Source: Ancylobacter sp. Lp-2
GTDB taxonomy: Bacteria; Pseudomonadota; Alphaproteobacteria; Rhizobiales; Xanthobacteraceae
Length of the DNA: 64,000 nt
Assembly: GCF_020523795.1 (NCBI RefSeq)
Contig: NZ_JAJALI010000010.1
Location: forward strand, 1-64,000
Reading direction: 5' to 3'
The notes below the pieces were generated by a model, which was not told where the DNA came from, made no database searches, and was given only the letters and a program-made list of their open reading frames with translations. Below, one piece after another: positions 1 to 64,000 of this stretch; position 1 is the stretch's first letter, and each line of letters begins with the position of its first letter. The translations under genes were made by a program, and so were the position numbers.

Positions 1-1089
1 GGCTTCATCGGCGAAGTGGCGGTGTCGGAGAAGAACTTCCTCGGCCGCGGCCAGTATGTCCGCCTCGCCGGCACGCTGGGCGAGGATACTCATGGCATCG
101 ACTTCAACTTCACCGAGCCCTATTTCCTCGACTCCCGCATCTCCGCCGGTTTCGACCTGTCCTGGCGGGTGACGGAAGCCACCAGTTCGAGCCCCTATGA
201 CACGACGACCGGTGGCGGCACGCTGCGCGTCGGCCTGCCGCTCACTGACGAGTTGACCCTCGGCCTGCGCTACACGCTGTCGCAGAAGGAAATCTCGATC
301 GACGAGGACATCATCGAGGATTACGGCACGCCGTCATGGGCCCTGCTCGAAATCAACAATCAGGCCTACATCACCTCGGCGATCGGCTACACGCTCAGCT
401 ACAACATGCTGGACAGCAACGTTAGTCCCACGAACGGCTACCTACTTGAGTTCAAGCAGGATCTGGCCGGCGTCGGCGGCGACGTGAACTACATCCGCTC
501 CACCTTCGATTCCCGCTGGTACATGCCCGCCTTCGGCGATGTGGTCTTCATGGTGCGCGGCCAGGCAGGTAACGTGTCGTCCTGGGGCGGCGACGATCTG
601 CGCATCCTCGACAACTTCTTCAAAGGCCCCGACCTCGTCCGCGGCTTCGAATCGAACGGTATCGGTCCGCGCGATCTGGCCTCCGGCCTCGACGGCTCGG
701 ATCCGGATGCGTTGGGCGGCACGCTCTACTGGGGGGCCTCGGCGGAGTTGCAGTTCCCGCTCTCCTTCCTGCCGAAGGAGGCGGGCATCAGCGCCGCACT
801 GTTCGCCGATGCCGGCTCGCTGTGGGGATATGAGGGCGGCACGACCTTCGAGAATGTCTCCGGCTGGCAGGACAATCTCGTCGACTGCAGCTCGATCTCG
901 GGTTCCAAGACCAAGGGCTACGCCAATGTCTGCGTCGCCGACAGCGACTCGATCCGCTCCTCGGTCGGTGTCAGCCTGATCTGGAAGTCGCCCTTCGGCC
1001 CGCTGCGCTTCGACTATGCGTGGGTGCTGACCAAGGAAGACTACGACCAGACGCAGTCGTTCCGCTTCAGCGGCGGCACCAAATTCTGA
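1..1089 (+). CDS. bamA: Outer membrane protein assembly factor BamA, C-terminal part (5' end outside window)
   Basis: The reading frame is open from the first base, so the gene begins upstream of the window. The visible 362 residues are the end of the POTRA region and the Omp85 beta-barrel: FNFTEPYF near the start, the VRGFESNGIGPRD segment in the middle that matches the conserved VRGF motif of loop 6, and a C-terminus GPLRFDYAW...FRFSGGTKF ending in phenylalanine, typical of outer-membrane barrels. BamA inserts beta-barrel proteins into the outer membrane. The family assignment rests on these motifs and is strong. An inverted repeat follows the stop codon and could end transcription from both sides. 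Nothing is odd apart from the missing 5' end. Confidence 0.95.
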   Translation, partial: GFIGEVAVSEKNFLGRGQYVRLAGTLGEDTHGIDFNFTEPYFLDSRISAGFDLSWRVTEATSSSPYDTTTGGGTLRVGLPLTDELTLGLRYTLSQKEISIDEDIIEDYGTPSWALLEINNQAYITSAIGYTLSYNMLDSNVSPTNGYLLEFKQDLAGVGGDVNYIRSTFDSRWYMPAFGDVVFMVRGQAGNVSSWGGDDLRILDNFFKGPDLVRGFESNGIGPRDLASGLDGSDPDALGGTLYWGASAELQFPLSFLPKEAGISAALFADAGSLWGYEGGTTFENVSGWQDNLVDCSSISGSKTKGYANVCVADSDSIRSSVGVSLIWKSPFGPLRFDYAWVLTKEDYDQTQSFRFSGGTKF

Positions 1090-1111
1090 GCCATATTGTT
1101 TCGCTCGAAGA

Positions 1112-1147
1112 CCGCCGTCGTGGCCGGTTCGCTGGCCACGACGGCGG
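1112..1147. terminator. Strong hairpin between convergent genes (probable bidirectional terminator)
   Basis: Two 14-base arms (1112-1125 and 1134-1147) are perfectly complementary around an 8-base loop. The site lies between the bamA stop and the stop of the convergent histidine kinase. No clear T-run follows on either side, so termination is inferred from position and stem strength only. Confidence 0.6.
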
Positions 1148-1208
1148 ACCTCCTGCCAACGGTGTACTGGGCCGCGAAGTCGATCCTGCCGCAGGCAGGG
1201 TGGTCGTC

Positions 1209-2471
1209 TCAGGTCGGGCTGGCGGCCGGGAACGACAGATGCTGGACCAATCCACCCTCCGGGCGGTTCTGCAGTATAAGGCGTCCGCCATTGCCGATGG
1301 CGATTTCGCGCGCGATGGCGAGGCCGAGCCCGGCACCGGGTATCTCGGCTCCGCGCGCGGGATCGACGCGGAAGAACGGCTCGAAGACCTGCCCCATCAA
1401 CGCCTCGGGAATTCCCGGCCCGCGATCGGAGATGGTGACCCGCGCTTCGCCTTCGGCGGAGGAGACGGCGATATGGGCGCCGCCACCATGCGTCGCGGCA
1501 TTGATCGTCAGGTTGCGGATGGCGCGCCGCAGCGACAGCGGCCGAGCCTGGATACTCACCTCAACGGTCGAATCCAGGCGGATGGCCAGGCCGACCTCCC
1601 GGAGCTCGTCGGTGACGTCGCGCACCAGCGTGTCGAGCCGTATCGGGCTGCGTGTCGAGCCCTCCACCTCCTCGCGCACCAGTTGGATCGCGCTATCGGC
1701 AATGCGGTTGAGTTCATCGAGGTCGCCGATCCAGATGTCGCGGTCCTCATCGGGCAGGAACTCGGCGCGCAGCCGCATCCGTGTCATCGGGGTGCGCAGG
1801 TCGTGTCCCGCCGCCGCTACAAGGCGAATGCGGCTTTCCATCGCCTGTTTCAGCCGTGAGGCGAGCAGATTGATCGCCCGGGCCGCGGCGCGGACCTCTT
1901 CGGGGCCGTTTTCCGCCAGCGGCGATATCTCGCCACCCGGGCCGATGGTGGCAACCGTGCGCTCGAGCAGGGCGAGCGGCGCGGTAAGGCGGCGCACCGC
2001 AATCAGCATCACCAGTGTCGTGCCGATCAGCATGGCGAGCACCCAGCCGAACAGGGCCCAATGCTGATTGCGCGGCTCGGGCGGTGCCGCCAACGGCAGC
2101 CACAGCCAGCGCCCATCCGCCAGACGGCCGGCGAGCACCGGCCAGGAGGCTTCGGGAGCCTTGTAGACGGCGATCCTCTCCGGCCGCCCCCGGGTCGCAA
2201 GCGCGGCGTTTATTCCGTGTGTCGGCGCTTCCAGCACCTCTCCCGATGGCGGTTGCGCGTGCACGCCGATCACGCGATCGGACATCGGGACCGGCACGTT
2301 GCCATGCGCGACCAGATCGGCGACCAGCGCCCACTGAGATGCGACCGCATCCTCGATTTCGTCGAAACGGGGAGGGGTCAGCAGCAGGAAGGACAGGGTG
2401 GTCGCGACGACGGACACGAGCAGGAGGGCGGCGACCAGCAAGAGCGTGAGTTTGGTGCGGAGCCGGTTCAC
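1209..2471 (-). CDS. EnvZ-type sensor histidine kinase
   Basis: Membrane sensor kinase of about 420 residues. A first transmembrane helix spans roughly residues 8-31, a periplasmic sensor follows, and a second helix at about 139-160 leads into a HAMP linker. The phosphoacceptor is H223 in AGHDLRTP, the N box is RNLTINAATHG with N324, and the ATP lid has DRGPGIP and GAGLGLAIA. The open frame extends far upstream through the regulator gene, but the GTG at 2471-2469 overlaps the regulator stop in GTGA, the usual coupling of such pairs, so that start is chosen. It should phosphorylate the regulator encoded immediately upstream. The divergent LTXXQ gene suggests an envelope-stress signal, which is inference. 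Confidence 0.9.
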   Translation of the reverse strand: MNRLRTKLTLLLVAALLLVSVVATTLSFLLLTPPRFDEIEDAVASQWALVADLVAHGNVPVPMSDRVIGVHAQPPSGEVLEAPTHGINAALATRGRPERIAVYKAPEASWPVLAGRLADGRWLWLPLAAPPEPRNQHWALFGWVLAMLIGTTLVMLIAVRRLTAPLALLERTVATIGPGGEISPLAENGPEEVRAAARAINLLASRLKQAMESRIRLVAAAGHDLRTPMTRMRLRAEFLPDEDRDIWIGDLDELNRIADSAIQLVREEVEGSTRSPIRLDTLVRDVTDELREVGLAIRLDSTVEVSIQARPLSLRRAIRNLTINAATHGGGAHIAVSSAEGEARVTISDRGPGIPEALMGQVFEPFFRVDPARGAEIPGAGLGLAIAREIAIGNGGRLILQNRPEGGLVQHLSFPAASPT

Positions 2472-3229
2472 GGCACATCCCTCGATTTCACGGACGCGGC
2501 CCGCGTCTCGACCGGCACCGAAAGCTGATAGCCGCCATTTCTCAGCGTCTTCAGGATACGGAAGCTCCCGGCATCGCCGAGCTTGCGGCGCAGTCTGCTG
2601 ACGAGCACGTCGATCGAGCGATCGAACGGCGAGGCATTGCGGCCTTGCGTAATATCGAGCAACTGGTCGCGGGACAGCATTCGACCCGGGCGCTCGAGAA
2701 AGGCCACGAGCAGATCGAATTCGGCCCCGGTCAGCTGAACATCGGCTCCGCTCGCATCGACCAATTCCCGGGTTCCGGGTTCGGCGACGAAGCCGGCGAA
2801 GCAATAGACCGGTCCGCCGTCCGTGGGAGGCGGCGGGGGATCCGCCACGGGCGGGCGCGAGGCCGTCCGTCGCAAGACAGCCCGGATGCGGGCCAGCAAT
2901 TCGCGCGGATTAAAGGGCTTTCCCAGATAGTCGTCCGCGCCGATCTCAAGGCCGATGATACGATCGACCTCCTCCTTCAGGGCGGTGAGAAGAATGATCG
3001 GCACCTGCGAGCGACTGCGTAGAAGCCGGCAGAGGTCGAGGCCCGGCATGTCCGGCAACATGAGATCCAGCACCACGAGGTCGATCGGCTGCGATGCGAT
3101 GGCCTCGTCGGCGTGCCGGCCGTCCGGTGCCAGCGACACACGGAATCCCTGCTCCTGAAGATAGCGGCCGAGCAATGTGCGAATGGCGTGGTCGTCATCG
3201 ACGACGAGAATGTGCGGGGCCGTCTCCAA
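2468..3229 (-). CDS. OmpR-family response regulator
   Basis: 253 residues: a receiver domain (acidic DDD at 11-13, phosphoacceptor D55 in VVLDLMLPD, T82, K104 in GKPF) joined by a proline-rich linker to a C-terminal winged helix containing QLTGAEFDLL and a DVLVSRLRRKLGD recognition region, as in OmpR/PhoB. The start is a TTG at 3229-3227 preceded by GGAGG with six-base spacing; no better ATG is present. The stop overlaps the kinase start, so the two are translationally coupled. It probably binds the divergent intergenic region 3230-3436 and may control the LTXXQ gene, but no operator was resolved. Confidence 0.92.
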   Translation of the reverse strand: METAPHILVVDDDHAIRTLLGRYLQEQGFRVSLAPDGRHADEAIASQPIDLVVLDLMLPDMPGLDLCRLLRSRSQVPIILLTALKEEVDRIIGLEIGADDYLGKPFNPRELLARIRAVLRRTASRPPVADPPPPPTDGGPVYCFAGFVAEPGTRELVDASGADVQLTGAEFDLLVAFLERPGRMLSRDQLLDITQGRNASPFDRSIDVLVSRLRRKLGDAGSFRILKTLRNGGYQLSVPVETRAASVKSRDVP

Positions 3230-3436
3230 ATCTCGCCTCCAAATCGAACCACCGCAGGTCTCGGTGAAGAATGTGGCGCATTTTCAACGCGATATAGACA
3301 ATAGGCAGCTTTGGGGCAGATCAGGCAACGCTTGGACATAACAAAATTGTCGCCGTTTACATTCGGCAATGTTCGGACCTTCGGGGGCAAAGCGAGGATG
3401 CCAGATTAGCCGGGTTCAACGGTCCACGAGGATTGG

Positions 3437-4066
3437 ATGTTCTCACGTCTGCCGACCCGTTTCGCTGCCCTGGTCCTCTGCACGGCCATCGCCCCGCCAG
3501 GCCCGGCGATCGCGCAGATGGCCGCGGCTTCCAATACGATCGTGCATTGCGTCAGCGCTCGGGAGCCTTCCCCGCCACCGGAACTGTTGGCGCCGACGCG
3601 GATGAGCGAGCTCGATGTTCCCCTCGTTCCGCCGATCGGGCCGGCATTCGGTCTGGCCTCCTATCTCTCGGCATTGGAAACCTATATCGGCATCACGGCA
3701 TCGCAGCTCGACGCCTGGCGCGCCTATACCAACGCCTTCCAGGCCGCGCTGGCCCCGCCAGATTTTGCACCGGGCCTCGAGCCGCCTCCGCGCATGGGCC
3801 CGCCCGGTGGACGGCCGCCTCATGGCGAGGCGCTGCTGCCCGGCGAGGATCTGGCGCGCCGACTGGTCGACAAGGGCGACGCCGCCCGTCGCCTGATGGT
3901 CGCCATCGACGGATTGCGCAGCCAATTGACTACCGAACAATTTGATCGGCTGAGGCACGCCGGACGGACATTTGCCCCTTTGGCCCGCCCTGCGCCCGAC
4001 GCTGATCAGATGCCTCCGGTCAATGATTGTCCGGAGGCAACGGGAGCCTGTACGTCCAACCCCTGA
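3437..4066 (+). CDS. Periplasmic LTXXQ-motif (Spy/CpxP-like) protein
   Basis: 209-residue secreted protein. A signal peptide occupies residues 1-26, ending after AIA. Two LTXXQ-like elements are visible: ITASQLDAWRAY near residue 88 and LTTEQFDRL near residue 165, the second an exact LTxxQ match. The middle is rich in proline and glycine. In Spy and CpxP these motifs mark small periplasmic chaperones or modulators of two-component systems. The gene is divergent from a regulator/kinase pair, which fits a stress-responsive target or negative modulator. The ATG at 3437 has GAGG upstream. Family membership is likely; the partner relationship is inferred from position. Confidence 0.7.
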   Translation: MFSRLPTRFAALVLCTAIAPPGPAIAQMAAASNTIVHCVSAREPSPPPELLAPTRMSELDVPLVPPIGPAFGLASYLSALETYIGITASQLDAWRAYTNAFQAALAPPDFAPGLEPPPRMGPPGGRPPHGEALLPGEDLARRLVDKGDAARRLMVAIDGLRSQLTTEQFDRLRHAGRTFAPLARPAPDADQMPPVNDCPEATGACTSNP

Positions 4067-4080
4067 CAGGCTCCTGGCCA

Positions 4081-4111
4081 CGGCGGACGTTCGCAGGGCG
4101 AGCGTCCGCCG
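4081..4111 (+). terminator. Hairpin downstream of the LTXXQ gene
   Basis: Nine-base perfect arms CGGCGGACG and CGTCCGCCG enclose a 13-base loop, starting 15 bases after the stop codon. A short T-run (TTTT) lies six bases downstream of the stem, so it may be a weak intrinsic terminator. Confidence 0.4.
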
Positions 4112-4168
4112 TATGCTTTTGACGAAATCGCCGGAGGCGGACCGCATAGGTCTCCGGCCAAATTGCAC

Positions 4169-4206
4169 GCCCCCATCGAGCCCGGCATAGGCTCGATGGG
4201 GGCTTT
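4169..4206. terminator. Rho-independent terminator between convergent genes
   Basis: Perfect 14-bp stem (4169-4182 with 4190-4203) around a seven-base loop, followed on the plus strand by TTT. It lies between the LTXXQ gene and the convergent tolC-like gene and is the best terminator candidate in the left part of the window. Confidence 0.75.
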
Positions 4207-4380
4207 GACATGTCCCGGTGTCGCCGGTGGGCAGCCGCCGTCGGCCGGCTCCCGAACGTCTTCGAGCGAACATCTTCGAGGACGAGAGAAGGCGCGACCG
4301 GGCCCCGTCCGCCCTCGACAGGCGGCCGGCGTTTGCCTGCCGCCGCTCCCGCTCCCAGCAGGCGGCGCCGATAAAGGCCG

Positions 4381-5787
4381 TTACTGGCCGCCGGGCGTGC
4401 GCACGCCGATCCAGGCGTCACGCACCTGATTGTAGTGGGTCTTCGGATTATAGGTCGCGACCTTGAGCGTCAGTTTGGTGGCGTTGAGCTCGCCGACCGC
4501 GGACAACAGGGTGTAGGAGGCTACCACCCTGTCACGCTGGGCGGTGACAAGGCTGGAGCGGGCGTCGAACAGCGACGTTTGGGCATTCAGCACGTCGAGC
4601 GTCGTGCGCTGGCCGACGCGCCATTCCTCGCGCACGCCGCGCAGGGCGATCTCGTTGGCGGCGACGGAGGCCTGTGCCGACTCGATGGCGTCCTTCGCGG
4701 CCTGCAGCGCGCCCCAATACTGCACGACATTGGCGCGCACCTGGACGCGGTCCACGTCGACCTCGATCCGCGACTGGCTCAGCAACTCCTTGCTTTCGCG
4801 GATATTGGCGAATTCCGAGCCGCCCTGATAGATCGGCACCGAGAGATTGAGCGTAGCGGCGGCGCTGGTCCCGCGCGCGATGGGATCGCCGTCGTCGTAG
4901 TAATTATACTGCGAGGCGGCCTCGCCATTCAGCGTCAGGGTCGGCGACAGCGCGGCCTCCGAGACCTTCACATTCGCCTGCCCCTGATCCACCGCATGCT
5001 GGCCGGCGAGAATGGCGGGATGCCGCGACAGCCCGAGCGCCACCGCCGCGTCGACGGTCTTCGGCAGCAGCGGATCGATCGGCCGGCCCGGGCTCAGCTT
5101 GTTCGCCTTCAGTCCGGTCACCCGCTGGAACACGGCATTGGCGGTGTTCAGGTCGGCGGTCGCCTGCGCCAGCGTGCTCTGCGCATTGGCGACGCTGGCC
5201 TCGGCCTGGGCGACGTCGGTGTTGGTGATCTCGCCGACCGAGAAGCGCTGGCGTGCCGAGCGCAGCTCCTCCTGGAACGCCGCCAGGTTCTGCTTGCGCA
5301 GGTCGACCAGGGCGGAATTCTGCAGCACGTTCATATAGGCGGTGGCGGCATCGAGCAGTACGCTCTGCTCGGTGTTGCGCAGCAATTCTCGCTGGCCTTT
5401 CACCTGCGATTCGGCGGCGCGAACCGAGCTGGCGGTTTTCAGCCCGTCATAGATGGTCTGGCTGATGGTGATGCCGACGCTCGACGGGTCGGTCTTGTAG
5501 TGGGAAATCGCCGAGCCCGATCCGGTGTCGTAGCGCCCCTCCACCCATTGCGTGCCGATCGACGCGCTGCCGAATATTTGCGGGCGATAGCCGCTCAGCG
5601 CGATCGGCACATACTCGTCGGTCGCGCGGGTGGCCGCGCGTTGCGAGTTCAGGGACGGGTTGGCGTTGTAGGCCGAGACCAAGGCCTGATCGAGCGTCTG
5701 CGCATGTACGCCGGACAGGGAGGCGGCCGAGCCGAGAAAAAGCAGTGTCGCGAAAAAACGCTTCGATGCCCTAGGGTTAGGATCCAT
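4381..5787 (-). CDS. tolC: TolC-family outer membrane efflux/secretion channel
   Basis: 468 residues from the ATG at 5787, chosen over an ATG 13 codons upstream because AGAGGG sits five bases before it and a normal signal peptide (RFFATLLFLGSAASLSGVHA) follows directly. The mature part has the two OEP repeats of TolC: TLDQALVSAYNANPSL at the N-terminus, the YDGLKTASSVRAAESQV segment, and the second-repeat YQGGSEFANIRESKELL. Length and layout match proteobacterial TolC proteins, which form a trimeric channel for tripartite efflux pumps or type I secretion. No pump genes are adjacent, so the partner is unknown. It stands alone between a terminator and a non-coding region. Confidence 0.9.
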   Translation of the reverse strand: MDPNPRASKRFFATLLFLGSAASLSGVHAQTLDQALVSAYNANPSLNSQRAATRATDEYVPIALSGYRPQIFGSASIGTQWVEGRYDTGSGSAISHYKTDPSSVGITISQTIYDGLKTASSVRAAESQVKGQRELLRNTEQSVLLDAATAYMNVLQNSALVDLRKQNLAAFQEELRSARQRFSVGEITNTDVAQAEASVANAQSTLAQATADLNTANAVFQRVTGLKANKLSPGRPIDPLLPKTVDAAVALGLSRHPAILAGQHAVDQGQANVKVSEAALSPTLTLNGEAASQYNYYDDGDPIARGTSAAATLNLSVPIYQGGSEFANIRESKELLSQSRIEVDVDRVQVRANVVQYWGALQAAKDAIESAQASVAANEIALRGVREEWRVGQRTTLDVLNAQTSLFDARSSLVTAQRDRVVASYTLLSAVGELNATKLTLKVATYNPKTHYNQVRDAWIGVRTPGGQ

Positions 5788-6122
5788 CGTTGCCCTCTGT
5801 TCAAAAATCGGGGCCAGACGCGCCAATCCGCAGGGGCGGGATAGCTCGTCTGGCCCTCACCGGAATGGAGCCGTCACTCCATCCGGTTTTCCATGGTTCG
5901 TGACCCTACCAACGAATTGGGAAACTTAATAGTCTCCATATTTATGGCAGGGGCGCGCCGATTGGGTTTCCCAATGCTGGAATGAAGGCGTGACGAGAAC
6001 GACGACGGTCTCCGGCGTCTTGGCACCCGCCTTCGCGATCCAGGTGTCGGCTGGCGGAAGATCGGGTGGGATCATCCGAACGGGGCGGGCGGGAAGCGCT
6101 CATCGCTCTGTCCCGGTGGGCG
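5788..6122. other. Intergenic region upstream of the tolC-like gene
   Basis: About 335 bases holding the tolC promoter region. A relatively AT-rich stretch near 5900-5950 (including TTAATAGTCTCCATATTTATGG) is the likeliest promoter location, but no defined -35/-10 pair or operator could be assigned. No convincing gene is seen. Confidence 0.4.
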
Positions 6123-6395
6123 CTAATCGCGGCTCGGGGGCGGCGCGACAGCCTCCGTGTCTCTCTCGTCGAGAGCGAGGCGTCCGGCCCGGGTTATGGC
6201 GTAAGTATAGTGCGCGCCTTGAATAGTGGTGAGCTGGCACAGTCCGCGTCGCTGAAGCGCATCGAGCGTCCCCCTGCTCATTGGCTTATACAGGGCCCCC
6301 AAATTGGCCTTCCCTCTCAGCATCAGGACAGTCAGCGGCGTCGCTTCTATCGCGCGAAGTCCAGCCAGCATGGGCGGCGTCAAGCTCTCGCTCAT
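6123..6395 (-). CDS. Small protein with a winged-helix-like pattern, function unknown
   Basis: 90 residues from the ATG at 6395; an in-frame ATG at 6446 is possible but lacks a ribosome-binding site, whereas GAGAGG lies upstream of 6395. The sequence has a compact helical pattern (LTPPMLAGLRAIE) followed by SRGTLDALQRRGL and YAITRAGRLAL, the pattern of a recognition helix plus beta wing in small MarR/PadR-like proteins. It does not match a family I can name. Both flanks are non-coding. It could be a small DNA-binding protein or a conserved hypothetical. Confidence 0.5.
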   Translation of the reverse strand: MSESLTPPMLAGLRAIEATPLTVLMLRGKANLGALYKPMSRGTLDALQRRGLCQLTTIQGAHYTYAITRAGRLALDERDTEAVAPPPSRD

Positions 6396-6446
6396 TCTTC
6401 GCCGGCCTCTCACCTGAATATGCGGCCTCAGTTGTTCAATGTACAT

Positions 6447-7221
6447 TCTGCTGCAGGGAGTTGCGCCGCGCCCAAGGACACGGGGATGGCCATACTCGGC
6501 TCGGGTGATGGCGCCAGACGACTCGACGGATCGGCCCGAGCGCCAGAAGCCCGTCCAGATGCGGTGCGGCCGGACACGTCGCGCGGCAATTGCTCGGTGC
6601 CCGGCCGAGCCTGATGTGTTGTGCGACCATCAAGCCGTGCGCAGCCTAGCGCGCTGTCTTGGCTGGCGGTGTTACGAGTTGTTTCCGCTGTGTTTCTTTG
6701 GGTATCTCAACCTTGCTCCCCGCGACGGGTGGGGCGTGCAGGCGAATGGAATGCCGAACCAGGGCGGCCGATCGACCCATCATGCCATCGGACGTGTGCC
6801 AGCCAGGCGCGGAAAGGCTGAACGCGGCGAGGGGCGCCTCGTCGGCTCGTCCTCGCGGTACCTTGCGCGGGTGGATCGGTGTGGCCCAGACCCGGCACGC
6901 GAGACGTTCCGATACGCCGAGACAGGCGTTTTCGGCCGGTGCGATGCTCCGGTGCCGGCGGAAGGCAAGCGGCGGTTGCCACCCACCCCTGCTCCTGGGC
7001 CGCCCGCCCATGAGCGTCGCCGGTTCGGCCGGGAATGACGAGCGGGGTGCCGGACGCGGGATCGGCAATGATGACCGCCGGTAGCCTGAACACCTCCTCG
7101 ACGAATTCAGTCTTCGGCACCGCCAAGATGGCGTTGCCGGCGGAGAATAAACTGAAACGTGCAATAGTTTGCTCGGCATACCGAGTCACAAGGTGCTGCA
7201 CAGGTTGATAAGCTCACGAAA
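6447..7221. other. No confident gene; region preceding the LysR gene
   Basis: 775 bases in which long open frames exist on both strands but look like composition artefacts: arginine-, proline- and glycine-rich with no domain pattern. A minus-strand frame ending near 6707 begins with a somewhat protein-like stretch (FSLFSAGNAILAVPKTEF) at about 7110-7150 and may be the trace of a decayed gene divergent from the LysR gene; this is weak. The last ~60 bases should carry the LysR promoter. Confidence 0.4.
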
Positions 7222-8160
7222 ATGAAGAAGGGGTTCTCTATTCGCGAGGTGGAAGCCTTCGCGGCGGTGATGCGCCACGGCACCGTGACGCGGGCGGCCG
7301 AATTCCTCGACATCTCGCAGCCCGGCGTGTCGAAGCTGCTCGCGCAGTTCGAGGCCAAGGCCGGCTTCACAGCGTTCCGCCGCCATCGCCAGCGCTTGCT
7401 GCCCACTGCCGAGGCGGTGACGCTATTCACCGAGGTGGAGCGCTCCTTCGTGTCGATCCGGGAGATCGATCGCGTTGCCAAGGACATCCGGGACCTGCGC
7501 ACGGGCCGGCTGAACATCGGCATCCTGCCCGCGCTGGGCAGCGGTCTTGGACCGCGGATCATCGCGGGCTTTCTCGCGGAACATCCCGATCTGACAGCGA
7601 CGCTCAATGTGCGCGCGACCCAGACGCTGATCGAATGGGTAGGACGCGGGCAGATCGACGTCGCCATAGGGGTTACGGTGGAAACGGAAAACCCGGCGAT
7701 CGTGCGGCGGCAGATGCCGCCGGTCCCGATCGTCTGTGCGATGCGGGCCGACCATCGGCTGGCGACGAAGCCGTTGATCTCGCTTGGCGATCTGCCCGGG
7801 GAGAACCTGATATCTCTCCTGCCTTCCGACCCTCTCAGCGTGCAGATCCAGCACTTGTGCCGGGCAAGCGGGATCGATCTGCGGGCCGGAATCGAGACCA
7901 ACCTCGCCAGCGCCGCGCTGGCCTTTGTCGACTCGACCGGCGGCGTCGCTCTCATCGATCAGCTGTCGACGGCCATGATGCCTGTTCAAGGGATCATTGT
8001 CCGTCCCTTCCGCCCGCAGCTGTCCATTGGCTACAGCATCTACCGTCAACGCGGTTCAACCCCGTCGCGCCCCGTCGCCCTGTTCATGGACCACGTCGTG
8101 CGCGAGCTTTCGGGGAACGCCTCCAAAACGACCAGTGCCCAGCCGGAGAGCAGTTCATAA
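7222..8160 (+). CDS. LysR-family transcriptional regulator
   Basis: 312 residues. An N-terminal helix-turn-helix (REVEAFAAVMRHGTVTRAAEFLDISQPGVSKLLAQFE) precedes a LysR substrate-binding domain beginning near GRLNIGILPALGSGLGPRII. The ATG at 7222 is chosen because the HTH starts immediately after it; the ribosome-binding site is weak. The gene lies directly upstream of and in the same direction as the ABC/oxidase operon, 159 bases before its first gene, so it is the obvious candidate regulator. LysR proteins typically bind an inducer derived from the pathway substrate. The inducer here is unknown. Confidence 0.9.
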   Translation: MKKGFSIREVEAFAAVMRHGTVTRAAEFLDISQPGVSKLLAQFEAKAGFTAFRRHRQRLLPTAEAVTLFTEVERSFVSIREIDRVAKDIRDLRTGRLNIGILPALGSGLGPRIIAGFLAEHPDLTATLNVRATQTLIEWVGRGQIDVAIGVTVETENPAIVRRQMPPVPIVCAMRADHRLATKPLISLGDLPGENLISLLPSDPLSVQIQHLCRASGIDLRAGIETNLASAALAFVDSTGGVALIDQLSTAMMPVQGIIVRPFRPQLSIGYSIYRQRGSTPSRPVALFMDHVVRELSGNASKTTSAQPESSS

Positions 8161-8319
8161 CTTTTCCATATGAACTGCCCCCGCTTTCGCATTGGATTTA
8201 GAAACGTTGCGAGGTGAAGGTTCCTCTCGCCGATGGCTCGGCTTTACGGATGCCGAAGCCGCCACAAGGGCTCACGTCCTTGAAGGACTTCCAGATCGGT
8301 CCGGCCACAGGGGAACTTC

Positions 8320-9891
8320 ATGAACACGACACGTCGTACCTTTCTAATTTCAAGTGGTCTGCTCACTACGGCCCTGGTGTCGGGCATCGAACTTCCGGCG
8401 TTCGCCGCGGGCGATGCAACCACCCTTCGCATCGCCCTCAACCGCCAGACCGGCAATCTCGATCCGACGGTATACAAGGCGATCTGGGCGGTGCAGTCGA
8501 TGATCTTCGAGCCGCTGGTGCGCTACGGCCAGGGAGGCAAGCTCGAGCCGGCGCTGGCCACGTCCTGGTCGGTATCTGAAGATGGCAAGGCGCTCGCCTT
8601 CAAGCTGCGCGAGGGCGTGACCTTCAGCGACGGCACGCCCTGGAACGCCGAAGCGCTCAAGTGGAACCTCGATCGCTGGATCGGCAAGGAGGACCACAGC
8701 TGGCTTCTCGTCTCCGCCGCCTATGACCGGCTTCAGATCGTCGGTCCGTACGAGGTCGTGCTTCACCTCAAGAATCCGGTACCCTCCGCTCTCGCCGAAC
8801 TCACCACCGTGCGCCCGGTGCGCTTCCTGAGCCCGAAGGCGGTCGCCGCCGACGGCACCTTCAAGGAAGCGGTCGGCACCGGCCCGTGGAAAGTCGTCCG
8901 CAACGACGCCGAACGTACCGAGCTGGTCCGCAATGATGGCTATTGGGGTGAGAAGCCGGCTTTCGAAGCGGTTTCCCTGGTCGTGATCCCCAACGCCCGC
9001 AGCCGTGTCGACGCGCTGCGCGCCGGACAAATCGACATTACCGGCGGTGTTTTCGTCGCCGCATTGAGCCCGCAGGACGCCCGAACGCTGGAAGCCTCCG
9101 GCCTGGCGGTTGAGACCGCCACGGGCACCGACACGTTGGTCCTCGGCTTCAATCCCGAACGCCCCATCCTGCAGGATCCTCGGGTTCGCGAGGCGGTCAG
9201 CCTCTGCCTCGACCGCGCGGCGATCTGCGAGAAGCTGCTCAAGGGCTTCGCCACGCCGACCATGAATCTCTTCCCGTCGGTCATTCCGGATTCCGGGCGG
9301 CGCCTGCCGGTCCCCAAGCGTGACGTCGCCCGCGCCAAGGCCCTGCTGGAAGAGGCCGGCTGGAAGGGGGCCGGCGTGCGCTCCAAGGACGGCACGCCGC
9401 TCAAGCTGGAACTCGTCATCTCCGAGGACGCCGTTGCAGGTTCGCGCGCCCTTGGCGAGGTGATTCAGAATTTCGTGCGCGAAGCAGGCATCGACGTCGA
9501 CCTGCGCCTCGTCGATCATGTCAGCCGCCACGATGACATCCCCCAGCTCAAATATGATCTGGCGCTGTTCATCACCGCGGGCGCGCCCTACGACCCGCAC
9601 AGCTCGCTGACCACCTATTTTCTGTCGACCTATCGGACGGGTACCGACGGCAAGATGTTCATGGATGCGGCGAAGCTCGATCCGCTCGTCAACGCCGCGC
9701 TCACCGCGACCGAAGGCACTCGCGCCGCCGCCTACCAGGCCTTCTACGACTGGCTTGAGCAGAACCACGCCATCGCGCCGATCTATCACGCGACGCGGCT
9801 GTGGGCGCACGGCAAGCGCGTCTCGAACTTCTCGATCCCGGCGACCGAATACGAAATGCCCCACGAAGGCATCAAGCTCGTCGCCGGCTGA
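8320..9891 (+). CDS. ABC transporter substrate-binding protein, peptide/opine class (SBP_bac_5)
   Basis: 523 residues with a Tat-type signal (TRRTFLISS, hydrophobic stretch, cleavage after AFA). The mature protein has family-5 hallmarks: NLDPTVYKAIWAVQSMIFEPL, a WSVSEDGKALAFKLREGVTFSDGTPW segment and the VGTGPWKV motif. This class binds oligopeptides, opines, nickel or glutathione. It is the first gene of an operon of five transport genes plus RidA and oxidase genes. The Tat signal implies export of a folded protein. The ligand is not deducible from sequence; the oxidase genes suggest an opine or D-amino-acid derivative. Confidence 0.93.
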   Translation: MNTTRRTFLISSGLLTTALVSGIELPAFAAGDATTLRIALNRQTGNLDPTVYKAIWAVQSMIFEPLVRYGQGGKLEPALATSWSVSEDGKALAFKLREGVTFSDGTPWNAEALKWNLDRWIGKEDHSWLLVSAAYDRLQIVGPYEVVLHLKNPVPSALAELTTVRPVRFLSPKAVAADGTFKEAVGTGPWKVVRNDAERTELVRNDGYWGEKPAFEAVSLVVIPNARSRVDALRAGQIDITGGVFVAALSPQDARTLEASGLAVETATGTDTLVLGFNPERPILQDPRVREAVSLCLDRAAICEKLLKGFATPTMNLFPSVIPDSGRRLPVPKRDVARAKALLEEAGWKGAGVRSKDGTPLKLELVISEDAVAGSRALGEVIQNFVREAGIDVDLRLVDHVSRHDDIPQLKYDLALFITAGAPYDPHSSLTTYFLSTYRTGTDGKMFMDAAKLDPLVNAALTATEGTRAAAYQAFYDWLEQNHAIAPIYHATRLWAHGKRVSNFSIPATEYEMPHEGIKLVAG

Positions 9892-9950
9892 GGTCGCTGC
9901 GCCGCGGCGTCGAGCCGCGGCTCCCTTCGCCAATCGGGTGGATCGAGACC

Positions 9951-10889
9951 ATGTTGAAGCTCGTCTACAAGCGATTCATCGGCGCCATGATGTTGATCGT
10001 CATCGCTTCGGTGTTCTGTTTCCTGCTTATCGCCGCCTTTCCCGGCAATGTCGCTCTGGTGATCGCCGAGCAGCGCTCGGCAACGGTCTCCATCGAGATC
10101 GTCCATCAGGTCGAGGAAGAATACGGCCTCAAGGATCCGATCCTTGTCCGTTACGGCCGCTGGCTCGGGGACACGCTCCGCGGCGACCTCGGCCGCTCCC
10201 TGCGGACCGGCGAACCGGTGGGGCCGGCGCTGCTGCGCCGCGCGGCGCCGACCTTCGTGCTGATCCTTGCCGGCGCCACGGTCGCGCTGACCATAGGGCT
10301 CGGCTTCAGCCTGCTGGGTGCGCTCTGGCCGGGCGGCATGGTTGACCGGGGTGTGCGCGCCCTGGCGCTGGTCGGCGCTTCCATGCCGAAATTCTTCATC
10401 GCCGCCCTGCTCGTCTATGCCTTTGGCGTGCTCCTGAAGGTGCTGCCGACCTATGGTTTCGACGGCCCGTCCTCGTGGATCCTGCCGGCACTGGCCATCG
10501 GTATCGTGCCGGGAGCGCTGATCAGCCGGGTGACGCGTGTGGCGCTGGAGAGCGCCATGAGCCGCCCCTACGTCACCACCGCGCTTGCCAAGGGCATGAG
10601 CCGCGGCCGCATTCTGGTGCGGGATGCGGTGCCGAACGTGCTGCCTGTGGTGGTCAACGCCTTCGGCATCCACTTCGCCTTCATGGTGCAGGCGGCCATC
10701 GTCATCGAACCCATTTTCGCCTGGCCGGGCGTCGCCTCCTATTTCGTCGAGGCGGCCCGCTTCCGTGACTACCAGGTCCTTCAATCCAGCCTGCTGCTGT
10801 TCTCGATGTTCTTCATCCTGGTGAACTTCGTCGTCGATCTCATCGTCCTGACGATCGATCCGAAGCAGCGGCGGCCGAGGAGCGCTTGA
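9951..10889 (+). CDS. ABC transporter permease, DppB/OppB type
   Basis: 312 residues from the ATG at 9951, where the first transmembrane helix (FIGAMMLIVIASVFCFLLIAAF) begins; the frame is open further upstream but those residues are arginine-rich and not protein-like. The inner-membrane permease motif is seen around TALAKGMSRGRILVRDAVPN (the EAA loop). It is followed one base later by the second permease gene. It forms the membrane channel with that partner. Confidence 0.92.
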   Translation: MLKLVYKRFIGAMMLIVIASVFCFLLIAAFPGNVALVIAEQRSATVSIEIVHQVEEEYGLKDPILVRYGRWLGDTLRGDLGRSLRTGEPVGPALLRRAAPTFVLILAGATVALTIGLGFSLLGALWPGGMVDRGVRALALVGASMPKFFIAALLVYAFGVLLKVLPTYGFDGPSSWILPALAIGIVPGALISRVTRVALESAMSRPYVTTALAKGMSRGRILVRDAVPNVLPVVVNAFGIHFAFMVQAAIVIEPIFAWPGVASYFVEAARFRDYQVLQSSLLLFSMFFILVNFVVDLIVLTIDPKQRRPRSA

Positions 10890-10890
10890 C

Positions 10891-11766
10891 ATGTCCACCC
10901 TCTTTCGCATCGCCCGTCGCATCGGCCTGCCGGCGGTGTTCCTGATCGGCTTCTTCGTCTTCGTGGGCGCGACCGCCCCGTGGATCGTCCCCCACGATCC
11001 GACGAGCCAGGATCTGATGGCGAGCAATGAAAGCTTCTCGCTTGAACATCCCTTAGGCACCGATCATCTCGGTCGGGACACGATGAGCCGTCTCATCATG
11101 GGCGCCCGCACGACGCTCGTCGCCGTCGCCACCGTCATCCTTTTCGCCATGTGCGTCGGGGGGCTCATCGGCACCCTGTCCGGCTATGTCGGCGGATTGG
11201 TGGACGAGGCATTGATGCGGTTCGTCGATTTCGGGCTGAGCGTTCCGAGCATGATCGTCGCCCTGGCCGTGATCGGGGTGTTCGGGCCGGGCTATTGGAA
11301 CATGATCCTCGCGCTGACCATCGCCTGGGTGCCGAGCTACGCCCGTCTCAGCCGCGCCACCGTCGCCGCCACCGTCCACCAGCCGCATATAGAGAGCCTG
11401 TGGGTGCTTGGCGCCAGCCACCCGCGCATCATCTTCCGGCATCTCGCCCCGACGGCCCTCAGCGCCATTCTCGTCTATGCGAGCGCGGATGCCGGCGTGC
11501 TGGCCCTCACCATCGCCACGCTGAGCTTTCTCGGCCTCGGCGTGCAGCCGCCCATGGCGGAATGGGGCCAGATGCTGGTCGATGCCTTGCCTTATCTCGA
11601 GGAATCGCCCCGGCAGGTCATCCTGCCCGGCCTCGCCCTCACCATCATGGTGATCGGCTTCAACCTGCTCGGAGAAGGCCTCGCCCTTTATCGTGCGCCG
11701 CGCGCCATCGGCGCCAAGGCCCTCGAACGCCGGCGCCAGCTTCTCCTGCGCGAGGGAGAGATCTGA
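10891..11766 (+). CDS. ABC transporter permease, DppC/OppC type
   Basis: 291 residues with an N-terminal helix (AVFLIGFFVFVGATAPWIVP), the DppC signature HPLGTDHLGRDTMSRLIMGARTTL, and an EAA loop around ESLWVLGASHPRIIFRHLAP. The stop overlaps the ATPase start in TGATG, showing translational coupling. It pairs with the preceding permease. Confidence 0.93.
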   Translation: MSTLFRIARRIGLPAVFLIGFFVFVGATAPWIVPHDPTSQDLMASNESFSLEHPLGTDHLGRDTMSRLIMGARTTLVAVATVILFAMCVGGLIGTLSGYVGGLVDEALMRFVDFGLSVPSMIVALAVIGVFGPGYWNMILALTIAWVPSYARLSRATVAATVHQPHIESLWVLGASHPRIIFRHLAPTALSAILVYASADAGVLALTIATLSFLGLGVQPPMAEWGQMLVDALPYLEESPRQVILPGLALTIMVIGFNLLGEGLALYRAPRAIGAKALERRRQLLLREGEI

Positions 11767-12767
11767 TGAGCTCTTCGGAAGCATTGCTGGACGTCAGCAA
11801 CCTCGACGTCACGCTGCACACCGAGCGTGCCACGGTTCGCGCATCGCGCGCCGTTACCTACAGTGTCGCGGCGGGCCGCACGCTGGCGATCGTCGGCGAG
11901 AGCGGCTCGGGCAAGACCATCCTCAATCTCGCCCCGCTCGGCCTGCTCCCGCCCGGCGTTACCGCCGACATCACCGGCGAAGTACGCTTCGACGGGAAGC
12001 TGGTGCTCGGCGACGGCGTGAACCAGATCGCCTCCCATCGAGGCAAGGATATCGGCGTGATCTTCCAGGATCCGCTCAGCGCCCTGAACCCGGCGCGGCG
12101 GATCGGCAGCCAGATCATGGAGGTCGCCGAACAGCATCTCGGCATGACCGCGCGCGCCGCCTCCGCCCATGCCGCCGAACTGCTGAAGATGGTCGGAATA
12201 CCCGATCCGGTGGCGCGGCTGTCGCAATATCCCCACGAACTGTCGGGCGGCATGCGCCAACGAGTGGTCATCGCCGCCGCGATCGCCGCCGAGCCGAAGC
12301 TGCTGATCGCAGACGAGCCCACCACGGCGCTCGACGTGACGGTCCAGGCCCAGATCATCAGCCTGCTGCGCCAGCTGCAGAAGCGGATCGGCATGGCCAT
12401 CGTGCTGATCAGCCACGATATCGGCGTGGTGGCCGGCATGGCGGATGCCATTGCCGTCATGTATGCGGGCGCCATCGTCGAGATCGGCTCGGCCGACGAC
12501 GTTCTGGTGCAGCCTTCGCATCCGTACACGCGCGGGCTGCTCGCCTCGGTGCCGCGCCTCGACACGCCGCTCGGCGCGCCGTTTCGCGGGTTGCCCGGCC
12601 TGCCGCCGGACCTGTCCAGACCGCTGAAGGGATGCGCCTTCGAGGAGCGTTGCTCGGTCGCGCTGGAGGCCTGTGGCAGCGCCCGTCCGCCCCTTCAACC
12701 CGTCGCCGGGACGCACGCCGCAGCGTGCTTCGCGAACGTCCGAGCGGCGCTCGCCGCCACGCGCTGA
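11766..12767 (+). CDS. ABC transporter ATP-binding protein, DppD/OppD type
   Basis: 333 residues from the ATG overlapping the permease stop. Walker A is GESGSGKT, the Q loop lies in IFQDPLSALNP, the ABC signature is LSGGMRQRV, and Walker B is LLIADEPTTALDV. The C-terminal oligopeptide-transporter extension carries cysteines (GCAFEERCSVALEAC) that in this family can bind an iron-sulfur cluster. It powers import together with the next gene. Confidence 0.94.
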   Translation: MSSSEALLDVSNLDVTLHTERATVRASRAVTYSVAAGRTLAIVGESGSGKTILNLAPLGLLPPGVTADITGEVRFDGKLVLGDGVNQIASHRGKDIGVIFQDPLSALNPARRIGSQIMEVAEQHLGMTARAASAHAAELLKMVGIPDPVARLSQYPHELSGGMRQRVVIAAAIAAEPKLLIADEPTTALDVTVQAQIISLLRQLQKRIGMAIVLISHDIGVVAGMADAIAVMYAGAIVEIGSADDVLVQPSHPYTRGLLASVPRLDTPLGAPFRGLPGLPPDLSRPLKGCAFEERCSVALEACGSARPPLQPVAGTHAAACFANVRAALAATR

Positions 12768-12775
12768 GGTTCCTC

Positions 12776-13741
12776 ATGCTCTCGATCGAAAATCTCTCCG
12801 TGACCTTCAAGGATCGCGCCTCGGGAGAAGATATCCGGGCCTGCGACGGTATCAGTCTCAATGTGGAAGCGGGCGAACTCGTCGGGCTGGTCGGCGAGTC
12901 GGGCTGCGGCAAATCCACACTCGGCCGCACGATTGTTGGACTGGAGCGCGCCTCTGCCGGCCGCGTCCTGATCAACGGCGTCGATGTGCTCACCCTGCGC
13001 GGCTCCCGCCGTCGTCAGGCAAGGCTGCAGGCGCAGTACATCTTTCAGGATCCCTATACGGCCCTTACCCCGTCGCAGACCATCGGGCAGGCAATAGACG
13101 AGGCCTTGCAGATCGCCGGCGAACACAATGCCCGCGCCCGCATGCTGCGCGCCCGTAGCCTCATGGAAGAGGTGGGGCTGCCGCTCGACATCCTGGAACG
13201 CCAGCCCCGCGAGCTGTCGGGTGGCCAGCGCCAGCGGGTCTGCATCGCTCGCTCGCTGGTGGTGGAGCCGAAGGTGCTGATCTGCGACGAGCCGGTATCC
13301 TCGCTCGACGTATCGATCCGCGCGCAGATCATGAACCTGTTCCTGAAGCTGCGCGACGAAAAGGGGCTGGCGATCCTCTTCATCGCCCACGATCTCGCCG
13401 TGGTCCGGCAGGCGGCAAGCCGCGTCTATGTGATGTATCTCGGCCAGATCATGGAGGCCGGGCCGAGCGCCAGCGTCTATTCGCAACCGCTCCACCCCTA
13501 CACGCAGTCACTGCTCAGCGCGGTGCCCGATCCCGATCCCCGGATCGAAAGGCAGCGCCGCCGCATCCTGCTCGAGGGCGACGTGCCGAGCCCGGCGCGC
13601 CCACCGAGCGGCTGCCGCTTCCGCACCCGCTGCCCCGCCGCGGCCAGCATCTGCGCGAGCGAACCGCCCGTCATGTCCATCGGCGAGGCCTCGGCCCACT
13701 GCCATTTCGCCGGCACCGTCCGCCTGATGCCGGCCGCCTGA
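12776..13741 (+). CDS. ABC transporter ATP-binding protein, DppF/OppF type
   Basis: 321 residues from the ATG at 12776, eight bases after the previous stop. Walker A GESGCGKST, Q loop in IFQDPYTALTP, signature LSGGQRQRV, Walker B VLICDEPVSSLDVS, and the C-terminal CRFRTRCPAAASIC extension typical of DppF. It completes a full oligopeptide/opine-type importer encoded by five consecutive genes. Confidence 0.94.
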   Translation: MLSIENLSVTFKDRASGEDIRACDGISLNVEAGELVGLVGESGCGKSTLGRTIVGLERASAGRVLINGVDVLTLRGSRRRQARLQAQYIFQDPYTALTPSQTIGQAIDEALQIAGEHNARARMLRARSLMEEVGLPLDILERQPRELSGGQRQRVCIARSLVVEPKVLICDEPVSSLDVSIRAQIMNLFLKLRDEKGLAILFIAHDLAVVRQAASRVYVMYLGQIMEAGPSASVYSQPLHPYTQSLLSAVPDPDPRIERQRRRILLEGDVPSPARPPSGCRFRTRCPAAASICASEPPVMSIGEASAHCHFAGTVRLMPAA

Positions 13742-13758
13742 TTTCACGGAGTATCCCA

Positions 13759-14109
13759 ATGAGCATCGAACGCTACCAGCGCACGGCAATCTTCCATCGT
13801 GCAGTAGTGCATGGCGGCTTCGTTTTTCTGTCCGGCATCGTCGCGCAGGACGGTACGGCCGACATGACCACGCAGACCGAGCAGGTGCTGGATCGTCTCG
13901 AAACCTATCTCAGGGAAGCGGGGTCATCGATCGGGCACGTCGTGTCGGCCACGATCTTCCTGACCGACATGGCGGACAAGGCGACGATGAACGAGGTGTG
14001 GAAGCGGCGCTTCGCACCGCATGAGCTGCCGGCCCGTGCCACGGTCGGCGTGTCGGACCTCGACGGTCCCTATCGTCTGGAAGTCTCGGCGATCGCCGCC
14101 GCGAGTTGA
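13759..14109 (+). CDS. RidA/YjgF-family enamine/imine deaminase
   Basis: 116 residues with the RidA fold pattern: GGFVFLSGIVAQD near the start, EAGSSIGHVVSATIFLTDMAD in the middle and LPARATVGVSDL with the conserved arginine that binds the substrate carboxylate. RidA proteins hydrolyse reactive imines released by amino-acid oxidases and PLP enzymes. Its place between the transporter and the oxidase genes fits removal of the imine product of the oxidase. GGAG precedes the ATG. A second RidA-type gene is at 30950-31339. Confidence 0.9.
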   Translation: MSIERYQRTAIFHRAVVHGGFVFLSGIVAQDGTADMTTQTEQVLDRLETYLREAGSSIGHVVSATIFLTDMADKATMNEVWKRRFAPHELPARATVGVSDLDGPYRLEVSAIAAAS

Positions 14110-14126
14110 GTGCGAGAGCCTGCATC

Positions 14127-14435
14127 ATGTTCAAGCGCCACAACAACATCGCCGATGCCGGCCGTGTCGAGATAATGGTCGATGGCCGACCGGTCGCGGC
14201 CCGCACCGGCGACACGGTGGCCGCCGCGCTACTGCTGGCGGACGTCGCGCCCTATCGCCTCACCGCACTCGACAGGGAACCGCGGGCGCCTTTCTGCCTG
14301 ATGGGCGTCTGCTTCGACTGCCTGGTGACGATCGACGGGCTCGCCAACCGGCAAGCCTGCCTCATCGAAGTCCGTAACGGCATGCGCGTGGAGCGGCAGC
14401 TCGGCCTGCGCGAACTGACGGAGCTCACGCCATGA
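14127..14435 (+). CDS. (2Fe-2S)-binding small subunit of an amino acid/opine oxidase
   Basis: 102 residues from the ATG at 14127; a TTG overlapping the ridA stop is an alternative. The sequence has the plant-type ferredoxin-like pattern of HcnA/opine-oxidase small subunits: a beta-grasp start (VEIMVDGRPVAARTGDTVAAALL) and cysteines in CLMGVCFDCLVTIDG plus a later ACLIEV. It overlaps the next gene in ATGA. By analogy with hydrogen cyanide synthase, octopine/nopaline oxidase and D-hydroxyproline dehydrogenase, it would carry electrons within a three-subunit complex. Confidence 0.85.
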   Translation: MFKRHNNIADAGRVEIMVDGRPVAARTGDTVAAALLLADVAPYRLTALDREPRAPFCLMGVCFDCLVTIDGLANRQACLIEVRNGMRVERQLGLRELTELTP

Positions 14436-15838
14436 TCGAGACCGTAGACGCCGTGATTATCGGCGCCGGACCAGCCGGAGCGGCCGCCGCCGCCTCGCTG
14501 CGCGAACTCGGTATCGCCTCGGTCCTGCTGGACGAACGTCCCGAGGCCGGCGGCAACATTTATCGTGGTGCGCTCGGCGGTGCTTTCGCGCGCTCGATGA
14601 GCCTCGGAAAGGACTATGCTTCAGGGGCCGCCTGGCTGCGTGAGGCGATCAGCTCCGGCCTCGACGTGCGGCCCTCCAGCGCCGTCTCGCGCATCGACGC
14701 AGATGTCGTCAGCTATGACAGCGGGGGAACGATCCGCCGGTTGCGGACGCGCCATCTGGTTCTCGCGACCGGGGCCATCGAGAGAGCGATGCCGCTCCCG
14801 GGTTGGACGTTGCCGGGGGTCATGGGAGTTGGTGCCGCCCAGCTACTGATGAAGCAATCCGGCCTCGTTCCCGACGGCCGCTATGTGCTGTGCGGAAACG
14901 GCCCACTGTTGCTGTTGCTTGCGAAGCAGCTAATCGATCTCGGGGCACTGCCGGCGGCCATCGTCGAGACCGGCCGCCGCACACCGATCCGCACGGCATT
15001 CTCGCATGGGCCGGCTCTGCTGGAACACCGGGCGTCCGTCGCCAAGGGCCTCGGCTTTCTCGCTGCCATTCGCCAGGCGGGCATCCCGGTCTATCGCGAC
15101 GCCCGGTCGATCCGGGTAGAGGGAGATGCCCGGGTACGCGCCATCCGCTTCACGTCCGCAGGCCAGGCGCACGAACTCGCAGTGGATCTCGTTCTGTGCC
15201 ATGAGGGCATCGTGCCGAACATCCAGCTGTCGCTGACGCTTGGCTGCGCACATGACTGGGATGACGCTCAGGCGAGCTTCCGGCCACGGGTCGATGCGTG
15301 GGGCGAGACGTCCCGTCCCGGCACCTTCGCGATAGGCGACTGCGCCGGTATTCTCGGCGCTGCGGCCGCTCCGCATAGCGGGCGCCTCGCAGCTCTCGCG
15401 ATTGCCAGCGCGCTCGATCGCCTTCGGCCGGCACAACGTGACCAACTGGCGAGCCTGGAACGCCGCCATCTGCTGTCCGAGCGGCGCTTTCGCCACTTCC
15501 TCGACGACGCCTACCGGCCGGCGCTGTCCGCCCAATCGCCGATCGCCGACGAGGTGGTGGTGTGCCGCTGCGAGCGTATCGCGGCGAATGAGGTGCGCGC
15601 TGCCGTGCGCGACGGTGCGAGGGGACCGGCGCAGGCCAAGGTGTTCACCCGCTGCGGCATGGGCCCCTGCCAGGGGCGCGTCTGCGGGCCGGCGGTGACG
15701 AGGATCATCGCCGAGGAAACCGGTCAGTCCCGCGAGGAGATTGGCAACTACCACCCTCGTTTCCCGCTCAAGCCGATGGTGTTGGCCGAACTGGCCACCG
15801 CACCCGACGAGGAGGCCGATCATGCCGATGCAGCCTGA
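14432..15838 (+). CDS. FAD/NAD(P)-binding oxidase subunit with C-terminal BFD-type 2Fe-2S domain
   Basis: 468 residues. The Rossmann dinucleotide motif IIGAGPAGAAAA lies at the N-terminus, ATGAIERAMPLPGW in the middle, and a second nucleotide site near residue 150 (YVLCGNGPLLLLLA). The C-terminus has a BFD-like cluster with cysteines in VVCRCERI and RCGMGPCQGRVCG. This matches the alpha subunit (HcnB/OoxA-like) of opine, cyanide-forming and hydroxyproline oxidases. It overlaps the genes on both sides (ATGA upstream, 17 bases downstream), so the three oxidase subunits are made together. Confidence 0.88.
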   Translation: MIETVDAVIIGAGPAGAAAAASLRELGIASVLLDERPEAGGNIYRGALGGAFARSMSLGKDYASGAAWLREAISSGLDVRPSSAVSRIDADVVSYDSGGTIRRLRTRHLVLATGAIERAMPLPGWTLPGVMGVGAAQLLMKQSGLVPDGRYVLCGNGPLLLLLAKQLIDLGALPAAIVETGRRTPIRTAFSHGPALLEHRASVAKGLGFLAAIRQAGIPVYRDARSIRVEGDARVRAIRFTSAGQAHELAVDLVLCHEGIVPNIQLSLTLGCAHDWDDAQASFRPRVDAWGETSRPGTFAIGDCAGILGAAAAPHSGRLAALAIASALDRLRPAQRDQLASLERRHLLSERRFRHFLDDAYRPALSAQSPIADEVVVCRCERIAANEVRAAVRDGARGPAQAKVFTRCGMGPCQGRVCGPAVTRIIAEETGQSREEIGNYHPRFPLKPMVLAELATAPDEEADHADAA

Positions 15839-16946
15839 ATGCGACGTCGCCGTCATCGGCGGCGGTCTGGTGGGCGTCGCGATTGCCTGCGGTCTCCGGC
15901 TGGCCGGCGTGAATACCGTGCTCCTGGATGAGGGCGATGCCGCCATCCGGGCGAGCCGCGGCAATTTCGGTTTGGTGTGGGTTCAGGGCAAGGGCGATCT
16001 TCTGGCCCCCTATACGCCTTGGGCACGCGAGGCCGGGCGTGTCTGGCCCGAGCTCGCGCGCTGGCTCAAGGAGTTCACCGGCCTTGATGTCGGCCTCGAA
16101 CAGCCCGGCGGCGTGTTCCTGTGCATGACGGAGGACGATCTGGCCGCACGTGCCGCCCAGATGGCCCGGGTGGCGGAGCAGTCCGCCGAGCCCTACGAGT
16201 ATGAGATGGTCGACAGCAGGCGCTTGCGCGAACTGGTACCGCAGGTCGGGCCCAAGGTGGCGGGCGCCAGCTACTCTGCCTATGACGGCCAGGCCAATCC
16301 CATTCGGCTGTTCCGGGCGCTGCATCGCGCCTTTGTCCAACTCGGAGGCCGATACGCCCCCAATGCCGGCGTCACCGCAATCGAACGACGGTCATCCGCT
16401 TATCGGCTAAAAACGGCCGACGGCGAATGGACCGCCAACCGCATCGTGCTCGCCTCCGGCCTCGGCAATGTCGGACTCGGCGAGCAACTCGGCATTTCGA
16501 TCCCGGTCAAGCCGATGCGGGGGCAGATCATGGTGACGGAGCGGCTGCCGCAATTGTTCCCTCTCGTGATGGAGCAAATCCGGCAGACGGATGACGGCAC
16601 GCTTCTCATCGGAACGAGCTGGGAAGATGTCGGCTTCGATCTTTCCACCAGCTACGGCACCACCCGGCGGATCGCAAGAAATGCCCTCGACTTCGTCCCG
16701 ATGCTGAGGTCGGTCTCGGTCGTCCGCAGTTGGGCCGCCTTGCGGATCCTGACACCCGACGCGAGCCCCATCTATGACGAGATTGCTCCAGGTGCCTTCC
16801 TCGTGACCTGTCACAGCGGGGTTTCGCTGGCCGGCAACCATGTCTTCGCCACGGCTCGGTGGATCGCGGACGGTCGCATCCCGCAGAACATGCGGGCCTT
16901 CTCACGCGCCCGTTTCGAACCGAACCACCAAGAGCGCGTGGCCTAA
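15822..16946 (+). CDS. FAD-dependent DAO-family oxidoreductase (oxidase catalytic subunit)
   Basis: 374 residues from the ATG at 15822, chosen because AGGAGG lies eight bases upstream and the FAD motif VAVIGGGLVGVAIA follows at once. GNFGLVWVQGKG and the C-terminal LVTCHSGVSLAG region are typical of DAO-type oxidases (glycine/D-amino-acid/hydroxyproline oxidases, HcnC/OoxB). It overlaps the preceding gene by 17 bases. It should catalyse oxidative attack on the C-N bond of the imported substrate, giving an imine that RidA hydrolyses. The exact substrate is unknown. Confidence 0.88.
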   Translation: MPMQPECDVAVIGGGLVGVAIACGLRLAGVNTVLLDEGDAAIRASRGNFGLVWVQGKGDLLAPYTPWAREAGRVWPELARWLKEFTGLDVGLEQPGGVFLCMTEDDLAARAAQMARVAEQSAEPYEYEMVDSRRLRELVPQVGPKVAGASYSAYDGQANPIRLFRALHRAFVQLGGRYAPNAGVTAIERRSSAYRLKTADGEWTANRIVLASGLGNVGLGEQLGISIPVKPMRGQIMVTERLPQLFPLVMEQIRQTDDGTLLIGTSWEDVGFDLSTSYGTTRRIARNALDFVPMLRSVSVVRSWAALRILTPDASPIYDEIAPGAFLVTCHSGVSLAGNHVFATARWIADGRIPQNMRAFSRARFEPNHQERVA

Positions 16947-17526
16947 GATCGATCCCGTGCGGCGGTGTGGCCACTCGTCGGATTATCGGCCTCGGCAAGA
17001 TGCCGAGGAACGACGGGCTGCGAAGGGGGCGCGATCTTGAGAAAACCGTGAAAGCGCAGGGGCTGGAGGAGACTGACGTACCTTCAGCGTAGCGGCTCAC
17101 AGCCTCTCTCCACCAGATCGCAGCCCTTCATGGGGGGCACCTGATCGTGTTCGCCGGTCGCGAAGACGACGGTGCCGCTGTGCGAATGTCTTGGCGAGTG
17201 CCGCACTCTCCTCCGTCCAAAGCGTGGGATCCAAGATCAAAGCCAGCTCCGCATTCGGCTTCAAGGTACCGCTTCCGCATCGGCTTCCGGTCTCTCCTGT
17301 CGCAGGAATGACCATCTGCGAATTGCCGCCGGCGTCGCCGCTGGGGAGTTCCCGAGTGTAGCGTGGCAACGCGTGCAAAGGCCACCTTGCCACTCCCGTT
17401 GGTTTGAAGTGCGCTCCCGAGCTTGCCAGTCGAGCCGTGTACCGGCTATCTCCAGCTTGGCGACGCTCAGCGAGTATATGCCGGGACATAATCCTCTCCG
17501 GCAACAGGACATGGAAGACCCAAGCG
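16947..17526. other. Non-coding or decayed region
   Basis: 580 bases without a confident gene. On the minus strand two adjacent frames contain short protein-like stretches (NAELALILDPTLWTEESAAL near 17190-17250, and TGEHDQVPPMKGCDLVERGC near 17100-17160), which may be a frameshifted gene remnant. I cannot name a family for them. Confidence 0.4.
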
Positions 17527-18237
17527 ATGATCATGGATGGTCGGAGTGCCCGTGCCGGCAAGATGGACGAGATCGCTCCGCTCGAGCGGCGGGCGGGGCT
17601 TCTCAGCCGCCGCTCGTTTCTTGCCGGCTCGGCCGTCAGCCTCGGCGCGCTTGGGCTGGCCGGTTGCGCAACACCCGACGGCATGAGCCTCGCCGAGGCG
17701 CAGAAGGTCTACGGGCCGTTGCCTGAGGAGAAGTTCCCGATTCCCGCGGTCGACGTCACCAAGGTCGATCGGAAATATTACCGCCGGACCGTTCGCTACG
17801 AGACCGAGGAAGCGCCCGGTACGATTATCGTCGATCCCAGCAAGTACTACGTCTACCGCGTTGAGGAGGATGGGTTCGCCACTCGCTATGGTGCCAATGT
17901 TGGTCGCGATGGGTTCCGGTGGAGCGGGGACGCTTATGTCGGGCGCAAAAGCGAATGGGCGACCTGGACACCGCCCAAGGAGATGATTCAGCGCCAGCCA
18001 GAGGCAGCAAAGTACGCCCGCGGCATGCCGGGCGGCCTCGACAATCCACTCGGCGCCCGCACGCTTCATCTCTACCAAAACGGCGCATACACGCTTTACA
18101 CAATCTACGCGACCAGCGATCCCGAATCGATCGGCTCCGGTGTTACCAGCGGCTGTGTCGGCCTGCTGAGTCAGGACATGATCGACCTGTACGACCGCAC
18201 GCCGGTCAAGACGAAGGTGGTCGTCCTGCCGGCATAG
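17527..18237 (+). CDS. L,D-transpeptidase (YkuD/ErfK)-fold lipoprotein lacking key catalytic residues
   Basis: 236 residues from the ATG at 17527 (GGAAG upstream; ATGs at 17533 and 17563 are alternatives). The N-terminus combines a Tat motif (SRRSFLAG) and a lipobox with C47 (LAGC), so it is probably a Tat-exported lipoprotein. The body follows the ErfK/YbiS family (RRTVRYETEEAPGTIIVD, NPLGARTLHLY). The active-site block usually reads RIHGT...SSGCIRM; here it reads TIYAT...TSGCVGL. C210 is kept, but the histidine is Tyr194, the glycine is Ala195 and the arginine is Gly212. Cross-linking of peptidoglycan by this protein is therefore doubtful. It sits alone in a decayed area. Confidence 0.8.
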   Translation: MIMDGRSARAGKMDEIAPLERRAGLLSRRSFLAGSAVSLGALGLAGCATPDGMSLAEAQKVYGPLPEEKFPIPAVDVTKVDRKYYRRTVRYETEEAPGTIIVDPSKYYVYRVEEDGFATRYGANVGRDGFRWSGDAYVGRKSEWATWTPPKEMIQRQPEAAKYARGMPGGLDNPLGARTLHLYQNGAYTLYTIYATSDPESIGSGVTSGCVGLLSQDMIDLYDRTPVKTKVVVLPA

Positions 18238-18594
18238 CCACAGCCAGTTCCGGGCCTAGGTGTGCCGGGTGTGGGCAAGGATCGGCGCGTTCCAAGCGTC
18301 CTTGCGACTCCATCGTCACCGATCTGGAAACGCCGAGCTCGTAGCCCGCTCCCCTTGGCGGCTCTGGCTCGCGAGATGAGTTATGGCGAAGAAGCGATCG
18401 GGCACTGCCAGGAAACGAACGTTCTCAAGGGCGCTTGGTGGATCAATCGTTTCCCCTGCGGCGCATAGGCCGAGCGTTATCCCATCTCAGCCGTTTGTTG
18501 CCTTCGTCAGCCGCACCCATGGCGCCTCGCCACTCTCTGCGACGAAGATCATGGCGGTCCTTCAATCGTCGTTGCTGGCGTTGAGTTGCTATTG
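18238..18594. other. No gene seen
   Basis: 357 bases between the L,D-transpeptidase-like gene and the aminotransferase remnant. Short open frames are present but lack a ribosome-binding site or protein-like pattern. Confidence 0.4.
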
Positions 18595-19125
18595 TCATGC
18601 CATGCGGGGGCTCGCCATCGTCAGCAGGGCCTGCGTAAGACGGGCAACGCCGCGATCTAGCCTCTCCTCGTCGTTGAAGGTGAAGGATAGCCGGATAGCC
18701 GGTGGAGCGGTCCCTCGCGGGTCGAAGGCGCCGCTGCCGCCGACGAGCACGCCCGCCTCCATGCCGAGATCGACCAGGCGGTCGAGATCGATATGGGGAT
18801 TGCGGGCCGTCGCCCAGACGAACATGCCGCCGACCGGAATCTCCCAGGTGAACCAGTCACCGATATGCCGGGCCATAGCGGCGCGGAGCGCATCGCGGCG
18901 CTCTCGGTGGAGACCGACGATGCGTGGATGGCATTCCTCGATCAGGCCGACGTCCATCGCTGCCACCGCCATGCATTGCGCCAGCCCGTTCGAGCAGAGA
19001 TCGCTCGCCTGCTTCGCGGTGGTGAGCGCGCAGATCGTCGCCGGCGCCGCGATGATCCAGCCGATCCGCATGGCGGGCGCCAGCTGCTTTGACAGGTTCG
19101 CGAGATGGATGACCGGGCAGTCGTC
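18595..19125 (-). pseudogene. C-terminal half of a PLP-dependent aminotransferase (class I/II, 2-aminoadipate/MocR type)
   Basis: About 177 codons encode the C-terminal half of a fold-type I aminotransferase. The segment VIHLANLSKQLAPAMRIGWI corresponds to the PLP-lysine region (usually SFSKTLAPGLRVGW), then a small domain with VPVGGMFVWATA and an ending with IRLSFTFNDEERLDRGVARL. The first half, with the cofactor-pocket aspartate and tyrosine, is missing: upstream of about 19125 the frame turns into unrelated serine- and proline-rich sequence. A functional enzyme would need roughly 390-430 residues. It is a truncated relic in a gene-poor area. Confidence 0.75.
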
Positions 19126-19675
19126 GAGAGTGCGGGGAGGAGACGAGAAGGGCGACAGCCATGCTGATAAGCCCGCTGAGCGCGAAGACGGCGTGCAGAG
19201 CGTCAAGACCGAGATCCCGATGCAGAAGATCAAACTCACGTCCGAACTCCCACGTTGATCATAGATGCGATCACGTCCGCTCCTTCCTCACTCGCGCCCT
19301 CAGCCCCCCTATTGAGTGCTACGATTTTAGTCTGACGCATCGTCGTCCTTAAGATTTGCGTGCGTATAGCTACCGCACCCTGCGATTGGGCCCAGGTGCT
19401 CTCCTTCGTTGGAAGCGCCTTGCCAGCCCGGCGCTCTCTGGTCGGGTTCGAGCACTGCCCTGGCAAACCCAGATGGCTGATTGCCGTGCTAAATGAATGC
19501 TGCACGAGGCATTGTCGATGTAGCGTTGGGTCGTGGTTGCGCGAGGCGAGCAAGTGATGTCAGACGTTCCACATTGCTGCTGACGCGCACGAGCGACATT
19601 CTCGCGGGGTGCACCATGGCGTTGCGAGAGCCCTGTCTGACCCCTCATTTTCATAGCAGGATAAAGAGGCAGCCT
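19126..19675. other. No confident gene; upstream region of the ene-reductase gene
   Basis: 550 bases with only short, pattern-free open frames. It separates the aminotransferase relic from the old-yellow-enzyme gene and should contain the latter's promoter; no promoter could be assigned. Confidence 0.4.
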
Positions 19676-20788
19676 TTGACCACTCCCACGCTCTTCACCC
19701 CCTTCGCTGTCGGCAAACTCAAGCTCGCGAACCGGATTGTCATCGCGCCTATGTGCCAGTACTCGGCCGAGGACGGCCGCATGACGGATTGGCACCTCAT
19801 CCATCTGGGGCAGCTCGCCCTCTCTGGAGCAGCCTTGCTCACCATCGAGGCGACCGCGGTCGTTCCCGAGGGACGCATCTCCTATGGCGACGTAGGTCTC
19901 TACGACGACGCCACCGAGGCCGCGATGGGCCGAACGCTTGATGCCGTGCGCCGCTGGTCCGACATGCCGATCGCCATCCAGCTCGCCCACGCGGGTCGCA
20001 AGGCGTCGACCGAAAAGCCTTGGCTCGGTGGCCAGCACATTGCACCGTCCTCACCGAACGGTTGGCAGACGGTCGCACCGTCCGCAATTCCGTTCGCGGA
20101 AAGTAACACGCCGCCTTACGCACTGGATGCCGAAGGGCTGAAGAGAGTGCGTGATGCTTTTGCTGCGGCGGCCGTCCGCGCCGGCCGGCTGGGGCTCGAT
20201 GCCATCCAGATCCACGGCGCGCACGGCTACCTCCTTCACCAATTCCTGTCGCCGATCTCCAATCGGCGTGACGATGCATATGGCGGCACTCTTGAGAACC
20301 GCATGCGTTTCCCGCTCGAGGTGTTTGACGCCGTGCGCGACGCGTTCCCGGCTGACCGCCCGGTAACGATGCGCGTGTCGGGGACCGATTGGGTGGAAGG
20401 CGGCTGGGACCTGGACCAGACGATCGCCTTCGCCAAAGAGCTCGAAGCGCGGGACTGCGCTGCCATCCATGTTTCGAGCGGTGGCTTGCACCCGTCGCAG
20501 GCGATTCCGCTCTCTCCCGGCTATCAGGTTCCGCTGGCGCGCGCGGTGAAGGCGCAGGTCTCGATCCCGGTCGTGGCCGTTGGGCTTATTACCGGCTACG
20601 AGCAGGCGGAAGCGATCGTTGCGACCGGCGACGCCGATCTCGTCGGGCTTGCACGCACCATCCTCTATGATCCCCGCTGGCCTTGGCACGCTGCCGCCGC
20701 ACTAGGCGGTCAGGTCGCCGCTGCCGACCAGTATCTGCGCTGCCAACCGTCCCGTTTGAGAGACCTCTTCGTGAAGGTCCCGCGCTAG
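19676..20788 (+). CDS. NADH:flavin oxidoreductase, old yellow enzyme (YqjM/NamA class)
   Basis: 370 residues from a TTG at 19676, chosen because AAGAGG lies just upstream and LFTPFAVGKLKLANRIVIAPMCQYSA, the usual N-terminus, follows. An in-frame ATG at 19616 is less likely. The (beta/alpha)8 FMN barrel is complete: the CQYSAEDG cysteine region of the YqjM class, AIQLAHAGRKAS, the IQIHGAHGYLLHQFLSP active-site pair, and DLVGLARTILYDPRWP for phosphate binding. Such enzymes reduce activated C=C bonds with NAD(P)H. No cluster partner is adjacent; it sits between relics, so its role is open. Confidence 0.92.
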   Translation: MTTPTLFTPFAVGKLKLANRIVIAPMCQYSAEDGRMTDWHLIHLGQLALSGAALLTIEATAVVPEGRISYGDVGLYDDATEAAMGRTLDAVRRWSDMPIAIQLAHAGRKASTEKPWLGGQHIAPSSPNGWQTVAPSAIPFAESNTPPYALDAEGLKRVRDAFAAAAVRAGRLGLDAIQIHGAHGYLLHQFLSPISNRRDDAYGGTLENRMRFPLEVFDAVRDAFPADRPVTMRVSGTDWVEGGWDLDQTIAFAKELEARDCAAIHVSSGGLHPSQAIPLSPGYQVPLARAVKAQVSIPVVAVGLITGYEQAEAIVATGDADLVGLARTILYDPRWPWHAAAALGGQVAAADQYLRCQPSRLRDLFVKVPR

Positions 20789-21446
20789 GCTTTTGGGGGC
20801 GTGGCGATGCGTGTGGTCTCAAATCGACTTACGTCGTCTCCACGCTACCACCCATCGAGCTTGTCGTCTCAGGCGACAGTATCGCATGGCTCGCCGTTCG
20901 CTATTGCGCCATTAGGTAAAGCCGTTGGCGACATTGTGCAGCTAGCGCCGGGTCGTCTCGAGATCTTGTTCATCTGCTGATGGCAGGCGTGTTCTCACAT
21001 GCCGATCATCAGCGGGTCAGCAAGTGTACGATGCCGGATCTTGGGTGGCCGTACGCCGCACCGGTGCTGCGAGCTTACAACGATCGCTGCGTCGAGCTCG
21101 GTGTCCTCGCCCGAACCTCCGGAATCGACCGTCACTTCGGGGATCGGTGCCAATCCCGCCCGTCAGGAATGCGTTTCTTTATCAGGGCGCGAACAAAGCC
21201 GCCTGACGCCTTGGGTTCGATCGCACGCGACTCTCGCAGAGACTCTGCCATGGTCGTTAAGGCCGTCCATACGTCCTCGGATGCCATCATGGGCAAGCTT
21301 CGGACCATGCCCAATAGGGAAGATCGTGGCGATCGATCCCGAAGTGTCTCCCCAACCACTTGGCAATTTTCTCCGCGTCATTTCGGTCTGTGAGACCGGT
21401 GGAGTGGGCGTAGCGGGGATCCTCGCGAAGGCAGGCGTATCCGCAC
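20789..21446. other. No gene seen
   Basis: About 660 bases with only short overlapping frames on both strands and no convincing ribosome-binding site. It leads into a phage-type gene remnant and is probably decayed mobile DNA. Confidence 0.4.
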
Positions 21447-21640
21447 GAGGTTGGCAAGCGGGATGCGCTGAAGGCGTTCGAGGCCGTGGCGAAATCCGGC
21501 CTCATCTCGTTCGACCAGCTGATGAACGGGCTGGCCCGGTATGTCTCGACCAAGCCGGCTGAGCGTCCCTGGTACAATCCCGCCACCTTGATTGTGCCAT
21601 GGACGATGGGAGGACGAGCCGAGCTATCGGTCGCCACCTG
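21447..21640 (+). pseudogene. Frameshifted C-terminal fragment of a phage/plasmid replication-type protein
   Basis: The frame starting at 21447 reads EVGKRDALKAFEAVAKSG, then LISFDQLMNGLARYVSTKP and RPWYNPATL. At about 21590 one extra base shifts the frame, and the next frame continues CHGRWEDEPS. Together they form the C-terminal pattern ...NPATWLxxGRWEDE... common in phage and plasmid replication-associated proteins of alphaproteobacteria. The N-terminal part is absent. The same protein type leaves an N-terminal-type fragment at 29881-30000. Confidence 0.6.
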
Positions 21641-22188
21641 CAGGGCGGGCCTTGCAGCGCCCACGTCACCGATCGGCAGGAGATCTTCGCCGACGCAGTC
21701 GCCGGCGATTTGGCGCAGCATCCGGACTTGCGCTTCTACCAGCCGGCATATCGCTGCGAAGTGCGAGGTGCCGACGCGGTGATCGCGGGCTTGTCACGGG
21801 TGGCAGAGTGGCGGCTTGGGCGGCTGTCGGGAGAGGCTCTCGATCTCAATGACCTGAACTTCTAAGTGCGTACGCCGAGCGTTTATTCAGCCAAAGGGGC
21901 TTTTCGCCGGGGCGGTCGACAGATCCCCATCATCGGTGTCGGCCGGGGATCTCTGCAATCTGCTCGCCGTCCGTGTGACTTCACCTTGGGATGTAAAGGT
22001 GGCCGGACGCCTACAAAAGGCATCCGGCCTGATCTGTGCTCCGGGGTTGGACGTGCGAAACGACAGACCATTCTTGTCTTATTGCATCCAAGTAAGTTCC
22101 GGCAGATGCCCTTCCGGGGAATTCGAAGGTCGTGATCTGATCCAGGTTGGGGGCAGGAGCAGGTGTGTCCCTGGTGCCGGCCTTACCG
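21641..22188. other. No confident gene
   Basis: About 550 bases between the phage remnant and the 3' end of the TonB receptor gene. A frame running to 21865 contains a moderately protein-like stretch (FYQPAYRCEVRGADAVIAG) that could be a further relic; I cannot assign it. Confidence 0.35.
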
Positions 22189-24456
22189 CTAGAATGTCGC
22201 TCCGATAGTGAAGGTGACGGTGCGACCGGACGAGGGGATGGCTCGGGACGTGAGGGCGTTCTCGCCTTGGAAATAGGCGTCGTAGTTGAGCTCGTCCGTC
22301 AGGTTGTAGCCGTTGAGGGCCACCCGGTATTTGCCGACCTTGTAGGACAGCAGCGCATCGAGGGAGAAGCTGTCGGGGACCATCGCGGTCATGTCACTGC
22401 GAATGTACATTTCCTGACGATAGGTGATGCCGCCGCCCACGAGCAATTCACCCTCCAGCTTGAGCAATGAGGCGATGTCGTAGGTCATCCACACCGACGC
22501 CGCGTTCTGCGGCACGCCGGCTACCGGATTGCCTATCAGGGCGGTGTTCGCCGCGTAGGTAACCTCACTGTCCATGTAGGTGTATGCGGCCTGGATCGTC
22601 CACTTGTCGGTGATCTGGCCGGTGGCGCCCAGCTCAAGTCCCTGGACCCGCTGCTCTTCGTTGGTGGCTACCGCCTGACCGGTGGTCGGATTGACATAGT
22701 AGGCATTGGCCTTGTCTGTCCGGAACAGCGCGGCGGTCAGCCCCAGCCGTCCATCGAGCAGGCTCAGCTTTGCGCCAATCTCGTAGGTCTCGTTTTCTTC
22801 CGGCTGAACGTCATTGCCGTTCAGCGGCGTCGGCGCGTTGGCGCCATACATGCCAGCCGGCGTTTCCGACGAAGCGTAGCTCACATAGTAGGTCTGGGTC
22901 TTGGTCGGCTCCCAGATCACGCTTGCCTTCGGCGAGGCGAAGCTGGTCTTGCTGTCGTAGGTCGTCCAGCTGTTGGTGGCGGTCGAGAAGGTGCCGTAAT
23001 CGCTGGAGAAGTTGTCCCAGCGGATGCCGCCCATGACCGACCACTGCTCGGTGAACCAGACGCGGTCCGACGCGAAGATCGCGACGTCGCTGAGACTGGT
23101 GTCCTTTTTCCCGTTGAGCGTCGAAACCAGTCCGTAATTGGTGCTGAAGTTGGGGTTGAGGATCGTGCCGGGCACCTTGGCGACGTTCGGGTCGCGCGAC
23201 AGCGTGGTCCGCTGGTCGCTTTGGATGAACATGTCGAGGCCGACGACCGCCTCATGGCGCAGCGAGCCGGTCTCGAACTTCATCAGGCCGGTGAGGACGT
23301 TTTGCGCGCCCATCGTGGTCTGGTCGTAGGAAGAGCCGCCGCCTGCACCGAATGCGTAGGGCGCATCGCCTGTTGCGAAGAACGGAACGCTGCAATCACC
23401 CGACGGCGTGATCGATGTGGAGATCGAGCAGTTCGCCGGCGAGGTGCTGAGCGTGCGGGTATAATAGGCGAAACGGGTGTCGTTGGTGATGGTGAGCCAG
23501 TCGTTCACCTCCTTGCTGAAGTTGGAGGTCAGCATGTCGACGGTCGACTGGTCGGTATCGCTGGCCTTGCCATAATAGTTCGATCGCGGCACGCCATATT
23601 CCGTTACCGGAAGCCGGACCGAGCTGCCGGGCTGACGCACTGTCATCACGCCATAATCCGGTGTCCGGTTATTGTCCTGATGCAGATATGAAAGGTTCAG
23701 TGTCTGGTCAGTGCCAATGCCAAAACCGACAGTCCCGTAGAGGCCCCAGCGATCTGACTGGACGTGATCGCGGTCCGCGACGTCCTGTTCGTTGACCATG
23801 CCGACGATCCGCACGGCCGTCGTGTCGTTGATCTGCTTGTTGAGGTCGATGACGCCACGCGAGAGCGGCCCGGTGCCGAATTGTCCCTCGAAATCGTATT
23901 TGTCGCCGAGATGCGCCTGCTTGAGATTGATGTTGATGGCGCCGCCCGTGGTGCCCATACCGAAATTCTCGGACGAGGATCCCTTGAAGACCTCGACACT
24001 CTCATAGGCAAAGCTGTCGCGCACATAGACGCCGAAGTCGCGCAGGCCGCCGATGAAGATATCGCTTTTGGCCTCGAACCCACGAATGCGAAACTGGTCG
24101 CCATTCATGCCGCCATTGCCTTCACCGATGCTTGCCGTCACGCCCGGCACATTGCGGAGAGCCTGCTCGAGGGTGGTGACGCCCTGCTGCTGCATCGTCT
24201 CCTGATTGATGACGGTGATGGTCTGGGGGGTATCCTGGACCGATCCGGGAATACGCGCGAGGCCGGTGGAGGCCTGGAGATTGTTCTCGGGTTCCGTATC
24301 TCCGGCGACCGTAACGGTCGGAAGCTCTTCGGAGGACGTGTCGTCGTTGTTCTGCTGCTGCGCCTGCGCATGCCCGAGCGAAACAGTCGACAACGTCATC
24401 GCCAGACTGGTCGCGAGTGCTCCATGCGGCAGTGACCGCAGAGATTTAATTTTCAT
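22189..24456 (-). CDS. TonB-dependent siderophore receptor (Fiu/FhuA class)
   Basis: 755 residues. A signal peptide ending near AQAQ is followed by the plug domain: IPGSVQDTPQTITVINQET, LEQALRNVPGVTAS, GDQFRIRGFEAKSDIFIGGLRD and VEVFKGSSSENFGMGTTGGAI. The 22-strand barrel ends with FTIGATF and a terminal phenylalanine. It imports ferric siderophores using TonB energy. It closely resembles the receptor at 60106-62370, with long near-identical plug segments, so the two are paralogues. The ATG at 24456 has GGGG just upstream. The 5' flank is unusually AT-rich, as expected for an iron-regulated promoter, but no defined Fur/Irr/RirA site was recognised. Confidence 0.93.
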   Translation of the reverse strand: MKIKSLRSLPHGALATSLAMTLSTVSLGHAQAQQQNNDDTSSEELPTVTVAGDTEPENNLQASTGLARIPGSVQDTPQTITVINQETMQQQGVTTLEQALRNVPGVTASIGEGNGGMNGDQFRIRGFEAKSDIFIGGLRDFGVYVRDSFAYESVEVFKGSSSENFGMGTTGGAININLKQAHLGDKYDFEGQFGTGPLSRGVIDLNKQINDTTAVRIVGMVNEQDVADRDHVQSDRWGLYGTVGFGIGTDQTLNLSYLHQDNNRTPDYGVMTVRQPGSSVRLPVTEYGVPRSNYYGKASDTDQSTVDMLTSNFSKEVNDWLTITNDTRFAYYTRTLSTSPANCSISTSITPSGDCSVPFFATGDAPYAFGAGGGSSYDQTTMGAQNVLTGLMKFETGSLRHEAVVGLDMFIQSDQRTTLSRDPNVAKVPGTILNPNFSTNYGLVSTLNGKKDTSLSDVAIFASDRVWFTEQWSVMGGIRWDNFSSDYGTFSTATNSWTTYDSKTSFASPKASVIWEPTKTQTYYVSYASSETPAGMYGANAPTPLNGNDVQPEENETYEIGAKLSLLDGRLGLTAALFRTDKANAYYVNPTTGQAVATNEEQRVQGLELGATGQITDKWTIQAAYTYMDSEVTYAANTALIGNPVAGVPQNAASVWMTYDIASLLKLEGELLVGGGITYRQEMYIRSDMTAMVPDSFSLDALLSYKVGKYRVALNGYNLTDELNYDAYFQGENALTSRAIPSSGRTVTFTIGATF

Positions 24457-24856
24457 TCCCCAGACCCCATAGGTGACTAAACGTCCCTCGGGGTAGTCTC
24501 GACACCAAATTGACGCAATCTGAGCAAGTTTTTTGAATCAATACAATCTAAGTAATCAATTTATTGGTGCTCTAAACAGCGCGATGTTTGAGGTTATATG
24601 ATACCTTAAAAGGGTCAAATATGTTGCCTTTCTGTCTCGGTCAAAGGGGCGAGCGTTCACTCCCATTAAAAAAGTTTAATCCACATTACGAACGTTTAAT
24701 CTGAGTCATAGCCGGTTGGCGCGCCTTGGCACTCGGCTCCTCAATCGTCTGACTGAGGCGGGGGGAGGTGGGGCTGCTGCCGGTTCCATGAGCGTTCGGT
24801 TAGGCCATCCCCGTGTCATCCTTTCTTGGACGGGGAGGGGCTGAGACAACCGATAG
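24457..24856. other. AT-rich promoter region of the TonB receptor, then non-coding DNA
   Basis: 400 bases. The half next to the receptor (about 24480-24710) is strikingly AT-rich for this genome and probably holds the promoter and iron-responsive operators. The rest up to the thioesterase stop has no gene. Confidence 0.45.
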
Positions 24857-25636
24857 TCAAATGCTGTCTTGGGCCGGGTGAAGCGCGACCGGCCGGTGAT
24901 CCGCATCGACGGCCACCATGACGAACTCCCCTGAGCCGCAGAGATGCCGTTCGCCAGTGGCGAGGTTCTCCGACCAAAGCTGCGTCGAAACCGTCATCGA
25001 CGTTCGGCCGGCTTCCTCGATCTGCGCTTCGACCTCCGCCATGTCGCCGGGGCGAATCTGGTGCACGAAGTCCACCCGGCGCGTCGAGGCCATCACCACC
25101 GCCCGGCGTGCATGCCGCGTTCCGACGACAAAGGCTGCCTTGCCCATCATGGCAAGCGCGCTGCCGCCATAGAGACTGCCATAATGGCTGGTCTGTTCCG
25201 GCATCACGAGATCGGCCATGCGGAACGGGCCGTCCTCATCCGCCATTTCCGGCACCGGCGGCATGGCGGCGGGCGTACCCACCGCCACCATGTTGAACAC
25301 ACCGCGCGTGCAGCGCCGCCGCTCGCCAGTCAGCGGCGCCTCGGCGACGAGCTCGACCTCGACACCGAGCGAGCGCCGCCCGACCCGCACCACACGCCCG
25401 GTCGCATCGATGATCTCTCCGAGCTGCGCCGGGGCGAGGAAATCGATCCGCTCGCAGGAGGCGGTGACGAAATCCGCGCGTGCATGCCGGGCCGCCGCGA
25501 GGAAGGCGACCCGGTCCATATGCGCGAGGGCGGCACCGCCGAACAGGGTGCCATGATGGTTGGTCGCGCCCGGAAAGACGATGTCGACGAGACGCGTTAT
25601 CTCCGGGCGCGTCGTTGCCGGATCCGGCTGCTCCAT
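24857..25636 (-). CDS. Acyl-CoA thioesterase with two hotdog domains
   Basis: 259 residues from the ATG at 25636, which overlaps the metE stop in TGATG; the longer open frame upstream lies inside metE and is not protein-like. Two similar hotdog units are visible: FPGATNHHGTLFGGAALAHMD with RIDFLAPAQLGE in the first half, and MPEQTSHYGSLYGGSALAMMG with RVDFVHQIRPGD in the second. The GxLxGG pattern is typical of acyl-CoA thioesterases (YciA/BFIT-like), which release free fatty acids from CoA. The tight coupling to metE is unusual and suggests shared transcription from the riboswitch-controlled promoter. Confidence 0.85.
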   Translation of the reverse strand: MEQPDPATTRPEITRLVDIVFPGATNHHGTLFGGAALAHMDRVAFLAAARHARADFVTASCERIDFLAPAQLGEIIDATGRVVRVGRRSLGVEVELVAEAPLTGERRRCTRGVFNMVAVGTPAAMPPVPEMADEDGPFRMADLVMPEQTSHYGSLYGGSALAMMGKAAFVVGTRHARRAVVMASTRRVDFVHQIRPGDMAEVEAQIEEAGRTSMTVSTQLWSENLATGERHLCGSGEFVMVAVDADHRPVALHPAQDSI

Positions 25637-27999
25637 CACTCGGCGGCTTGTGCGAGATCGCCGCGCAGACGGTTGGCCGCCGCCACCATGTTGATCAGCG
25701 CCGGGCGGACCTCCTCCCATTTGCGGGTCTTCAGGCCGCAATCGGGATTGACCCAGATCTGCTCCGGCGCCAGGAGCCGCGTCGCCTTCGCCAACAACTC
25801 CGCTATCTCGTCCACCGTCGGCACGCGCGGTGAATGGATGTCGTAGACCCCTGGTCCGATCTCGTTCGGGTAGCGATAGGAGACGAAGGCATCGAGCAAC
25901 TCCATCTTCGAGCGTGAGGTCTCGATGGAGATGACGTCGGCATCCATCGCCCCGATCGCGGCGATGATGTCGTTGAACTCCGAGTAGCACATGTGAGTGT
26001 GGATCTGCGTCGCGTCCCGTACGCCCGCGGCACACAGCCGGAAGCTCTCCACGGCCCAGCCGAGATAGGCGTCCCAGTCGGCGCGACGCAGCGGCAGGCC
26101 CTCGCGGATCGCCGCCTCGTCGATTTGGATCATCATCGCACCGGCGGCCTCCAAATCGGTCACCTCGTCGCGGATGGCGAGCGCGATCTGCCGGCAGGCG
26201 AGGCTGCGCGGCACGTCGTCCCGCACGAAGGACCAGTTGAGGATGGTCACCGGCCCGGTCAGCATGCCCTTCATCGGCCTACGGGTGATCGATTGCGCAT
26301 AGCGCCACCACTCCACCGTCATCGGCTGTGGGCGCGCGACGTCGCCGAACAGGACTGGTGGGCGGACATAGCGCGAGCCGTAACTCTGCACCCAGCCATG
26401 CCTGGTGAAGGCGAAGCCTTCGAGCTGCTCGCCGAAATACTGCACCATGTCGTTGCGCTCGAACTCGCCGTGCACGAGCACGTCGAGGCCGATCTCCTCC
26501 TGCCAGCGGATGGTCGCCGCCGTTTCCTCGCGCAGGAAGGCGTCATAGGCGGCGTCGCTGACCTCGCCCCTGCCATGAGCGGCGCGGGCCTTGCGTACCT
26601 CCGGCGTTTGCGGGAACGAGCCGATGGTGGTCGTCGGGAAGGTCGGCACGCGCAGCCGCTCGCGCTGCACCCGCACGCGTTCGGCGAAGGGGCTGGCGCG
26701 CCGGACCATCTCCGGCGTCACCGCTGCCAGCCGCTCCGCCACGGCAGGATTATGCACCTTGAGCGACATGCGGCGGGCTTCCGCCGCCGCACTGGAGGCC
26801 GCCAGCTTGTCGGCGACCGCCTGGCGATGGCCAGAGACCGCCGTAGCGAGAGTCGTCAGTTCCTCCATCTTCTGCACGGCGAAAGCAAGCCAGCTCTTCA
26901 CGTCAGGATCGAGCGCGGTTTCCTGAGCGAGGTCGATCGGCACATGCAGCAGCGAGCAGGACGGTGCGATCTCGACATGATCGGTGCCGCGCTTGCGCAC
27001 CACGGGCTCAAGTGCTGCGAGCAGCTTCGACAGGTCGGCGCGCCAGACATTGCGCCCATCGATGACGCCGAGCGATAGAGCCAGTCCCGCCCGCGCTTTC
27101 GTCGACACCTCCGCCAGTTGTTCCGGGGCCCGCGCCAGATCGAGATGCAGCCCGGCGACCGGAAGCGCCAACGCGGTGTCGAGATTGTCGCCCAGCCCAC
27201 CGAAATAGGAGGTGAGCATGATCTTCAGCTTCGGCAGCGCGTGGGCGAAGAACCCATAGGCCTCGCGCAGCGCTGCGCGTGCCGCGTCGTCGAGATCGGT
27301 GACGAGGCAGGGCTCGTCCATCTGCACCCATTCGGCGCCTGAGGCGGAGAGACGGCGCAGCGTCTCGACATAAACAGGCAGCAGGTCGCCAAGCAACGAC
27401 AGCGGGTCGAGGCCGGTATCCTTCGCCTTGCCGAGCCGCAGGAAGGTCACCGGCCCGAGCAGCACCGGACGTGTGTCGTAGCCGAGCACCTTCGCCTCGC
27501 GATACTCGTCGACCGCTTTGCTGGAAGCGAGCGTGAAGCGCTGCCCGGCGACGAATTCCGGCACCATGTAATGATAGTTGGTGTCGAACCACTTGGTCAT
27601 TTCCAGCGCCGGCACGCCCTCGCCATGGACATGCGCATGGCCGTGCTCGCACACGGCGTCGCCCTGACTGCCGCGCGCCATGGCGAAGTAGGTATCGAGC
27701 GGCACCGGTCCGTCGGTCCAGCCATAGGCTTCGGGGATGGCGCCGACCATCACCGCCGTGTCAAGCACATGGTCGTAGAGCGAGAAGTCGTTGGACGGGA
27801 TGTTGGTTACCCCGAGCGCCTTCTGCCGCGCCCAGTTGGCGGCGCGCAACCGGGCGGCGATGTCGAGCAGCGCGGCTTGGTCGATCTTACCCGACCAGTA
27901 GCTTTCCAGCGCGGCTTTCAGTTCGCGCCGCAGTCCGATCCGCGGCGTACCGAGGGTGGAAACCGGCACCATGCCGGAGGAGGAACAGGAGACATTCAT
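25636..27999 (-). CDS. metE: Cobalamin-independent methionine synthase
   Basis: 787 residues. The enzyme transfers the methyl group of 5-methyltetrahydropteroyltri-L-glutamate to homocysteine in the last step of methionine synthesis. The N-terminal barrel starts with STLGTPRIGLRRELKAALESYW; the catalytic C-terminal barrel has FPTTTIGSFPQTPEVR, VHGEFERNDMVQYFGEQL, the zinc ligands HTHMCYSEF and a last cysteine in WVNPDCGLKTRKWEE. Length matches the family. A cobalamin riboswitch lies in its leader, so expression should fall when B12 is available and the B12-dependent synthase can work. The stop overlaps the thioesterase start. Confidence 0.97.
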   Translation of the reverse strand: MNVSCSSSGMVPVSTLGTPRIGLRRELKAALESYWSGKIDQAALLDIAARLRAANWARQKALGVTNIPSNDFSLYDHVLDTAVMVGAIPEAYGWTDGPVPLDTYFAMARGSQGDAVCEHGHAHVHGEGVPALEMTKWFDTNYHYMVPEFVAGQRFTLASSKAVDEYREAKVLGYDTRPVLLGPVTFLRLGKAKDTGLDPLSLLGDLLPVYVETLRRLSASGAEWVQMDEPCLVTDLDDAARAALREAYGFFAHALPKLKIMLTSYFGGLGDNLDTALALPVAGLHLDLARAPEQLAEVSTKARAGLALSLGVIDGRNVWRADLSKLLAALEPVVRKRGTDHVEIAPSCSLLHVPIDLAQETALDPDVKSWLAFAVQKMEELTTLATAVSGHRQAVADKLAASSAAAEARRMSLKVHNPAVAERLAAVTPEMVRRASPFAERVRVQRERLRVPTFPTTTIGSFPQTPEVRKARAAHGRGEVSDAAYDAFLREETAATIRWQEEIGLDVLVHGEFERNDMVQYFGEQLEGFAFTRHGWVQSYGSRYVRPPVLFGDVARPQPMTVEWWRYAQSITRRPMKGMLTGPVTILNWSFVRDDVPRSLACRQIALAIRDEVTDLEAAGAMMIQIDEAAIREGLPLRRADWDAYLGWAVESFRLCAAGVRDATQIHTHMCYSEFNDIIAAIGAMDADVISIETSRSKMELLDAFVSYRYPNEIGPGVYDIHSPRVPTVDEIAELLAKATRLLAPEQIWVNPDCGLKTRKWEEVRPALINMVAAANRLRGDLAQAAE

Positions 28000-28111
28000 C
28001 GGCTAACCCCAAATGATTGGGGGCAAAGGCCGAGCGGACGCATAGGCGCGTCACGGTGACAGACACCGGCGGACGCGCGAACGCACCACCGGGACACCCC
28101 GCCCAGGGACG

Positions 28112-28300
28112 ATTAGGCTGTCGCGGCAGGTCTCCTGGCTCGCGGGTCGCCGCCTTCGTCCGGCCTTCCCGAGGATCATCGCCCCAGTGACGCGAAATGG
28201 ACAAAGGCTCGCCGCTTACAGTTGCGGGGGCAGCGCCGGCATTGCCCCAAAAGGCGCACCGACTTCCCTCTTAGCTCCGACGCAAGGTCAGAGAACCACG
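28112..28300 (-). promoter_or_regulatory. Cobalamin (B12) riboswitch upstream of metE
   Basis: Read on the minus strand, the segment carries the conserved blocks of the AdoCbl riboswitch in order: CTAAGAGGGAA and GGTGCG, then GCTGCCCCCGCAACTGTAAG around 28216-28235, CCACTGG-like sequence is replaced by CACTGGGGCGATG near 28185, GGGAAGGCC near 28164, and the B12 box GCCAGGAGACCTGCC at 28125-28139. It ends about 110 bases before the metE start, leaving room for an expression platform. Edges are approximate. Binding of B12 is expected to switch metE off. Confidence 0.93.
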
Positions 28301-28341
28301 ACAAGGAGACCGTAACGGAGATACGGCCGCACAGCAATATG

Positions 28342-28363
28342 GATATAAAGAAATCTTTATATC
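28342..28363. promoter_or_regulatory. Perfect 10+10 bp palindrome, probable operator upstream of the metE riboswitch
   Basis: Arms GATATAAAGA and TCTTTATATC are perfect inverted copies around a 2-base centre. The site lies about 40 bases upstream of the riboswitch, where the metE promoter should be. From memory it resembles the palindromes of ArsR-type SahR regulators of methionine-cycle genes; this was not verified. No arsR-type gene is nearby. Confidence 0.6.
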
Positions 28364-28512
28364 GCATCTGCGGTTATGTGATTCACATTCGACCGTCGGG
28401 CCCCGCACGACCTGCCACGCCGCGGAACATGGTCGACCCGTAGCTGCACCTCGACGAGATCAGAGGAGGGGGAGGCTCAGTAATAAAATGCAGCCAAGCG
28501 GCCTGCAGCGCC

Positions 28513-29217
28513 TCACGATCCTGCGGTAGGACCACCGGGACGCGCCTCGGGATTGCTGGCGATCCAGATGACATGACGTGCGCCGCCGCGTTTTCCATTG
28601 GCTCGCACGCGCACTTCCTCCACGCCGAACCCCGTCTTCCGAAGACGTTGGGTGAACTGCGCATCCGCCCCCGACGACCAGACCGCCAGCATGCCGCCCG
28701 GCCGCAGTGCGGCTCTCGCCAAGGTGAGCCCGGCGATATCGTAAAGCCGGTCGTTGGCTTTACGTGTCAGTCCTCCGGGACCATTGTCCACGTCCAGCAG
28801 GATCGCATCAAAGGTCGCTCGGCCAGCGCGGATCACGCCGCTTACGTCTTCCTCTCGGATGGTCACGCGCGGATCGGCTAGACATTCTCCGAAGATCTCC
28901 GCCATTGGTCCGCGACCCCATGCCACCACTGCCGGCACCAGTTCCGCGACGATGACACTGGCATCGAGCCCGAGTTCGGCCAGCGCTGCGCGAAGGGTGA
29001 AACCCATGCCCAGCCCGCCGATGAGCATACGTGGCTTGGGGCGCCCTCGAAGCCGGTCGCAGGCTATCGTGGCGAGCGCCTTCTCTGACCCGCTGAGGCG
29101 GCTGTTCATCAACTCGATCGATCCTGCCATGATCGAGAATTCCGTGCCGCGCTGCATGAGGCGAAGTTGGCCTCCGCCGGGCACTTGTGCGGTGTCGAGT
29201 TGCGACCAAGGAATCAC
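28513..29217 (-). CDS. Spermidine-synthase-like SAM-dependent methyltransferase fold protein
   Basis: 234 residues from a GTG at 29217. The N-terminus (WSQLDTAQVPGGGQLRLMQRG) matches the beta-strand domain of spermidine-synthase-like proteins, then MLIGGLGMGFTLRAAL is the nucleotide-binding loop, VAELVPAVVAWGRGP the acidic residue strand, and DAILLDVDNGPGG the DxDNGP motif seen in short bacterial homologues. These proteins are annotated as spermidine synthases, but most lack proof of aminopropyltransferase activity. It lies upstream of the metE promoter in the same direction and is probably a separate unit. Confidence 0.75.
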   Translation of the reverse strand: MIPWSQLDTAQVPGGGQLRLMQRGTEFSIMAGSIELMNSRLSGSEKALATIACDRLRGRPKPRMLIGGLGMGFTLRAALAELGLDASVIVAELVPAVVAWGRGPMAEIFGECLADPRVTIREEDVSGVIRAGRATFDAILLDVDNGPGGLTRKANDRLYDIAGLTLARAALRPGGMLAVWSSGADAQFTQRLRKTGFGVEEVRVRANGKRGGARHVIWIASNPEARPGGPTAGS

Positions 29218-29712
29218 GGGTAGGCACTCTTCCGTTGGAGATCGTGATATGCAAGCCGCTTTATGTAGGTCAAAGCGCTGTCCCTCGCCATCCGCCAGTT
29301 TCCTTCCCCTGAACGATGATTCTCCTCGATAGGTAGGAGCGGTCCGGGAAGCTCGAGAGCGAGGGGCAGCTGGTGCGCTTTGCCTGGGATAGGGCCGCTG
29401 CCCGAGGAGGGCAGGGCGTGGTTCCGAGGCGCCCGCTAGTTCATGGGCACAATCCGTGAGGGGCTGGCGCTTGACGCTGAGCTACGCGACAGGCCAGCCT
29501 TGCGTGCAAATCCGCTCGTCTTGCTCGCCGGCACCTCCCGCCGGATACGAGGTCTCGAGCAATCCTGCTGTCCATCGAGCGCATCATGCTCTGCGATGCA
29601 ATGTGACGACGTCTGCGACTTTCCGCGGAAAGTTGCCGATCGGATGGTGCCCCTTGCTCCGTTGAATTTCCCTCGACGTACGTTTCATCGAGCCGATTGG
29701 CCGTTTCATCGA
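29218..29712. other. No confident gene
   Basis: About 495 bases between the spermidine-synthase-like gene and a phage-type remnant. Open frames on both strands lack domain patterns; the DNA may be worn mobile sequence. Confidence 0.4.
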
Positions 29713-30012
29713 ATGATCGCCTTCCTTTGGGATAGCCGGATCGTGACCGATCTCGGGTCCGACCCGCCCAAGGATCTCGACTGGGGTCCGAAATGCTTCC
29801 TGTCGCTGCTGCGGGAGATGGAACGGATGGCCGAGCGGGAAACTGTTCTTCCGGAGCGGCGTCAATGAGGAGAGGCGGCATGAACCAGCGCGGTTTCATC
29901 GCCGTCGACCGCGACGTGTTCGAGCATCCGGTGTTCGCGCCGGAGCCCTTCACCGAGCGTGAGGCCTGGCTCTGGATGATCGCTGAGGCGGTGTTGACCC
30001 AACGCGGCTCCG
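29713..30012 (+). pseudogene. Remnants of two adjacent phage-type genes
   Basis: The first piece (29713-29868) encodes MIAFLWDSRIVTDLGSDPP and continues DLDWGPKCFLSLLREMERM to a stop. Twelve bases later, after GAGGAGAGG, an ATG at 29881 begins MNQRGFIAVDRDVFEHPVFA, followed by FTEREAWLWMIAEAV. That is the standard start of a phage/plasmid helix-turn-helix replication protein. After about 40 codons the homology stops and the frame becomes arginine-rich sequence running antisense into the iclR gene. The gene is therefore truncated. It is the N-terminal counterpart of the C-terminal fragment at 21447. Confidence 0.6.
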
Positions 30013-30030
30013 GCGAGGCGCCCCGTTCTG

Positions 30031-30891
30031 CTATTCGGTGCCCCGCTGCGAGCGGACGCGGCGCGGAGGCGGGGCAGCCCCGGCGGGCAGATAGCCCAGC
30101 TTCTCAGAGAGTTCGCCGGCGGCGGCGAGCAGCCGGTCGAGATAGGAGTCGCGATGGCGCAGGCCGTCCTCGCGCGGCGCGACGAGACACAGCGTGGCGA
30201 TCACCGCACCATCGGCCTGATGCACAGGCACGGCGAAGCAGTAGGTGAAATTCTCGACTGTGCTGTTGAAGGTGAAGAAGCCGTCGGCGGTTGCCCGCCG
30301 CACCTCGGCGAGAAACTGGCTCGGCTCGAGCAGCCGGCCGTTCGGCAGCACGAAGTCCTCTCGCGGTATGAAGCCGAGGATCTCCTCATCGCTCATATGG
30401 CCGACGAGCAGGCGGCCGGATGCGGTCCACGGGATCGGCACGATCTCGCCGACATCGGAGGAGATGCGGAACGGACGCAGGCCCTCGCGCATCATCGCAA
30501 CGGTGTATTTGTTGCCGTCGAGCATGCACATCTGCGAGGTCTCGCGCGTTTCTTCAGCGAGGCGCTGCAGCAGCGCCGCGCTTTCGCGCATCAGGTCGAA
30601 ATGCCCGGAATAGGCCATGCCGAGGAAATAGAGCCGGCGGCCGAGAAACACCCGGCCGTCGCCGCCGGAATAGTCCAGCATCCCCTGGCGCAGCAGCAGG
30701 TTGACGAGTTCATAGATGGAGGAACGCGGCCCGCCCATCTCGGCGGCGATCTCGTTCGGACGCATCGGCTGGCGGCGGGCGCGCAGGAATTCGAGGATCT
30801 CGAAGGCGCGGTCGAGCCCGCGGCTACGTTTGGCGCCGCCGGCTGCCCCGTTCGCCTGCTCCTGCCCGATCTGCGGCTCTTTCGACTTCAT
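30031..30891 (-). CDS. IclR-family transcriptional regulator
   Basis: 286 residues: an N-terminal winged helix (RAFEILEFLRARRQPMRPNEIAAEMGGPRSSIYELV) and an effector domain with MREGLRPFRISSDVGEIVPI, TASGRLLVGHMS and FAVPVHQADGAVIATLCL. It is the last gene of the minus-strand transporter cluster or an independent unit and is the likely local regulator. A dyad TGTC-N10-GACA in the divergent promoter region at 34470-34487 is a candidate binding site. Confidence 0.9.
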   Translation of the reverse strand: MKSKEPQIGQEQANGAAGGAKRSRGLDRAFEILEFLRARRQPMRPNEIAAEMGGPRSSIYELVNLLLRQGMLDYSGGDGRVFLGRRLYFLGMAYSGHFDLMRESAALLQRLAEETRETSQMCMLDGNKYTVAMMREGLRPFRISSDVGEIVPIPWTASGRLLVGHMSDEEILGFIPREDFVLPNGRLLEPSQFLAEVRRATADGFFTFNSTVENFTYCFAVPVHQADGAVIATLCLVAPREDGLRHRDSYLDRLLAAAGELSEKLGYLPAGAAPPPRRVRSQRGTE

Positions 30892-30949
30892 CTCGCTGCT
30901 CCCGCTGGAGGGCGCCGCCCCGCCCGATCGGACGGGACGGCGGCGGACG

Positions 30950-31339
30950 TCACATCTTGTCGGCGCGGAAGGCGACGCAATCGATCTCCACCTTGCAATC
31001 GACCATCATGCGGGACTGCACGCAAGCGCGGGCCGGGGGATTCTCCGAGAAATACTCGGCATAGACGCCGTTGAAGCTCCAGAAGTCGCGCGGGTCATCG
31101 AGCCACACGCCGCAGCGCACGATGTCCTCGATCCCGTAGCCGGCTTCGTGAAGGATGGCGATCATGTTCTCGATGGCCTTGCGGCTCTCGGAGACGATGC
31201 CTCCGCGAACGATCTCGCCCTTCTCCATGGCCACCTGGCCGGAGACATAGAGCCAGCCATTGACCTGGGTGGCTCGGGCGAAGGGCAGCTTCTGGCCGCC
31301 CGCGCCGGTCTCGCCGGCGCCGTATCGTATGATGGTCAT
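30950..31339 (-). CDS. RidA-family protein (second copy)
   Basis: 129 residues: WLYVSGQVAMEKGEIVRGGIVSE..., GYGIEDIVRCGVWLDDPRDFWSFNGVYAEYF and PPARACVQSRMMVDCKVEIDCVAF, with the conserved arginine in the CVQSRM segment, as in enamine/imine deaminases. It sits between the iclR gene and the ABC transporter genes, 14 bases after the ATPase stop, so it is in the operon. It probably hydrolyses an imine formed from the imported amino acid. It is only distantly similar to the RidA at 13759. Confidence 0.88.
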   Translation of the reverse strand: MTIIRYGAGETGAGGQKLPFARATQVNGWLYVSGQVAMEKGEIVRGGIVSESRKAIENMIAILHEAGYGIEDIVRCGVWLDDPRDFWSFNGVYAEYFSENPPARACVQSRMMVDCKVEIDCVAFRADKM

Positions 31340-31353
31340 GCGTACCTGCTCTG

Positions 31354-32124
31354 CTACTGGAAACTGGAGGTCTTGAGGAATTCGGCGAGCCGTTCGGTGC
31401 GCGGCCGCACGAACATCTCCTTCGGGTCGCCCTCTTCGCCGATCACGCCCTTGTTCATAAAGATGACGCGGCTGGAGACCTCGTAGGCGAAGCGCATCTC
31501 ATGGGTGACGAGCAGCATGCTCATGCCCTCGGCCGCGAGGCCCTTGATGACCTGGAGCACCTCACCGACGAGCTCGGGATCGAGCGCCGAGGTCACCTCG
31601 TCGAACAGCATCAGCTTGGGATTCATCGCGATGGCGCGGGCGATGGCGACACGCTGCTGCTGGCCGCCGGAGAGCTGGCCGGGATAGTGATCGGCCCGTG
31701 CAGCCAGCCCCACACGCCCCAGCCACTGCTCGGCCAGGGTGCGGGCCTCGTCGCGGCCCATCTTCTTCACCTTGACGAGCCCGAGCATCACATTCTGCGC
31801 GGCGCTCATATGCGGGAACAGGTTGAACTGCTGGAACGCCATCCCGGTGAGCGCGCGCTGGCGGGCGACCTCCTTCTCGCTCTTGCGGCGGCGGCCGGAC
31901 GGGTGCTCCTCATAGCCGATGGCCTCGCCGTCGAGCAGGATCTGCCCGTCCTGAAACTCCTCCAGCATGTTGATGCAGCGGAGCATGGTGGTCTTGCCCG
32001 AGCCGGAGGAGCCGATGATCGAGATCACCTCCCCCTGGGCCATGGTGCAATCGACCCCCTTGAGCACCTCGACGGCGCCGTACCACTTGCGCAGACCCTT
32101 GATTTCGAGAAGCGGCTTGTTCAT
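31354..32124 (-). CDS. Polar amino acid ABC transporter ATP-binding protein (GlnQ/HisP type)
   Basis: 256 residues. Walker [11 protein letters not shown] loop [12 protein letters not shown], signature LSGGQQQRV, Walker [16 protein letters not shown]-loop LLVTHEM. These are the standard features of HisP/GlnQ ATPases. It follows the two permease genes and powers import through them. Confidence 0.95.
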
Positions 32125-32136
32125 CGGCGCGCGCCT

Positions 32137-32820
32137 TCAGGACGGGACGGCGGTCTTGCGCTCGACATATTTGCCAAGCCGCTCGATGCCGAAATTGATG
32201 AGGAAGTAGAGGAAGCCCGCGAGGAAATAGAATTGCAGGCTCAGGAAGTTGCGGGAGATGATCTCCTGCGTGCGCAGCAACAGTTCCGCGACGCCGATCA
32301 CCGAAAGCAAGGTGGAGGCCTTCACCATCTCGGCGGCGGTGTTCACCCAGGTCGGCAGGATCTGGCGTAGCGCCTGCGGCCACAGCACGCTTGAAAAGGT
32401 CTGGCCGAAGGTGAGGCCGATCGCCTTGGCCGCCTCGGCCTGTCCGGGCGGGATCGCCTGCAGCGCGCCGCGCACGATCTCGCCGATATGGGAAGAGCAG
32501 AACACCGCGAGCGCCAGCACCCCGGCCTGGAAGGGCCCGAGATCAAGCCCGACGGTGGAGAAGATGTAATAGCTCGCCAGCACCAGCACGAGCACCGGCG
32601 TGCCGCGCACGATGTCGACATAGACGCGGATCACCGCCCGCAGGACGCGCGGGCCGTATACGAGGCCGAGCGCCACGCCGATGCCGAGCACCGAACCCGC
32701 CAGGATGGCGAGCGCCGAGATGGAGAGGGTGACGCCGAGCCCCTTGAGCAGGGCGTAGCGGGCGATCCAGATCTCGTTGGCGAAGAGAGCGAGGTCGTTG
32801 AGGAAGTTTGGATCCATCAT
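32137..32820 (-). CDS. Polar amino acid ABC transporter permease (HisM/GlnP type)
   Basis: 227 residues with several transmembrane helices and the family loop AIGLTFGQTFSSVLWPQALRQILP. It overlaps nothing but is only 4 bases from the next upstream gene, and the pair forms the heterodimeric channel. Confidence 0.93.
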   Translation of the reverse strand: MMDPNFLNDLALFANEIWIARYALLKGLGVTLSISALAILAGSVLGIGVALGLVYGPRVLRAVIRVYVDIVRGTPVLVLVLASYYIFSTVGLDLGPFQAGVLALAVFCSSHIGEIVRGALQAIPPGQAEAAKAIGLTFGQTFSSVLWPQALRQILPTWVNTAAEMVKASTLLSVIGVAELLLRTQEIISRNFLSLQFYFLAGFLYFLINFGIERLGKYVERKTAVPS

Positions 32821-32824
32821 CGCC

Positions 32825-33487
32825 TCACTTCGGAATGGCGAGGCGGCGCTCGAGGGCGCGCATCAGCGCGGCGAGCACGGCGCAGGTGGCGACGTAGAGC
32901 GCGGAGGTAACCATCCACACCTCGATGACGCGGAAGCTCTCCACATTGATCTTGCGCGCCTCGAAGGTGAGCTCGGGCACCGCGATGGCCGCGGCGAGCG
33001 AGGTGTCCTTGAACAGCGAGATCAGCGTTGAGGACAGCGAGGGCAGCACGTTGCGCAGCATCAGCGGCAGGATCAGCGAGGTGCGGATCTGCATCGGGGT
33101 CAGCCCGATGGCGAGCCCCGCCTCCTTCACCCCGCGCGGCACCGACAGAAGCCCGGCGCGGAACACCTCGGCGAGATAGGCGCCCGAATAGATCGCCAGC
33201 GTCAGCACGAAGCTCTGGATCTTGTCGATGCGCACGCCGAGCTGCGGCAGCGCGAAATAGGTGAACAGGATCAGCACGAGGATCGGCAGGTTGCGGATCA
33301 GCGTGACATAGGCGCCCGCCGCGCGGCGCAGTGGTGTCGGTCCGCCCGCCAGCGCGAAGGCGACGGCCAGGCCGATCACCGCGCCGATCGCGAGCGCCGC
33401 CGCCGCCAGCTCGAGGCTGAGCAGCAGGCCGCCGAGCAGCAGGTCGAAGCTGCGCCAGACCGCGGAGAAATTGAGCGTGTAGCCCAT
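32825..33487 (-). CDS. Polar amino acid ABC transporter permease (HisQ/GlnP type)
   Basis: 220 residues from the ATG at 33487; the frame extends 19 codons upstream but those residues are not protein-like. The first helix (LLLGGLLLSLELAAAALAIGAVIG) and the permease loop GLAIGLTPMQIRTSLILPLMLRNVLPS identify it. It pairs with the preceding permease of this operon. Confidence 0.93.
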   Translation of the reverse strand: MGYTLNFSAVWRSFDLLLGGLLLSLELAAAALAIGAVIGLAVAFALAGGPTPLRRAAGAYVTLIRNLPILVLILFTYFALPQLGVRIDKIQSFVLTLAIYSGAYLAEVFRAGLLSVPRGVKEAGLAIGLTPMQIRTSLILPLMLRNVLPSLSSTLISLFKDTSLAAAIAVPELTFEARKINVESFRVIEVWMVTSALYVATCAVLAALMRALERRLAIPK

Positions 33488-33583
33488 GACGGAGTCCCGT
33501 TGGAAGGACGGGCGCGCGGGGAACGCCGCGCGCCCGAAGATCATCGGTCGCGTCGCCGCACCGGCCTCAGCCGGCGCGCCGGA

Positions 33584-34429
33584 TCACTTGAACTCGACCG
33601 GGAAGCCGATCTGCGGCGGCGGCAGGTCCTTGCCGAACCAGGTCTTGTAGGACTTGGCATAGGTGTCGAACTCGACGCCGGTCATCGCCTCGTGCAGGGC
33701 GGTGTTGACGAAGTTCAGCCAGTCCTGGTCGCCGCGCTTCACCGCGCAGGCATAGGTCTGCGGGCTCCAGCCATAGCCAGCATCGACATAGCGGCCGGCA
33801 TTCTGCGTCATGAACCAGGCAATGGAGGACTGGTCGGTGGCCACCGCATCGGAGCGGCCGGAGTTCAGCGCCTGATAGACGAGGTCCTGGCTGTCATACT
33901 GGTCGACCTTCGCCTCCGGCAGCGCGGCATGGACCATCGCTTCGGCATAGACGTTCTGCAGCACGGCGACGGTGACCTTGGAGCCGGCCGCCTTCAGCGC
34001 CGCGAAATCCTTGTAGGGGCCGCCTGCCTTCAGCATGAGGCCGACGCCCTCGCGGTAATAAGGAATGGTGAACGCCACCTGCTGGGCGCGGGCCCCCGTC
34101 ACCGTCATGAACTGGCAGGTGATGTCGACCTTGCCGGTGGTGATGTTGGGGATGCGGGCGTCCGAAGACTGGTTGACGTACTCGACCTTGCTCGGGTCGT
34201 TGAACAGGGCCTTTGCGATGATGTGGCCCATATCGACGTCGAAGCCCTGCAGCGTGTCGTCGGCGCTCTTGAAGTGCCAAGGCGCGTTGGTCGAACCCGT
34301 GCCGACGATCAGGTTGCCGCGGGCCAGCACCTTGTCGAGCGTGCTGCCGGCGTCCTGCGCGAGCGCCGCGCCGGAGAGAAGAAGAGATGAAGCCAGCGCG
34401 ATGACGCCGGCGCGGAAGGACGCGCGCAT
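33584..34429 (-). CDS. Amino acid ABC transporter periplasmic binding protein (SBP_bac_3)
   Basis: 281 residues from the ATG at 34429, preceded by GGGGAA and followed by a signal peptide ending at ALAQ; an ATG further upstream gives an implausible N-terminus. Family motifs: NLIVGTGSTNAPWHFKSADD, GFDVDMGHIIAKALF and IPNITTGKVDITCQFMTVT. The last gives a candidate ligand contact. It is the first gene of the transporter operon, divergent from the PLP enzyme gene. The ligand is probably an amino acid that feeds that enzyme. Confidence 0.93.
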   Translation of the reverse strand: MRASFRAGVIALASSLLLSGAALAQDAGSTLDKVLARGNLIVGTGSTNAPWHFKSADDTLQGFDVDMGHIIAKALFNDPSKVEYVNQSSDARIPNITTGKVDITCQFMTVTGARAQQVAFTIPYYREGVGLMLKAGGPYKDFAALKAAGSKVTVAVLQNVYAEAMVHAALPEAKVDQYDSQDLVYQALNSGRSDAVATDQSSIAWFMTQNAGRYVDAGYGWSPQTYACAVKRGDQDWLNFVNTALHEAMTGVEFDTYAKSYKTWFGKDLPPPQIGFPVEFK

Positions 34430-34469
34430 GCCAGTTCCCCTGTGTTGCGTCTGTTTGTGTCGCTTATTT

Positions 34470-34487
34470 TGTCCGATATAGTAGACA
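34470..34487. promoter_or_regulatory. Dyad TGTC-N10-GACA in a divergent promoter region
   Basis: Short perfect arms with an AT-rich centre, located in the 176-base gap between the transporter operon and the divergent PLP-enzyme gene. Position and shape fit an IclR-type operator; nothing more supports it. Confidence 0.35.
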
Positions 34488-34605
34488 TGCATCCATTTTA
34501 TTGGATTGACGCCATGATGCGCCCGTCCCATAGCTTGTCAAGATGAAATGACGCGGCGCCGGCGGCGCGCGTCACCGCCGGTACGACCAGATGATGAGGA
34601 TGTTC

Positions 34606-35679
34606 ATGAGCCCGTTCCCCGATCCCGCCATCCTTCCGAGTACGCCGGCAGTACTCGTCGATCTGGCGGTGGCGCGCGCCAATATCGCCCGCTTCCAGTC
34701 CTATGCCGATGCGCATGGGCTCAAGGTCCGCCCGCACATCAAGACCCATAAGCTGCCGGCCCTGGCCCGCATGCAGCTCGAGGCCGGCGCGGTCGGCATC
34801 ACCTGCCAGAAGCTCTCGGAGGCGGAAGCGATGCTGGCGGGCGAGCCGGCGATCCGCGACGTGCTCATCACCTACAACATCGTCGGAGCCAACAAGCTCT
34901 CCCATCTCGCCGCGCTGGCTCGGCGGGCGAGGCTCTCCGTGGTGGCCGACAGCGAGGCGGTCGTTGCCGGCCTGTCGGCGACCTTTGCCGCCGCGCCCGT
35001 GCCGCTCGCCGTGCTGGTGGAATGCGACACCGGCGCCCATCGCTGCGGCGTCGCCAGCCCCGAGGCCGCCGCCGCGCTTGCCCGGGCGATCGCCGCCGCA
35101 CCCGGCCTCGTCTTCGGCGGGCTGATGACCTATCCGCCGGTCGGCGCCGCCGCAGCGGTGGAAGCGTTCATGCGCGAGGCGAAAGCGCGGATCGAGGCCG
35201 CGGGGATCGCGGTTCCGGTCGTCACCTCCGGCGGCACGCCCTCGATGATGCAGGCGGCCGAGGCGCCGGTGACCACCGAATATCGGCCGGGCACCTATGT
35301 CTATAATGATCGCTCGCTGGTGGAGCGCGGCGTGTGCGGATGGGACGACTGTGCCCTCACCGTGCTCGCGACCGTCGTCTCCGTCCCCGCCCAGGACCGC
35401 GCCATCATCGATGCCGGATCCAAGACCCTCACCTCCGACCTGCTCGGCCTCAGCGGTTATGGCCATGTGCTGGGACGGCCGGACATCGCCATCGACCAGC
35501 TCTCCGAGGAGCATGGCCGGTTGGTGAGCGCTGGGCCGATCGGCCTCGCGGTGGGGGACCAACTGCGCATCGTGCCCAATCATGCCTGCGTGGTGACCAA
35601 CATGGTCGACACGGTGCATGTGCTGGACGCCGGCACGCTCACGCCCTGGCCGGTCGCCGCGCGCGGGTGCATCGTTTGA
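34606..35679 (+). CDS. Fold-type III PLP enzyme, D-threonine aldolase / D-serine dehydratase-like
   Basis: 357 residues from the ATG at 34606 (TGAGGA six bases upstream; earlier in-frame ATGs at 34591-34600 overlap that site). The N-terminal barrel contains the PLP lysine in RPHIKTHK, and VTSGGTPS and TEYRPGTYVYND bind cofactor phosphate. The C-terminal PNHACVVTN carries the His-x-Cys metal ligands of metal-activated D-serine dehydratases and D-threonine aldolases. It acts on beta-hydroxy-D-amino acids by dehydration or retro-aldol cleavage. With the divergent amino-acid importer and RidA it forms a D-amino-acid use module. Aldolase versus dehydratase cannot be decided here. Confidence 0.88.
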   Translation: MSPFPDPAILPSTPAVLVDLAVARANIARFQSYADAHGLKVRPHIKTHKLPALARMQLEAGAVGITCQKLSEAEAMLAGEPAIRDVLITYNIVGANKLSHLAALARRARLSVVADSEAVVAGLSATFAAAPVPLAVLVECDTGAHRCGVASPEAAAALARAIAAAPGLVFGGLMTYPPVGAAAAVEAFMREAKARIEAAGIAVPVVTSGGTPSMMQAAEAPVTTEYRPGTYVYNDRSLVERGVCGWDDCALTVLATVVSVPAQDRAIIDAGSKTLTSDLLGLSGYGHVLGRPDIAIDQLSEEHGRLVSAGPIGLAVGDQLRIVPNHACVVTNMVDTVHVLDAGTLTPWPVAARGCIV

Positions 35680-35686
35680 TAGCGGG

Positions 35687-36042
35687 GGACGACCGCCGGA
35701 CCATCGTCCCGGTCTACAGCGCTCTCGCCGCCACCTCGCCGCAGAGCGGGGCGCAGCGGGGAATTGCATCACGCCGGGGCGGCCCTCGGTCTATGAGAAC
35801 GGCCGCATCACCGTCGATTGCCGCATCGACGCGCAGGGCCGACTGCTGATGGGCGGGCGCGGGCCGATGTCGCATGTCGAGGAGCAGGGCAACTCGCCTA
35901 TCTCACCGACTACGCGGTGAAGCTGTGGCCGCCGTTGAAGGGCGTGCACTGTACCTACGGCTCGAACAGTCAGCTGGCCGTCACCAGGGACCACTGGCCG
36001 CACATCCACGAGCCGTCGCCGGATGCGCTGGGACGCGGGTTC
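35687..36042 (+). pseudogene. Fragment of a DAO-type FAD-dependent oxidoreductase with at least two frameshifts
   Basis: Directly after the PLP-enzyme gene, three successive frames spell the C-terminal half of a PuuB/OrdL-like oxidoreductase: RTIVPVYSALAAT (near 35697), then CITPGRPSVYENGRITVDCR and RLLMGGRGPMSH (35770-35880), then AYLTDYAVKLWPPLKGVHCT and LAVTRDHWPHIHEPSP (35898-36020). The order matches the family, but the frame shifts near 35745 and 35895 and the N-terminal FAD domain is missing. The homology ends near 36040, about 80 bases before a resolvase gene, so this may mark the edge of the inserted element. It was probably part of the D-amino-acid cluster. Confidence 0.75.
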
Positions 36043-36120
36043 GGCGCGCAGAGTTCGCGAGCTTGGTTCAGCCGAGCCAAGGTACGCTTGTTCAACACAA
36101 GCATTCGCGTGGAGGCTTCC

Positions 36121-36762
36121 ATGACCGAAGGAACGTTCGTCGCTTATTTTCGCGTCAGCACTGATCGGCAGGGCCGCTCTGGTCTCGGGCTGGAGGCGCA
36201 GCAGAAGGCGGTGAGCGACTATCTCAACGGAGGCGCGTGGAAGCTCGCCGGTCAGTTCATCGAGACCGAGAGCGGGAAGGACAACGATCGGCCGGAGCTG
36301 GCGAAAGCACTCGCCCTCTGCCGCAAGCGCAAGGCCAAGCAGGTCATCGCGAAGCTCGACCGACTGTCCCGCAACCTGTCTTTCATCGCCGCGCTGATGG
36401 ATTCGGGCGTCGAGTTCGTCGCGACCGACAACCCGCATGCAAACCGCCTGACGATCCACATCCTCGCCGCCGTCGCCCAGCACGAGCGCGAGCAGATTGC
36501 CGAGCGCACACGGGTCGCTCTTGCTGCTGCCAGGGCCCGCGGCACCAAGCTGGGAAGGCACGGTGCCGAGGTGCTGGCCGTCCGCCATAAGGCCGAGGCC
36601 ACCGAGCGCGCACAGCACCTCGTGCCGGTGTTCGCCGAGCTTGCGGACCTGTCCACCCGCGCTGCCGCTGCCGAACTGAACCGGCGCGGGATCCCCACGC
36701 CGACGGGTGGCCAGTGGCACCCGATACAGGTGCAGAGGACCCGCAAGCGCCTGGCCGCCTGA
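36121..36762 (+). CDS. Serine recombinase (resolvase/invertase family)
   Basis: 213 residues from the ATG at 36121. The catalytic serine is in YFRVSTDRQ, followed by GLGLEAQQKAV, KLDRLSRNLSFIAALMDSGVEF and a C-terminal helical DNA-binding part (LNRRGIPTPTGGQWHP) of the kind found in small recombinases of islands. It is the leftmost gene of the mobile region and is convergent with the minus-strand gene block of the 36-42 kb element. It may resolve or mobilise that element. Confidence 0.9.
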   Translation: MTEGTFVAYFRVSTDRQGRSGLGLEAQQKAVSDYLNGGAWKLAGQFIETESGKDNDRPELAKALALCRKRKAKQVIAKLDRLSRNLSFIAALMDSGVEFVATDNPHANRLTIHILAAVAQHEREQIAERTRVALAAARARGTKLGRHGAEVLAVRHKAEATERAQHLVPVFAELADLSTRAAAAELNRRGIPTPTGGQWHPIQVQRTRKRLAA

Positions 36763-36773
36763 CGCCGCCGCCG

Positions 36774-37271
36774 TCACTGCGGATCTCCATCGTCACCGTC
36801 CGCCCCGTCGGCCGGCAGCTCGATCGCCGTGCCGTCGATGATCCGCGCCGTGCGGCCGTCGCTGCCCGACAGGTCGATCACATACCCCGGCTGGTTGACC
36901 GTCACGCTCACCTCCGGGCTATCCGGCGTGATCAGGCCGTACTGCTTGAACAGCACCAACGCGCCTTGGAGCGCAGCCGCCTTGTTTTCCCCCTCGAGCA
37001 CCATATCCAGCGCCCGATAAGCTTTCGGAAGCAGTCCGCCGAGAAGTTCGCCGGTCCGTCGCACGACAAACGCCTGAATATGATCCGTCTTCAATGCGCG
37101 GCAGAAGTGCTCAGAGCTGATGCCAGCCTTTGCTGCTGCTTCAACCTGCGTCTTTGCGGTCCCGGTGATATACGCCTCAAGCGCCTGATGCATCTTGCGC
37201 GAGATGCGGGGCTTTTTTGCCGGAGGACGGCGCCCCTTGTGCGCGACCTTGTCGATCTCCGTGCTGCTCAC
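36774..37271 (-). CDS. Terminase-small-subunit-like helix-turn-helix protein
   Basis: 165 residues from a GTG at 37271 (GGGAG upstream). The open frame continues upstream through the TGGAA repeat array, but that portion is a repeat translation and is rejected. The visible core is RKMHQALEAYITGTAKTQ, EAAAKAGISSEHFCRALKTD and a helical C-terminal part ending in an acidic tail. This resembles the DNA-binding N-terminus of phage small terminases and similar island proteins. No large terminase is in this block. Function is uncertain. Confidence 0.55.
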   Translation of the reverse strand: MSSTEIDKVAHKGRRPPAKKPRISRKMHQALEAYITGTAKTQVEAAAKAGISSEHFCRALKTDHIQAFVVRRTGELLGGLLPKAYRALDMVLEGENKAAALQGALVLFKQYGLITPDSPEVSVTVNQPGYVIDLSGSDGRTARIIDGTAIELPADGADGDDGDPQ

Positions 37272-37381
37272 GACGCGCTCCCGCTGTCTCGGTTGAGCGT
37301 TCCGATCCCGGCTTGAACGACACCCTTCTGATGGCGCGAGCGTCCCGCCCCAGAGGGGGCGTACGCGCCTATAGGGTAGTA

Positions 37382-37506
37382 GGGGGATTGGAACACAGGG
37401 GGTTGGAAGGGGATTGGAAGGCTTTTCCGCTGATTGGAAGGGGGGTGGAAGGGGATTGGAAATCGATTGGAAGGGGGGTTGGAAGCCCGATCGGGGGATT
37501 GGAAGG
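37382..37506. repeat. Array of nine TGGAA-centred repeats with 11-bp phasing
   Basis: Nine copies of GGGATTGGAA-like sequence; the T of TGGAA lies at 37389, 37404, 37415, 37435, 37446, 37457, 37468, 37480 and 37500. Most steps are 11-12 bases, with gaps of 15, 20 and 20. The array fills the gap between the RepA-like ATPase gene and the terminase-like gene. Even spacing near one helical turn suggests an iteron-like array for a replication initiator or regulator. Confidence 0.75.
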
Positions 37507-38688
37507 TCATTCGGCGCCCCTCCGTCCACTCACCACGATGCGTTTCCGGCGGTGCGAAGGAGGTCCGACCTCCTCGACGCAGATGCGACCGGCCGCGAAG
37601 AGCCGGTTCATCGCGTCGGCGAGGCCGCGCCTCCCGAGGGCATTGGAGCGCACATCTTTCGAGAACACGGTGGGGGCGTAAGTCGGGCCGGCAGGACCAA
37701 CGTTTCGGCCCTCGACCTCGTAGGCCGCCAGCATGTCGAGAAACACCTGATCGGCGGCCTCCTCGGCTGCATGCCGGGTGAACATGTTGCCCGAACTGGT
37801 GGTCGGCACCTTGAAGATGCCCCCGTCCCATCGGACCTTGATCTCGTCGCCGCTGCGCGAGTAGTTCGTTTTCATCAAGCGCAGCACGCGCGCATCGACG
37901 TCCGGTTCCTTGCCGGTCTCGTCCTTCACCCGCTCGAAATAGAGCCGGGACCTGAGGCTGTTGTTCCAGGCGGTGGAGCCGCTGGTGCCTGTGCCGCTGG
38001 CGAGGCCGCCAAGGGACGGATGGTCGAGCAGCAGTGTCGTAGTGTGGTGTCGGATTGCTTGGGCGCGCAACATGCCGACGAATTGCCGGGCTTGCGCTCG
38101 GTTGTTCTCGTCGCCGCCGAACAGGTCCGCTTTCGTATCTAGGATAAGTAGTGCGGGACCGACTTCCGCGATCCGCTGATCGAGCGCCGCAAAAAGCGGC
38201 GTCGGCCGGAGGATGCCGGTGCGCGGCTCGGCTGAGGCCAGCAGGGCATCCCGATGCGCCAGCGGCACGATCTTGAGGTCGGCAAGGTCGGCGAGCTCGA
38301 CCTCCATGCCGCGCGTGATCGCATCGAGGCGGCGGTGGACCTCGTCCACATCGTCTTCGGCGGTGAGGTAGACGCAGGCGCCTCGGGCGGTCGAACGCCC
38401 CAGCCAATAGCCGCCGGCGACGGTGACCACGCCGAGCTGTAGAGCAATGGTTGACTTCCCCGTCGCGCCATCGCCCGACAATCCGGTGACCGTGCCGGCC
38501 GGGATGAGATCGTCGACATGCCACGGCCGATCGGGAACCGGTTGCCCCGCGAACACGGACGCATCGAGCATCTCCAACAGAGGGGCGGCCGGTTGGTCAT
38601 CGGGCCAGCTGCCGTCGGCAGGCCTGCGCGCCGCCGCGGCGTCCTCGCGTTCGAGTTCCGACACGGGGACCATCTCCGACGCGCGCAT
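37507..38688 (-). CDS. RepA-like AAA/RecA-fold ATPase (replicative helicase type)
   Basis: 393 residues. Walker A is GDGATGKST, Walker B is LLILDTKADLF, and LLDHPSLGG carries the sensor-like residue. The layout matches plasmid RepA (RSF1010) helicases and related AAA_25 ATPases common in integrated elements. The ATG overlaps the previous stop in TGATG. It is probably the replication or maintenance ATPase of the 36-42 kb element; the repeat array directly downstream could be its binding region. Confidence 0.85.
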   Translation of the reverse strand: MRASEMVPVSELEREDAAAARRPADGSWPDDQPAAPLLEMLDASVFAGQPVPDRPWHVDDLIPAGTVTGLSGDGATGKSTIALQLGVVTVAGGYWLGRSTARGACVYLTAEDDVDEVHRRLDAITRGMEVELADLADLKIVPLAHRDALLASAEPRTGILRPTPLFAALDQRIAEVGPALLILDTKADLFGGDENNRAQARQFVGMLRAQAIRHHTTTLLLDHPSLGGLASGTGTSGSTAWNNSLRSRLYFERVKDETGKEPDVDARVLRLMKTNYSRSGDEIKVRWDGGIFKVPTTSSGNMFTRHAAEEAADQVFLDMLAAYEVEGRNVGPAGPTYAPTVFSKDVRSNALGRRGLADAMNRLFAAGRICVEEVGPPSHRRKRIVVSGRRGAE

Positions 38689-39269
38689 CAGGCTACGCCT
38701 CGCTGCGGCCGCGGCGCGAAGATCCGTGACTTCTCGACGTGTGGATCAAGCCCTCGCGCGAGTTGGAAAGCGTGTTCTACATCTTCGCCGGCGATGGCTG
38801 GCGCGTCGGCGAGCCTCAGAGCTGCGCCCGGCCAATCGATGACGACCACGCCGCGGCAATCGTTCGCCAGCCAGCGCGTCGCTGTGCGGTAAATCTGGAG
38901 CGGCTCTCCGCCATAAAACGAGGCCGGATTTTCGATCAATCCTTCGCCAAGCAGCGCGCCGCGGCCATCACGTCGCGCCAGGCGATGGGGAGCGTTGATC
39001 GGCCAGGCAGCAAGGTCGATGATCGCTTCGCGCGCGTCGTGGATCGGTACAATGAAGGCGCGCTCGCCGTCGCCGGGGTGCTTGGCGAGCTCAAAGAAAT
39101 TTCGGAGGAAGAAGTTCACGTCGAACGCCTTCACCTCGCGCAAGGCAAACTCGGTTGCTCCATCGGCACGCAGGAGCGCCAGCTCTTCTCGGAATGGGAT
39201 CGGCAGGGGAAGCCATGCCGCCTCGGCGAGGGTGAAGTTCTCAGCATGGAGCGGAATGACGTTGCTCAT
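38688..39269 (-). CDS. Hypothetical protein of the integrated element
   Basis: 193 residues (MSNVIPLHAENFTLAEAAWL at the N-terminus). A middle stretch (NCRGVVV replaced here by NDCRGVVVIDWPGAAL) resembles a toprim-like strand found in element-encoded primase partners, but the full motif set is not seen. It overlaps both neighbours (ATGA upstream, TGATG downstream), so it is translated as part of one operon with the ATPase. Function unknown; association with replication is inferred from position. Confidence 0.6.
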   Translation of the reverse strand: MSNVIPLHAENFTLAEAAWLPLPIPFREELALLRADGATEFALREVKAFDVNFFLRNFFELAKHPGDGERAFIVPIHDAREAIIDLAAWPINAPHRLARRDGRGALLGEGLIENPASFYGGEPLQIYRTATRWLANDCRGVVVIDWPGAALRLADAPAIAGEDVEHAFQLARGLDPHVEKSRIFAPRPQRGVA

Positions 39270-39697
39270 GGCATGAACCGCGTCATGGTGGCGTCGTGCC
39301 GCGCGCGCGCCTGAATGAGATAGCGCTCCGGCGCGTCGTTGCGCGGATCAATCAGCCTGCTTGTCGCGATCGCCGCCTGTCGAGTGAAAGCGCGCGCCAC
39401 CCCCTTGTCGATGGCACCGATCAGGGCTGCGCCGTCGAAGAAAGCCTTGGCGAGCCAGAAAGCCACGACCATTTCCGTGCCGTCTGGCGTGCCGATACGC
39501 GCGGCATCACCACTAGCGTCGCGGAGCAACTCGACCAGAAATGACGGGTTCGAAGGTTCGGGATATCGAGCGGCCAGCAGCACATCCGCGACGGCCGCCC
39601 ATGCGAAAGATGGGCGCCGGTCCGGCGGACCGAAGAAGCGGACGGCGACGTCATTGACCTCGCCGATGAAGATGGGATCGACACGGGCACGTTTCAT
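39266..39697 (-). CDS. Hypothetical protein, paralogue of its upstream neighbour
   Basis: 143 residues. The pattern EVNDVAVRFFGPPDRRPSFAW, then a central AFFDGAALIGAIDKGVA and a C-terminal RYLIQARARH, parallels the next gene upstream (EVDDILVRYFDAPSGEDWPY, AYGLIGAAIKVGLVHA, WTERVHARNG). The two genes overlap by ATGA and look like a tandem duplication. No family recognised. Confidence 0.6.
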   Translation of the reverse strand: MKRARVDPIFIGEVNDVAVRFFGPPDRRPSFAWAAVADVLLAARYPEPSNPSFLVELLRDASGDAARIGTPDGTEMVVAFWLAKAFFDGAALIGAIDKGVARAFTRQAAIATSRLIDPRNDAPERYLIQARARHDATMTRFMP

Positions 39698-40131
39698 TGC
39701 GGCAGCCCCCGCGTGGGCGTCGCCAAGCCGCCGTTGCGCGCATGGACCCGCTCCGTCCAGGCTAGCTTCTCTGCTTCGGTGAGATCGGCGAGCTGCAGGT
39801 TAGCGGCTAGAATGACGCCTTCCTCGACGACGTCGAAGACAGAGGCGTGCACTAGGCCCACCTTGATCGCGGCGCCGATCAGGCCATAGGCGACCGCACG
39901 GGGAACTACGACCACCAGTCCATCCGCGGTGGCGGAATAGGCCGCGCCGGAGTCGTTGTCGTTTTCGACGTCCCGCCTGGTGCCTTCAGGGTCGTTCGAT
40001 CGGGTAAGGGCGAGGATGTCGTTCAGGCCGAGATACGGCCAATCCTCGCCGCTCGGGGCGTCGAAGTAGCGGACGAGTATGTCGTCCACCTCGATCACGA
40101 GGCGCGGCTCGACGAGGGCGCTCATGGCCAT
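39694..40131 (-). CDS. Hypothetical protein, paralogue of its downstream neighbour
   Basis: 145 residues starting at the ATG at 40131; an in-frame ATG at 40125 has a better-spaced GAGG and is equally possible. Begins EVDDILVRYFDAP, then DILALTRS and a C-terminal helix. It shares length, order of motifs and acidic N-terminus with the following gene. It lies between an excisionase-like gene and the replication genes of the element. Function unknown. Confidence 0.6.
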   Translation of the reverse strand: MAMSALVEPRLVIEVDDILVRYFDAPSGEDWPYLGLNDILALTRSNDPEGTRRDVENDNDSGAAYSATADGLVVVVPRAVAYGLIGAAIKVGLVHASVFDVVEEGVILAANLQLADLTEAEKLAWTERVHARNGGLATPTRGLPQ

Positions 40132-40135
40132 TACC

Positions 40136-40345
40136 TCAAGCCGCGGTCGCGCTGCGAACGGGGAGGGCCGCGAGCCACGCCTCGATTGCCGCGCGGGTGA
40201 TTAGGGTGCGGCGACCGATCTTTCGAGCTTCCAATCGGCCAGCTCGGATTTCTTCGAACACAGTCGAACGGCCGACGCTCAGGATGCGGGCCGCACCCAT
40301 GACGTCGAAGGCGACGGGATGTTCTCCGGTGTGAATCGTCGGCAT
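40136..40345 (-). CDS. Excisionase/AlpA-type MerR-like helix-turn-helix protein
   Basis: 69 residues from the ATG at 40345, preceded by GGAGG with six-base spacing; an upstream ATG in the same frame lacks this. The pattern VMGAARILSVGRSTVFEEIRAGRLEARKIGRRTLITRAAIEAWLAAL is the HTH_17 excisionase fold. Such proteins direct excision or activate integrase genes of islands. It lies downstream of the integrase in the same direction. Confidence 0.85.
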   Translation of the reverse strand: MPTIHTGEHPVAFDVMGAARILSVGRSTVFEEIRAGRLEARKIGRRTLITRAAIEAWLAALPVRSATAA

Positions 40346-40435
40346 TTCTGTCCTCCGGAAGCGGACACGAGCGGACTTGCTCGGTTGCATGGGAGGAGAC
40401 TGCACAGTTGGGCGCTGGATTTCGCCCGAAACAAA

Positions 40436-41152
40436 TCAGCCGTTTTTGGTCGATTTTTTTCGGCGTTTCTCGCTTGTATGGGCCTTCTCGAGAGCTTTCG
40501 GGCTAACGGGTGGGAGCCGCAGGGGCTCCAGCGCAATCTTTCGCAGCGCAGGAAATCCCTGTTTGTGTTGCGCGGTCGGGTGAGTTGCGTCGAACAAGCC
40601 TCGGAGCGCGCCTAGAAAGCCATCACGGAGCAAGTTCGGTGGCCGACCGCGGCGAGTCGTTTTGCTCGGTGGAGATTGCAGTGCCTGTTTGAGATTGGAG
40701 AGCGCCGGAGCGTCGTGAAACGCCAGGCTCGCATAACGAAACGCCATGAGCGATCGGTAGAGCGAGGATGGTGATCCATCGGCGCCGGACGCGCCTGACA
40801 GGGGCAGACTTAAGAGGTCGAACGCGTCCGGCGACAGATTTTCGAGGACCATCACAAGGTGCTCGACGCCCATGCGGACTGCGTCGGTCTCAGCAGCAGG
40901 ATTCGGCTTCTTCGGCAGCCGACGTCGCGCGTATTCCTTGGCAAGATACTGCCGAGCCAGGTGGCCAATCTGCAGCTGCCTTGCGGCTCGGCTATTGTCA
41001 GGGAAGTGATCGCCGATCGCGTCAATCTGCTCCGCCGTGTATGGCCATGGTGCTGCGAGTGACGGGTGAGCGAGCAGTTCTGGCCACATCCACGGTGCTG
41101 GAACGCTGCCGGGTGCCAATGCTGCAAAGGCGGCTTGCCGCTCAGGGTGCAC
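40436..41152 (-). CDS. Hypothetical protein next to the integrase
   Basis: 238 residues, overlapping the integrase stop by 11 bases. Aromatic N-terminal part (WMWPELLAHPSLAAPWPYTA), a helical middle and a very basic C-terminus (SEKRRKKSTKNG) that may bind DNA. No family recognised. Its place between integrase and excisionase suggests an element-specific accessory role. Confidence 0.6.
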   Translation of the reverse strand: MHPERQAAFAALAPGSVPAPWMWPELLAHPSLAAPWPYTAEQIDAIGDHFPDNSRAARQLQIGHLARQYLAKEYARRRLPKKPNPAAETDAVRMGVEHLVMVLENLSPDAFDLLSLPLSGASGADGSPSSLYRSLMAFRYASLAFHDAPALSNLKQALQSPPSKTTRRGRPPNLLRDGFLGALRGLFDATHPTAQHKQGFPALRKIALEPLRLPPVSPKALEKAHTSEKRRKKSTKNG

Positions 41153-42359
41153 CCGACGAGCCCTCGATGCTGGTCACATTGCGAAGGGCGTCCAAGTGAT
41201 TTGCCCAAGCCTCCATCATCTCCCGGCGGCCGGCGAGATACTGGGCGGAGTTGTATGCGCCGCGTACCTCATTCCGCTCATCGTGAGCGAGCTGTCGCTC
41301 GATCCAGTCCGGTGAGTATCCAGATTCGTTCAACCATGTGGATGCGACACCCCGAAAGCCGTGGACCGTCGCCCGGCCGTGGTAACCTATGCGGTACATC
41401 GCGAACAGCATGGTGTTGTTCGACATGAAGCCCTCCTTCGTGGGGGAGGGAAACACAAGGCGACTACGGCCCGCCAAAGGACGCAGCTCAGTCAAAACGC
41501 GAACGGCCTGCGGCGCCAACGGCACGAGATGCTCGAACCGCATCTTCATGCGGGCCGGCGGGATACGCCACAGGGGCTCGGCACCGTCTAATCCTTCGAA
41601 CTCAGCCCAAGTGGCTGCACGCAACTCGGTCGTTCGGACGAATGTCAGAACCATCAGCTGGAGGGCGAGGCGAGTCGTCGGTTCGCCATCGTAGGCAGCG
41701 AGGGCTGCGAGGAACTGCGGAAGCTCTTCACGCGGGAGCGCGCGGTGGTGCTTTTGCCGGCCCGGTGATTTCAGAGCGCCTCTGAGGTCTTGGGTCGGAT
41801 CTCGCTTGGCTCTTCCAGTCGCAATCGCATAGCGAAATATCTGCCCGACCACCTGCATCTCGCGCTTCGCGAGCTCGATCGCTCCGCGTTTCTCGACCGC
41901 GCGGATGACTTCCAGGATGTCGGGTGGCTCGATCTCCGAGATCGGCCGGTGGCCAAGCTTGGGGAAAATGTCGGCCTCGAGACGACTCATCAGCCGCTCC
42001 GAGTACGAGGGAACCCACCCGGGCAGCTTGGTCTCGAACCACTCGCGAGCAATTGGCTCCAGGGAGCGCTTAGCCGCGACGGCGGCCGCTTGCTTGTCGG
42101 CACGTCGCTTTTCGCTCGGGTCGGTTCCTGCCGCCAGGAGACGCTTAGCCTCCTCTCGCCGAGCGCGCGCATCTGCGAGCGTGACCGCGGGATAGGTGCC
42201 GAGCGCCAACGTCTTCTGCTTGCCGGCGAATCGATAGGCGATGCGCCAATAGCGGGAGCCGTCCTGGTTGACGAGGATGTAGAGCCCCCCGCCGTCCGAC
42301 AGCTTGTAGGGCTTCTCCTTGCCCTTGGCGTTCCGGACGGCGGTATCGGTCAGGGGCAT
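41142..42359 (-). CDS. Tyrosine-type integrase, P4/DUF4102 family (left element)
   Basis: 405 residues from the ATG at 42359 (MPLTDTAVRNAKGKEKPYKL, the usual Arm-domain start). Arm-DNA-binding domain 1-90, core-binding domain to about 200, then the catalytic domain with arginine in TTELRAATW, HGFRGVASTWLNE, and a tyrosine in RGAYNSAQYL. P4-type integrases insert at tRNA 3' ends. Its start is 175 bases from the 18-bp tRNA-derived repeat at 42534, so that repeat is the likely attachment site used by this enzyme too. Confidence 0.93.
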   Translation of the reverse strand: MPLTDTAVRNAKGKEKPYKLSDGGGLYILVNQDGSRYWRIAYRFAGKQKTLALGTYPAVTLADARARREEAKRLLAAGTDPSEKRRADKQAAAVAAKRSLEPIAREWFETKLPGWVPSYSERLMSRLEADIFPKLGHRPISEIEPPDILEVIRAVEKRGAIELAKREMQVVGQIFRYAIATGRAKRDPTQDLRGALKSPGRQKHHRALPREELPQFLAALAAYDGEPTTRLALQLMVLTFVRTTELRAATWAEFEGLDGAEPLWRIPPARMKMRFEHLVPLAPQAVRVLTELRPLAGRSRLVFPSPTKEGFMSNNTMLFAMYRIGYHGRATVHGFRGVASTWLNESGYSPDWIERQLAHDERNEVRGAYNSAQYLAGRREMMEAWANHLDALRNVTSIEGSSGAP

Positions 42360-42837
42360 ATTGTTGGTATCTGTTGGACTATGGGATCCGATGCCATCAC
42401 ATGTACCAACAGATTTTGTGGATGCCAACACACTGCGGCGGACGTCAGCGAATGCCAGTAAGAAGATGGGTCGTGAATTATCAGTGGCTTATCGTCCTTG
42501 TGCGCATCTCGGCGGACGCTAGCGGACGGTAAAATGGTGGGCCCGGCAGGAAACGGCCTTTAGTGCTAATTTCTCATTTAAATCAGACATTTACGGACGA
42601 CTGCGGGGCTCGTTTGTGTAGCAGAGTTATGCGAGACAGAGCCTAAATCAGGCCTCGCCAGGGCGCAACCTGCCTCCCGTTCGAGTCCACATAGAGGACA
42701 CGAACCCGCAACCATGCCGAATGTCGTCCCGTTCGAGTTGACGAACAGTCGTACACCCCCGCATGTACAAGATATTTCAATGACTTAACTTGCATCTGTA
42801 TTCGCCTTCGGTTATGAATTTTGAACCGGAGGAAGCA
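42360..42837. other. Element junction, no gene
   Basis: About 480 bases between the left integrase and the ribbon-helix-helix gene. It contains the left 18-bp att repeat (42534-42551) and an AT-rich stretch near 42560-42600. The promoter of the left integrase probably lies before 42534 and that of the right element's first gene after 42700. Confidence 0.5.
42534..42551. repeat. Left copy of an 18-bp att direct repeat (tRNA 3' end)
   Basis: ATGGTGGGCCCGGCAGGA, identical to 56296-56313, where it is the 3' end of a tRNA gene including CCA. The two copies bracket 13.76 kb and define the element 42534-56313. Similarity stops right after both copies. Confidence 0.85.
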
Positions 42838-43053
42838 ATGCGTGTAGCCAAATGCGTAGGATTGTCCTTGTCACCAGAATTGGTGGAGAGGATTGACTTA
42901 GAAGTTGATCGCCTGAAGCGCGACGGCCAGCGCGTGAACCGCTCCAAGCTCGTCAGGTCGGCGCTCTGCATCTTCTTCGATATTCAGAAAAACGTTGCAA
43001 CCGGTTGTAATAACTTCGACCGGGCGACGACTGCCCATCCCCAGGACGTTTGA
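42838..43053 (+). CDS. Ribbon-helix-helix (CopG/Arc-type) DNA-binding protein
   Basis: 71 residues from the ATG at 42838, preceded by GGAGGA; the upstream in-frame ATGs lack a site. MRVAKCVGLSLSPELVERID forms the ribbon and first helix, followed by a second helix VNRSKLVRSALCIFF. Such proteins are small repressors or antitoxins. It is the first gene of the right-hand element and a candidate controller of its genes. The 3' part overlaps one copy of the recurring palindrome (42995). Confidence 0.75.
   Translation: MRVAKCVGLSLSPELVERIDLEVDRLKRDGQRVNRSKLVRSALCIFFDIQKNVATGCNNFDRATTAHPQDV
42995..43010. repeat. Recurring palindrome TTGCAACCGGTTG-type, copy 1
   Basis: TTGCAACCGGTTGTAA inside the 3' end of the ribbon-helix-helix gene. 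One of about seven related sites in the element; weaker ones are at 44519 and 51615. Confidence 0.6.
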
Positions 43054-43064
43054 AGGAGCTTGCC

Positions 43065-43613
43065 GTGTCTGTGGCGCTTGGTGTCCCCGCCGCCCGTAAG
43101 TCCGATGCCGACAGCCGTTCCGGCTACATCGGTCCCGCTGAAGCCGCCTATCGCGAGGAAGTTCGCAAGGCTCAAGCCCGCGATGCCGCGCTGAACGCAT
43201 TTCGCCCTCTGCCGGGCGAGGCGAGCAAGTCTGACCCGGAACACGTTGTGCGCTCCAGTAACGGCCGGCAATCCATGATGGGCGGCGCAATGCTCGACCA
43301 GATTTCCGGCACGCCCACCATGGCCCGCAAGGCCGAAGCGCTGGACGCTAAAGGCTTGCATTCCGCGGCTCGCGCCAAGGCCGATATCCTGCCGCCGGAC
43401 GCGTTGCGTCTGTTCGATCTGGTTCTGAGAACCGATGACGCCCATCGGGGCGCCCAGTTGATCAGCCTTCCCGCCACTGACATCGCCCATGCGCTCGGCA
43501 TCCCCGAGAGCGCCGCCCAGGCTGCGCGCGACGAATTGGAACGGCGTGACCTGCTCCGCTTCTTCGACGATTTCAGCGGCAACAGGGGTTTCCGTCCTGC
43601 CCCGAGCATCTGA
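43065..43613 (+). CDS. Hypothetical protein with a C-terminal winged-helix-like region
   Basis: 182 residues from a GTG at 43065 (AAGGAG seven bases upstream; a TTG at 43050 overlapping the previous stop is the alternative). The N-terminal half is alanine-rich and probably flexible; the C-terminal half (LPATDIAHALGIPESAAQAARDELERRDLL) reads like a winged helix. It is the second gene of the element and may be a regulator or initiator. No family recognised. Confidence 0.6.
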   Translation: MSVALGVPAARKSDADSRSGYIGPAEAAYREEVRKAQARDAALNAFRPLPGEASKSDPEHVVRSSNGRQSMMGGAMLDQISGTPTMARKAEALDAKGLHSAARAKADILPPDALRLFDLVLRTDDAHRGAQLISLPATDIAHALGIPESAAQAARDELERRDLLRFFDDFSGNRGFRPAPSI

Positions 43614-43752
43614 GGCCGCTCAACTATCTTTTGCGGCGCCTCCGTGCTCACGGGCGCCGTGAAGCGGGCGGGACGCCCTTTCTCCAGTTCGGCGCCCCGC
43701 CCCCAGCCCTTCCCTCATATCCCCTGTCAACGCACCTCTCAGGAGCACGGTT

Positions 43753-44232
43753 ATGACCGGCACCCTCGACGACGATGATGACGGCAATCCGCTTAACCAT
43801 CCGGCCGTTTTGGTTGCTGCCATTGCTCGCATAAATGACGCGGAAGACGCCTATCGGCACCTGAATGCGAATGCCGTGCTTGAGTTGCCCTACTGCCGTA
43901 ATCTCATCGCGTTGCTGGTGTGGTCGCTCCGCCGCGATGGCCACCAGCAGACCGTTTTCCAGGATTGGGAAACGAATTTTCTCATCGGTGAGATGATCAA
44001 GCGCGCCCTCCCGCATGGGCAGAAATTCGCCCGTCGGATCATGGCGGAAGTAGACGTCGCAGCGGAAGCGGTTACCGGAGCGGGTGGCGGCGAGTTGGCG
44101 CCGTCCGCCCTGGATCAGCACTTCAGCAACGTCGCGGCTCGGGAGTTGGCATTGCAGGCGGCGACCATCGGCTTTCTCGCCATCGCAAAGCACCTGATCG
44201 AGGCGGAAAACGAGACGCCCGCCGCCGCGTAA
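43753..44232 (+). CDS. Hypothetical protein of the element
   Basis: 159 residues, AGGAG before the ATG. Acidic N-terminus (GTLDDDDDGNPL), then helices with LELPYCRNLIALLVWSLRRD and an alanine-rich C-terminus. No recognised domain. Gap and stem-loop-like sequence (44258-44293) separate it from the terminase-like genes. Confidence 0.55.
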   Translation: MTGTLDDDDDGNPLNHPAVLVAAIARINDAEDAYRHLNANAVLELPYCRNLIALLVWSLRRDGHQQTVFQDWETNFLIGEMIKRALPHGQKFARRIMAEVDVAAEAVTGAGGGELAPSALDQHFSNVAARELALQAATIGFLAIAKHLIEAENETPAAA

Positions 44233-44314
44233 CGAGACACGAAACGAGACGAGCCTAGCCCCCTCCCGTCATTCGGGGCCGACGGGGAGGGGCATTAGAG
44301 AGAGAACGACCGCT

Positions 44315-44986
44315 ATGGCCCGCCCCTGTGCCTGCTGCATCCATATCCAACGACCTGCGATTGACGCGGCGCTGGTTGCCGGCACGCCTGTTCGCGCCAT
44401 CGCTGCGCAGTTCGAGTTGACGCCAGCGGCTGTTCATCGCCACGCTCAACGGCACCTCACCGCCCAGCTACATGCCCACGCCCACGCGCACGCTGCTGCC
44501 CTGGCTCACGTCTCAGATTTGCAACCGGTTTCACCGAACCGTGCCTTTCGCCCCGCCGCATTCACGCGCCTTCTCCAGGTTGACGATGTGCCGCCATCTA
44601 CGCCCGAAGCGTCGGAGAGCATCCCCGCCGCCCCGACCGCTCCCACCGCAACGCCCGCGCCGGCCCCTGAGCCTGCCGTTGGAGTGCCGTTAGACCCGTA
44701 CGCCCTGGCCTGCGAACTTCGCGATAGCGCAATCTCCATTTTGCGACATGCCGCCGCCTCCGGTGACTCAAAGTTGGCTCTGGAAGCCAATCGCACCGCC
44801 ACCGCAGTTCTCGACCGGCTCGCCAGACTCATGCCCGTCCAGTCGCCCGCTGGCGCCGCCCTGCCGCTCGCTACCTCGCAGGAATGGCTTGCGGTGCGCG
44901 CCGCCATTGTTGCCGCGTTGGGTCCCCATCCCGAGGCGAGGGACGCTGTGATTGCTGCGCTGGCGGAAATGGCGGGTGCCCCATGA
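44315..44986 (+). CDS. Terminase small subunit-like DNA-binding protein
   Basis: 223 residues. N-terminal cysteine-rich start (MARPCACCIHIQRPAIDAAL) then a helix-turn-helix (GTPVRAIAAQFELTPAAVHRHAQRHL), a long proline/alanine linker and a helical C-terminus. The pattern and its ATGA overlap with the following ATPase gene fit a small terminase that recognises packaging DNA. The histidine- and cysteine-rich start could bind metal. Inference from position is strong, sequence support moderate. Confidence 0.65.
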   Translation: MARPCACCIHIQRPAIDAALVAGTPVRAIAAQFELTPAAVHRHAQRHLTAQLHAHAHAHAAALAHVSDLQPVSPNRAFRPAAFTRLLQVDDVPPSTPEASESIPAAPTAPTATPAPAPEPAVGVPLDPYALACELRDSAISILRHAAASGDSKLALEANRTATAVLDRLARLMPVQSPAGAALPLATSQEWLAVRAAIVAALGPHPEARDAVIAALAEMAGAP

Positions 44987-45765
44987 GCTTAGCTGGCGAT
45001 CTTTCCGACGCGATTGACCCCACCCGCTTGATGACCTCCGCAGGGCTCCAGCCGGACCCTTGGCAGGTTGAATTTCTGCGCTCTACCGCACCAAGATACC
45101 TATTGCTCTGCGCGCGGCAGGTAGGAAAATCGACCGTCACGGCCGCCTTGGCGAGTCATGTTGCGATCTACCATCCCAATAGCCTCGTGCTGACGTTGGC
45201 CCCCAGTATGCAGCAATCCTTTGAAATTTTTCGGAAAATCAATAGTTTCTATCACGAGGCGGAGACGCCCGAGCTAGATGCCCAGAGCGCGCGTCGCATC
45301 GAATTGCCGAATGGCTCCCGCATCATCAGCTTGTCGGGCAATGCTGTCACCGTTCGTGGTTTTTCCGCGCCCCGGCTGGTGATCGTTGACGAGGCCGCCT
45401 TTGCCGACGACGAACTGTTTGCCGCTGTAAGTCCGATGCTGGCCGGAGGCGGCAGGTTGATACTGTTGTCTTCGCCGAACGGCAAAGCCGGATTTTTCTA
45501 TGAACAATGGGCGAACGGCGGGGCGGCATGGGCACGGACCCGTGTGACTGCGGAAATGTCGTCTCGCATCCCAGCCGAGTTCCTTGCCGTCGAACGCGCG
45601 ACCAAGCCTGACCGCGACTTCCGGCGCGAATATCTGTGTGAGTTCGTCGACGTGGACGAGCAGTATTTCGGCTCCGATCTCCTCCTCCGCGCCTTCGAAA
45701 GCCCTGTGGAGCCGCTGTTCTCGCGTCCCTTCACATGGCGCGCGCCCGCTGAAAGGGTCGCTTAG
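44983..45765 (+). CDS. Terminase large subunit, ATPase domain only
   Basis: 260 residues from the ATG overlapping the previous stop. Walker A ARQVGKST at 44-51, Walker B LVIVDEAAF with D136/E137, motif III LLSSPNGKAGF. This is the packaging-motor ATPase of phage terminases. A usual large terminase has 450-600 residues and continues into a nuclease; here it ends with a TAG at 45763-45765, and the nuclease is encoded by the next gene, starting at the very next base. Motor function without an attached nuclease is the notable feature. Confidence 0.85.
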   Translation: MSLAGDLSDAIDPTRLMTSAGLQPDPWQVEFLRSTAPRYLLLCARQVGKSTVTAALASHVAIYHPNSLVLTLAPSMQQSFEIFRKINSFYHEAETPELDAQSARRIELPNGSRIISLSGNAVTVRGFSAPRLVIVDEAAFADDELFAAVSPMLAGGGRLILLSSPNGKAGFFYEQWANGGAAWARTRVTAEMSSRIPAEFLAVERATKPDRDFRREYLCEFVDVDEQYFGSDLLLRAFESPVEPLFSRPFTWRAPAERVA

Positions 45766-46479
45766 ATGCCAATCAAGATCGTTCGCACGCCCAATGATCC
45801 GCACCACTCCCGCGCGGTGGTCTACGTGTTTGACCCGGCCGACCGCCACAGGACTAATTCTCCCCGCCCGCAAGGTCGGATGTATCGCGATAAGGCAACA
45901 GGCCGGATGATGTTGCGCCCCGCTTCGCCCGTCTCCGAGCGGGATTTCTTCGTTGGGCTGGACCTTGCGCAGAGCAACGATTACACGGCAATTGCCATCG
46001 TCCGGCGCACAGAGAGCGGCCTTATCGTGCCCTTCCTAGCAAGGACGAGGGGGCGCCCGTACCCCGACATTGTTGCTTCTGTCGCTGATCTCATGAGCCG
46101 TCCCGAGCTTGCAGGCGCGAAGCTCATCATCGACGGAACAGGGGTCGGGAGGCCCGTCTTTGACCTTCTCCGCGCGGCTGACCTAGACCCGATATCCGTC
46201 ACCATAACGGCTGGGGCGAAGGCGACAGGCGCCCGACGACGGTTTCGCGTACCAAAGCGCGACCTCGTCAGCGCGGTCCTCTTGGCGTTGCAGGCCGAAA
46301 CTCTCACCATCGCGCCCAACATCGAACATGCCGACGATCTTCGGCAGGAGTTGGCGGACATGCGCGCCAAGATCACGCCCGCCGGCAATGAGACCTATGC
46401 CGCCCGCGAAGGCGCGCACGACGATTTGGTCATGGCCTTGGCCCTCGCCGTGTGGATGGCCGAACGCGCTGCCCGCTGA
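45766..46479 (+). CDS. Terminase large subunit, RNase H-like nuclease domain as a separate gene
   Basis: 237 residues. Acidic residues of the terminase nuclease are visible: D66 in VGLDLAQSNDYT, D123 in LIIDGTGVG and D219/D220 in HDDLVMALALAV. The ATG directly abuts the ATPase stop without a gap, so the two are co-translated. The first 50 residues are not part of the nuclease core and begin MPIKIVRTPNDPHHSRAVV, so this is a real independent N-terminus rather than a simple stop-codon break. Confidence 0.85.
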   Translation: MPIKIVRTPNDPHHSRAVVYVFDPADRHRTNSPRPQGRMYRDKATGRMMLRPASPVSERDFFVGLDLAQSNDYTAIAIVRRTESGLIVPFLARTRGRPYPDIVASVADLMSRPELAGAKLIIDGTGVGRPVFDLLRAADLDPISVTITAGAKATGARRRFRVPKRDLVSAVLLALQAETLTIAPNIEHADDLRQELADMRAKITPAGNETYAAREGAHDDLVMALALAVWMAERAAR

Positions 46480-46518
46480 TCCGTCCCGCCTCACCGTGCT
46501 TCTATAGAGAAACACATA

Positions 46519-47865
46519 ATGACCACACAGAACCATACCACCACGATGACGGCGGTACCTGCCATTCGCTATCGCTCCCGCACGGGTCTGAGACATCTCG
46601 ACACCGCACATCCGGCCGATGTTCTGTTTCCAGCATACGATGCACGCCATGACCGGGTGAAGGTCCGCGTCGCAGCACGGGTCCACCTCTCCCAACCTGA
46701 GCTCTGGGAGGACTATATTGGAGAGATTGCCCCGCCGGACCATGCTGGGCTCTTTGTGACCAGCGCCCCCCAGGCTGGCGCCGCCCAATTCAAATTGCGG
46801 GTGCGCGGAACCAAAGCCAATCCGCTGTGGCTAATCGCCGGAGGCGGGATTGTGAGATGGCGACAATCAGCTGGCTTCTTTGATATCGCGCTTGATCTCG
46901 ACGTGAACCCGACCCGCTTCCTCGCTCATCAGCCGGATCCGTCTGTCACCGCTATCCATGAACGTGGTCCGCTCGACGCCTTCCGTGTGAACGTGTCAGC
47001 TGCCGCTGCCCTTCGCGCGATGACCCTGGACGCCAGCGACAACGTTCTCACAACGCTGGCACAACTCGGCGGTACGACCTTCACCCGCCGGGAGGCCCAA
47101 TGGGATGCTGTCTTGGCGGCGCACTTCGACCAATTGAGCAATGCCCTCATTGAGACCCTGGCCCCGCCCCATATCGGCGCCGAACTAGAGATGACCCTTT
47201 CGGTCGCCCAGGCGGAGACCTATTGGGAGCTCTCGGTCCCGGATGCAGTGTCGACTATCGGCGCCTTATGCCAGTCGGTGAAGATGTCTGATGGGGCCGC
47301 GCGTCTGTCGCAGCGGGCGGATATCGGAGGCGAGGCCAACGCTCAGTGGATTAAGATGCCGCTCACTGACGATGCTGACCTCAAGTTCTACGCAAAGACC
47401 AGCGACCGTATCCGCGTGGAAATCACCCACCACGACCGCATAGCACAGTTTGCGGGCCGCAACGGGCGCCCCATGGGGGCTGGGGTCGCCGCCACCTTGC
47501 GTGCGCTGTCACGCGACGCAGCCAACCGCCTTCACCGTGTCTGGACCGCCATCATGAACCTTCATGCCCTTCAGGCCGACGCCGCTGACGTTTGTGATTT
47601 TATGTCGAAGCTCAATGCCGCCGTCCCCGAGCAAAATCGGCGCCTCATCCTGTCGCTTCTCGCCAATCATCGCGCCCTGACCGAAACCACTGTCGATGGC
47701 TTCGCGCCGGCATCGGTCTGCCGCGCACTCCGCCGTACCGGCGTACTGGTCCCAATCCATGCCCGCAATCGGGCGGCAGCGCGGTATGTGCTCACTCCGG
47801 CGTATTCCGCGATGTTCGACAGGCTGCTCGATCGGCGGGATGCGGTCAGACCGTTGATCAACTGA
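46519..47865 (+). CDS. Unknown 448-residue protein of the element
   Basis: ATG at 46519 without a strong ribosome-binding site. The middle contains LKFYAKTSDRIRVEITHHDR, which resembles the tyrosine/aspartate-type region of phage gene II-like replication initiators, but other motifs of that family are not seen. The C-terminus reads like a helix-turn-helix (VCRALRRTGVLVPIHAR). It follows the terminase-like pair and is followed by a copy of the recurring palindrome just after its stop. Possible replication initiator; could equally be a structural or defence protein. Confidence 0.6.
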   Translation: MTTQNHTTTMTAVPAIRYRSRTGLRHLDTAHPADVLFPAYDARHDRVKVRVAARVHLSQPELWEDYIGEIAPPDHAGLFVTSAPQAGAAQFKLRVRGTKANPLWLIAGGGIVRWRQSAGFFDIALDLDVNPTRFLAHQPDPSVTAIHERGPLDAFRVNVSAAAALRAMTLDASDNVLTTLAQLGGTTFTRREAQWDAVLAAHFDQLSNALIETLAPPHIGAELEMTLSVAQAETYWELSVPDAVSTIGALCQSVKMSDGAARLSQRADIGGEANAQWIKMPLTDDADLKFYAKTSDRIRVEITHHDRIAQFAGRNGRPMGAGVAATLRALSRDAANRLHRVWTAIMNLHALQADAADVCDFMSKLNAAVPEQNRRLILSLLANHRALTETTVDGFAPASVCRALRRTGVLVPIHARNRAAARYVLTPAYSAMFDRLLDRRDAVRPLIN

Positions 47866-47871
47866 GGGATA

Positions 47872-47887
47872 TTGCAACCGGTTGCAC
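47872..47887. repeat. Recurring palindrome, perfect core copy
   Basis: TTGCAACCGGTTGCAC, with a perfect 14-base palindrome TGCAACCGGTTGCA, lies in the 190-base gap before the restriction-modification gene, a good place for an operator. Confidence 0.7.
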
Positions 47888-48055
47888 TGCGCTTCTGCAA
47901 TTTCGAACGCCCTCGTACCCGATGACTGCCCAGCCGTTTGGATGGCTAATGCGGATTTTACAGAGACTTCCGCCTCCTGGTGACGGGCCGCCGCATTGAT
48001 GGTGCTGTGATGAAAAGCTACGTTCGAAAATAAACTCCCGACTTTTCAGGCGCAC

Positions 48056-51000
48056 ATGGTTGACGTTGAGCATTTTATCTCCCGCTGGACCGTACGCGAA
48101 GGTGGTCAGGAACGGGCGAACTATGCCTTATTCCTTGCCGAGTTATGCCAGCTGATCGGCGTTGATCCGCCGGAGCCGGCTGGGCATTCGAGCGAACTGA
48201 ATGCCTATGTCTTTGAGCGGGCTGTCACGTTCCGGGAGCCGGATGGCTCTACGGCGAAGGGGCGCATCGACCTCTATAAGCGCGGCTGTTTCGTGCTGGA
48301 GGCCAAGCAGAGCCGTCAGGGCGAGGGTCCGAAAGCTCCTGCTGGTGGCGAGCAGCAGGCGTTGTTCTCCGTCGAAGAGGCGCCTCAGGGACGGCGCGTG
48401 AGCCGTCGGTGGGATGTTCTTATGATGAACGCCCGCCGTCAGGCAGAGGACTATGCGAAAGCCCTGCCGGCTGCGGAGGGTTGGCCTCCCTTCCTGATCG
48501 TCTGCGATGTCGGCAACTGCTTCGAGCTCTATGCGGACTTCTCCGGGCAGGGGAAGAACTACGCACAGTTCCCGGACCGGCAGGGCTTCCGCGTCTTCCT
48601 GCAGGACCTTCGCTCGCAGGAGGTGCGCGAGCGGCTGAAGAAGGTCTGGACCGACCCGCATAACCTCGACCCGACGAAGCGTGCCGCCAAAGTCACGCGT
48701 GACATAGCCGAGCGACTTGCCAAGGTGTCTAAGTTCCTTGAAGAGCAGCGTGGGACGGACGGCAAGCCACTCTACAAGCGCGAGGCCATCGCCTCCTTCC
48801 TCATGCGCTGCCTGTTCACGATGTTTGCGGAAGATGTGGAGCTGATCCCGAAGGAGAGCTTCAAGCGCGTGCTCGACCGCTGCCGGACTAGCCCGGAGTT
48901 GTTGCCGCAACTGGTCGGACAGCTCTGGGAGGCGATGGACACCGGTGCCTTCGCCTTCGCAATCGAGGCCAAGGTAAAGCGCTTCAACGGCTACCTATTC
49001 AAGGACCGCACGGTGTTGCCGCTGCCGCGCGAAGAGATTGGCGAACTGTTCGAGGCCGCGAAAGCAAACTGGCGAGAGGTCGAGCCGGCTATCTTCGGCA
49101 CGCTGCTGGAGCAGGCGTTGGACCCGTCAGAGAGGCGTAAACTCGGGGCGCACTACACCCCACGCGCCTACGTCGAGCGGCTGGTGATTGCCACTGTTAT
49201 TGAGCCACTGCGGGCGGAATGGGACCTCGTGCGGGCGACGGCAGAACGTTTGAGCAGCGAGGGAAATCCTGCTGCGGCCTTGGCGGAGGTCACGAAGTTC
49301 CATGCGCAGCTCTGTACCGTGCGCGTGCTGGATCCCGCCTGCGGCACCGGCAACTTCCTCTATGTATCGCTGGAACTGATGAAGCGGCTGGAAGGCGAGG
49401 TGCTGGAGGCGGTGGCGGACCTCGGAGGCCAGGAGGCGCTTGGCCTTGACCGCCATACCATCGACCCGCACCAGTTCCTCGGCATGGAGTTGAACCCGCA
49501 CGCCGCCGCCATTGCTGAACTGGTGGTGTGGATCGGTTTCTTGCAATGGTTCTTCCGCACGCAGGGCGGCCAGCCGACAGAGCCTATTCTCCGCGACTTC
49601 AAGACCATCAAAGCGATGGACGCGGTGCTGCTGCACGACGGGAGCGAGCCGGCAGTGGACGCGTCAGGCCAGCCGGTGATGCAGACGGATGCCGAAGGCC
49701 GCCGGGTGCCGGTGCTGAGCTTCCGCAACCCGCGCCTGCCGCAATGGCCGGAAGCCGAGTACATTGTGGGCAATCCGCCCTTCATCGGAGCCAAATTCAT
49801 GCGGGGATATCTTGGCGACGGCTACGCCAAGGCGCTGTGGGCGGCGCACCCGCACATGAACGAGAGCGCCGACTTCGTGATGTACTGGTGGGACCGGGCG
49901 GCCGACCTGCTGACCCGGCGGGGGACGAAGCTGCGGCGCTTCGGCTTCGTTACCACCAACTCGATTACGCAGGAATTTTCCCGCCGCGTCATGGAGGCAC
50001 GGATGAAGGCAAAGAAGCCGATTTCCCTGCTGATGGCGATACCGGACCACCCATGGACCAAGGTGACGAAGGATGCAGCGGCGGTGCGCATCGCCATGAC
50101 CGTGGCGGCAGCCGGGAAGCAAGGCGGCGTGCTGCGGGAGGTCGTGCGGGAAGACAGCTTGAATACCGACGCACCTGCGATTGAGCTGACCGATCACAAC
50201 GGAGATATAAACACAGATTTGACCGTAGGAGTCGACCTAACATCGGTCTCTGCCTTGAAATCTAATAAGTTCGTGTGCTCTCCGGGAGTTAAATTGCACG
50301 GAGATGGATTCATTGTACATGAAGAGTTGATTGATCAATTGGGGCTTAATGCGGTTGTAGATATAAATTATTTGAAAGAATACAGAAACGGAAGAGACAT
50401 AGTTGGAACTCGCAGAGGTGTGAAAGTTATTGATCTCTTTGGGTTGGATGAGGAAGAAGCAAGACGTCGAGTCCCTCGAATTTACCAGCATCTCATGGCA
50501 ACGGTCAAAGTTGACCGACAAGCGCAGTTACAAAGGGTTCGCACGGCTGACTCGGAGGAGTATCTACGCCGCTGGTGGATTTTCGGGAAGCCGAGGCAAG
50601 AACTTCGTTCAGCTCTACGAGAATTGAGAAGATACATTGTTACCCCTGTAACGACTAAGCACCGAGTATATCAATTCCTGGATACAAATGTCGTTCCGGA
50701 TGATGCACTGATGAGTATTGCTATCGAGGACGCTTTTATATTAGGGGTAATGTCGTCGGCCGTATGCGTAAGGTGGACGATGAGCGCTGGAAGTACGCTT
50801 GAAGACCGTCCTCGATTTATCAAGGCAAGTTGCTTCGACCCCTTCCCCTTTCCCGACGCGTCCGAGCCGCTGAAGGCCGAAATCCGCGCCGTTGCCGAGG
50901 AACTCGATGCCTTCCGCAAGGCCCGACAGACGGAACATCCGCGCCTCACCCTGACCCAGATGTACAATGTGCTGGAAAAGCTGAAGGCCAGTGCGCCGCT

Positions 51001-51517
51001 AGACAAGGAGGATATCCGCATTGGCGACGAAGGGCTGGTGCTGATCCTCAAGGAACTACACGGCAAAATCGACGCGCTGGTGTTCGACGCCTATGGCTGG
51101 CCGCGCGGCCTCTCCGACGAGGATATCATCGCCCGTCTGGTGGCGCTCAACAAGGAAAGGGCCGAGGAGGAGGCGCGTGGCCTGATCCGCTGGCTGCGGC
51201 CGGACTACCAGAAGGCCCGCGCCGGCATTATCGCCACCGTAAAGCCCACCGAGGAGCAGGGCAACATGGCGCTCGTGGTCGAGGCCGCCAAGGAGCAGAA
51301 GCCGCCGTTCCCGGCGGGCGAAGTAGAACGCACCGCAGCCATCATGGCAGCGCTCGCCAACGCCTCCGGCCTAGTGAGTGCTGCGTCTATTGCCGCCGGC
51401 TTCCGCCAAGGTAAGCGAGCGGAACCGCAGGTGCTGGCCACGCTCGCCTCCCTCGCCCGCATGGGCTTCGCCAGCAGCCGCGATGGACAGAGCTTTATGC
51501 TGCGGCGGGTAGCCTGA
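48056..51517 (+). CDS. Type IIG restriction-modification enzyme (nuclease-methylase-specificity fusion)
   Basis: 1153 residues. N-terminal PD-(D/E)xK nuclease: D72 in GRIDLY, then E82 and K84 in VLEAKQ. The N6-adenine methyltransferase domain has LDPACGTGNFLY (SAM binding, near residue 425) and NPPF (catalytic, near 572) with HYTPRAYVERL upstream. The remaining part includes a target-recognition region at about 50190-50830 whose base composition is far more AT-rich than the rest, then a helical C-terminus. One protein would both methylate and cut DNA, giving defence or self-preservation to the element. It stands alone between palindrome-bearing gaps. Confidence 0.85.
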   Translation: MVDVEHFISRWTVREGGQERANYALFLAELCQLIGVDPPEPAGHSSELNAYVFERAVTFREPDGSTAKGRIDLYKRGCFVLEAKQSRQGEGPKAPAGGEQQALFSVEEAPQGRRVSRRWDVLMMNARRQAEDYAKALPAAEGWPPFLIVCDVGNCFELYADFSGQGKNYAQFPDRQGFRVFLQDLRSQEVRERLKKVWTDPHNLDPTKRAAKVTRDIAERLAKVSKFLEEQRGTDGKPLYKREAIASFLMRCLFTMFAEDVELIPKESFKRVLDRCRTSPELLPQLVGQLWEAMDTGAFAFAIEAKVKRFNGYLFKDRTVLPLPREEIGELFEAAKANWREVEPAIFGTLLEQALDPSERRKLGAHYTPRAYVERLVIATVIEPLRAEWDLVRATAERLSSEGNPAAALAEVTKFHAQLCTVRVLDPACGTGNFLYVSLELMKRLEGEVLEAVADLGGQEALGLDRHTIDPHQFLGMELNPHAAAIAELVVWIGFLQWFFRTQGGQPTEPILRDFKTIKAMDAVLLHDGSEPAVDASGQPVMQTDAEGRRVPVLSFRNPRLPQWPEAEYIVGNPPFIGAKFMRGYLGDGYAKALWAAHPHMNESADFVMYWWDRAADLLTRRGTKLRRFGFVTTNSITQEFSRRVMEARMKAKKPISLLMAIPDHPWTKVTKDAAAVRIAMTVAAAGKQGGVLREVVREDSLNTDAPAIELTDHNGDINTDLTVGVDLTSVSALKSNKFVCSPGVKLHGDGFIVHEELIDQLGLNAVVDINYLKEYRNGRDIVGTRRGVKVIDLFGLDEEEARRRVPRIYQHLMATVKVDRQAQLQRVRTADSEEYLRRWWIFGKPRQELRSALRELRRYIVTPVTTKHRVYQFLDTNVVPDDALMSIAIEDAFILGVMSSAVCVRWTMSAGSTLEDRPRFIKASCFDPFPFPDASEPLKAEIRAVAEELDAFRKARQTEHPRLTLTQMYNVLEKLKASAPLDKEDIRIGDEGLVLILKELHGKIDALVFDAYGWPRGLSDEDIIARLVALNKERAEEEARGLIRWLRPDYQKARAGIIATVKPTEEQGNMALVVEAAKEQKPPFPAGEVERTAAIMAALANASGLVSAASIAAGFRQGKRAEPQVLATLASLARMGFASSRDGQSFMLRRVA

Positions 51518-51820
51518 ACGATGTGCGAGCTTTATCGCGGCATTCACCTGCAATGTTGATCCCGACGCAGTGAAGGTAAATGCGTCTTGCCAGAGCGGCT
51601 AGCCTCGAAAGATGGTCCAACTGGTTGCACCATGCTGCCTTCGTGGCGCCTCGATGGTCCACCGCTCTCCGGTTCCAATAGACCAAGCCCCAGCGGAACA
51701 CTCCGTCCTGGAACATCACCCTGCCGATGCATGTTCCAATAAAGTCAATTTGACATTTTGGAACGCGCCTCATACGATGTCTAAGACTTCAATGGAACAG
51801 ATTGATCGGAACACCCCGCC
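51518..51820. other. Resolvase upstream region
   Basis: About 300 bases with no gene. It has several GGAAC/GTTCC units, a degenerate palindrome copy at 51615 and a 32-bp dyad at 51733-51764. This is the likely res/operator region of the following resolvase. Confidence 0.55.
51733..51764. promoter_or_regulatory. 32-bp dyad, candidate resolvase res subsite/operator
   Basis: Outer arms GTTCCAA and TTGGAAC are perfect inverted copies, with inner GTCAA and TTGAC also matching. It lies 57 bases upstream of the resolvase ATG; length and form fit a Tn3-type res subsite. Confidence 0.65.
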
Positions 51821-52381
51821 ATGTCGCTCCTGATCGGCTACGCCCGCACCTCCACCTTAGAACAGGAAGCGGGTCTGGACGCCCAGCTTCGCGACCTCAG
51901 TGCAACTGGTTGCAAAAAGGTGTTCTCAGAGCGTGTTTCCTCTGTCGCCCACCGCGACCAGCTTGACGCCGCACTCGACTATCTCAGGGACGGGGACACG
52001 CTTGTCGTCAGCAAGCTCGACCGCCTCGCCCGCTCTGTTCGCGATCTGGTCGCGATCATCGACCGTATCGAGGCGAAAGGCGCCGCCCTCCGCATTCTGG
52101 CGATGCAACTCGACACCTCGACACCCACCGGCAAGCTCATGCTCAACGTCTTGGGGTCCGTCGCCCAATTCGAGCGCGAGCTGATGCTGGAACGCCAGCG
52201 CGAAGGCATCGCGAAGGCTCAGATTGAGGGGAGGTACAAGGGCCGCACCCCTAGCGCCCGCAATCGGGCGGATGAAGTGCGCGCCCTGTTGGCCGAGGGC
52301 ATCGGCCCCGTCGAAATCTCCAAGCGGCTCGGCATCGGCCGCACCTCTGTCCACCGCATCATGAAGGGCGACGTCGCGTGA
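51821..52381 (+). CDS. Serine resolvase/invertase (Tn3 type)
   Basis: 186 residues. Catalytic serine in YARTSTLEQ, GLDAQLRDL, VVSKLDRLARSVRDL, then the E-helix GKLMLNVLGSVAQFEREL and a C-terminal HTH (EISKRLGIGRTSVHRIM). Full-length for a resolvase. A res-like dyad lies upstream and a palindrome copy lies inside the 5' part (51900). It probably resolves multimers of a circular form of the element or regulates its own gene. No transposase is nearby. Confidence 0.92.
   Translation: MSLLIGYARTSTLEQEAGLDAQLRDLSATGCKKVFSERVSSVAHRDQLDAALDYLRDGDTLVVSKLDRLARSVRDLVAIIDRIEAKGAALRILAMQLDTSTPTGKLMLNVLGSVAQFERELMLERQREGIAKAQIEGRYKGRTPSARNRADEVRALLAEGIGPVEISKRLGIGRTSVHRIMKGDVA
51900..51915. repeat. Recurring palindrome within the resolvase gene
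   Basis: GTGCAACTGGTTGCAA, a variant with T at one central position. Confidence 0.55.
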
Positions 52382-52505
52382 TCCAGGACGGCCGACGCAC
52401 TTCATCTGGCGTGGAAAAAGCGGGGGCCTTCGGTAAGTCAAAACCCTAAACGAGTTCGGTCTCACCTTTACGTGAGCTAACCTCCATTCACTTGCCGAAC
52501 AAGTT

Positions 52506-53381
52506 TCAGTGACGAACAGTCGGCCTGCTCACCTCGCGCTCGTGGTCACGCATTTCATCTTCGATTTGCGCGACTAGTTTATCTAATTGATTTTCTTCAT
52601 AAATTTCTGGGTTATTCGGTGCCTTCTCAAGTATTGCAATGGCGGTCCGATACGCCGGGGCTAAGGTGGGATTTGTCGGTGCACCCACAATAAAGTGCGG
52701 CTTGAAATGCTCGGCCTTGCCACCTGCGACCACCGCAGATAGATGTCCCAGCCATTCCCGCGCCTTCCCTTTGATCCCATCAGCATCCGCCAAGTCGAAA
52801 GACAGCGGCTCGTAAACATGCCACTGACCATTCTTCCAAGCATGCTTGAAAACAATCTCGTCGAGCCCTCCTTGGATTGATTTTTCCTGAAGGCATTGAG
52901 CAATGTTTCTTTCTTCAAGCTGCTGACGCACTGGACGCCACACATCTTCATCAGTCTTTCGGTGACGAGTATGAGCGTCGTAGCGCGTGACAAATCTCTG
53001 AAACAAACGTTCTAACGTTTCTTCGGGAGAGCCGGTCAAACCTGTGCCGCACGGCGACCATTGGAGGGAACTATCGTCAGGAGGCAAAGCCTGTCGCGCG
53101 ACAGCTGCAGCATCCCCCTTTGTTCGAAAGAGACCAGCGTCCTTCTCTCGACTGGCCATGTGGTCCAGCCCTCGCCGCACCGCCTTCATCGACGACACGA
53201 ACGCTACCCTGTCAATGTCGGGAAATGCTCCCTTCAAGCGGCCGATCGTAGTGCGCATCTTGAAGCAGAGTTGGCCCGTCGCGGGCACGAACAGAACGAC
53301 CCCAACGTTGACAAACTCACCCGTTAGCACGTCATGGACGTACCTTAGCAGCGTGTAGCTGTATGCCACCTTATCGATCAT
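52506..53381 (-). CDS. DUF3037-family protein, partner of a HipA-like kinase
   Basis: 291 residues. The start YSYTLLRYVHDVLTGEFVNVGVVLF is the DUF3037 signature. The long C-terminal half is predicted mixed alpha/beta, ending in a charged helix (EDEMRDHEREVSR). The ATG overlaps the stop of the HipA-like gene by ATGA, so the two are co-translated. DUF3037 genes are commonly adjacent to HipA-like kinase genes; biochemical function is not established as far as I know. A toxin-antitoxin-like or defence role is inference. Confidence 0.8.
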   Translation of the reverse strand: MIDKVAYSYTLLRYVHDVLTGEFVNVGVVLFVPATGQLCFKMRTTIGRLKGAFPDIDRVAFVSSMKAVRRGLDHMASREKDAGLFRTKGDAAAVARQALPPDDSSLQWSPCGTGLTGSPEETLERLFQRFVTRYDAHTRHRKTDEDVWRPVRQQLEERNIAQCLQEKSIQGGLDEIVFKHAWKNGQWHVYEPLSFDLADADGIKGKAREWLGHLSAVVAGGKAEHFKPHFIVGAPTNPTLAPAYRTAIAILEKAPNNPEIYEENQLDKLVAQIEDEMRDHEREVSRPTVRH

Positions 53382-54169
53382 GATAGCACCCGCTTCACTT
53401 CCTCCAAGACCGCGTCAATGTTGTCTCGCGCGTCTCTGATCAGTTTCATCGCGCTCGCCGCCGAGTGGCCGACATCCGGCCACTCCGTTGGGAGCGCAGC
53501 CTCATAGTCTGCCACCTTGGCATCCGACAAGCCTTGCCAAGCATCCCGTATCAACCCGTAGTCTATGACGCGGCCTCGCAGCCGCTCCCTAAAAATATGA
53601 TAACCGGGACTTTCGAGGTGCTTAAGGCCATCCTGCATCCAAGGCGGTTTCCATCCCAGCACAAGCTCATGAGAGAACGTTAGCTCATGATCAATGATGC
53701 GCAGTTCGTCCCCTCGGACAAGGCAGTTCGGATTAGCAGCTCTCCGGTCGGGGTTCTGCGTGATCGCGTCGAAAACGAATATGCCAGCTGCGGCAGGCAG
53801 CATTAAGTCCGAAACGAGGTTTCCCGAGCTCCAAGTGGCGAATTGACCCGTCATGACGCGTGATCCGAAGGCCACATCGGAACTGGCGTCAATTTGGGCG
53901 CGTCGGGCCTCATCCGGTACGGTAGCCGCCCACTCCCCAGACACCTCCACCAAATAAGGCTCAGGAACAGGGAGGCCGAGATCCCCAGCAAGACAACAAG
54001 CGATAACCTCTCTTGCGAGGTTGATGTTTCCCTGGTCGCAGCAACCAGAAAATTTTACCACTACTTCAATAATGGAACCATCGCTAAGCTCACAAGTTAC
54101 GAATAGGGGATTTGTACGCCCCTGCGTAGCAGCTTTATCATACTGTATTGGACAGGCGCGCTTTAACAC
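53378..54169 (-). CDS. HipA-like Ser/Thr kinase-fold protein
   Basis: 263 residues from a GTG at 54169. N-terminal lobe strands (PLFVTCELSDGSIIEVVVKF with a candidate ATP-binding lysine), AREVIACCLAGDLGLPVPEPYLVEV, and the catalytic region ITQNPDRRAANPNCLV followed by RIIDHELTFSHE. NxDRxxxNPN and iDHe match the HipA-like (HipA_2) kinase pattern. Smaller than HipA (about 440 residues) and without HipB next to it; its partner is the DUF3037 gene. Confidence 0.8.
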   Translation of the reverse strand: MLKRACPIQYDKAATQGRTNPLFVTCELSDGSIIEVVVKFSGCCDQGNINLAREVIACCLAGDLGLPVPEPYLVEVSGEWAATVPDEARRAQIDASSDVAFGSRVMTGQFATWSSGNLVSDLMLPAAAGIFVFDAITQNPDRRAANPNCLVRGDELRIIDHELTFSHELVLGWKPPWMQDGLKHLESPGYHIFRERLRGRVIDYGLIRDAWQGLSDAKVADYEAALPTEWPDVGHSAASAMKLIRDARDNIDAVLEEVKRVLS

Positions 54170-54473
54170 GTTTATGGCCCGTTATCGATTAACTCAATAC
54201 TTCCGCTTCGGTTAGTCCGCCCACCGACAGAAACATCCGACTCGGGAAAGTCTATAATTGATACGCTCTGGGCGAACGGTTGAGCAATCGCATTGCAACG
54301 TCAGGTGGGTGACAGTTTGACGCCTTTATAGGTAACCTTCGCCAAGGCGTCGGCGAGGCGGAGCCCAGTACCGTGAATTAGAACACCACCGTCTGTAGAG
54401 ACGGGGGATAGGATTGCAACCGGTTGCACGGATTGGGCCATCTCCCCGTTGCCGTCTGTGCAGCCGGTTGCGC
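54170..54473. other. Non-coding gap with two palindrome copies
   Basis: About 300 bases between the 3' end of the integrase gene and the start of the kinase gene. It contains the palindromes at 54414 and 54459 and the promoter of the kinase pair. No gene seen. Confidence 0.5.
54414..54429. repeat. Recurring palindrome, perfect core copy, with a second variant at 54459
   Basis: TTGCAACCGGTTGCAC is identical over 16 bases to the copy at 47872. A looser form GTGCAGCCGGTTGCGC begins 45 bases further right and runs into the integrase stop. Confidence 0.7.
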
Positions 54474-56273
54474 CTAGATCGGCTTCAGGTGCGAAAGGTC
54501 AACGCCCTCGAATTTGACCCGCGCCATGACCTCGGCGAGCGTCTTCGGACGCGTGCCCTGTCCGTACCTCTCCTCGACGCCGCCTGACCTCGCCCAGCCG
54601 CCCAGCGCCCGCGTAGCGTCAATGGGCGAGCCCGCCTCGCGCAAGGCATCTCGGAACCCATGCCTGAACGAATGAAACGAGGTGCCCGGCGCGTTCACCC
54701 CGAGTGTCGTCTTCGACCAATATGCAAACCGCTTTTGGAACACGTCCGCAATCTGGTCCTGGCCCTCGCCGGGTAGATCGGGAAACAGACCCTCGGCCCC
54801 CTTCGCCTTCATGGCCTCGGCGTGCCGCAGGATGCCGAGCCGGATCAACTCAGGATGAACGGGTACCACACGTTCGGCGCCCGGCGTCTTCAGGCGTCGA
54901 TCAACCTCACGCCGCAGGACGAAACACTTCACCCCGTCCTTCTCCGCCACGTCGGCGACTTTCAAGGTCACGATCTCGCCGAGGCGCATGCCAGAAAATA
55001 GCCCGATCAGCGGCACCCAATAGCGCCCGCCCTTGCCACCGCTCCAAGCGGGGAGAGCGCGGAAAATCGTACTCAATTCCTCGACGCTGAATGGCCTCCG
55101 GCCTTGCTCGCTAGCACTCTTGGCCGGCGCCATGCGCACGGCGGGATTAGCGGTGACGATGCCCTTCGTGATGCACCAGTTAAAGAAGCTCGACAAAGTG
55201 TGCGTGTAGACCCGGAGCGTGCCGACCGCCATGCGCGTGGCGCCATCCTTCGCCGCTTGCTCCGCCACCGCCTTGAGCGTCTTCAGCCGGGCATATTTTT
55301 TCATCTTTCCGAAATTGGGAGGAAGGCCGGCGAGGAGTTCCTGTGTCGCAGCACAATCCGGCCGCGTAATCGAGGCGACAGGCCGCGCCTCGCCGACCAC
55401 CTCTTTCAGGGCGCGGAACATGAGCACAAACTTCATCCCGGCGCTCTCAGTCAGGTGTGACCGCGTCGGGTCGTTCTCGAAACGCTTGATCGCCTCGCCG
55501 AGCGTGGTTCCCTGCAGGCCCTGCGCAGGGGGAGGGGCGAACGATGCCACGCCCGCGAACACGGGATCATGCGCCTTATCCCCGTGCCCGCCGTCTACAC
55601 GATCGAGAGCGCGCATCCGGCCCTCGACCTCGCTACGGCGGACCAACTCTTGAAGGTGGAGAAATTCCGGCGAGAGCGTGAACGACTGCCCGGCGAGCGG
55701 GAGCCCGTTGGCGCCCTTGATCGGCTCCGGCACGGCGATGTTAAGCTTGTGGTCGCGGATGATCGCCACGGTGCGGGCGAACAACGCGGCGCGGGCATTG
55801 TCGTCGCTCGCTCGATATGCCGCGATCGTGGTTTCCAGTGCGTCGATCCAGTCCTCCGCCTCGACGCCCTGGGGCACGGGTGGCATGACAGAGGCGGCGC
55901 GCTGGTCCTGCCATAGCTCGACGGCGACCGCCGCTTTCATTTCGCCTTCGGTCGGGCCGAGCTTCTTCGGCATCTCGAAAGCGGAGCCGGTCGCCAGCGC
56001 CCGGCGCGCCTCCGCGAACAGGTTATCGACCGTCGCCCCCGCCTTGCGCGCCTCGACCACCGCTTTCCGGTACTCCGTTGTGTCGAGAGATATCCACAGC
56101 TCGCGCCGACCGATGACGACTCGCAACTCATCCGGCACCCGCCGCCGGTACGTGTAAGCCGACCCTCTGCGGACCAGACCGGAGACCTGTACCACCTCTT
56201 TCGCTCCTCTTGTGTAGCGAGTTTGTGTAGCAGTCACCCGTTCTAGGTCTTTGATTTTCTGAGACTTTCTCAC
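54474..56273 (-). CDS. Tyrosine-type site-specific integrase (DUF6538 family), right element
   Basis: 599 residues if it begins at the GTG at 56273; a later start near the VSGLVRRGSAYTYRRRVPDEL segment is possible, since this is the usual N-terminus of the family. The C-terminal catalytic domain has arginine in GMRLGEI, HSFRHGFRDAL, and a tyrosine in GGVEERYGQG. The gene starts 24 bases from the tRNA 3' end, the classical arrangement for an integrase using that tRNA as attB, so it should have inserted the 42.5-56.3 kb element. Confidence 0.92.
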   Translation of the reverse strand: MRKSQKIKDLERVTATQTRYTRGAKEVVQVSGLVRRGSAYTYRRRVPDELRVVIGRRELWISLDTTEYRKAVVEARKAGATVDNLFAEARRALATGSAFEMPKKLGPTEGEMKAAVAVELWQDQRAASVMPPVPQGVEAEDWIDALETTIAAYRASDDNARAALFARTVAIIRDHKLNIAVPEPIKGANGLPLAGQSFTLSPEFLHLQELVRRSEVEGRMRALDRVDGGHGDKAHDPVFAGVASFAPPPAQGLQGTTLGEAIKRFENDPTRSHLTESAGMKFVLMFRALKEVVGEARPVASITRPDCAATQELLAGLPPNFGKMKKYARLKTLKAVAEQAAKDGATRMAVGTLRVYTHTLSSFFNWCITKGIVTANPAVRMAPAKSASEQGRRPFSVEELSTIFRALPAWSGGKGGRYWVPLIGLFSGMRLGEIVTLKVADVAEKDGVKCFVLRREVDRRLKTPGAERVVPVHPELIRLGILRHAEAMKAKGAEGLFPDLPGEGQDQIADVFQKRFAYWSKTTLGVNAPGTSFHSFRHGFRDALREAGSPIDATRALGGWARSGGVEERYGQGTRPKTLAEVMARVKFEGVDLSHLKPI

Positions 56274-56295
56274 CGATCAACCACTTAGGTTGTGG

Positions 56296-56313
56296 ATGGT
56301 GGGCCCGGCAGGA
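56296..56313. repeat. Right copy of the 18-bp att direct repeat, at the tRNA 3' end
   Basis: Identical to 42534-42551. On the minus strand it is the acceptor 3' strand, part of the T arm and the CCA end of the tRNA gene, so insertion keeps the tRNA intact. Confidence 0.85.
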
Positions 56314-56372
56314 CTCGAACCTGCAACCAGACCGTTATGAGCGGCCGGCTCTAACCATTGAGCTACAGGCCC
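56297..56372 (-). tRNA. tRNA with anticodon CAT, probably tRNA-Ile2 (lysidine-modified)
   Basis: 76 bases including encoded CCA. The acceptor stem GGGCCTG pairs with CGGGCCC (one G-U), the D stem is GCTC/GAGC, the anticodon stem GGCCG/CGGTC encloses loop CTCATAA with CAT, and the T arm is GCAGG-TTCGAGT-CCTGC. CAT can read Met or, after lysidine modification, Ile (AUA). The GGGCC acceptor and short D loop resemble alphaproteobacterial tRNA-Ile2 rather than elongator Met; that choice is from memory. It serves as the integration site for the elements to its left. Confidence 0.93.
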
Positions 56373-56560
56373 GCCGCAGAGGGCGAGGGCCGCTCCGGCG
56401 GAAGCGCGCGAACGCTAGCAAATACCCATCGCGACGCCAACACTTGGGTATCGCGCCGGCGAGCGCCGTCCACCGCCGTATTGCCGCCACCCGGAGGTGA
56501 TTTGCCTCGCATGCCGCTACGTCGGCGCGACACCATCCTGTTCTCCGGGGAATGCGCAAC

Positions 56561-57304
56561 ATGAAACTCGTCCAGGCAGCTCCCGCCGCCGCCCTTGCCG
56601 CCCTCGTCTCCGCCAGCCTCTTCGCCGGCCTGTCGCCGCTGTCGGCGCAGGAGCTCTCCGCCGCCCCCCGGCGTCCGACCCTCACCGTCACCGGCGAAGG
56701 ACACGCCGCCGCCGCGCCCGACATGGCCCGCTTCTCCACCGGCGTGATCAGCGACGGCAAGACCGCGCGCGAGGCGCTCGACGCCAACAGTAAGGCAGTC
56801 GCCGATATGATCGCAGCGCTCAAGGATTCCGGCGTCGAAGCGCGCGACATCGCTACCTCCGGCTTCTCCGTGCAGCCGCAATACGCGCCGCCGAAGAAGG
56901 ATTCCACCGAGCCGCCGCGTGTGGTCGCCTATCAGGTGCAGAACAACGTCTCGGTGCGGCTGCGCGATCTCGGCCGTCTCGGCGATCTGCTCGACAAGAT
57001 GGTGACGTCGGGCGCCAACCAGATCGGCGGCATCTCCTTCGACATCGCCGAGCCGGCCAAGCTGGAAGACAAGGCGCGCGTCGCGGCGGTGGAGGATGCC
57101 CGCCACCAGGCCGAGCTGATCGCCCAGGCGAGCGGGGTGCGGCTGGTGCGCATTCTCACCGTCACTGGCAATGGCGGGGTGCGGCCGATGGGGCGGGCCA
57201 TGGCGGCGCCGATGCTGATGAAGGCGGATTCCGTGCCGGTCGAGGCCGGGGAAGCCGAGGTCCAGGCCAGCGTCTCGGTGACCTACGAGATCGAGCCGCG
57301 CTGA
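56561..57304 (+). CDS. SIMPL-domain (DUF541) periplasmic protein
   Basis: 247 residues from the ATG at 56561 (GGGGA nine bases upstream; ATG at 56552 is too close). Signal peptide ends near LSAQ. The domain follows with PTLTVTGEGHAAAAPDMARF, VAYQVQNNVSVRLRDLGRLGDLLD and a C-terminus ASVSVTYEIEPR. SIMPL proteins are secreted or periplasmic, with roles reported in oxidative stress and signalling in different bacteria; here the role is unknown. It overlaps the convergent kinase gene by 22 bases. Confidence 0.9.
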   Translation: MKLVQAAPAAALAALVSASLFAGLSPLSAQELSAAPRRPTLTVTGEGHAAAAPDMARFSTGVISDGKTAREALDANSKAVADMIAALKDSGVEARDIATSGFSVQPQYAPPKKDSTEPPRVVAYQVQNNVSVRLRDLGRLGDLLDKMVTSGANQIGGISFDIAEPAKLEDKARVAAVEDARHQAELIAQASGVRLVRILTVTGNGGVRPMGRAMAAPMLMKADSVPVEAGEAEVQASVSVTYEIEPR

Positions 57305-58197
57305 GACGCGGCGTCCGGCACCAGCAGTTCGAGCGCCTGCGGCACCACGCGATAGTGCAGCGGCAGGCGCTCGCGGCTCAGTTCGCCGTCGGTCGAGACC
57401 CAGCTGCGCTTGCGCCCGCCGCGGCTGATCAGGATGTCCCGCCCGGCGAGGCTGACGATGCCGGGATTGCCGCGCCAGCTATCCGTCACCAGATCGGCGC
57501 CGGCCTTCAGCTTGGCGAGCGCGCCGCGATCCTCGACGATGTGGACTTCCAGCAGGCCCTCGTCGAGCCGTCCGCGCCGCCAGCCCGGCCCGGTGAAGCG
57601 GTTGACGGTGACAAGGGCCGAGACGGCCGAGAAATGCCGCCTCTGGCCGTCCACCTCGACGTCGAGATGGATGCGCCCGGTGCGCCGCAGGGCGAGAAAG
57701 GCGGCGATCGGCACGGCGAAGAAGCGGCCGAGCCCCCAGCGGCGGGCGGTTTCGCGCGCTCGCGCCATCTGGCTGAAGAAGCCGAAGCCGGAAATGGTGT
57801 GGAACCGCCGACCGTTCAGCGTGCCCATGTCGACGCGCAACGGCCGGGCGGTGTCGAGCGCGTCGAGCGCGGCGCCGATGTCGGTCGGCATGCCGATGTC
57901 ATGCGCCAGCAGGTTCATGGTGCCCAGCGGCAGAATGCCGAGCGCCTTGCCGGAATTCTCGTGGCAGCGCGCCGCCAGACTGACGCTGCCGTCACCGCCG
58001 CCGACGATCACCGTGTCATGCGGCCCGCGCCCGCTGACACGGATGGCGCGCAGCAAGTCCTCGCCGGTGAGAAGTTGCACCTCCACCTTGCGGCCGTCGC
58101 GGGAGAGCCGGTCGGCCACCTCGCGGCGCACCGCCTCGCCGTCGCGTTGCTGCAGGGTTCCTGCCTTTGCGTTCAGCAGGACGAGGACATGGCGCAT
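57283..58197 (-). CDS. Diacylglycerol-kinase-family lipid kinase
   Basis: 304 residues from the ATG at 58197, the family N-terminus MRHVLVLLNAKAG; the longer upstream frame is proline-rich and not protein-like. The nucleotide-binding motif VGGGDGSVSLAA and LPLGTMNLLAHDIG are typical of DagK/YegS lipid kinases, and the C-terminal beta domain ends in WVSTDGELS. It phosphorylates a lipid such as diacylglycerol or sphingosine-like substrates; the specific lipid is unknown. Confidence 0.9.
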   Translation of the reverse strand: MRHVLVLLNAKAGTLQQRDGEAVRREVADRLSRDGRKVEVQLLTGEDLLRAIRVSGRGPHDTVIVGGGDGSVSLAARCHENSGKALGILPLGTMNLLAHDIGMPTDIGAALDALDTARPLRVDMGTLNGRRFHTISGFGFFSQMARARETARRWGLGRFFAVPIAAFLALRRTGRIHLDVEVDGQRRHFSAVSALVTVNRFTGPGWRRGRLDEGLLEVHIVEDRGALAKLKAGADLVTDSWRGNPGIVSLAGRDILISRGGRKRSWVSTDGELSRERLPLHYRVVPQALELLVPDAASQRGSIS

Positions 58198-58448
58198 GGT
58201 TCGGCTCGGAATGAAACGGGGCAGGGCGGGCGACACGACAATGCAGGGCAATGTGACGGAGGCAATACGGCGGGCGGAAGGGGAGAGAGGCGGCAGGCGG
58301 AACGGCAACGACGGCACGGCGGCTAGGTTCCCCTGGTCGAGCCGGCGATCGACGGCGGAGGATCGGCGAGGCGTTCAGACGTCGGGCTCGACGCGGATGA
58401 GAGAGACCGAATAGGCTGCGACCATGGCAAGACGGGGAGCCGCCGGCA

Positions 58449-58841
58449 ATGGCGCAGATCAACAGGCCGTCCATGGTGCGTCTGCGGGCGGGATTGCTGG
58501 TGCTGATGGCGCTTGCCTATCTGTCCTTCGTCGTCGGTCGCTGGATGGCGACGCTGTTCTCGCTGGGGATCCTGTGGGCGATGGCGATCGGCATCCTGGT
58601 GGCGCTGCTGGTGGCACTGGCCGCCAGCCGGCTCGACCGTACCGCCTATCTGATCATCGCTACGCTGGTGGCGCTGTTCGGCGCCTTCACCGCCTATGAT
58701 TTCGCCCGTGGCCCGATCGATTTCTCGCAGGGCACCGCGACCGTGCTCGCCCTCGCCGCCGGCCTGCTACTGGCCGCCGCCTTCTGGGACTTTGCCAATC
58801 TGCTGCGCGAGTTCCGCGCCTGGGCTGAAAGCCGGCGCTGA
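58449..58841 (+). CDS. Small integral membrane protein, function unknown
   Basis: 130 residues with four predicted transmembrane helices: AGLLVLMALAYLSFVVG, LGILWAMAIGILVALLVALAA, YLIIATLVALFGAFTAY and VLALAAGLLLAAAFWDF. GGGGAG precedes the ATG. No family recognised. It converges on the Sel1-repeat gene with only 8 bases between stops. Confidence 0.75.
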   Translation: MAQINRPSMVRLRAGLLVLMALAYLSFVVGRWMATLFSLGILWAMAIGILVALLVALAASRLDRTAYLIIATLVALFGAFTAYDFARGPIDFSQGTATVLALAAGLLLAAAFWDFANLLREFRAWAESRR

Positions 58842-58849
58842 CCTCGCCG

Positions 58850-59836
58850 CTATTTGCCGCGGCGGAGCAGCGCGCGGATCGCCCGCGGTAGCCGGGAGCG
58901 GGCCTTCGTGGGAACCGCCGATGTTCCGGCACTTTGCCGGATAATAGCTTCGTGGGCGAGGCGCTTGCGCTCCTCGATCCGCCGGGCTTCGGCGAAGGCG
59001 GTCCGCGCGGCGTCGGGGTCCGCCACGCCGCCCACCCCTTCGGCAAGGGCGGAGGCATAGGCTCGCTGGTCCTGCGCGGCGCCGCTTTCGCAGGCCCGCC
59101 GCAGCGCCAGCAGCGCGAGGGGGCCGATCGCCGGGTTCGGGCTGGCGCGCAGGCCCTCGCCGGCGAGCCGGCAGAAAGCCGGAACCGCGCCCTCGAGGCT
59201 CTTGCGCATCCAGGCGAGCCCCTCCTCCTGCCTGCCGGCCGACAGCAGCAAGCGGCCATAGTCGAACTGGCCGCGATAGTCGCCGCCCTCGGCGCCGCGC
59301 CGATACCAGCGCCGCGCCGCCGCTGGTCGCGCCGGTCGGTCCCAGCCGTTTTCCAGATAGCGACCGACCATGGTGGCGGCCTTAAAGTGGCCGGTGCGGG
59401 CGGCGCGGACATAAAGGCCCAGCGCCTCCCGGCGGTCGGACGCCACGCCGTTGCCGGCCAGCAGCAGGCCGGCGAGATTGAAACGCGCCCAGGCGTCGCC
59501 CGCCTGCGCCGCCTGACGATAGAACTCGGCCGCCCGTGCCGGCGCGGCGGGGGTGCCCCAGCCATGCTCGTGGCAGCGCCCCACTATGTTGAGGCCTTCG
59601 GCGCTGCCGGCCTGCGCGGCGATGGAGAACCAGCGCAACGCGGCCTCGGCATCCCCAGCCGTGCCGGTGCCGTCCAGCAGCATGCGCCCCCAGGCGAGCT
59701 GGGCGTTGACGAGGCCGTTGAGGGCTCCGGCGCGCACCCAATGGGCAGCGGCCTCCGGCCCCTCGGCGATGCGCAGCTTCAGTTCGTCGACGCCCATGCG
59801 TTTCAGCGTCGCAAGGGAAATCCATTCATCGGCCAT
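58850..59836 (-). CDS. Sel1-repeat (SLR) protein
   Basis: 328 residues made of repeated about 36-residue helical units (AALRWFSIAAQAGSAEGLNIVGRCHEHG, AAEFYRQAAQAGDAWARFNLAGLLLAGNG, ALGLYVRAARTGHFKAATMVGRYLENG and others). No signal peptide is evident. Sel1-like proteins are scaffolds for protein assembly. It is divergent from the TonB receptor and PiuC genes; in Pseudomonas a Sel1/TPR protein accompanies piuA-piuC, so it probably belongs to the same iron-uptake locus. Confidence 0.88.
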   Translation of the reverse strand: MADEWISLATLKRMGVDELKLRIAEGPEAAAHWVRAGALNGLVNAQLAWGRMLLDGTGTAGDAEAALRWFSIAAQAGSAEGLNIVGRCHEHGWGTPAAPARAAEFYRQAAQAGDAWARFNLAGLLLAGNGVASDRREALGLYVRAARTGHFKAATMVGRYLENGWDRPARPAAARRWYRRGAEGGDYRGQFDYGRLLLSAGRQEEGLAWMRKSLEGAVPAFCRLAGEGLRASPNPAIGPLALLALRRACESGAAQDQRAYASALAEGVGGVADPDAARTAFAEARRIEERKRLAHEAIIRQSAGTSAVPTKARSRLPRAIRALLRRGK

Positions 59837-60105
59837 GCATTGTCACGATCTTGTAAATCATCGTCCATGTGTCGTTGCGGCAACATAGACGTTGGAGCGG
59901 CTAGATTGAGACGGAAATAGGGCAATCGATCGTGCAATGGCAAGGAGTTGCGTTTTGATTCAATTTTTAACAATTAAAAACAAAGTCCATCCTGGCATTC
60001 CAGATGACTTCGACTTTTGAATCTCTAAAAAACATAGTGTTTGAACTGGCTTAGACTCTTCCTTTATCCGACCTGATGTTGGACGTGCTCACAGGGGTTG
60101 GACGA

Positions 60106-62370
60106 ATGACGAAGATGAAGACGCTTAGGCCCTCGGTATCCGGGGCTGCCTTGACCACCGGCTTGGCAATGACCATGTCGGCGATCCCGCTGCTGGGCGC
60201 GCAGGCCCAGCAGGCTACGTCGACGCCGAACGCAACGGAAGAACTGCCCACCGTCACCGTCGAGGGCGACAACGCGCCGGCGAACGCGCTGGAGGGCTCT
60301 ACCGGCCTCTCGCGCATGCCGGGCACGATCCAGGACACGCCGCAGACCATCACCGTCATCTCTCAGGAGACGATGCAGCAGCAGGGCGTCACCACGCTCG
60401 AACAGGCGCTGCGCAACGTTCCCGGCGTCACCGCCTCGTCCGGCGAGGGCAATGGCGGCATGAATGGCGACCAGTTCCGCATTCGCGGCTTCCAGGCCAA
60501 TGGCGACATCTATGTCGACGGCCTGCGTGATTTCGGCTCCTACACCCGTGACAGCTTTGCCTTCGAATCCGTCGAGGTGTTCAAGGGCTCGTCGTCCGAG
60601 AATTTCGGCATGGGCACGACCGGCGGCGCGATCAACATCACCCAGAAGCAGGCACATCTGGGCGACAAGTACGATTTCGAGGGGCAGATCGGCAACGGCC
60701 CGCTCTACCGCGTCGTCGGCGACGTCAACAAGCAGATCGACGACACCACCGCCGTGCGTTTCGTCGGCATGTATACCGAGCAGGATCTTGTCGACCGCGA
60801 CTACGTGTACAAGGACCGCTACGGCTTCCTCGGTGCGGTCGGCTTCGGTCTCGGCACCGACCAGACCCTGCACCTGAATATCTTCTACCAGGACGGCGAC
60901 GGCCAGACCGACATGGGTGTGCCGTTCGCCACCCGCAGCACCGGCGTTTCCCTGCCGGTGACGGAGTATCCCGGCGTGTCGCGCTCCAACTACTATGGCA
61001 AGGAGACCGACAAGGATAATTACGACGTCACCATGTTCACCGCGAAGTATCGCAACGAGGTGAACGAGTGGCTGACCGTCACCAATGACAGCCGGCTAGC
61101 TTATTACAACCGCTACTATACTCAGTCGGCGGCGTCCTGTGCGGCTGCGACCTGTGGCATGTCGGTGATCAACGGCAATGCGAATGTGCCGTATGCCCTC
61201 GGTGGCCCGGCGGGCTTCGATCAGGATACCTATGGCGGCCAGAACATCACCACCGCCATCGCCGATGTCACGATCGGAGGGTTCCGGAACCAATTCGTGG
61301 CCGGCGTCGACTTCTATTTCCAGAACGACTCCCGCAGTTACCTGACCAATTCCGGGGCGAAGACCGTCGGCACGGTCGCCGATCCGTCTTTCTACAATCC
61401 AGACAGCTTCTATGTTTACGACAGCGGCCTGAATCTGCGCCGCTCCCAGGCAACCAATTCGGCGATCTTCGCCTCGGACCGCTTCTGGTTCGTCGATACG
61501 CTGTCGTTGCTCGCCGGTGGCCGTTTCGACAACTACAACATCGATTACGAGACCACGAGCACAGGTGGTCGGGCGCCTTCGGCTAATGTTCCCGGTTGGT
61601 CGGATTACGATTCGCACTCCAGCTTCTTCAGCCCGAGCCTCTCGCTGATCTGGGAGCCGACCAAGGAGCAGACCTACTACGTGTCCTGGGGCAAATCCTA
61701 CACGCCGCCGGGCGGCAATGTCGCGGTTACCCCGAACCCGCTGAGCAGCACGTCTGCCACCGAGCCGGAATCGAACGAGACCACGGAGATCGGTGCCAAG
61801 CTCTCGCTGCTTGACGGCAAGATCGGCCTGACCGGTGCGCTATTCCGCACAATCAAGGGTAATGCGTACTACGATCTCGGCAATGGACTTTACCAGCCGA
61901 CCGGTGACCGGCAGCGCGTGCAGGGTGTCGAACTCGGCGCGACCGGAAACTTGACGGATGCCTGGACGATACAGGCGGCTTACACTTATCTCGATAGCGA
62001 GGTCACCTATTCCCCTCCTGCAACGGCCGCGACCATCGGCAACGAGGTGAACTACGCTCCGCGTAATTCGGCCTCGATCTGGACCACTTACGACGTCGCC
62101 AAGCACTGGCTGACCTCGATCCCCGGCGAACTGCTGGTCGGCGGTGGCATCACCTATTCCGATGGCTACTACACCAATACCGCCAACACCTCCTGGATCC
62201 CGGAGACCTTCTCGCTCGACGCGCTGATCTCCTACAAGCAGGGCAACTACCGCTTCGCGGTCAACGGTTACAACCTGACCGACGAACTCAATTACGTGGC
62301 AGGCTTCAACAACCGCGCTGTGGTGGGTACCGGCCGTGCCGTCGTGTTCACTGTGGGCGCCACCTTCTAA
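60106..62370 (+). CDS. TonB-dependent siderophore receptor, PiuA/Fiu-like
   Basis: 754 residues from the ATG at 60106 (AGGGG nine bases upstream; an ATG at 60076 and one at 60115 are alternatives). Signal peptide ends near LLGAQAQ. Plug segments MPGTIQDTPQTITVISQET, LEQALRNVPGVTASSGEGNG, GDQFRIRGFQANGDIYVDGLRD and VEVFKGSSSENFGMGTTGGAI, and a barrel ending FTVGATF. Catecholate siderophore receptors of this class are iron-repressed. The 59837-60105 gap upstream is AT-rich like that of the 24456 receptor. It is followed by a terminator and a piuC gene. Confidence 0.95.
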   Translation: MTKMKTLRPSVSGAALTTGLAMTMSAIPLLGAQAQQATSTPNATEELPTVTVEGDNAPANALEGSTGLSRMPGTIQDTPQTITVISQETMQQQGVTTLEQALRNVPGVTASSGEGNGGMNGDQFRIRGFQANGDIYVDGLRDFGSYTRDSFAFESVEVFKGSSSENFGMGTTGGAINITQKQAHLGDKYDFEGQIGNGPLYRVVGDVNKQIDDTTAVRFVGMYTEQDLVDRDYVYKDRYGFLGAVGFGLGTDQTLHLNIFYQDGDGQTDMGVPFATRSTGVSLPVTEYPGVSRSNYYGKETDKDNYDVTMFTAKYRNEVNEWLTVTNDSRLAYYNRYYTQSAASCAAATCGMSVINGNANVPYALGGPAGFDQDTYGGQNITTAIADVTIGGFRNQFVAGVDFYFQNDSRSYLTNSGAKTVGTVADPSFYNPDSFYVYDSGLNLRRSQATNSAIFASDRFWFVDTLSLLAGGRFDNYNIDYETTSTGGRAPSANVPGWSDYDSHSSFFSPSLSLIWEPTKEQTYYVSWGKSYTPPGGNVAVTPNPLSSTSATEPESNETTEIGAKLSLLDGKIGLTGALFRTIKGNAYYDLGNGLYQPTGDRQRVQGVELGATGNLTDAWTIQAAYTYLDSEVTYSPPATAATIGNEVNYAPRNSASIWTTYDVAKHWLTSIPGELLVGGGITYSDGYYTNTANTSWIPETFSLDALISYKQGNYRFAVNGYNLTDELNYVAGFNNRAVVGTGRAVVFTVGATF

Positions 62371-62431
62371 GGGTGGGTCTTCCCTGACCTCTTCACTCGG
62401 CTGACGCTCCCATCGGAGTGTCCGCCACTTT

Positions 62432-62460
62432 CGGCCCCGCTTGCGGGGCCGCTTTCTTTC
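62432..62460 (+). terminator. Rho-independent terminator after the TonB receptor gene
   Basis: GC stem CGGCCCCGC with GCGGGGCCG and a T-rich tail (CTTTCTTTC), 61 bases after the stop and 13 bases before piuC. Strong stem; it could attenuate rather than stop read-through into piuC. Confidence 0.8.
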
Positions 62461-62472
62461 GAGGTTTGTGCC

Positions 62473-63156
62473 ATGCTCGTGACCATTCCCGACGTGTTGA
62501 CCCGCGATGAGGTCGCCTATTGCCGCCGCGTGCTGGAATCCTCGCAATGGGTGGACGGACGTGCCACCGCCGGCGTGCAGGCGGCGAAGACCAAGAACAA
62601 TCTGCAGATTCCCGAGGACTCCAAGGAGGCCCGCGAGCTCGGCGACATCATCCTGCGGGCGCTCGGCCGCAATCCGGTGTTCAATTCCGCCGCCATGCCG
62701 CTGCGCGTGCTGCCGCCGATGTTCAATCGCTACGATGTCGGCATGGAGTTCGGCGCCCACGTCGATAGCGCCATCCGCGCCATTCCCGGCACCGGCATGC
62801 GGATGCGGGCGGACGTGTCGAGCACGCTCTCGCTCACTGATCCGGAGGAATATGACGGCGGCGAGCTGGTCATCGAGGATACGTTCGGCGGCCAGGAGGT
62901 GAAGCTGCCGGCCGGCCACATGGTGGTCTATCCGTCGAGCAGCCTGCACGCGGTGCGCCCCATCACCCGCGGCAGCCGCTGGGGGAGCTTCTTCTGGACC
63001 CAGTCGATGATCAAGGATGATGGCCGCCGCGCGCTGCTCTACGATCTCGACGTCGCCATCATGCAGACCCGCGAGGCGGTGCCGATCGATTCACCCGCCG
63101 TGCTGTCGCTGACCAACGTCTATCACAACCTGCTGCGGCAATGGGTCGAGATGTGA
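62473..63156 (+). CDS. piuC: PiuC-type Fe(II)/2-oxoglutarate-dependent hydroxylase (PKHD type)
   Basis: 227 residues, equal to the family length. [10 protein letters not shown] provides the His-x-Asp iron ligands, [18 protein letters not shown] the distal histidine and the 2-oxoglutarate-binding arginine. PiuC genes commonly follow catecholate TonB receptor genes and are iron-repressed. The substrate is unknown. Confidence 0.95.
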
Positions 63157-63255
63157 GGCGGCCGGCCAGGCTTCCCCTGCGGTCGGATTGACGTCGTGGC
63201 GGCGGGCGCTATCTCTCGCCGGTTCTTCCCGCGAGAGATTGTCCAGAGAGGCCCG

Positions 63256-63618
63256 ATGCCCGCGCTCACGTCGCTGTTTCCGCCCGCGCTGCTGCCGATC
63301 CTGCTGCTCACCGCCTCCAACATCTTCATGACCTTCGCCTGGTACGGTCATCTCAAATACAAGTCGTCGCCACTGGTCATCGCGATATTGGCGAGCTGGG
63401 GCATCGCGCTGTTCGAGTACTGCCTCGCCGTGCCGGCCAACCGCTACGGCTCGGCCGTCTATGCCACCGCCGAGCTGAAGACCATGCAGGAGGTGATCAC
63501 CCTGGTGGTGTTCGCCGGCTTCTCGGTGTTCTGGCTGAAGGAACCGCTCGGCTGGAACCACGCCATCGGCTTCGCTTTCATCGCGCTGGGGGCGTGGTTC
63601 ATCTTCCAGAAGTGGTAG
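63256..63618 (+). CDS. DUF486-family small membrane protein (DMT-like)
   Basis: 120 residues from the ATG at 63256 (GAGAGG upstream; the frame continues 20 codons upstream without a site). LPILLLTASNIFMTFAWYGHLK, the YCLAVPANRYG motif and LKTMQEVITLVVFAGFSVFWLKE are the DUF486 signature; four transmembrane helices. Function unestablished; distantly like drug/metabolite transporters. Confidence 0.92.
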   Translation: MPALTSLFPPALLPILLLTASNIFMTFAWYGHLKYKSSPLVIAILASWGIALFEYCLAVPANRYGSAVYATAELKTMQEVITLVVFAGFSVFWLKEPLGWNHAIGFAFIALGAWFIFQKW

Positions 63619-63627
63619 GCGACGGGC

Positions 63628-64000
63628 TCATTCCCCCGGCGCGAGGCGTAGCAGGCGCCCCTGGCCGGGATCGTCGGTGAGCAGCCACAGCGCCCCGTCC
63701 GGCCCTTGCCGCACGTCGCGGATGCGTTCGCCGAGCTCGGTGAGCAGTGCCTCCTCCTCGACCACGCGCTGGCGGGAGGGATCGAGCTTCAGCCGCACCA
63801 GCCGGGTCCCGGAGAGCCCGCCGGTGAACAGATCGCCCTTCCAGCGCGGGATGAGGCTGCCGGTGTAGAAGGCGAGCCCGGCCGGCGAGATCGACGGGTC
63901 CCAATATTTCACCGGCTGCTCCATGCCCGGCTTGGCGGTGCCTTCGCCGATGGTCGCGCCGGAATAGTCGCGCCCATAGGTGATCACCGGCCAGCCGTAA
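63628..64000 (-). CDS. PQQ-dependent aldose sugar dehydrogenase-type protein, C-terminal part (5' end outside window)
   Basis: The frame runs off the right edge of the window; about 124 residues are visible. YGWPVITYGRDYSG, QPVKYWDPSISPAGLAFYTG, PRWKGDLFTGGLSGTRLVRL and IRDVRQGPDGALWLLTDD are the C-terminal beta-propeller motifs of YliI/Asd-type soluble aldose dehydrogenases. The visible part is complete to its stop and shows no damage. Confidence 0.93.
   Translation of the reverse strand, partial: YGWPVITYGRDYSGATIGEGTAKPGMEQPVKYWDPSISPAGLAFYTGSLIPRWKGDLFTGGLSGTRLVRLKLDPSRQRVVEEEALLTELGERIRDVRQGPDGALWLLTDDPGQGRLLRLAPGE

Follow-up and report, generated by a model that had tools for sequence, protein, structure and literature searches.

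A 13.8-kb tRNA-integrated element flanked by 18-bp direct repeats lies within the 64,000-nucleotide stretch of DNA analyzed here (the window) and carries what, judged from its sequence, is a complete and intact-looking two-gene packaging motor. The large terminase subunit (TerL) is predicted to be divided between an ATPase protein (TerL-A) and a nuclease protein (TerL-N), both with intact motifs, and this split form, which recurs in other satellite-sized elements, is what the present analysis adds. We judge the chances to be even that the element is satellite-like and uses its own terminase to package its DNA into the heads of a helper.

Results

Boundaries and integration site

The exact repeat ATGGTGGGCCCGGCAGGA marks both ends of the element (Table 1), and a third copy is absent from the 64-kb window with up to three mismatches allowed, a search for which chance alone predicts 0.17 matches. 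A tRNA with a CAU anticodon has its 3′ end within the right copy, and the integrase gene, whose start lies 24 bp from the end of this tRNA, points away from it; the direct repeats, one of them a tRNA 3′ end, and the adjoining integrase identify an integrative element at a tRNA. Its boundaries are confirmed by a relative of the same genus (G062, locus L059), in which the same tRNA and left flank enclose an unrelated 12.6-kb element. The right flank (L059 3–1633 with window 57936–56297, 88% identity) and the left flank (L059 14185–14646 with window 42551–42088, 79%) both align up to the inner edge of the 18-bp repeat, where homology ends. The description in an earlier note of a discrete integrative element, with a repeat at each end and an integrase pointing away from the tRNA, is thus borne out, also against relatives. 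In G497, whose right flank is 95% identical, the tRNA stands without an element within 1.6 kb up to the contig start, the left flank not being comparable. The G+C content is 60.6% in the element vs 65.1% in the rest of the window and is uneven along the element.

Split terminase and cargo genes

None of the 12 ORFs of the element contains an internal stop; all 12 proteins were scanned with Pfam and 10 of them, all but the HipA-like protein and the integrase, with PHROGs. The genes for the small terminase subunit (TerS), TerL-A, and TerL-N follow one another as an operon in which neighbors overlap (TerS and TerL-A by ATGA) or abut. TerS was recognized with an HMM built from 42 TerS-like proteins of split-TerL loci, the window's own excluded. 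Catalytic motifs are kept in both TerL halves, namely Walker A (RQVGKS) and Walker B (LVIVDEA) in TerL-A and the acidic positions D66, D123, and D219/D220 in TerL-N, in agreement with the Pfam and PHROGs matches and with the terminase-like ATPase and nuclease proposed earlier. The two halves are separate and adjacent in 78 of 154 loci retrieved from the clade; the separate form is therefore common, which rules out a sequencing break as the origin of the split.

The defense-type cargo and the resolvase that the earlier note had read from the sequence are upheld by Pfam and PADLOC. The type IIG enzyme (MmeI methyltransferase 1.1e-30 in Pfam; PADLOC REase_MTase_IIG, 1591 bits) belongs to the MmeI group by its domains and catalytic motifs (DPACG, NPPF, and D..EAK), with a target-recognition domain match below the cut-off (24.8 vs 27 bits). 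Both proteins of the predicted candidate defense pair PDC-M66 are present and adjacent. The integrase shares 79% identity with the one found at this tRNA in G501. The ribbon-helix-helix protein stands less firmly: a match is present but falls below the cut-off (18 vs 20.5 bits), and the protein has a counterpart in the related island L034 (31% identity over 54 aa, E 0.003). The neighboring 187-aa gene occupies the position of a 171- to 176-aa gene in L033 and L034, though without a convincing match in sequence.

Table 1. Features of the element and its integration site in window coordinates
Feature	Position	Strand	Evidence or remark
Distal 18-bp att repeat, left boundary	42534..42551	+	Exact repeat; G062 homology stops here
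Ribbon-helix-helix (RHH)-like regulator, possible start 42814	42790..43053	+	PF01402 E 0.0027, below cut-off
Palindrome site 1	42995..43010	.	Within RHH ORF, near 3′ end
187-aa protein, winged-helix-like C terminus	43050..43613	+	Weak HTH_IclR E 0.031
159-aa protein	43753..44232	+	No Pfam or PHROG family; NCBIfam matches far below threshold only
Terminase small subunit (TerS)	44315..44986	+	HMM match E 2.9e-35
Palindrome site 2	44519..44534	.	Within TerS
Terminase large subunit, ATPase half (TerL-A)	44983..45765	+	PF03237 6.9e-14; phrog_7579 1.7e-52
Terminase large subunit, RNase H-like nuclease half (TerL-N)	45766..46479	+	PF17289 1.9e-5; phrog_27743 2.8e-33
448-aa protein p448, candidate replication initiator	46519..47865	+	6-sequence family
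Palindrome site 3	47872..47887	.	Directly after p448
MmeI-like type IIG restriction-methylation enzyme	48056..51517	+	PF20473/20464/20465
Serine resolvase/invertase	51821..52381	+	PF00239 4.6e-40
Palindrome site 4	51900..51915	.	Within resolvase
DUF3037 protein, candidate defense PDC-M66B	52506..53381	-	PF11236 2.8e-20; PDLC04767 2.5e-87
HipA-like kinase, candidate defense PDC-M66A	53378..54169	-	PF20613 (HipA_2) 8.7e-17; PDLC04766 3.5e-74
Palindrome site 5	54414..54429	.	Directly after integrase stop
Tyrosine integrase with DUF6538	54474..56273	-	PF20172, PF00589; DUF6538 4.7e-16
Proximal 18-bp att repeat in tRNA 3′ end	56296..56313	+	Exact repeat
tRNA, CAU anticodon, integration site	56297..56372	-	Right repeat copy overlaps its 3′ end

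Shell genes and the p448 protein

Portal, capsid, tail, and lysis families gave nothing above noise among the element proteins scanned with Pfam and PHROGs, also among the hypothetical proteins, in line with the earlier description of packaging genes with no recognized capsid genes. Apart from the terminase matches themselves, the sole structural-type match is that of TerS to phrog_34543 ("virion structural protein," E 0.14), which we take as noise. Elsewhere in the own genome, the portal family searched (PF04860) matches only at C27:354145, with one stop counted within the match; this portal could, we presume, be part of a gene transfer agent. Among the relatives, proteins of no known family could be capsids that the libraries missed; the one such family for which a fold was predicted came out all-helical.

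A recognized replication gene is likewise absent from the element, with no primase or Rep match in the libraries. The p448 protein is perhaps a rolling-circle-type initiator, an assignment that is not established. YAK..RxRxE is invariant across the six sequences of its family, and we take YxK...RxE to be a rolling-circle initiator motif. Pfam returned only noise for all six members, a profile search of solved structures found none, and a PDB fold search with the AF2 model (pLDDT 74.8) gave no match with E ≤0.001. A viral structure library returned seven matches with E ≤0.001 that are uninformative (TM-scores 0.18–0.24 to the query); one named REP has E 1.8e-3. On a secondary-structure reading, the model is alpha/beta with a winged-helix-like C-terminal part and not an HK97 fold, and we reject p448 as a capsid protein.

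Split-TerL elements elsewhere

A TerL ATPase match is found in 8 of 149 sampled genomes of the same family (own included), and five of the seven others have the split form. In three of these five, the cassette lies in an element of 16.0, 14.9, or 15.8 kb whose flanking repeats, at least 40 bp long, take in much of a tRNA. Each of the three has a primase or helicase-primase match and an integrase-like gene, in a comparison covering 71 loci of our choice, which include overlapping stretches of a single contig; two have a tape-measure match and one a portal match, and the proteins scanned gave no capsid match. The Salinibacter plasmids pSR11 and pSR14 (11.2 and 14.9 kb) also carry split TerL, primase, and tape-measure-like genes, again without a capsid match in the scanned proteins, and the viral contig L112, whose ends are not mapped, combines the TerS/TerL triad with genes matching an integrase, a helicase, and a head scaffold.

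Conserved gene order in relatives, a check that the earlier note had proposed, is found in part: the triad recurs in satellite-sized elements, but by BLAST the window shares with the other split-TerL elements only this triad, plus weak similarity to the outside integrase IntL and, for L084, to the resolvase. The triad may therefore be a recent capture, which would count against self-packaging. Within the element's own kind, seven p448 loci were compared (the window, L033–L037, and L085, with L035 interrupted by a contig end), and TerL is present in the window only; a TerS-like gene stands without TerL in L033 and L034, at the same place as in the window.

Related islands and a dispersed palindrome

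By sequence, the backbone of the element falls in a broader class of islands whose integrases are akin to that of the window. A similar integrase and the palindrome TTGCAAC-N2-GTTGCAA are found in L033, L034, L036, L037, L064, and L268–L272, some of which also carry p448, a resolvase, and restriction-like cargo (the cargo from an ORF reading); TerL profiles run on L033, L034, L036, L037, and L064 found no TerL. The palindrome is dispersed through the element and many related islands and is nearly confined to such islands in ten genomes, the groups with and without it having been defined after the counts were seen. Several explanations of the palindrome were rejected. Of the five sites in the window, three fall within ORFs (RHH, TerS, and resolvase), which argues against clean module borders and thus against sites of resolvase cassette exchange. 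A link to p448 fails on L064, L270, and L272, which carry the palindrome with no p448 match. Nor does it mark a single integrase clade: on the integrase tree (without L277, L284, L286, and L035, and with L271 standing in for the L034 integrase from the same genome) it is clustered, yet requires four changes, as compared with a shuffled mean of 7.3 and a value as low in 6 of 500 shuffles.

Comparison with known satellites

The element has no full match among the satellite families tested here, as the earlier note had suspected. Site-specific integration, an own TerS, and no own capsid resemble PICIs of the SaPI type (PMC10690885); PICIs rely on the TerL of the helper, whereas this element has its own TerL pair and, with p448 unassigned, no primase or Rep match and no recognized capsid-size gene. 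Like cf-PICIs, it combines TerS and TerL of its own in a compact integrative island, but those are defined, in PMC10690885, by major capsid, protease, portal, and connector genes, for none of which the element has a Pfam or PHROGs match. A cf-PICI-like element occupies the same tRNA in G062 (L059, terminase-bearing, with matches to primase, TerL, portal, capsid-protease, and decoration). PICMI and P4-like satellites are similarly small and devoid of capsid genes. The PICMI paper, whose main text does not contain the word terminase, defines PICMI by integrase, AlpA, primase, and the fis site, whereas this element sits at a tRNA and has no primase or AlpA match. It differs from a complete prophage in the absence of capsid, portal, tail, and lysis genes. 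P4-like satellites have a P4-type primase and capsid-size genes, neither of which is matched in the element.

Closest in arrangement are L022, L025, L026, L112, pSR11, and pSR14, which share the order TerL-ATPase–TerL-nuclease, an upstream TerS-like gene, and no capsid match among scanned proteins, but differ in having primase/helicase genes and, in some, portal, tape-measure, or scaffold matches. The first four have integrases other than that of the window, and none is annotated on the plasmids. A satellite with split TerL was not found at title and abstract level in the openly accessible literature; PMC7156551 and PMC12324425 deal with inteins in TerL, not split TerL, and with unrelated 4.6-kb marine elements, respectively. 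In the satellite literature consulted, capsid-less satellites use the helper TerL, and those that bring a TerL of their own produce capsids as well.

Discussion

If the element does package itself, phage growth in the cell would lead the integrase to excise a circle across the 18-bp repeats, which p448, perhaps a rolling-circle-type initiator, would replicate. The TerS of the element would mark its DNA, and the two TerL proteins would jointly pump and cut this DNA into the empty heads of the helper via the helper portal, with heads, tails, and lysis provided by the helper. In a new cell, the integrase would insert the element into the same tRNA, where the IIG enzyme and the HipA-like/DUF3037 pair would shield the host against other phages, favoring retention of the island. 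The boundaries, the intact triad operon, the recurrence of the triad in satellite-sized elements, and the terminase-bearing satellite-like occupant of this same tRNA in G062 point to this reading. Because TerL occurs at only one of the seven p448 loci, the term packaging-capable draws no support from conservation within the element's own kind; we infer it from gene integrity and from other kinds of element.

That same distribution favors the main rival, which we rate as rather unlikely: a non-packaging defense island whose mobility comes from integration alone or from general transduction, with the terminase cassette as a captured passenger. Related islands with a similar integrase, p448, resolvase, and restriction-like cargo do exist without TerL, and the uneven G+C content fits a capture; against this, the three terminase genes are intact, ordered, and closely packed with their motifs kept, and both L033 and L034 retain a TerS-like gene at the corresponding position. 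Were the terminase instead the last structural remnant of a decayed prophage or satellite, the loss of head and tail genes would be explained, and split-TerL cassettes do also occur on viral-collection contigs of up to 64 kb (among the best 80 of 213 loci). Yet none of the 12 ORFs is broken, the boundaries are intact, the defense modules are whole, and the split is a common form of TerL, all of which makes decay improbable. More improbable still is an anti-phage weapon, in which TerS and TerL would compete for or jam the procapsids of invaders; the terminase is co-located with two defense-type modules, and satellites divert packaging with TerS according to PMC10690885, but PADLOC returned no match for the two TerL genes scanned, and jamming should need no nuclease half.

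Beyond the self-packaging reading of this one element, we offer as speculation, and think it unlikely, that a family of motor-only satellites exists, in which a two-protein TerL and TerS in modular defense islands of this integrase type would load the heads of unrelated helpers with no shell parts of their own. The TerS-only sister islands L033 and L034 would then be the form that borrows the helper TerL, and the shared 16-bp palindrome would be a switch for one regulator, perhaps also used by phages. The palindrome itself, being island-associated, is a simple marker with which to find such islands and an entry point to how they are regulated. A shell-less island that brings its own motor would leave packaging specificity entirely to the satellite, would put to the test whether a foreign TerL can dock on the helper portal, and would suggest a route by which some defense islands move.

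Boundaries of the element and occupancy of its tRNA site

The element is bounded by an exact 18-bp repeat, the right-hand copy of which lies within the 3′ end of a CAU tRNA, and the coordinates proposed for it in an earlier note proved right, as did the orientation of its integrase, which reads away from the tRNA and starts 24 bp from the tRNA end. No third copy with ≤3 mismatches is present in the 64-kb window (chance expectation 0.17), and the G+C content of the element is 60.6% versus 65.1% in the remaining window. Our search of the tRNA region took in 30 genomes of the genus. In genome G062, the tRNA and left flank are both as in the window, the element between them differs, and both alignments to the window stop at the inner edge of the repeat, which bears out the boundaries claimed earlier. 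The 12.6-kb G062 element shares the tRNA and boundaries of the window element, matches primase, terminase large subunit (phrog_15), portal, capsid-protease and head decoration and, from these matches, looks like a capsid-forming satellite. Genome G497, with a right flank 95% identical, has no element within 1.6 kb before the tRNA, and in G501 an integrase 79% identical to that of the window occupies the same tRNA with different cargo, including 1040- and 626-aa genes that we take to resemble DISARM components.

A second integrase, of the P4 type, begins ≈100 bp outside the left repeat, and a partial copy at the same place in G062 (79% over 105 aa) suggests tandem insertion at one tRNA. An ORF at the start of the window, outer-membrane-protein-like by eye, matches a G497 ORF; its distance to the tRNA is 55 kb for the window and ≈0.5 kb for G497, so the whole stretch may have accreted, and both contigs start inside this ORF, so assembly effects are possible.

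Coordinates and sizes of features in the window and in compared loci
Feature	Location	Remark
Element	window 42534-56313	13.8 kb
18-bp repeat, left copy	window 42534-42551
18-bp repeat, right copy	window 56296-56313
CAU tRNA	window 56297-56372
Integrase	window 54474-56273	opposite strand
p448 gene	window 46519-47865 (+)	448 aa
Palindrome sites	window 42995, 44519, 47872, 51900, 54414
P4-type integrase	window 41142-42431 (minus)
ORF matching G497	window 1-1089	L058 30-1118
G062 right flank	L059 3-1633	window 57936-56297
G062 left flank	L059 14185-14646	window 42551-42088
G062 element	L059 1617-14200	12.6 kb
G501 island	L064 52-5054	same tRNA
PF04860 portal, own genome	G000:C27:354145-355137
G050 split-TerL element		16.0 kb, tRNA-Gln
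G119 split-TerL element		14.9 kb, tRNA-Lys
G129 split-TerL element		15.8 kb, tRNA-Lys
Palindrome-bearing loci besides window	L033, L034/L271, L036, L037, L064, L268-L270, L272
Viral contigs with dense palindrome arrays	L314, L329, L302, L352	10, 8, 7 and 6 sites, respectively (≤2 mismatches, among matches listed)

Gene content and packaging operon

From left to right, the element encodes an RHH-like protein, 187- and 159-aa proteins, TerS, a TerL ATPase (TerL-A), a TerL nuclease (TerL-N), a 448-aa protein (p448), an MmeI-type IIG enzyme and a serine resolvase, with a DUF3037 protein, a HipA-like kinase and the integrase (domains DUF6538 and phage integrase) on the opposite strand; all 12 ORFs are open. 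The type IIG enzyme, resolvase and kinase/DUF3037 pair had been recognized previously, and the kinase and DUF3037 protein correspond to PDC-M66A and PDC-M66B, respectively, in the PADLOC listing; the ribbon-helix-helix protein reported with them stands as an RHH-like gene at the left, on a weak match. The genes described as terminase-like are indeed a TerS and both halves of a TerL with their motifs kept, i.e., Walker A RQVGKS and Walker B LVIVDEA in the ATPase and three acidic positions in the nuclease. TerS and TerL-A overlap by ATGA, and the TerL-N ATG directly follows the TerL-A stop.

No portal, capsid, tail or lysis gene had been recognizable from the sequence alone, and none was matched in Pfam (12 of 12 proteins) or PHROGs (10 of 12), the sole structural-type match being TerS to "virion structural protein" at noise level in PHROGs (E 0.14). 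The 187- and 159-aa proteins would be short for a capsid protein, and the predicted model of p448 appears to us to lack a capsid fold. Elsewhere in the genome, the only PF04860 portal, with one TAG counted within the match, may, we assume, be that of a gene transfer agent.

Distribution of the split terminase

Among the matches listed, 154 loci have an ATPase match, part of them pieces of one contig; the nuclease is a separate adjacent gene in 78 and lies in one ORF with the ATPase in 44, and the others have a long ATPase ORF without nuclease match (27) or are otherwise arranged (5). All but three of the 154 derive from viral-collection scans, and the sample is therefore one chosen by similarity. 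These comparisons place the window terminase in an often-split clade, and the window TerS is matched at E 2.9e-35 by a profile built on the TerS-like proteins of split-TerL loci (42 sequences, window excluded). Among named phages, those of Thermus and Meiothermus, whose TerL is a single gene, give the best ATPase matches (48 and 46%), with all 90 matching records below 60% identity. Among the matches listed, split loci also occur in viral contigs of up to 64 kb, which argues for a phage origin of the terminase.

The ATPase is matched in eight of 149 sampled same-family genomes, own genome included, and at class level in 5/385 (E≤1e-30, own included). Five of the same-family genomes besides our own have the split form (G119, G146, G011, G050 and G129); two further matches are long single ORFs of low similarity. 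In three of the five, the element could be sized by its repeats, which are ≥40 bp long and span much of a tRNA; the remaining two lie on contigs of 5.9 and 4.0 kb. Locus L009 (Bradyrhizobium iriomotense) has no bounding repeat within the stretch examined. All three measured elements harbor an integrase-like gene and a primase or helicase-primase match, with tape-measure matches in G050 and G129 and a portal match in G129; no capsid match was found among their scanned proteins, which covered small ORFs in part. A family common to several split-TerL elements is predicted to be all-helical (pLDDT 84.6), which in our reading would not be an HK97-type capsid fold.

Small plasmids carry similar sets. 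Salinibacter ruber pSR11 (11.2 kb) and pSR14 (14.9 kb) encode a split TerL, primase, ParA and tape-measure-like proteins; a paper on S. ruber genomes, in the part available, merely mentions terminases on small plasmids (PMC6060240). Split TerL and ParA are found on all three S. ruber plasmids L014, L015 and L016, and pSR31 has two consecutive nuclease genes. A 16-kb Streptomyces virginiae plasmid has the split pair, a Rhodobacteraceae plasmid locus has the pair and a portal match, and Rhodococcus pDJL3 has a single-gene terminase with an annotated tape measure. The viral locus L112 (IMGVR_UViG_3300037054_000363) has the triad (TerS, TerL-A and TerL-N); a scan of five of its other proteins gave helicase, integrase, head-scaffold and tail-fibre-like repeat matches and no capsid match, and it is possibly a satellite with a capsid-remodelling gene. 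Small elements with packaging genes and no recognized capsid gene would be hard to explain as complete phages.

The integrase-type backbone and its dispersed palindrome

By BLAST, the window and the other split-TerL elements have the triad in common and little else; the window integrase and p448 belong to a different class of islands. We term these integrase-type islands after the window protein; they were found by whole-integrase similarity, the search for DUF6538 itself having covered the window protein. Relatives of p448 occur in 6/347 genomes of the order, own included, and in 3/385 of the class (own, G262 again and G608). A related integrase lies beside p448 in four of the six other p448 loci (G262, G338, G425 and G282) and on a different contig in G368; none was found in G608. 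Their cargo looks, in our own ORF reading, like restriction-modification and helicase genes, and TerL is absent from all six. The TerS profile detects, by its N-terminal part, a TerS-like gene in G262 (4.2e-15) and G338 (5.8e-10), where the order is RHH-like, small genes, TerS-like, resolvase and p448; the window TerL thus occupies their resolvase position. Either G262 and G338 lost TerL or the window gained it.

The palindrome TTGCAAC-N2-GTTGCAA (≤2 mismatches) occurs five times in the element and is absent from the remaining 50.2 kb of the window and from 13 control loci (210 kb). Across 26 island loci (window element, L033-L037, L064 and L268-L286), 31 sites fall in 11 loci from 10 genomes, at one to five each where chance would give 0 to 0.05 per locus; a single two-mismatch site is present in each of three others, and 12, some of them short, have none (0 to 0.25 expected in these 15 loci). 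The palindrome therefore marks many, not all, integrase-type islands. Of 25 exact TGCAACNNGTTGCA occurrences in ten island-bearing genomes, 22 lie inside fetched islands (3/3 in the element for our own genome); the reversed control pattern was found once. In 10/10 islands, a site lies inside the integrase gene or directly after it. In the viral collection, 54 of 80 loci among the matches listed have one site, as chance predicts in a large collection, and a few have arrays, the densest with 10 sites in 11.8 kb. The two central bases are variable, unlike those of LacI-type operators. Dispersed operators are known in phages as the stoperators of mycobacteriophages, and by analogy the palindrome is likeliest a candidate binding site for one regulator used along the whole island.

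Proposed mechanism and comparison with known satellites

What is read from the sequence is a bounded integrative element with an intact packaging operon and defence-type cargo. We place it, on these features, among phage satellite-like islands and infer self-packaging, i.e., that it brings its own motor and no shell and packages itself into helper heads, a reading we hold with even confidence. The element would excise, be replicated by p448, package itself into the heads of a helper and reintegrate. That the terminase is instead a passenger in a defence island, with TerL-free relatives of its backbone on one side and the retained motifs and tightly joined genes on the other, we consider rather unlikely; the remaining probability goes to the element being a relic or to the terminase serving in defence.

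The suspicion that the element matches no described family held for those we compared (PICI, cf-PICI, P4, PICMI and prophage). It resembles PICIs only in part, sharing an own TerS and differing in having a TerL, which PICIs lack; unlike cf-PICIs it has no match to a capsid set, unlike P4 and PICMIs no primase match, and it was rejected as a prophage. In the parts of the literature available, one paper describes satellites with a TerS that redirects the helper terminase, and cf-PICIs that bring all of the head and packaging genes (PMC10690885), the authors of the AH14b report found no terminase in that satellite, which uses the helper capsid (PMC4936722), PICMIs are packaged as concatemers in full-size heads (PMC10803314), and a review names PLE, VEIMEs and tycheposons as additional families (PMC11389934). 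With its own motor and no shell, the element would fall between the described kinds of satellite.
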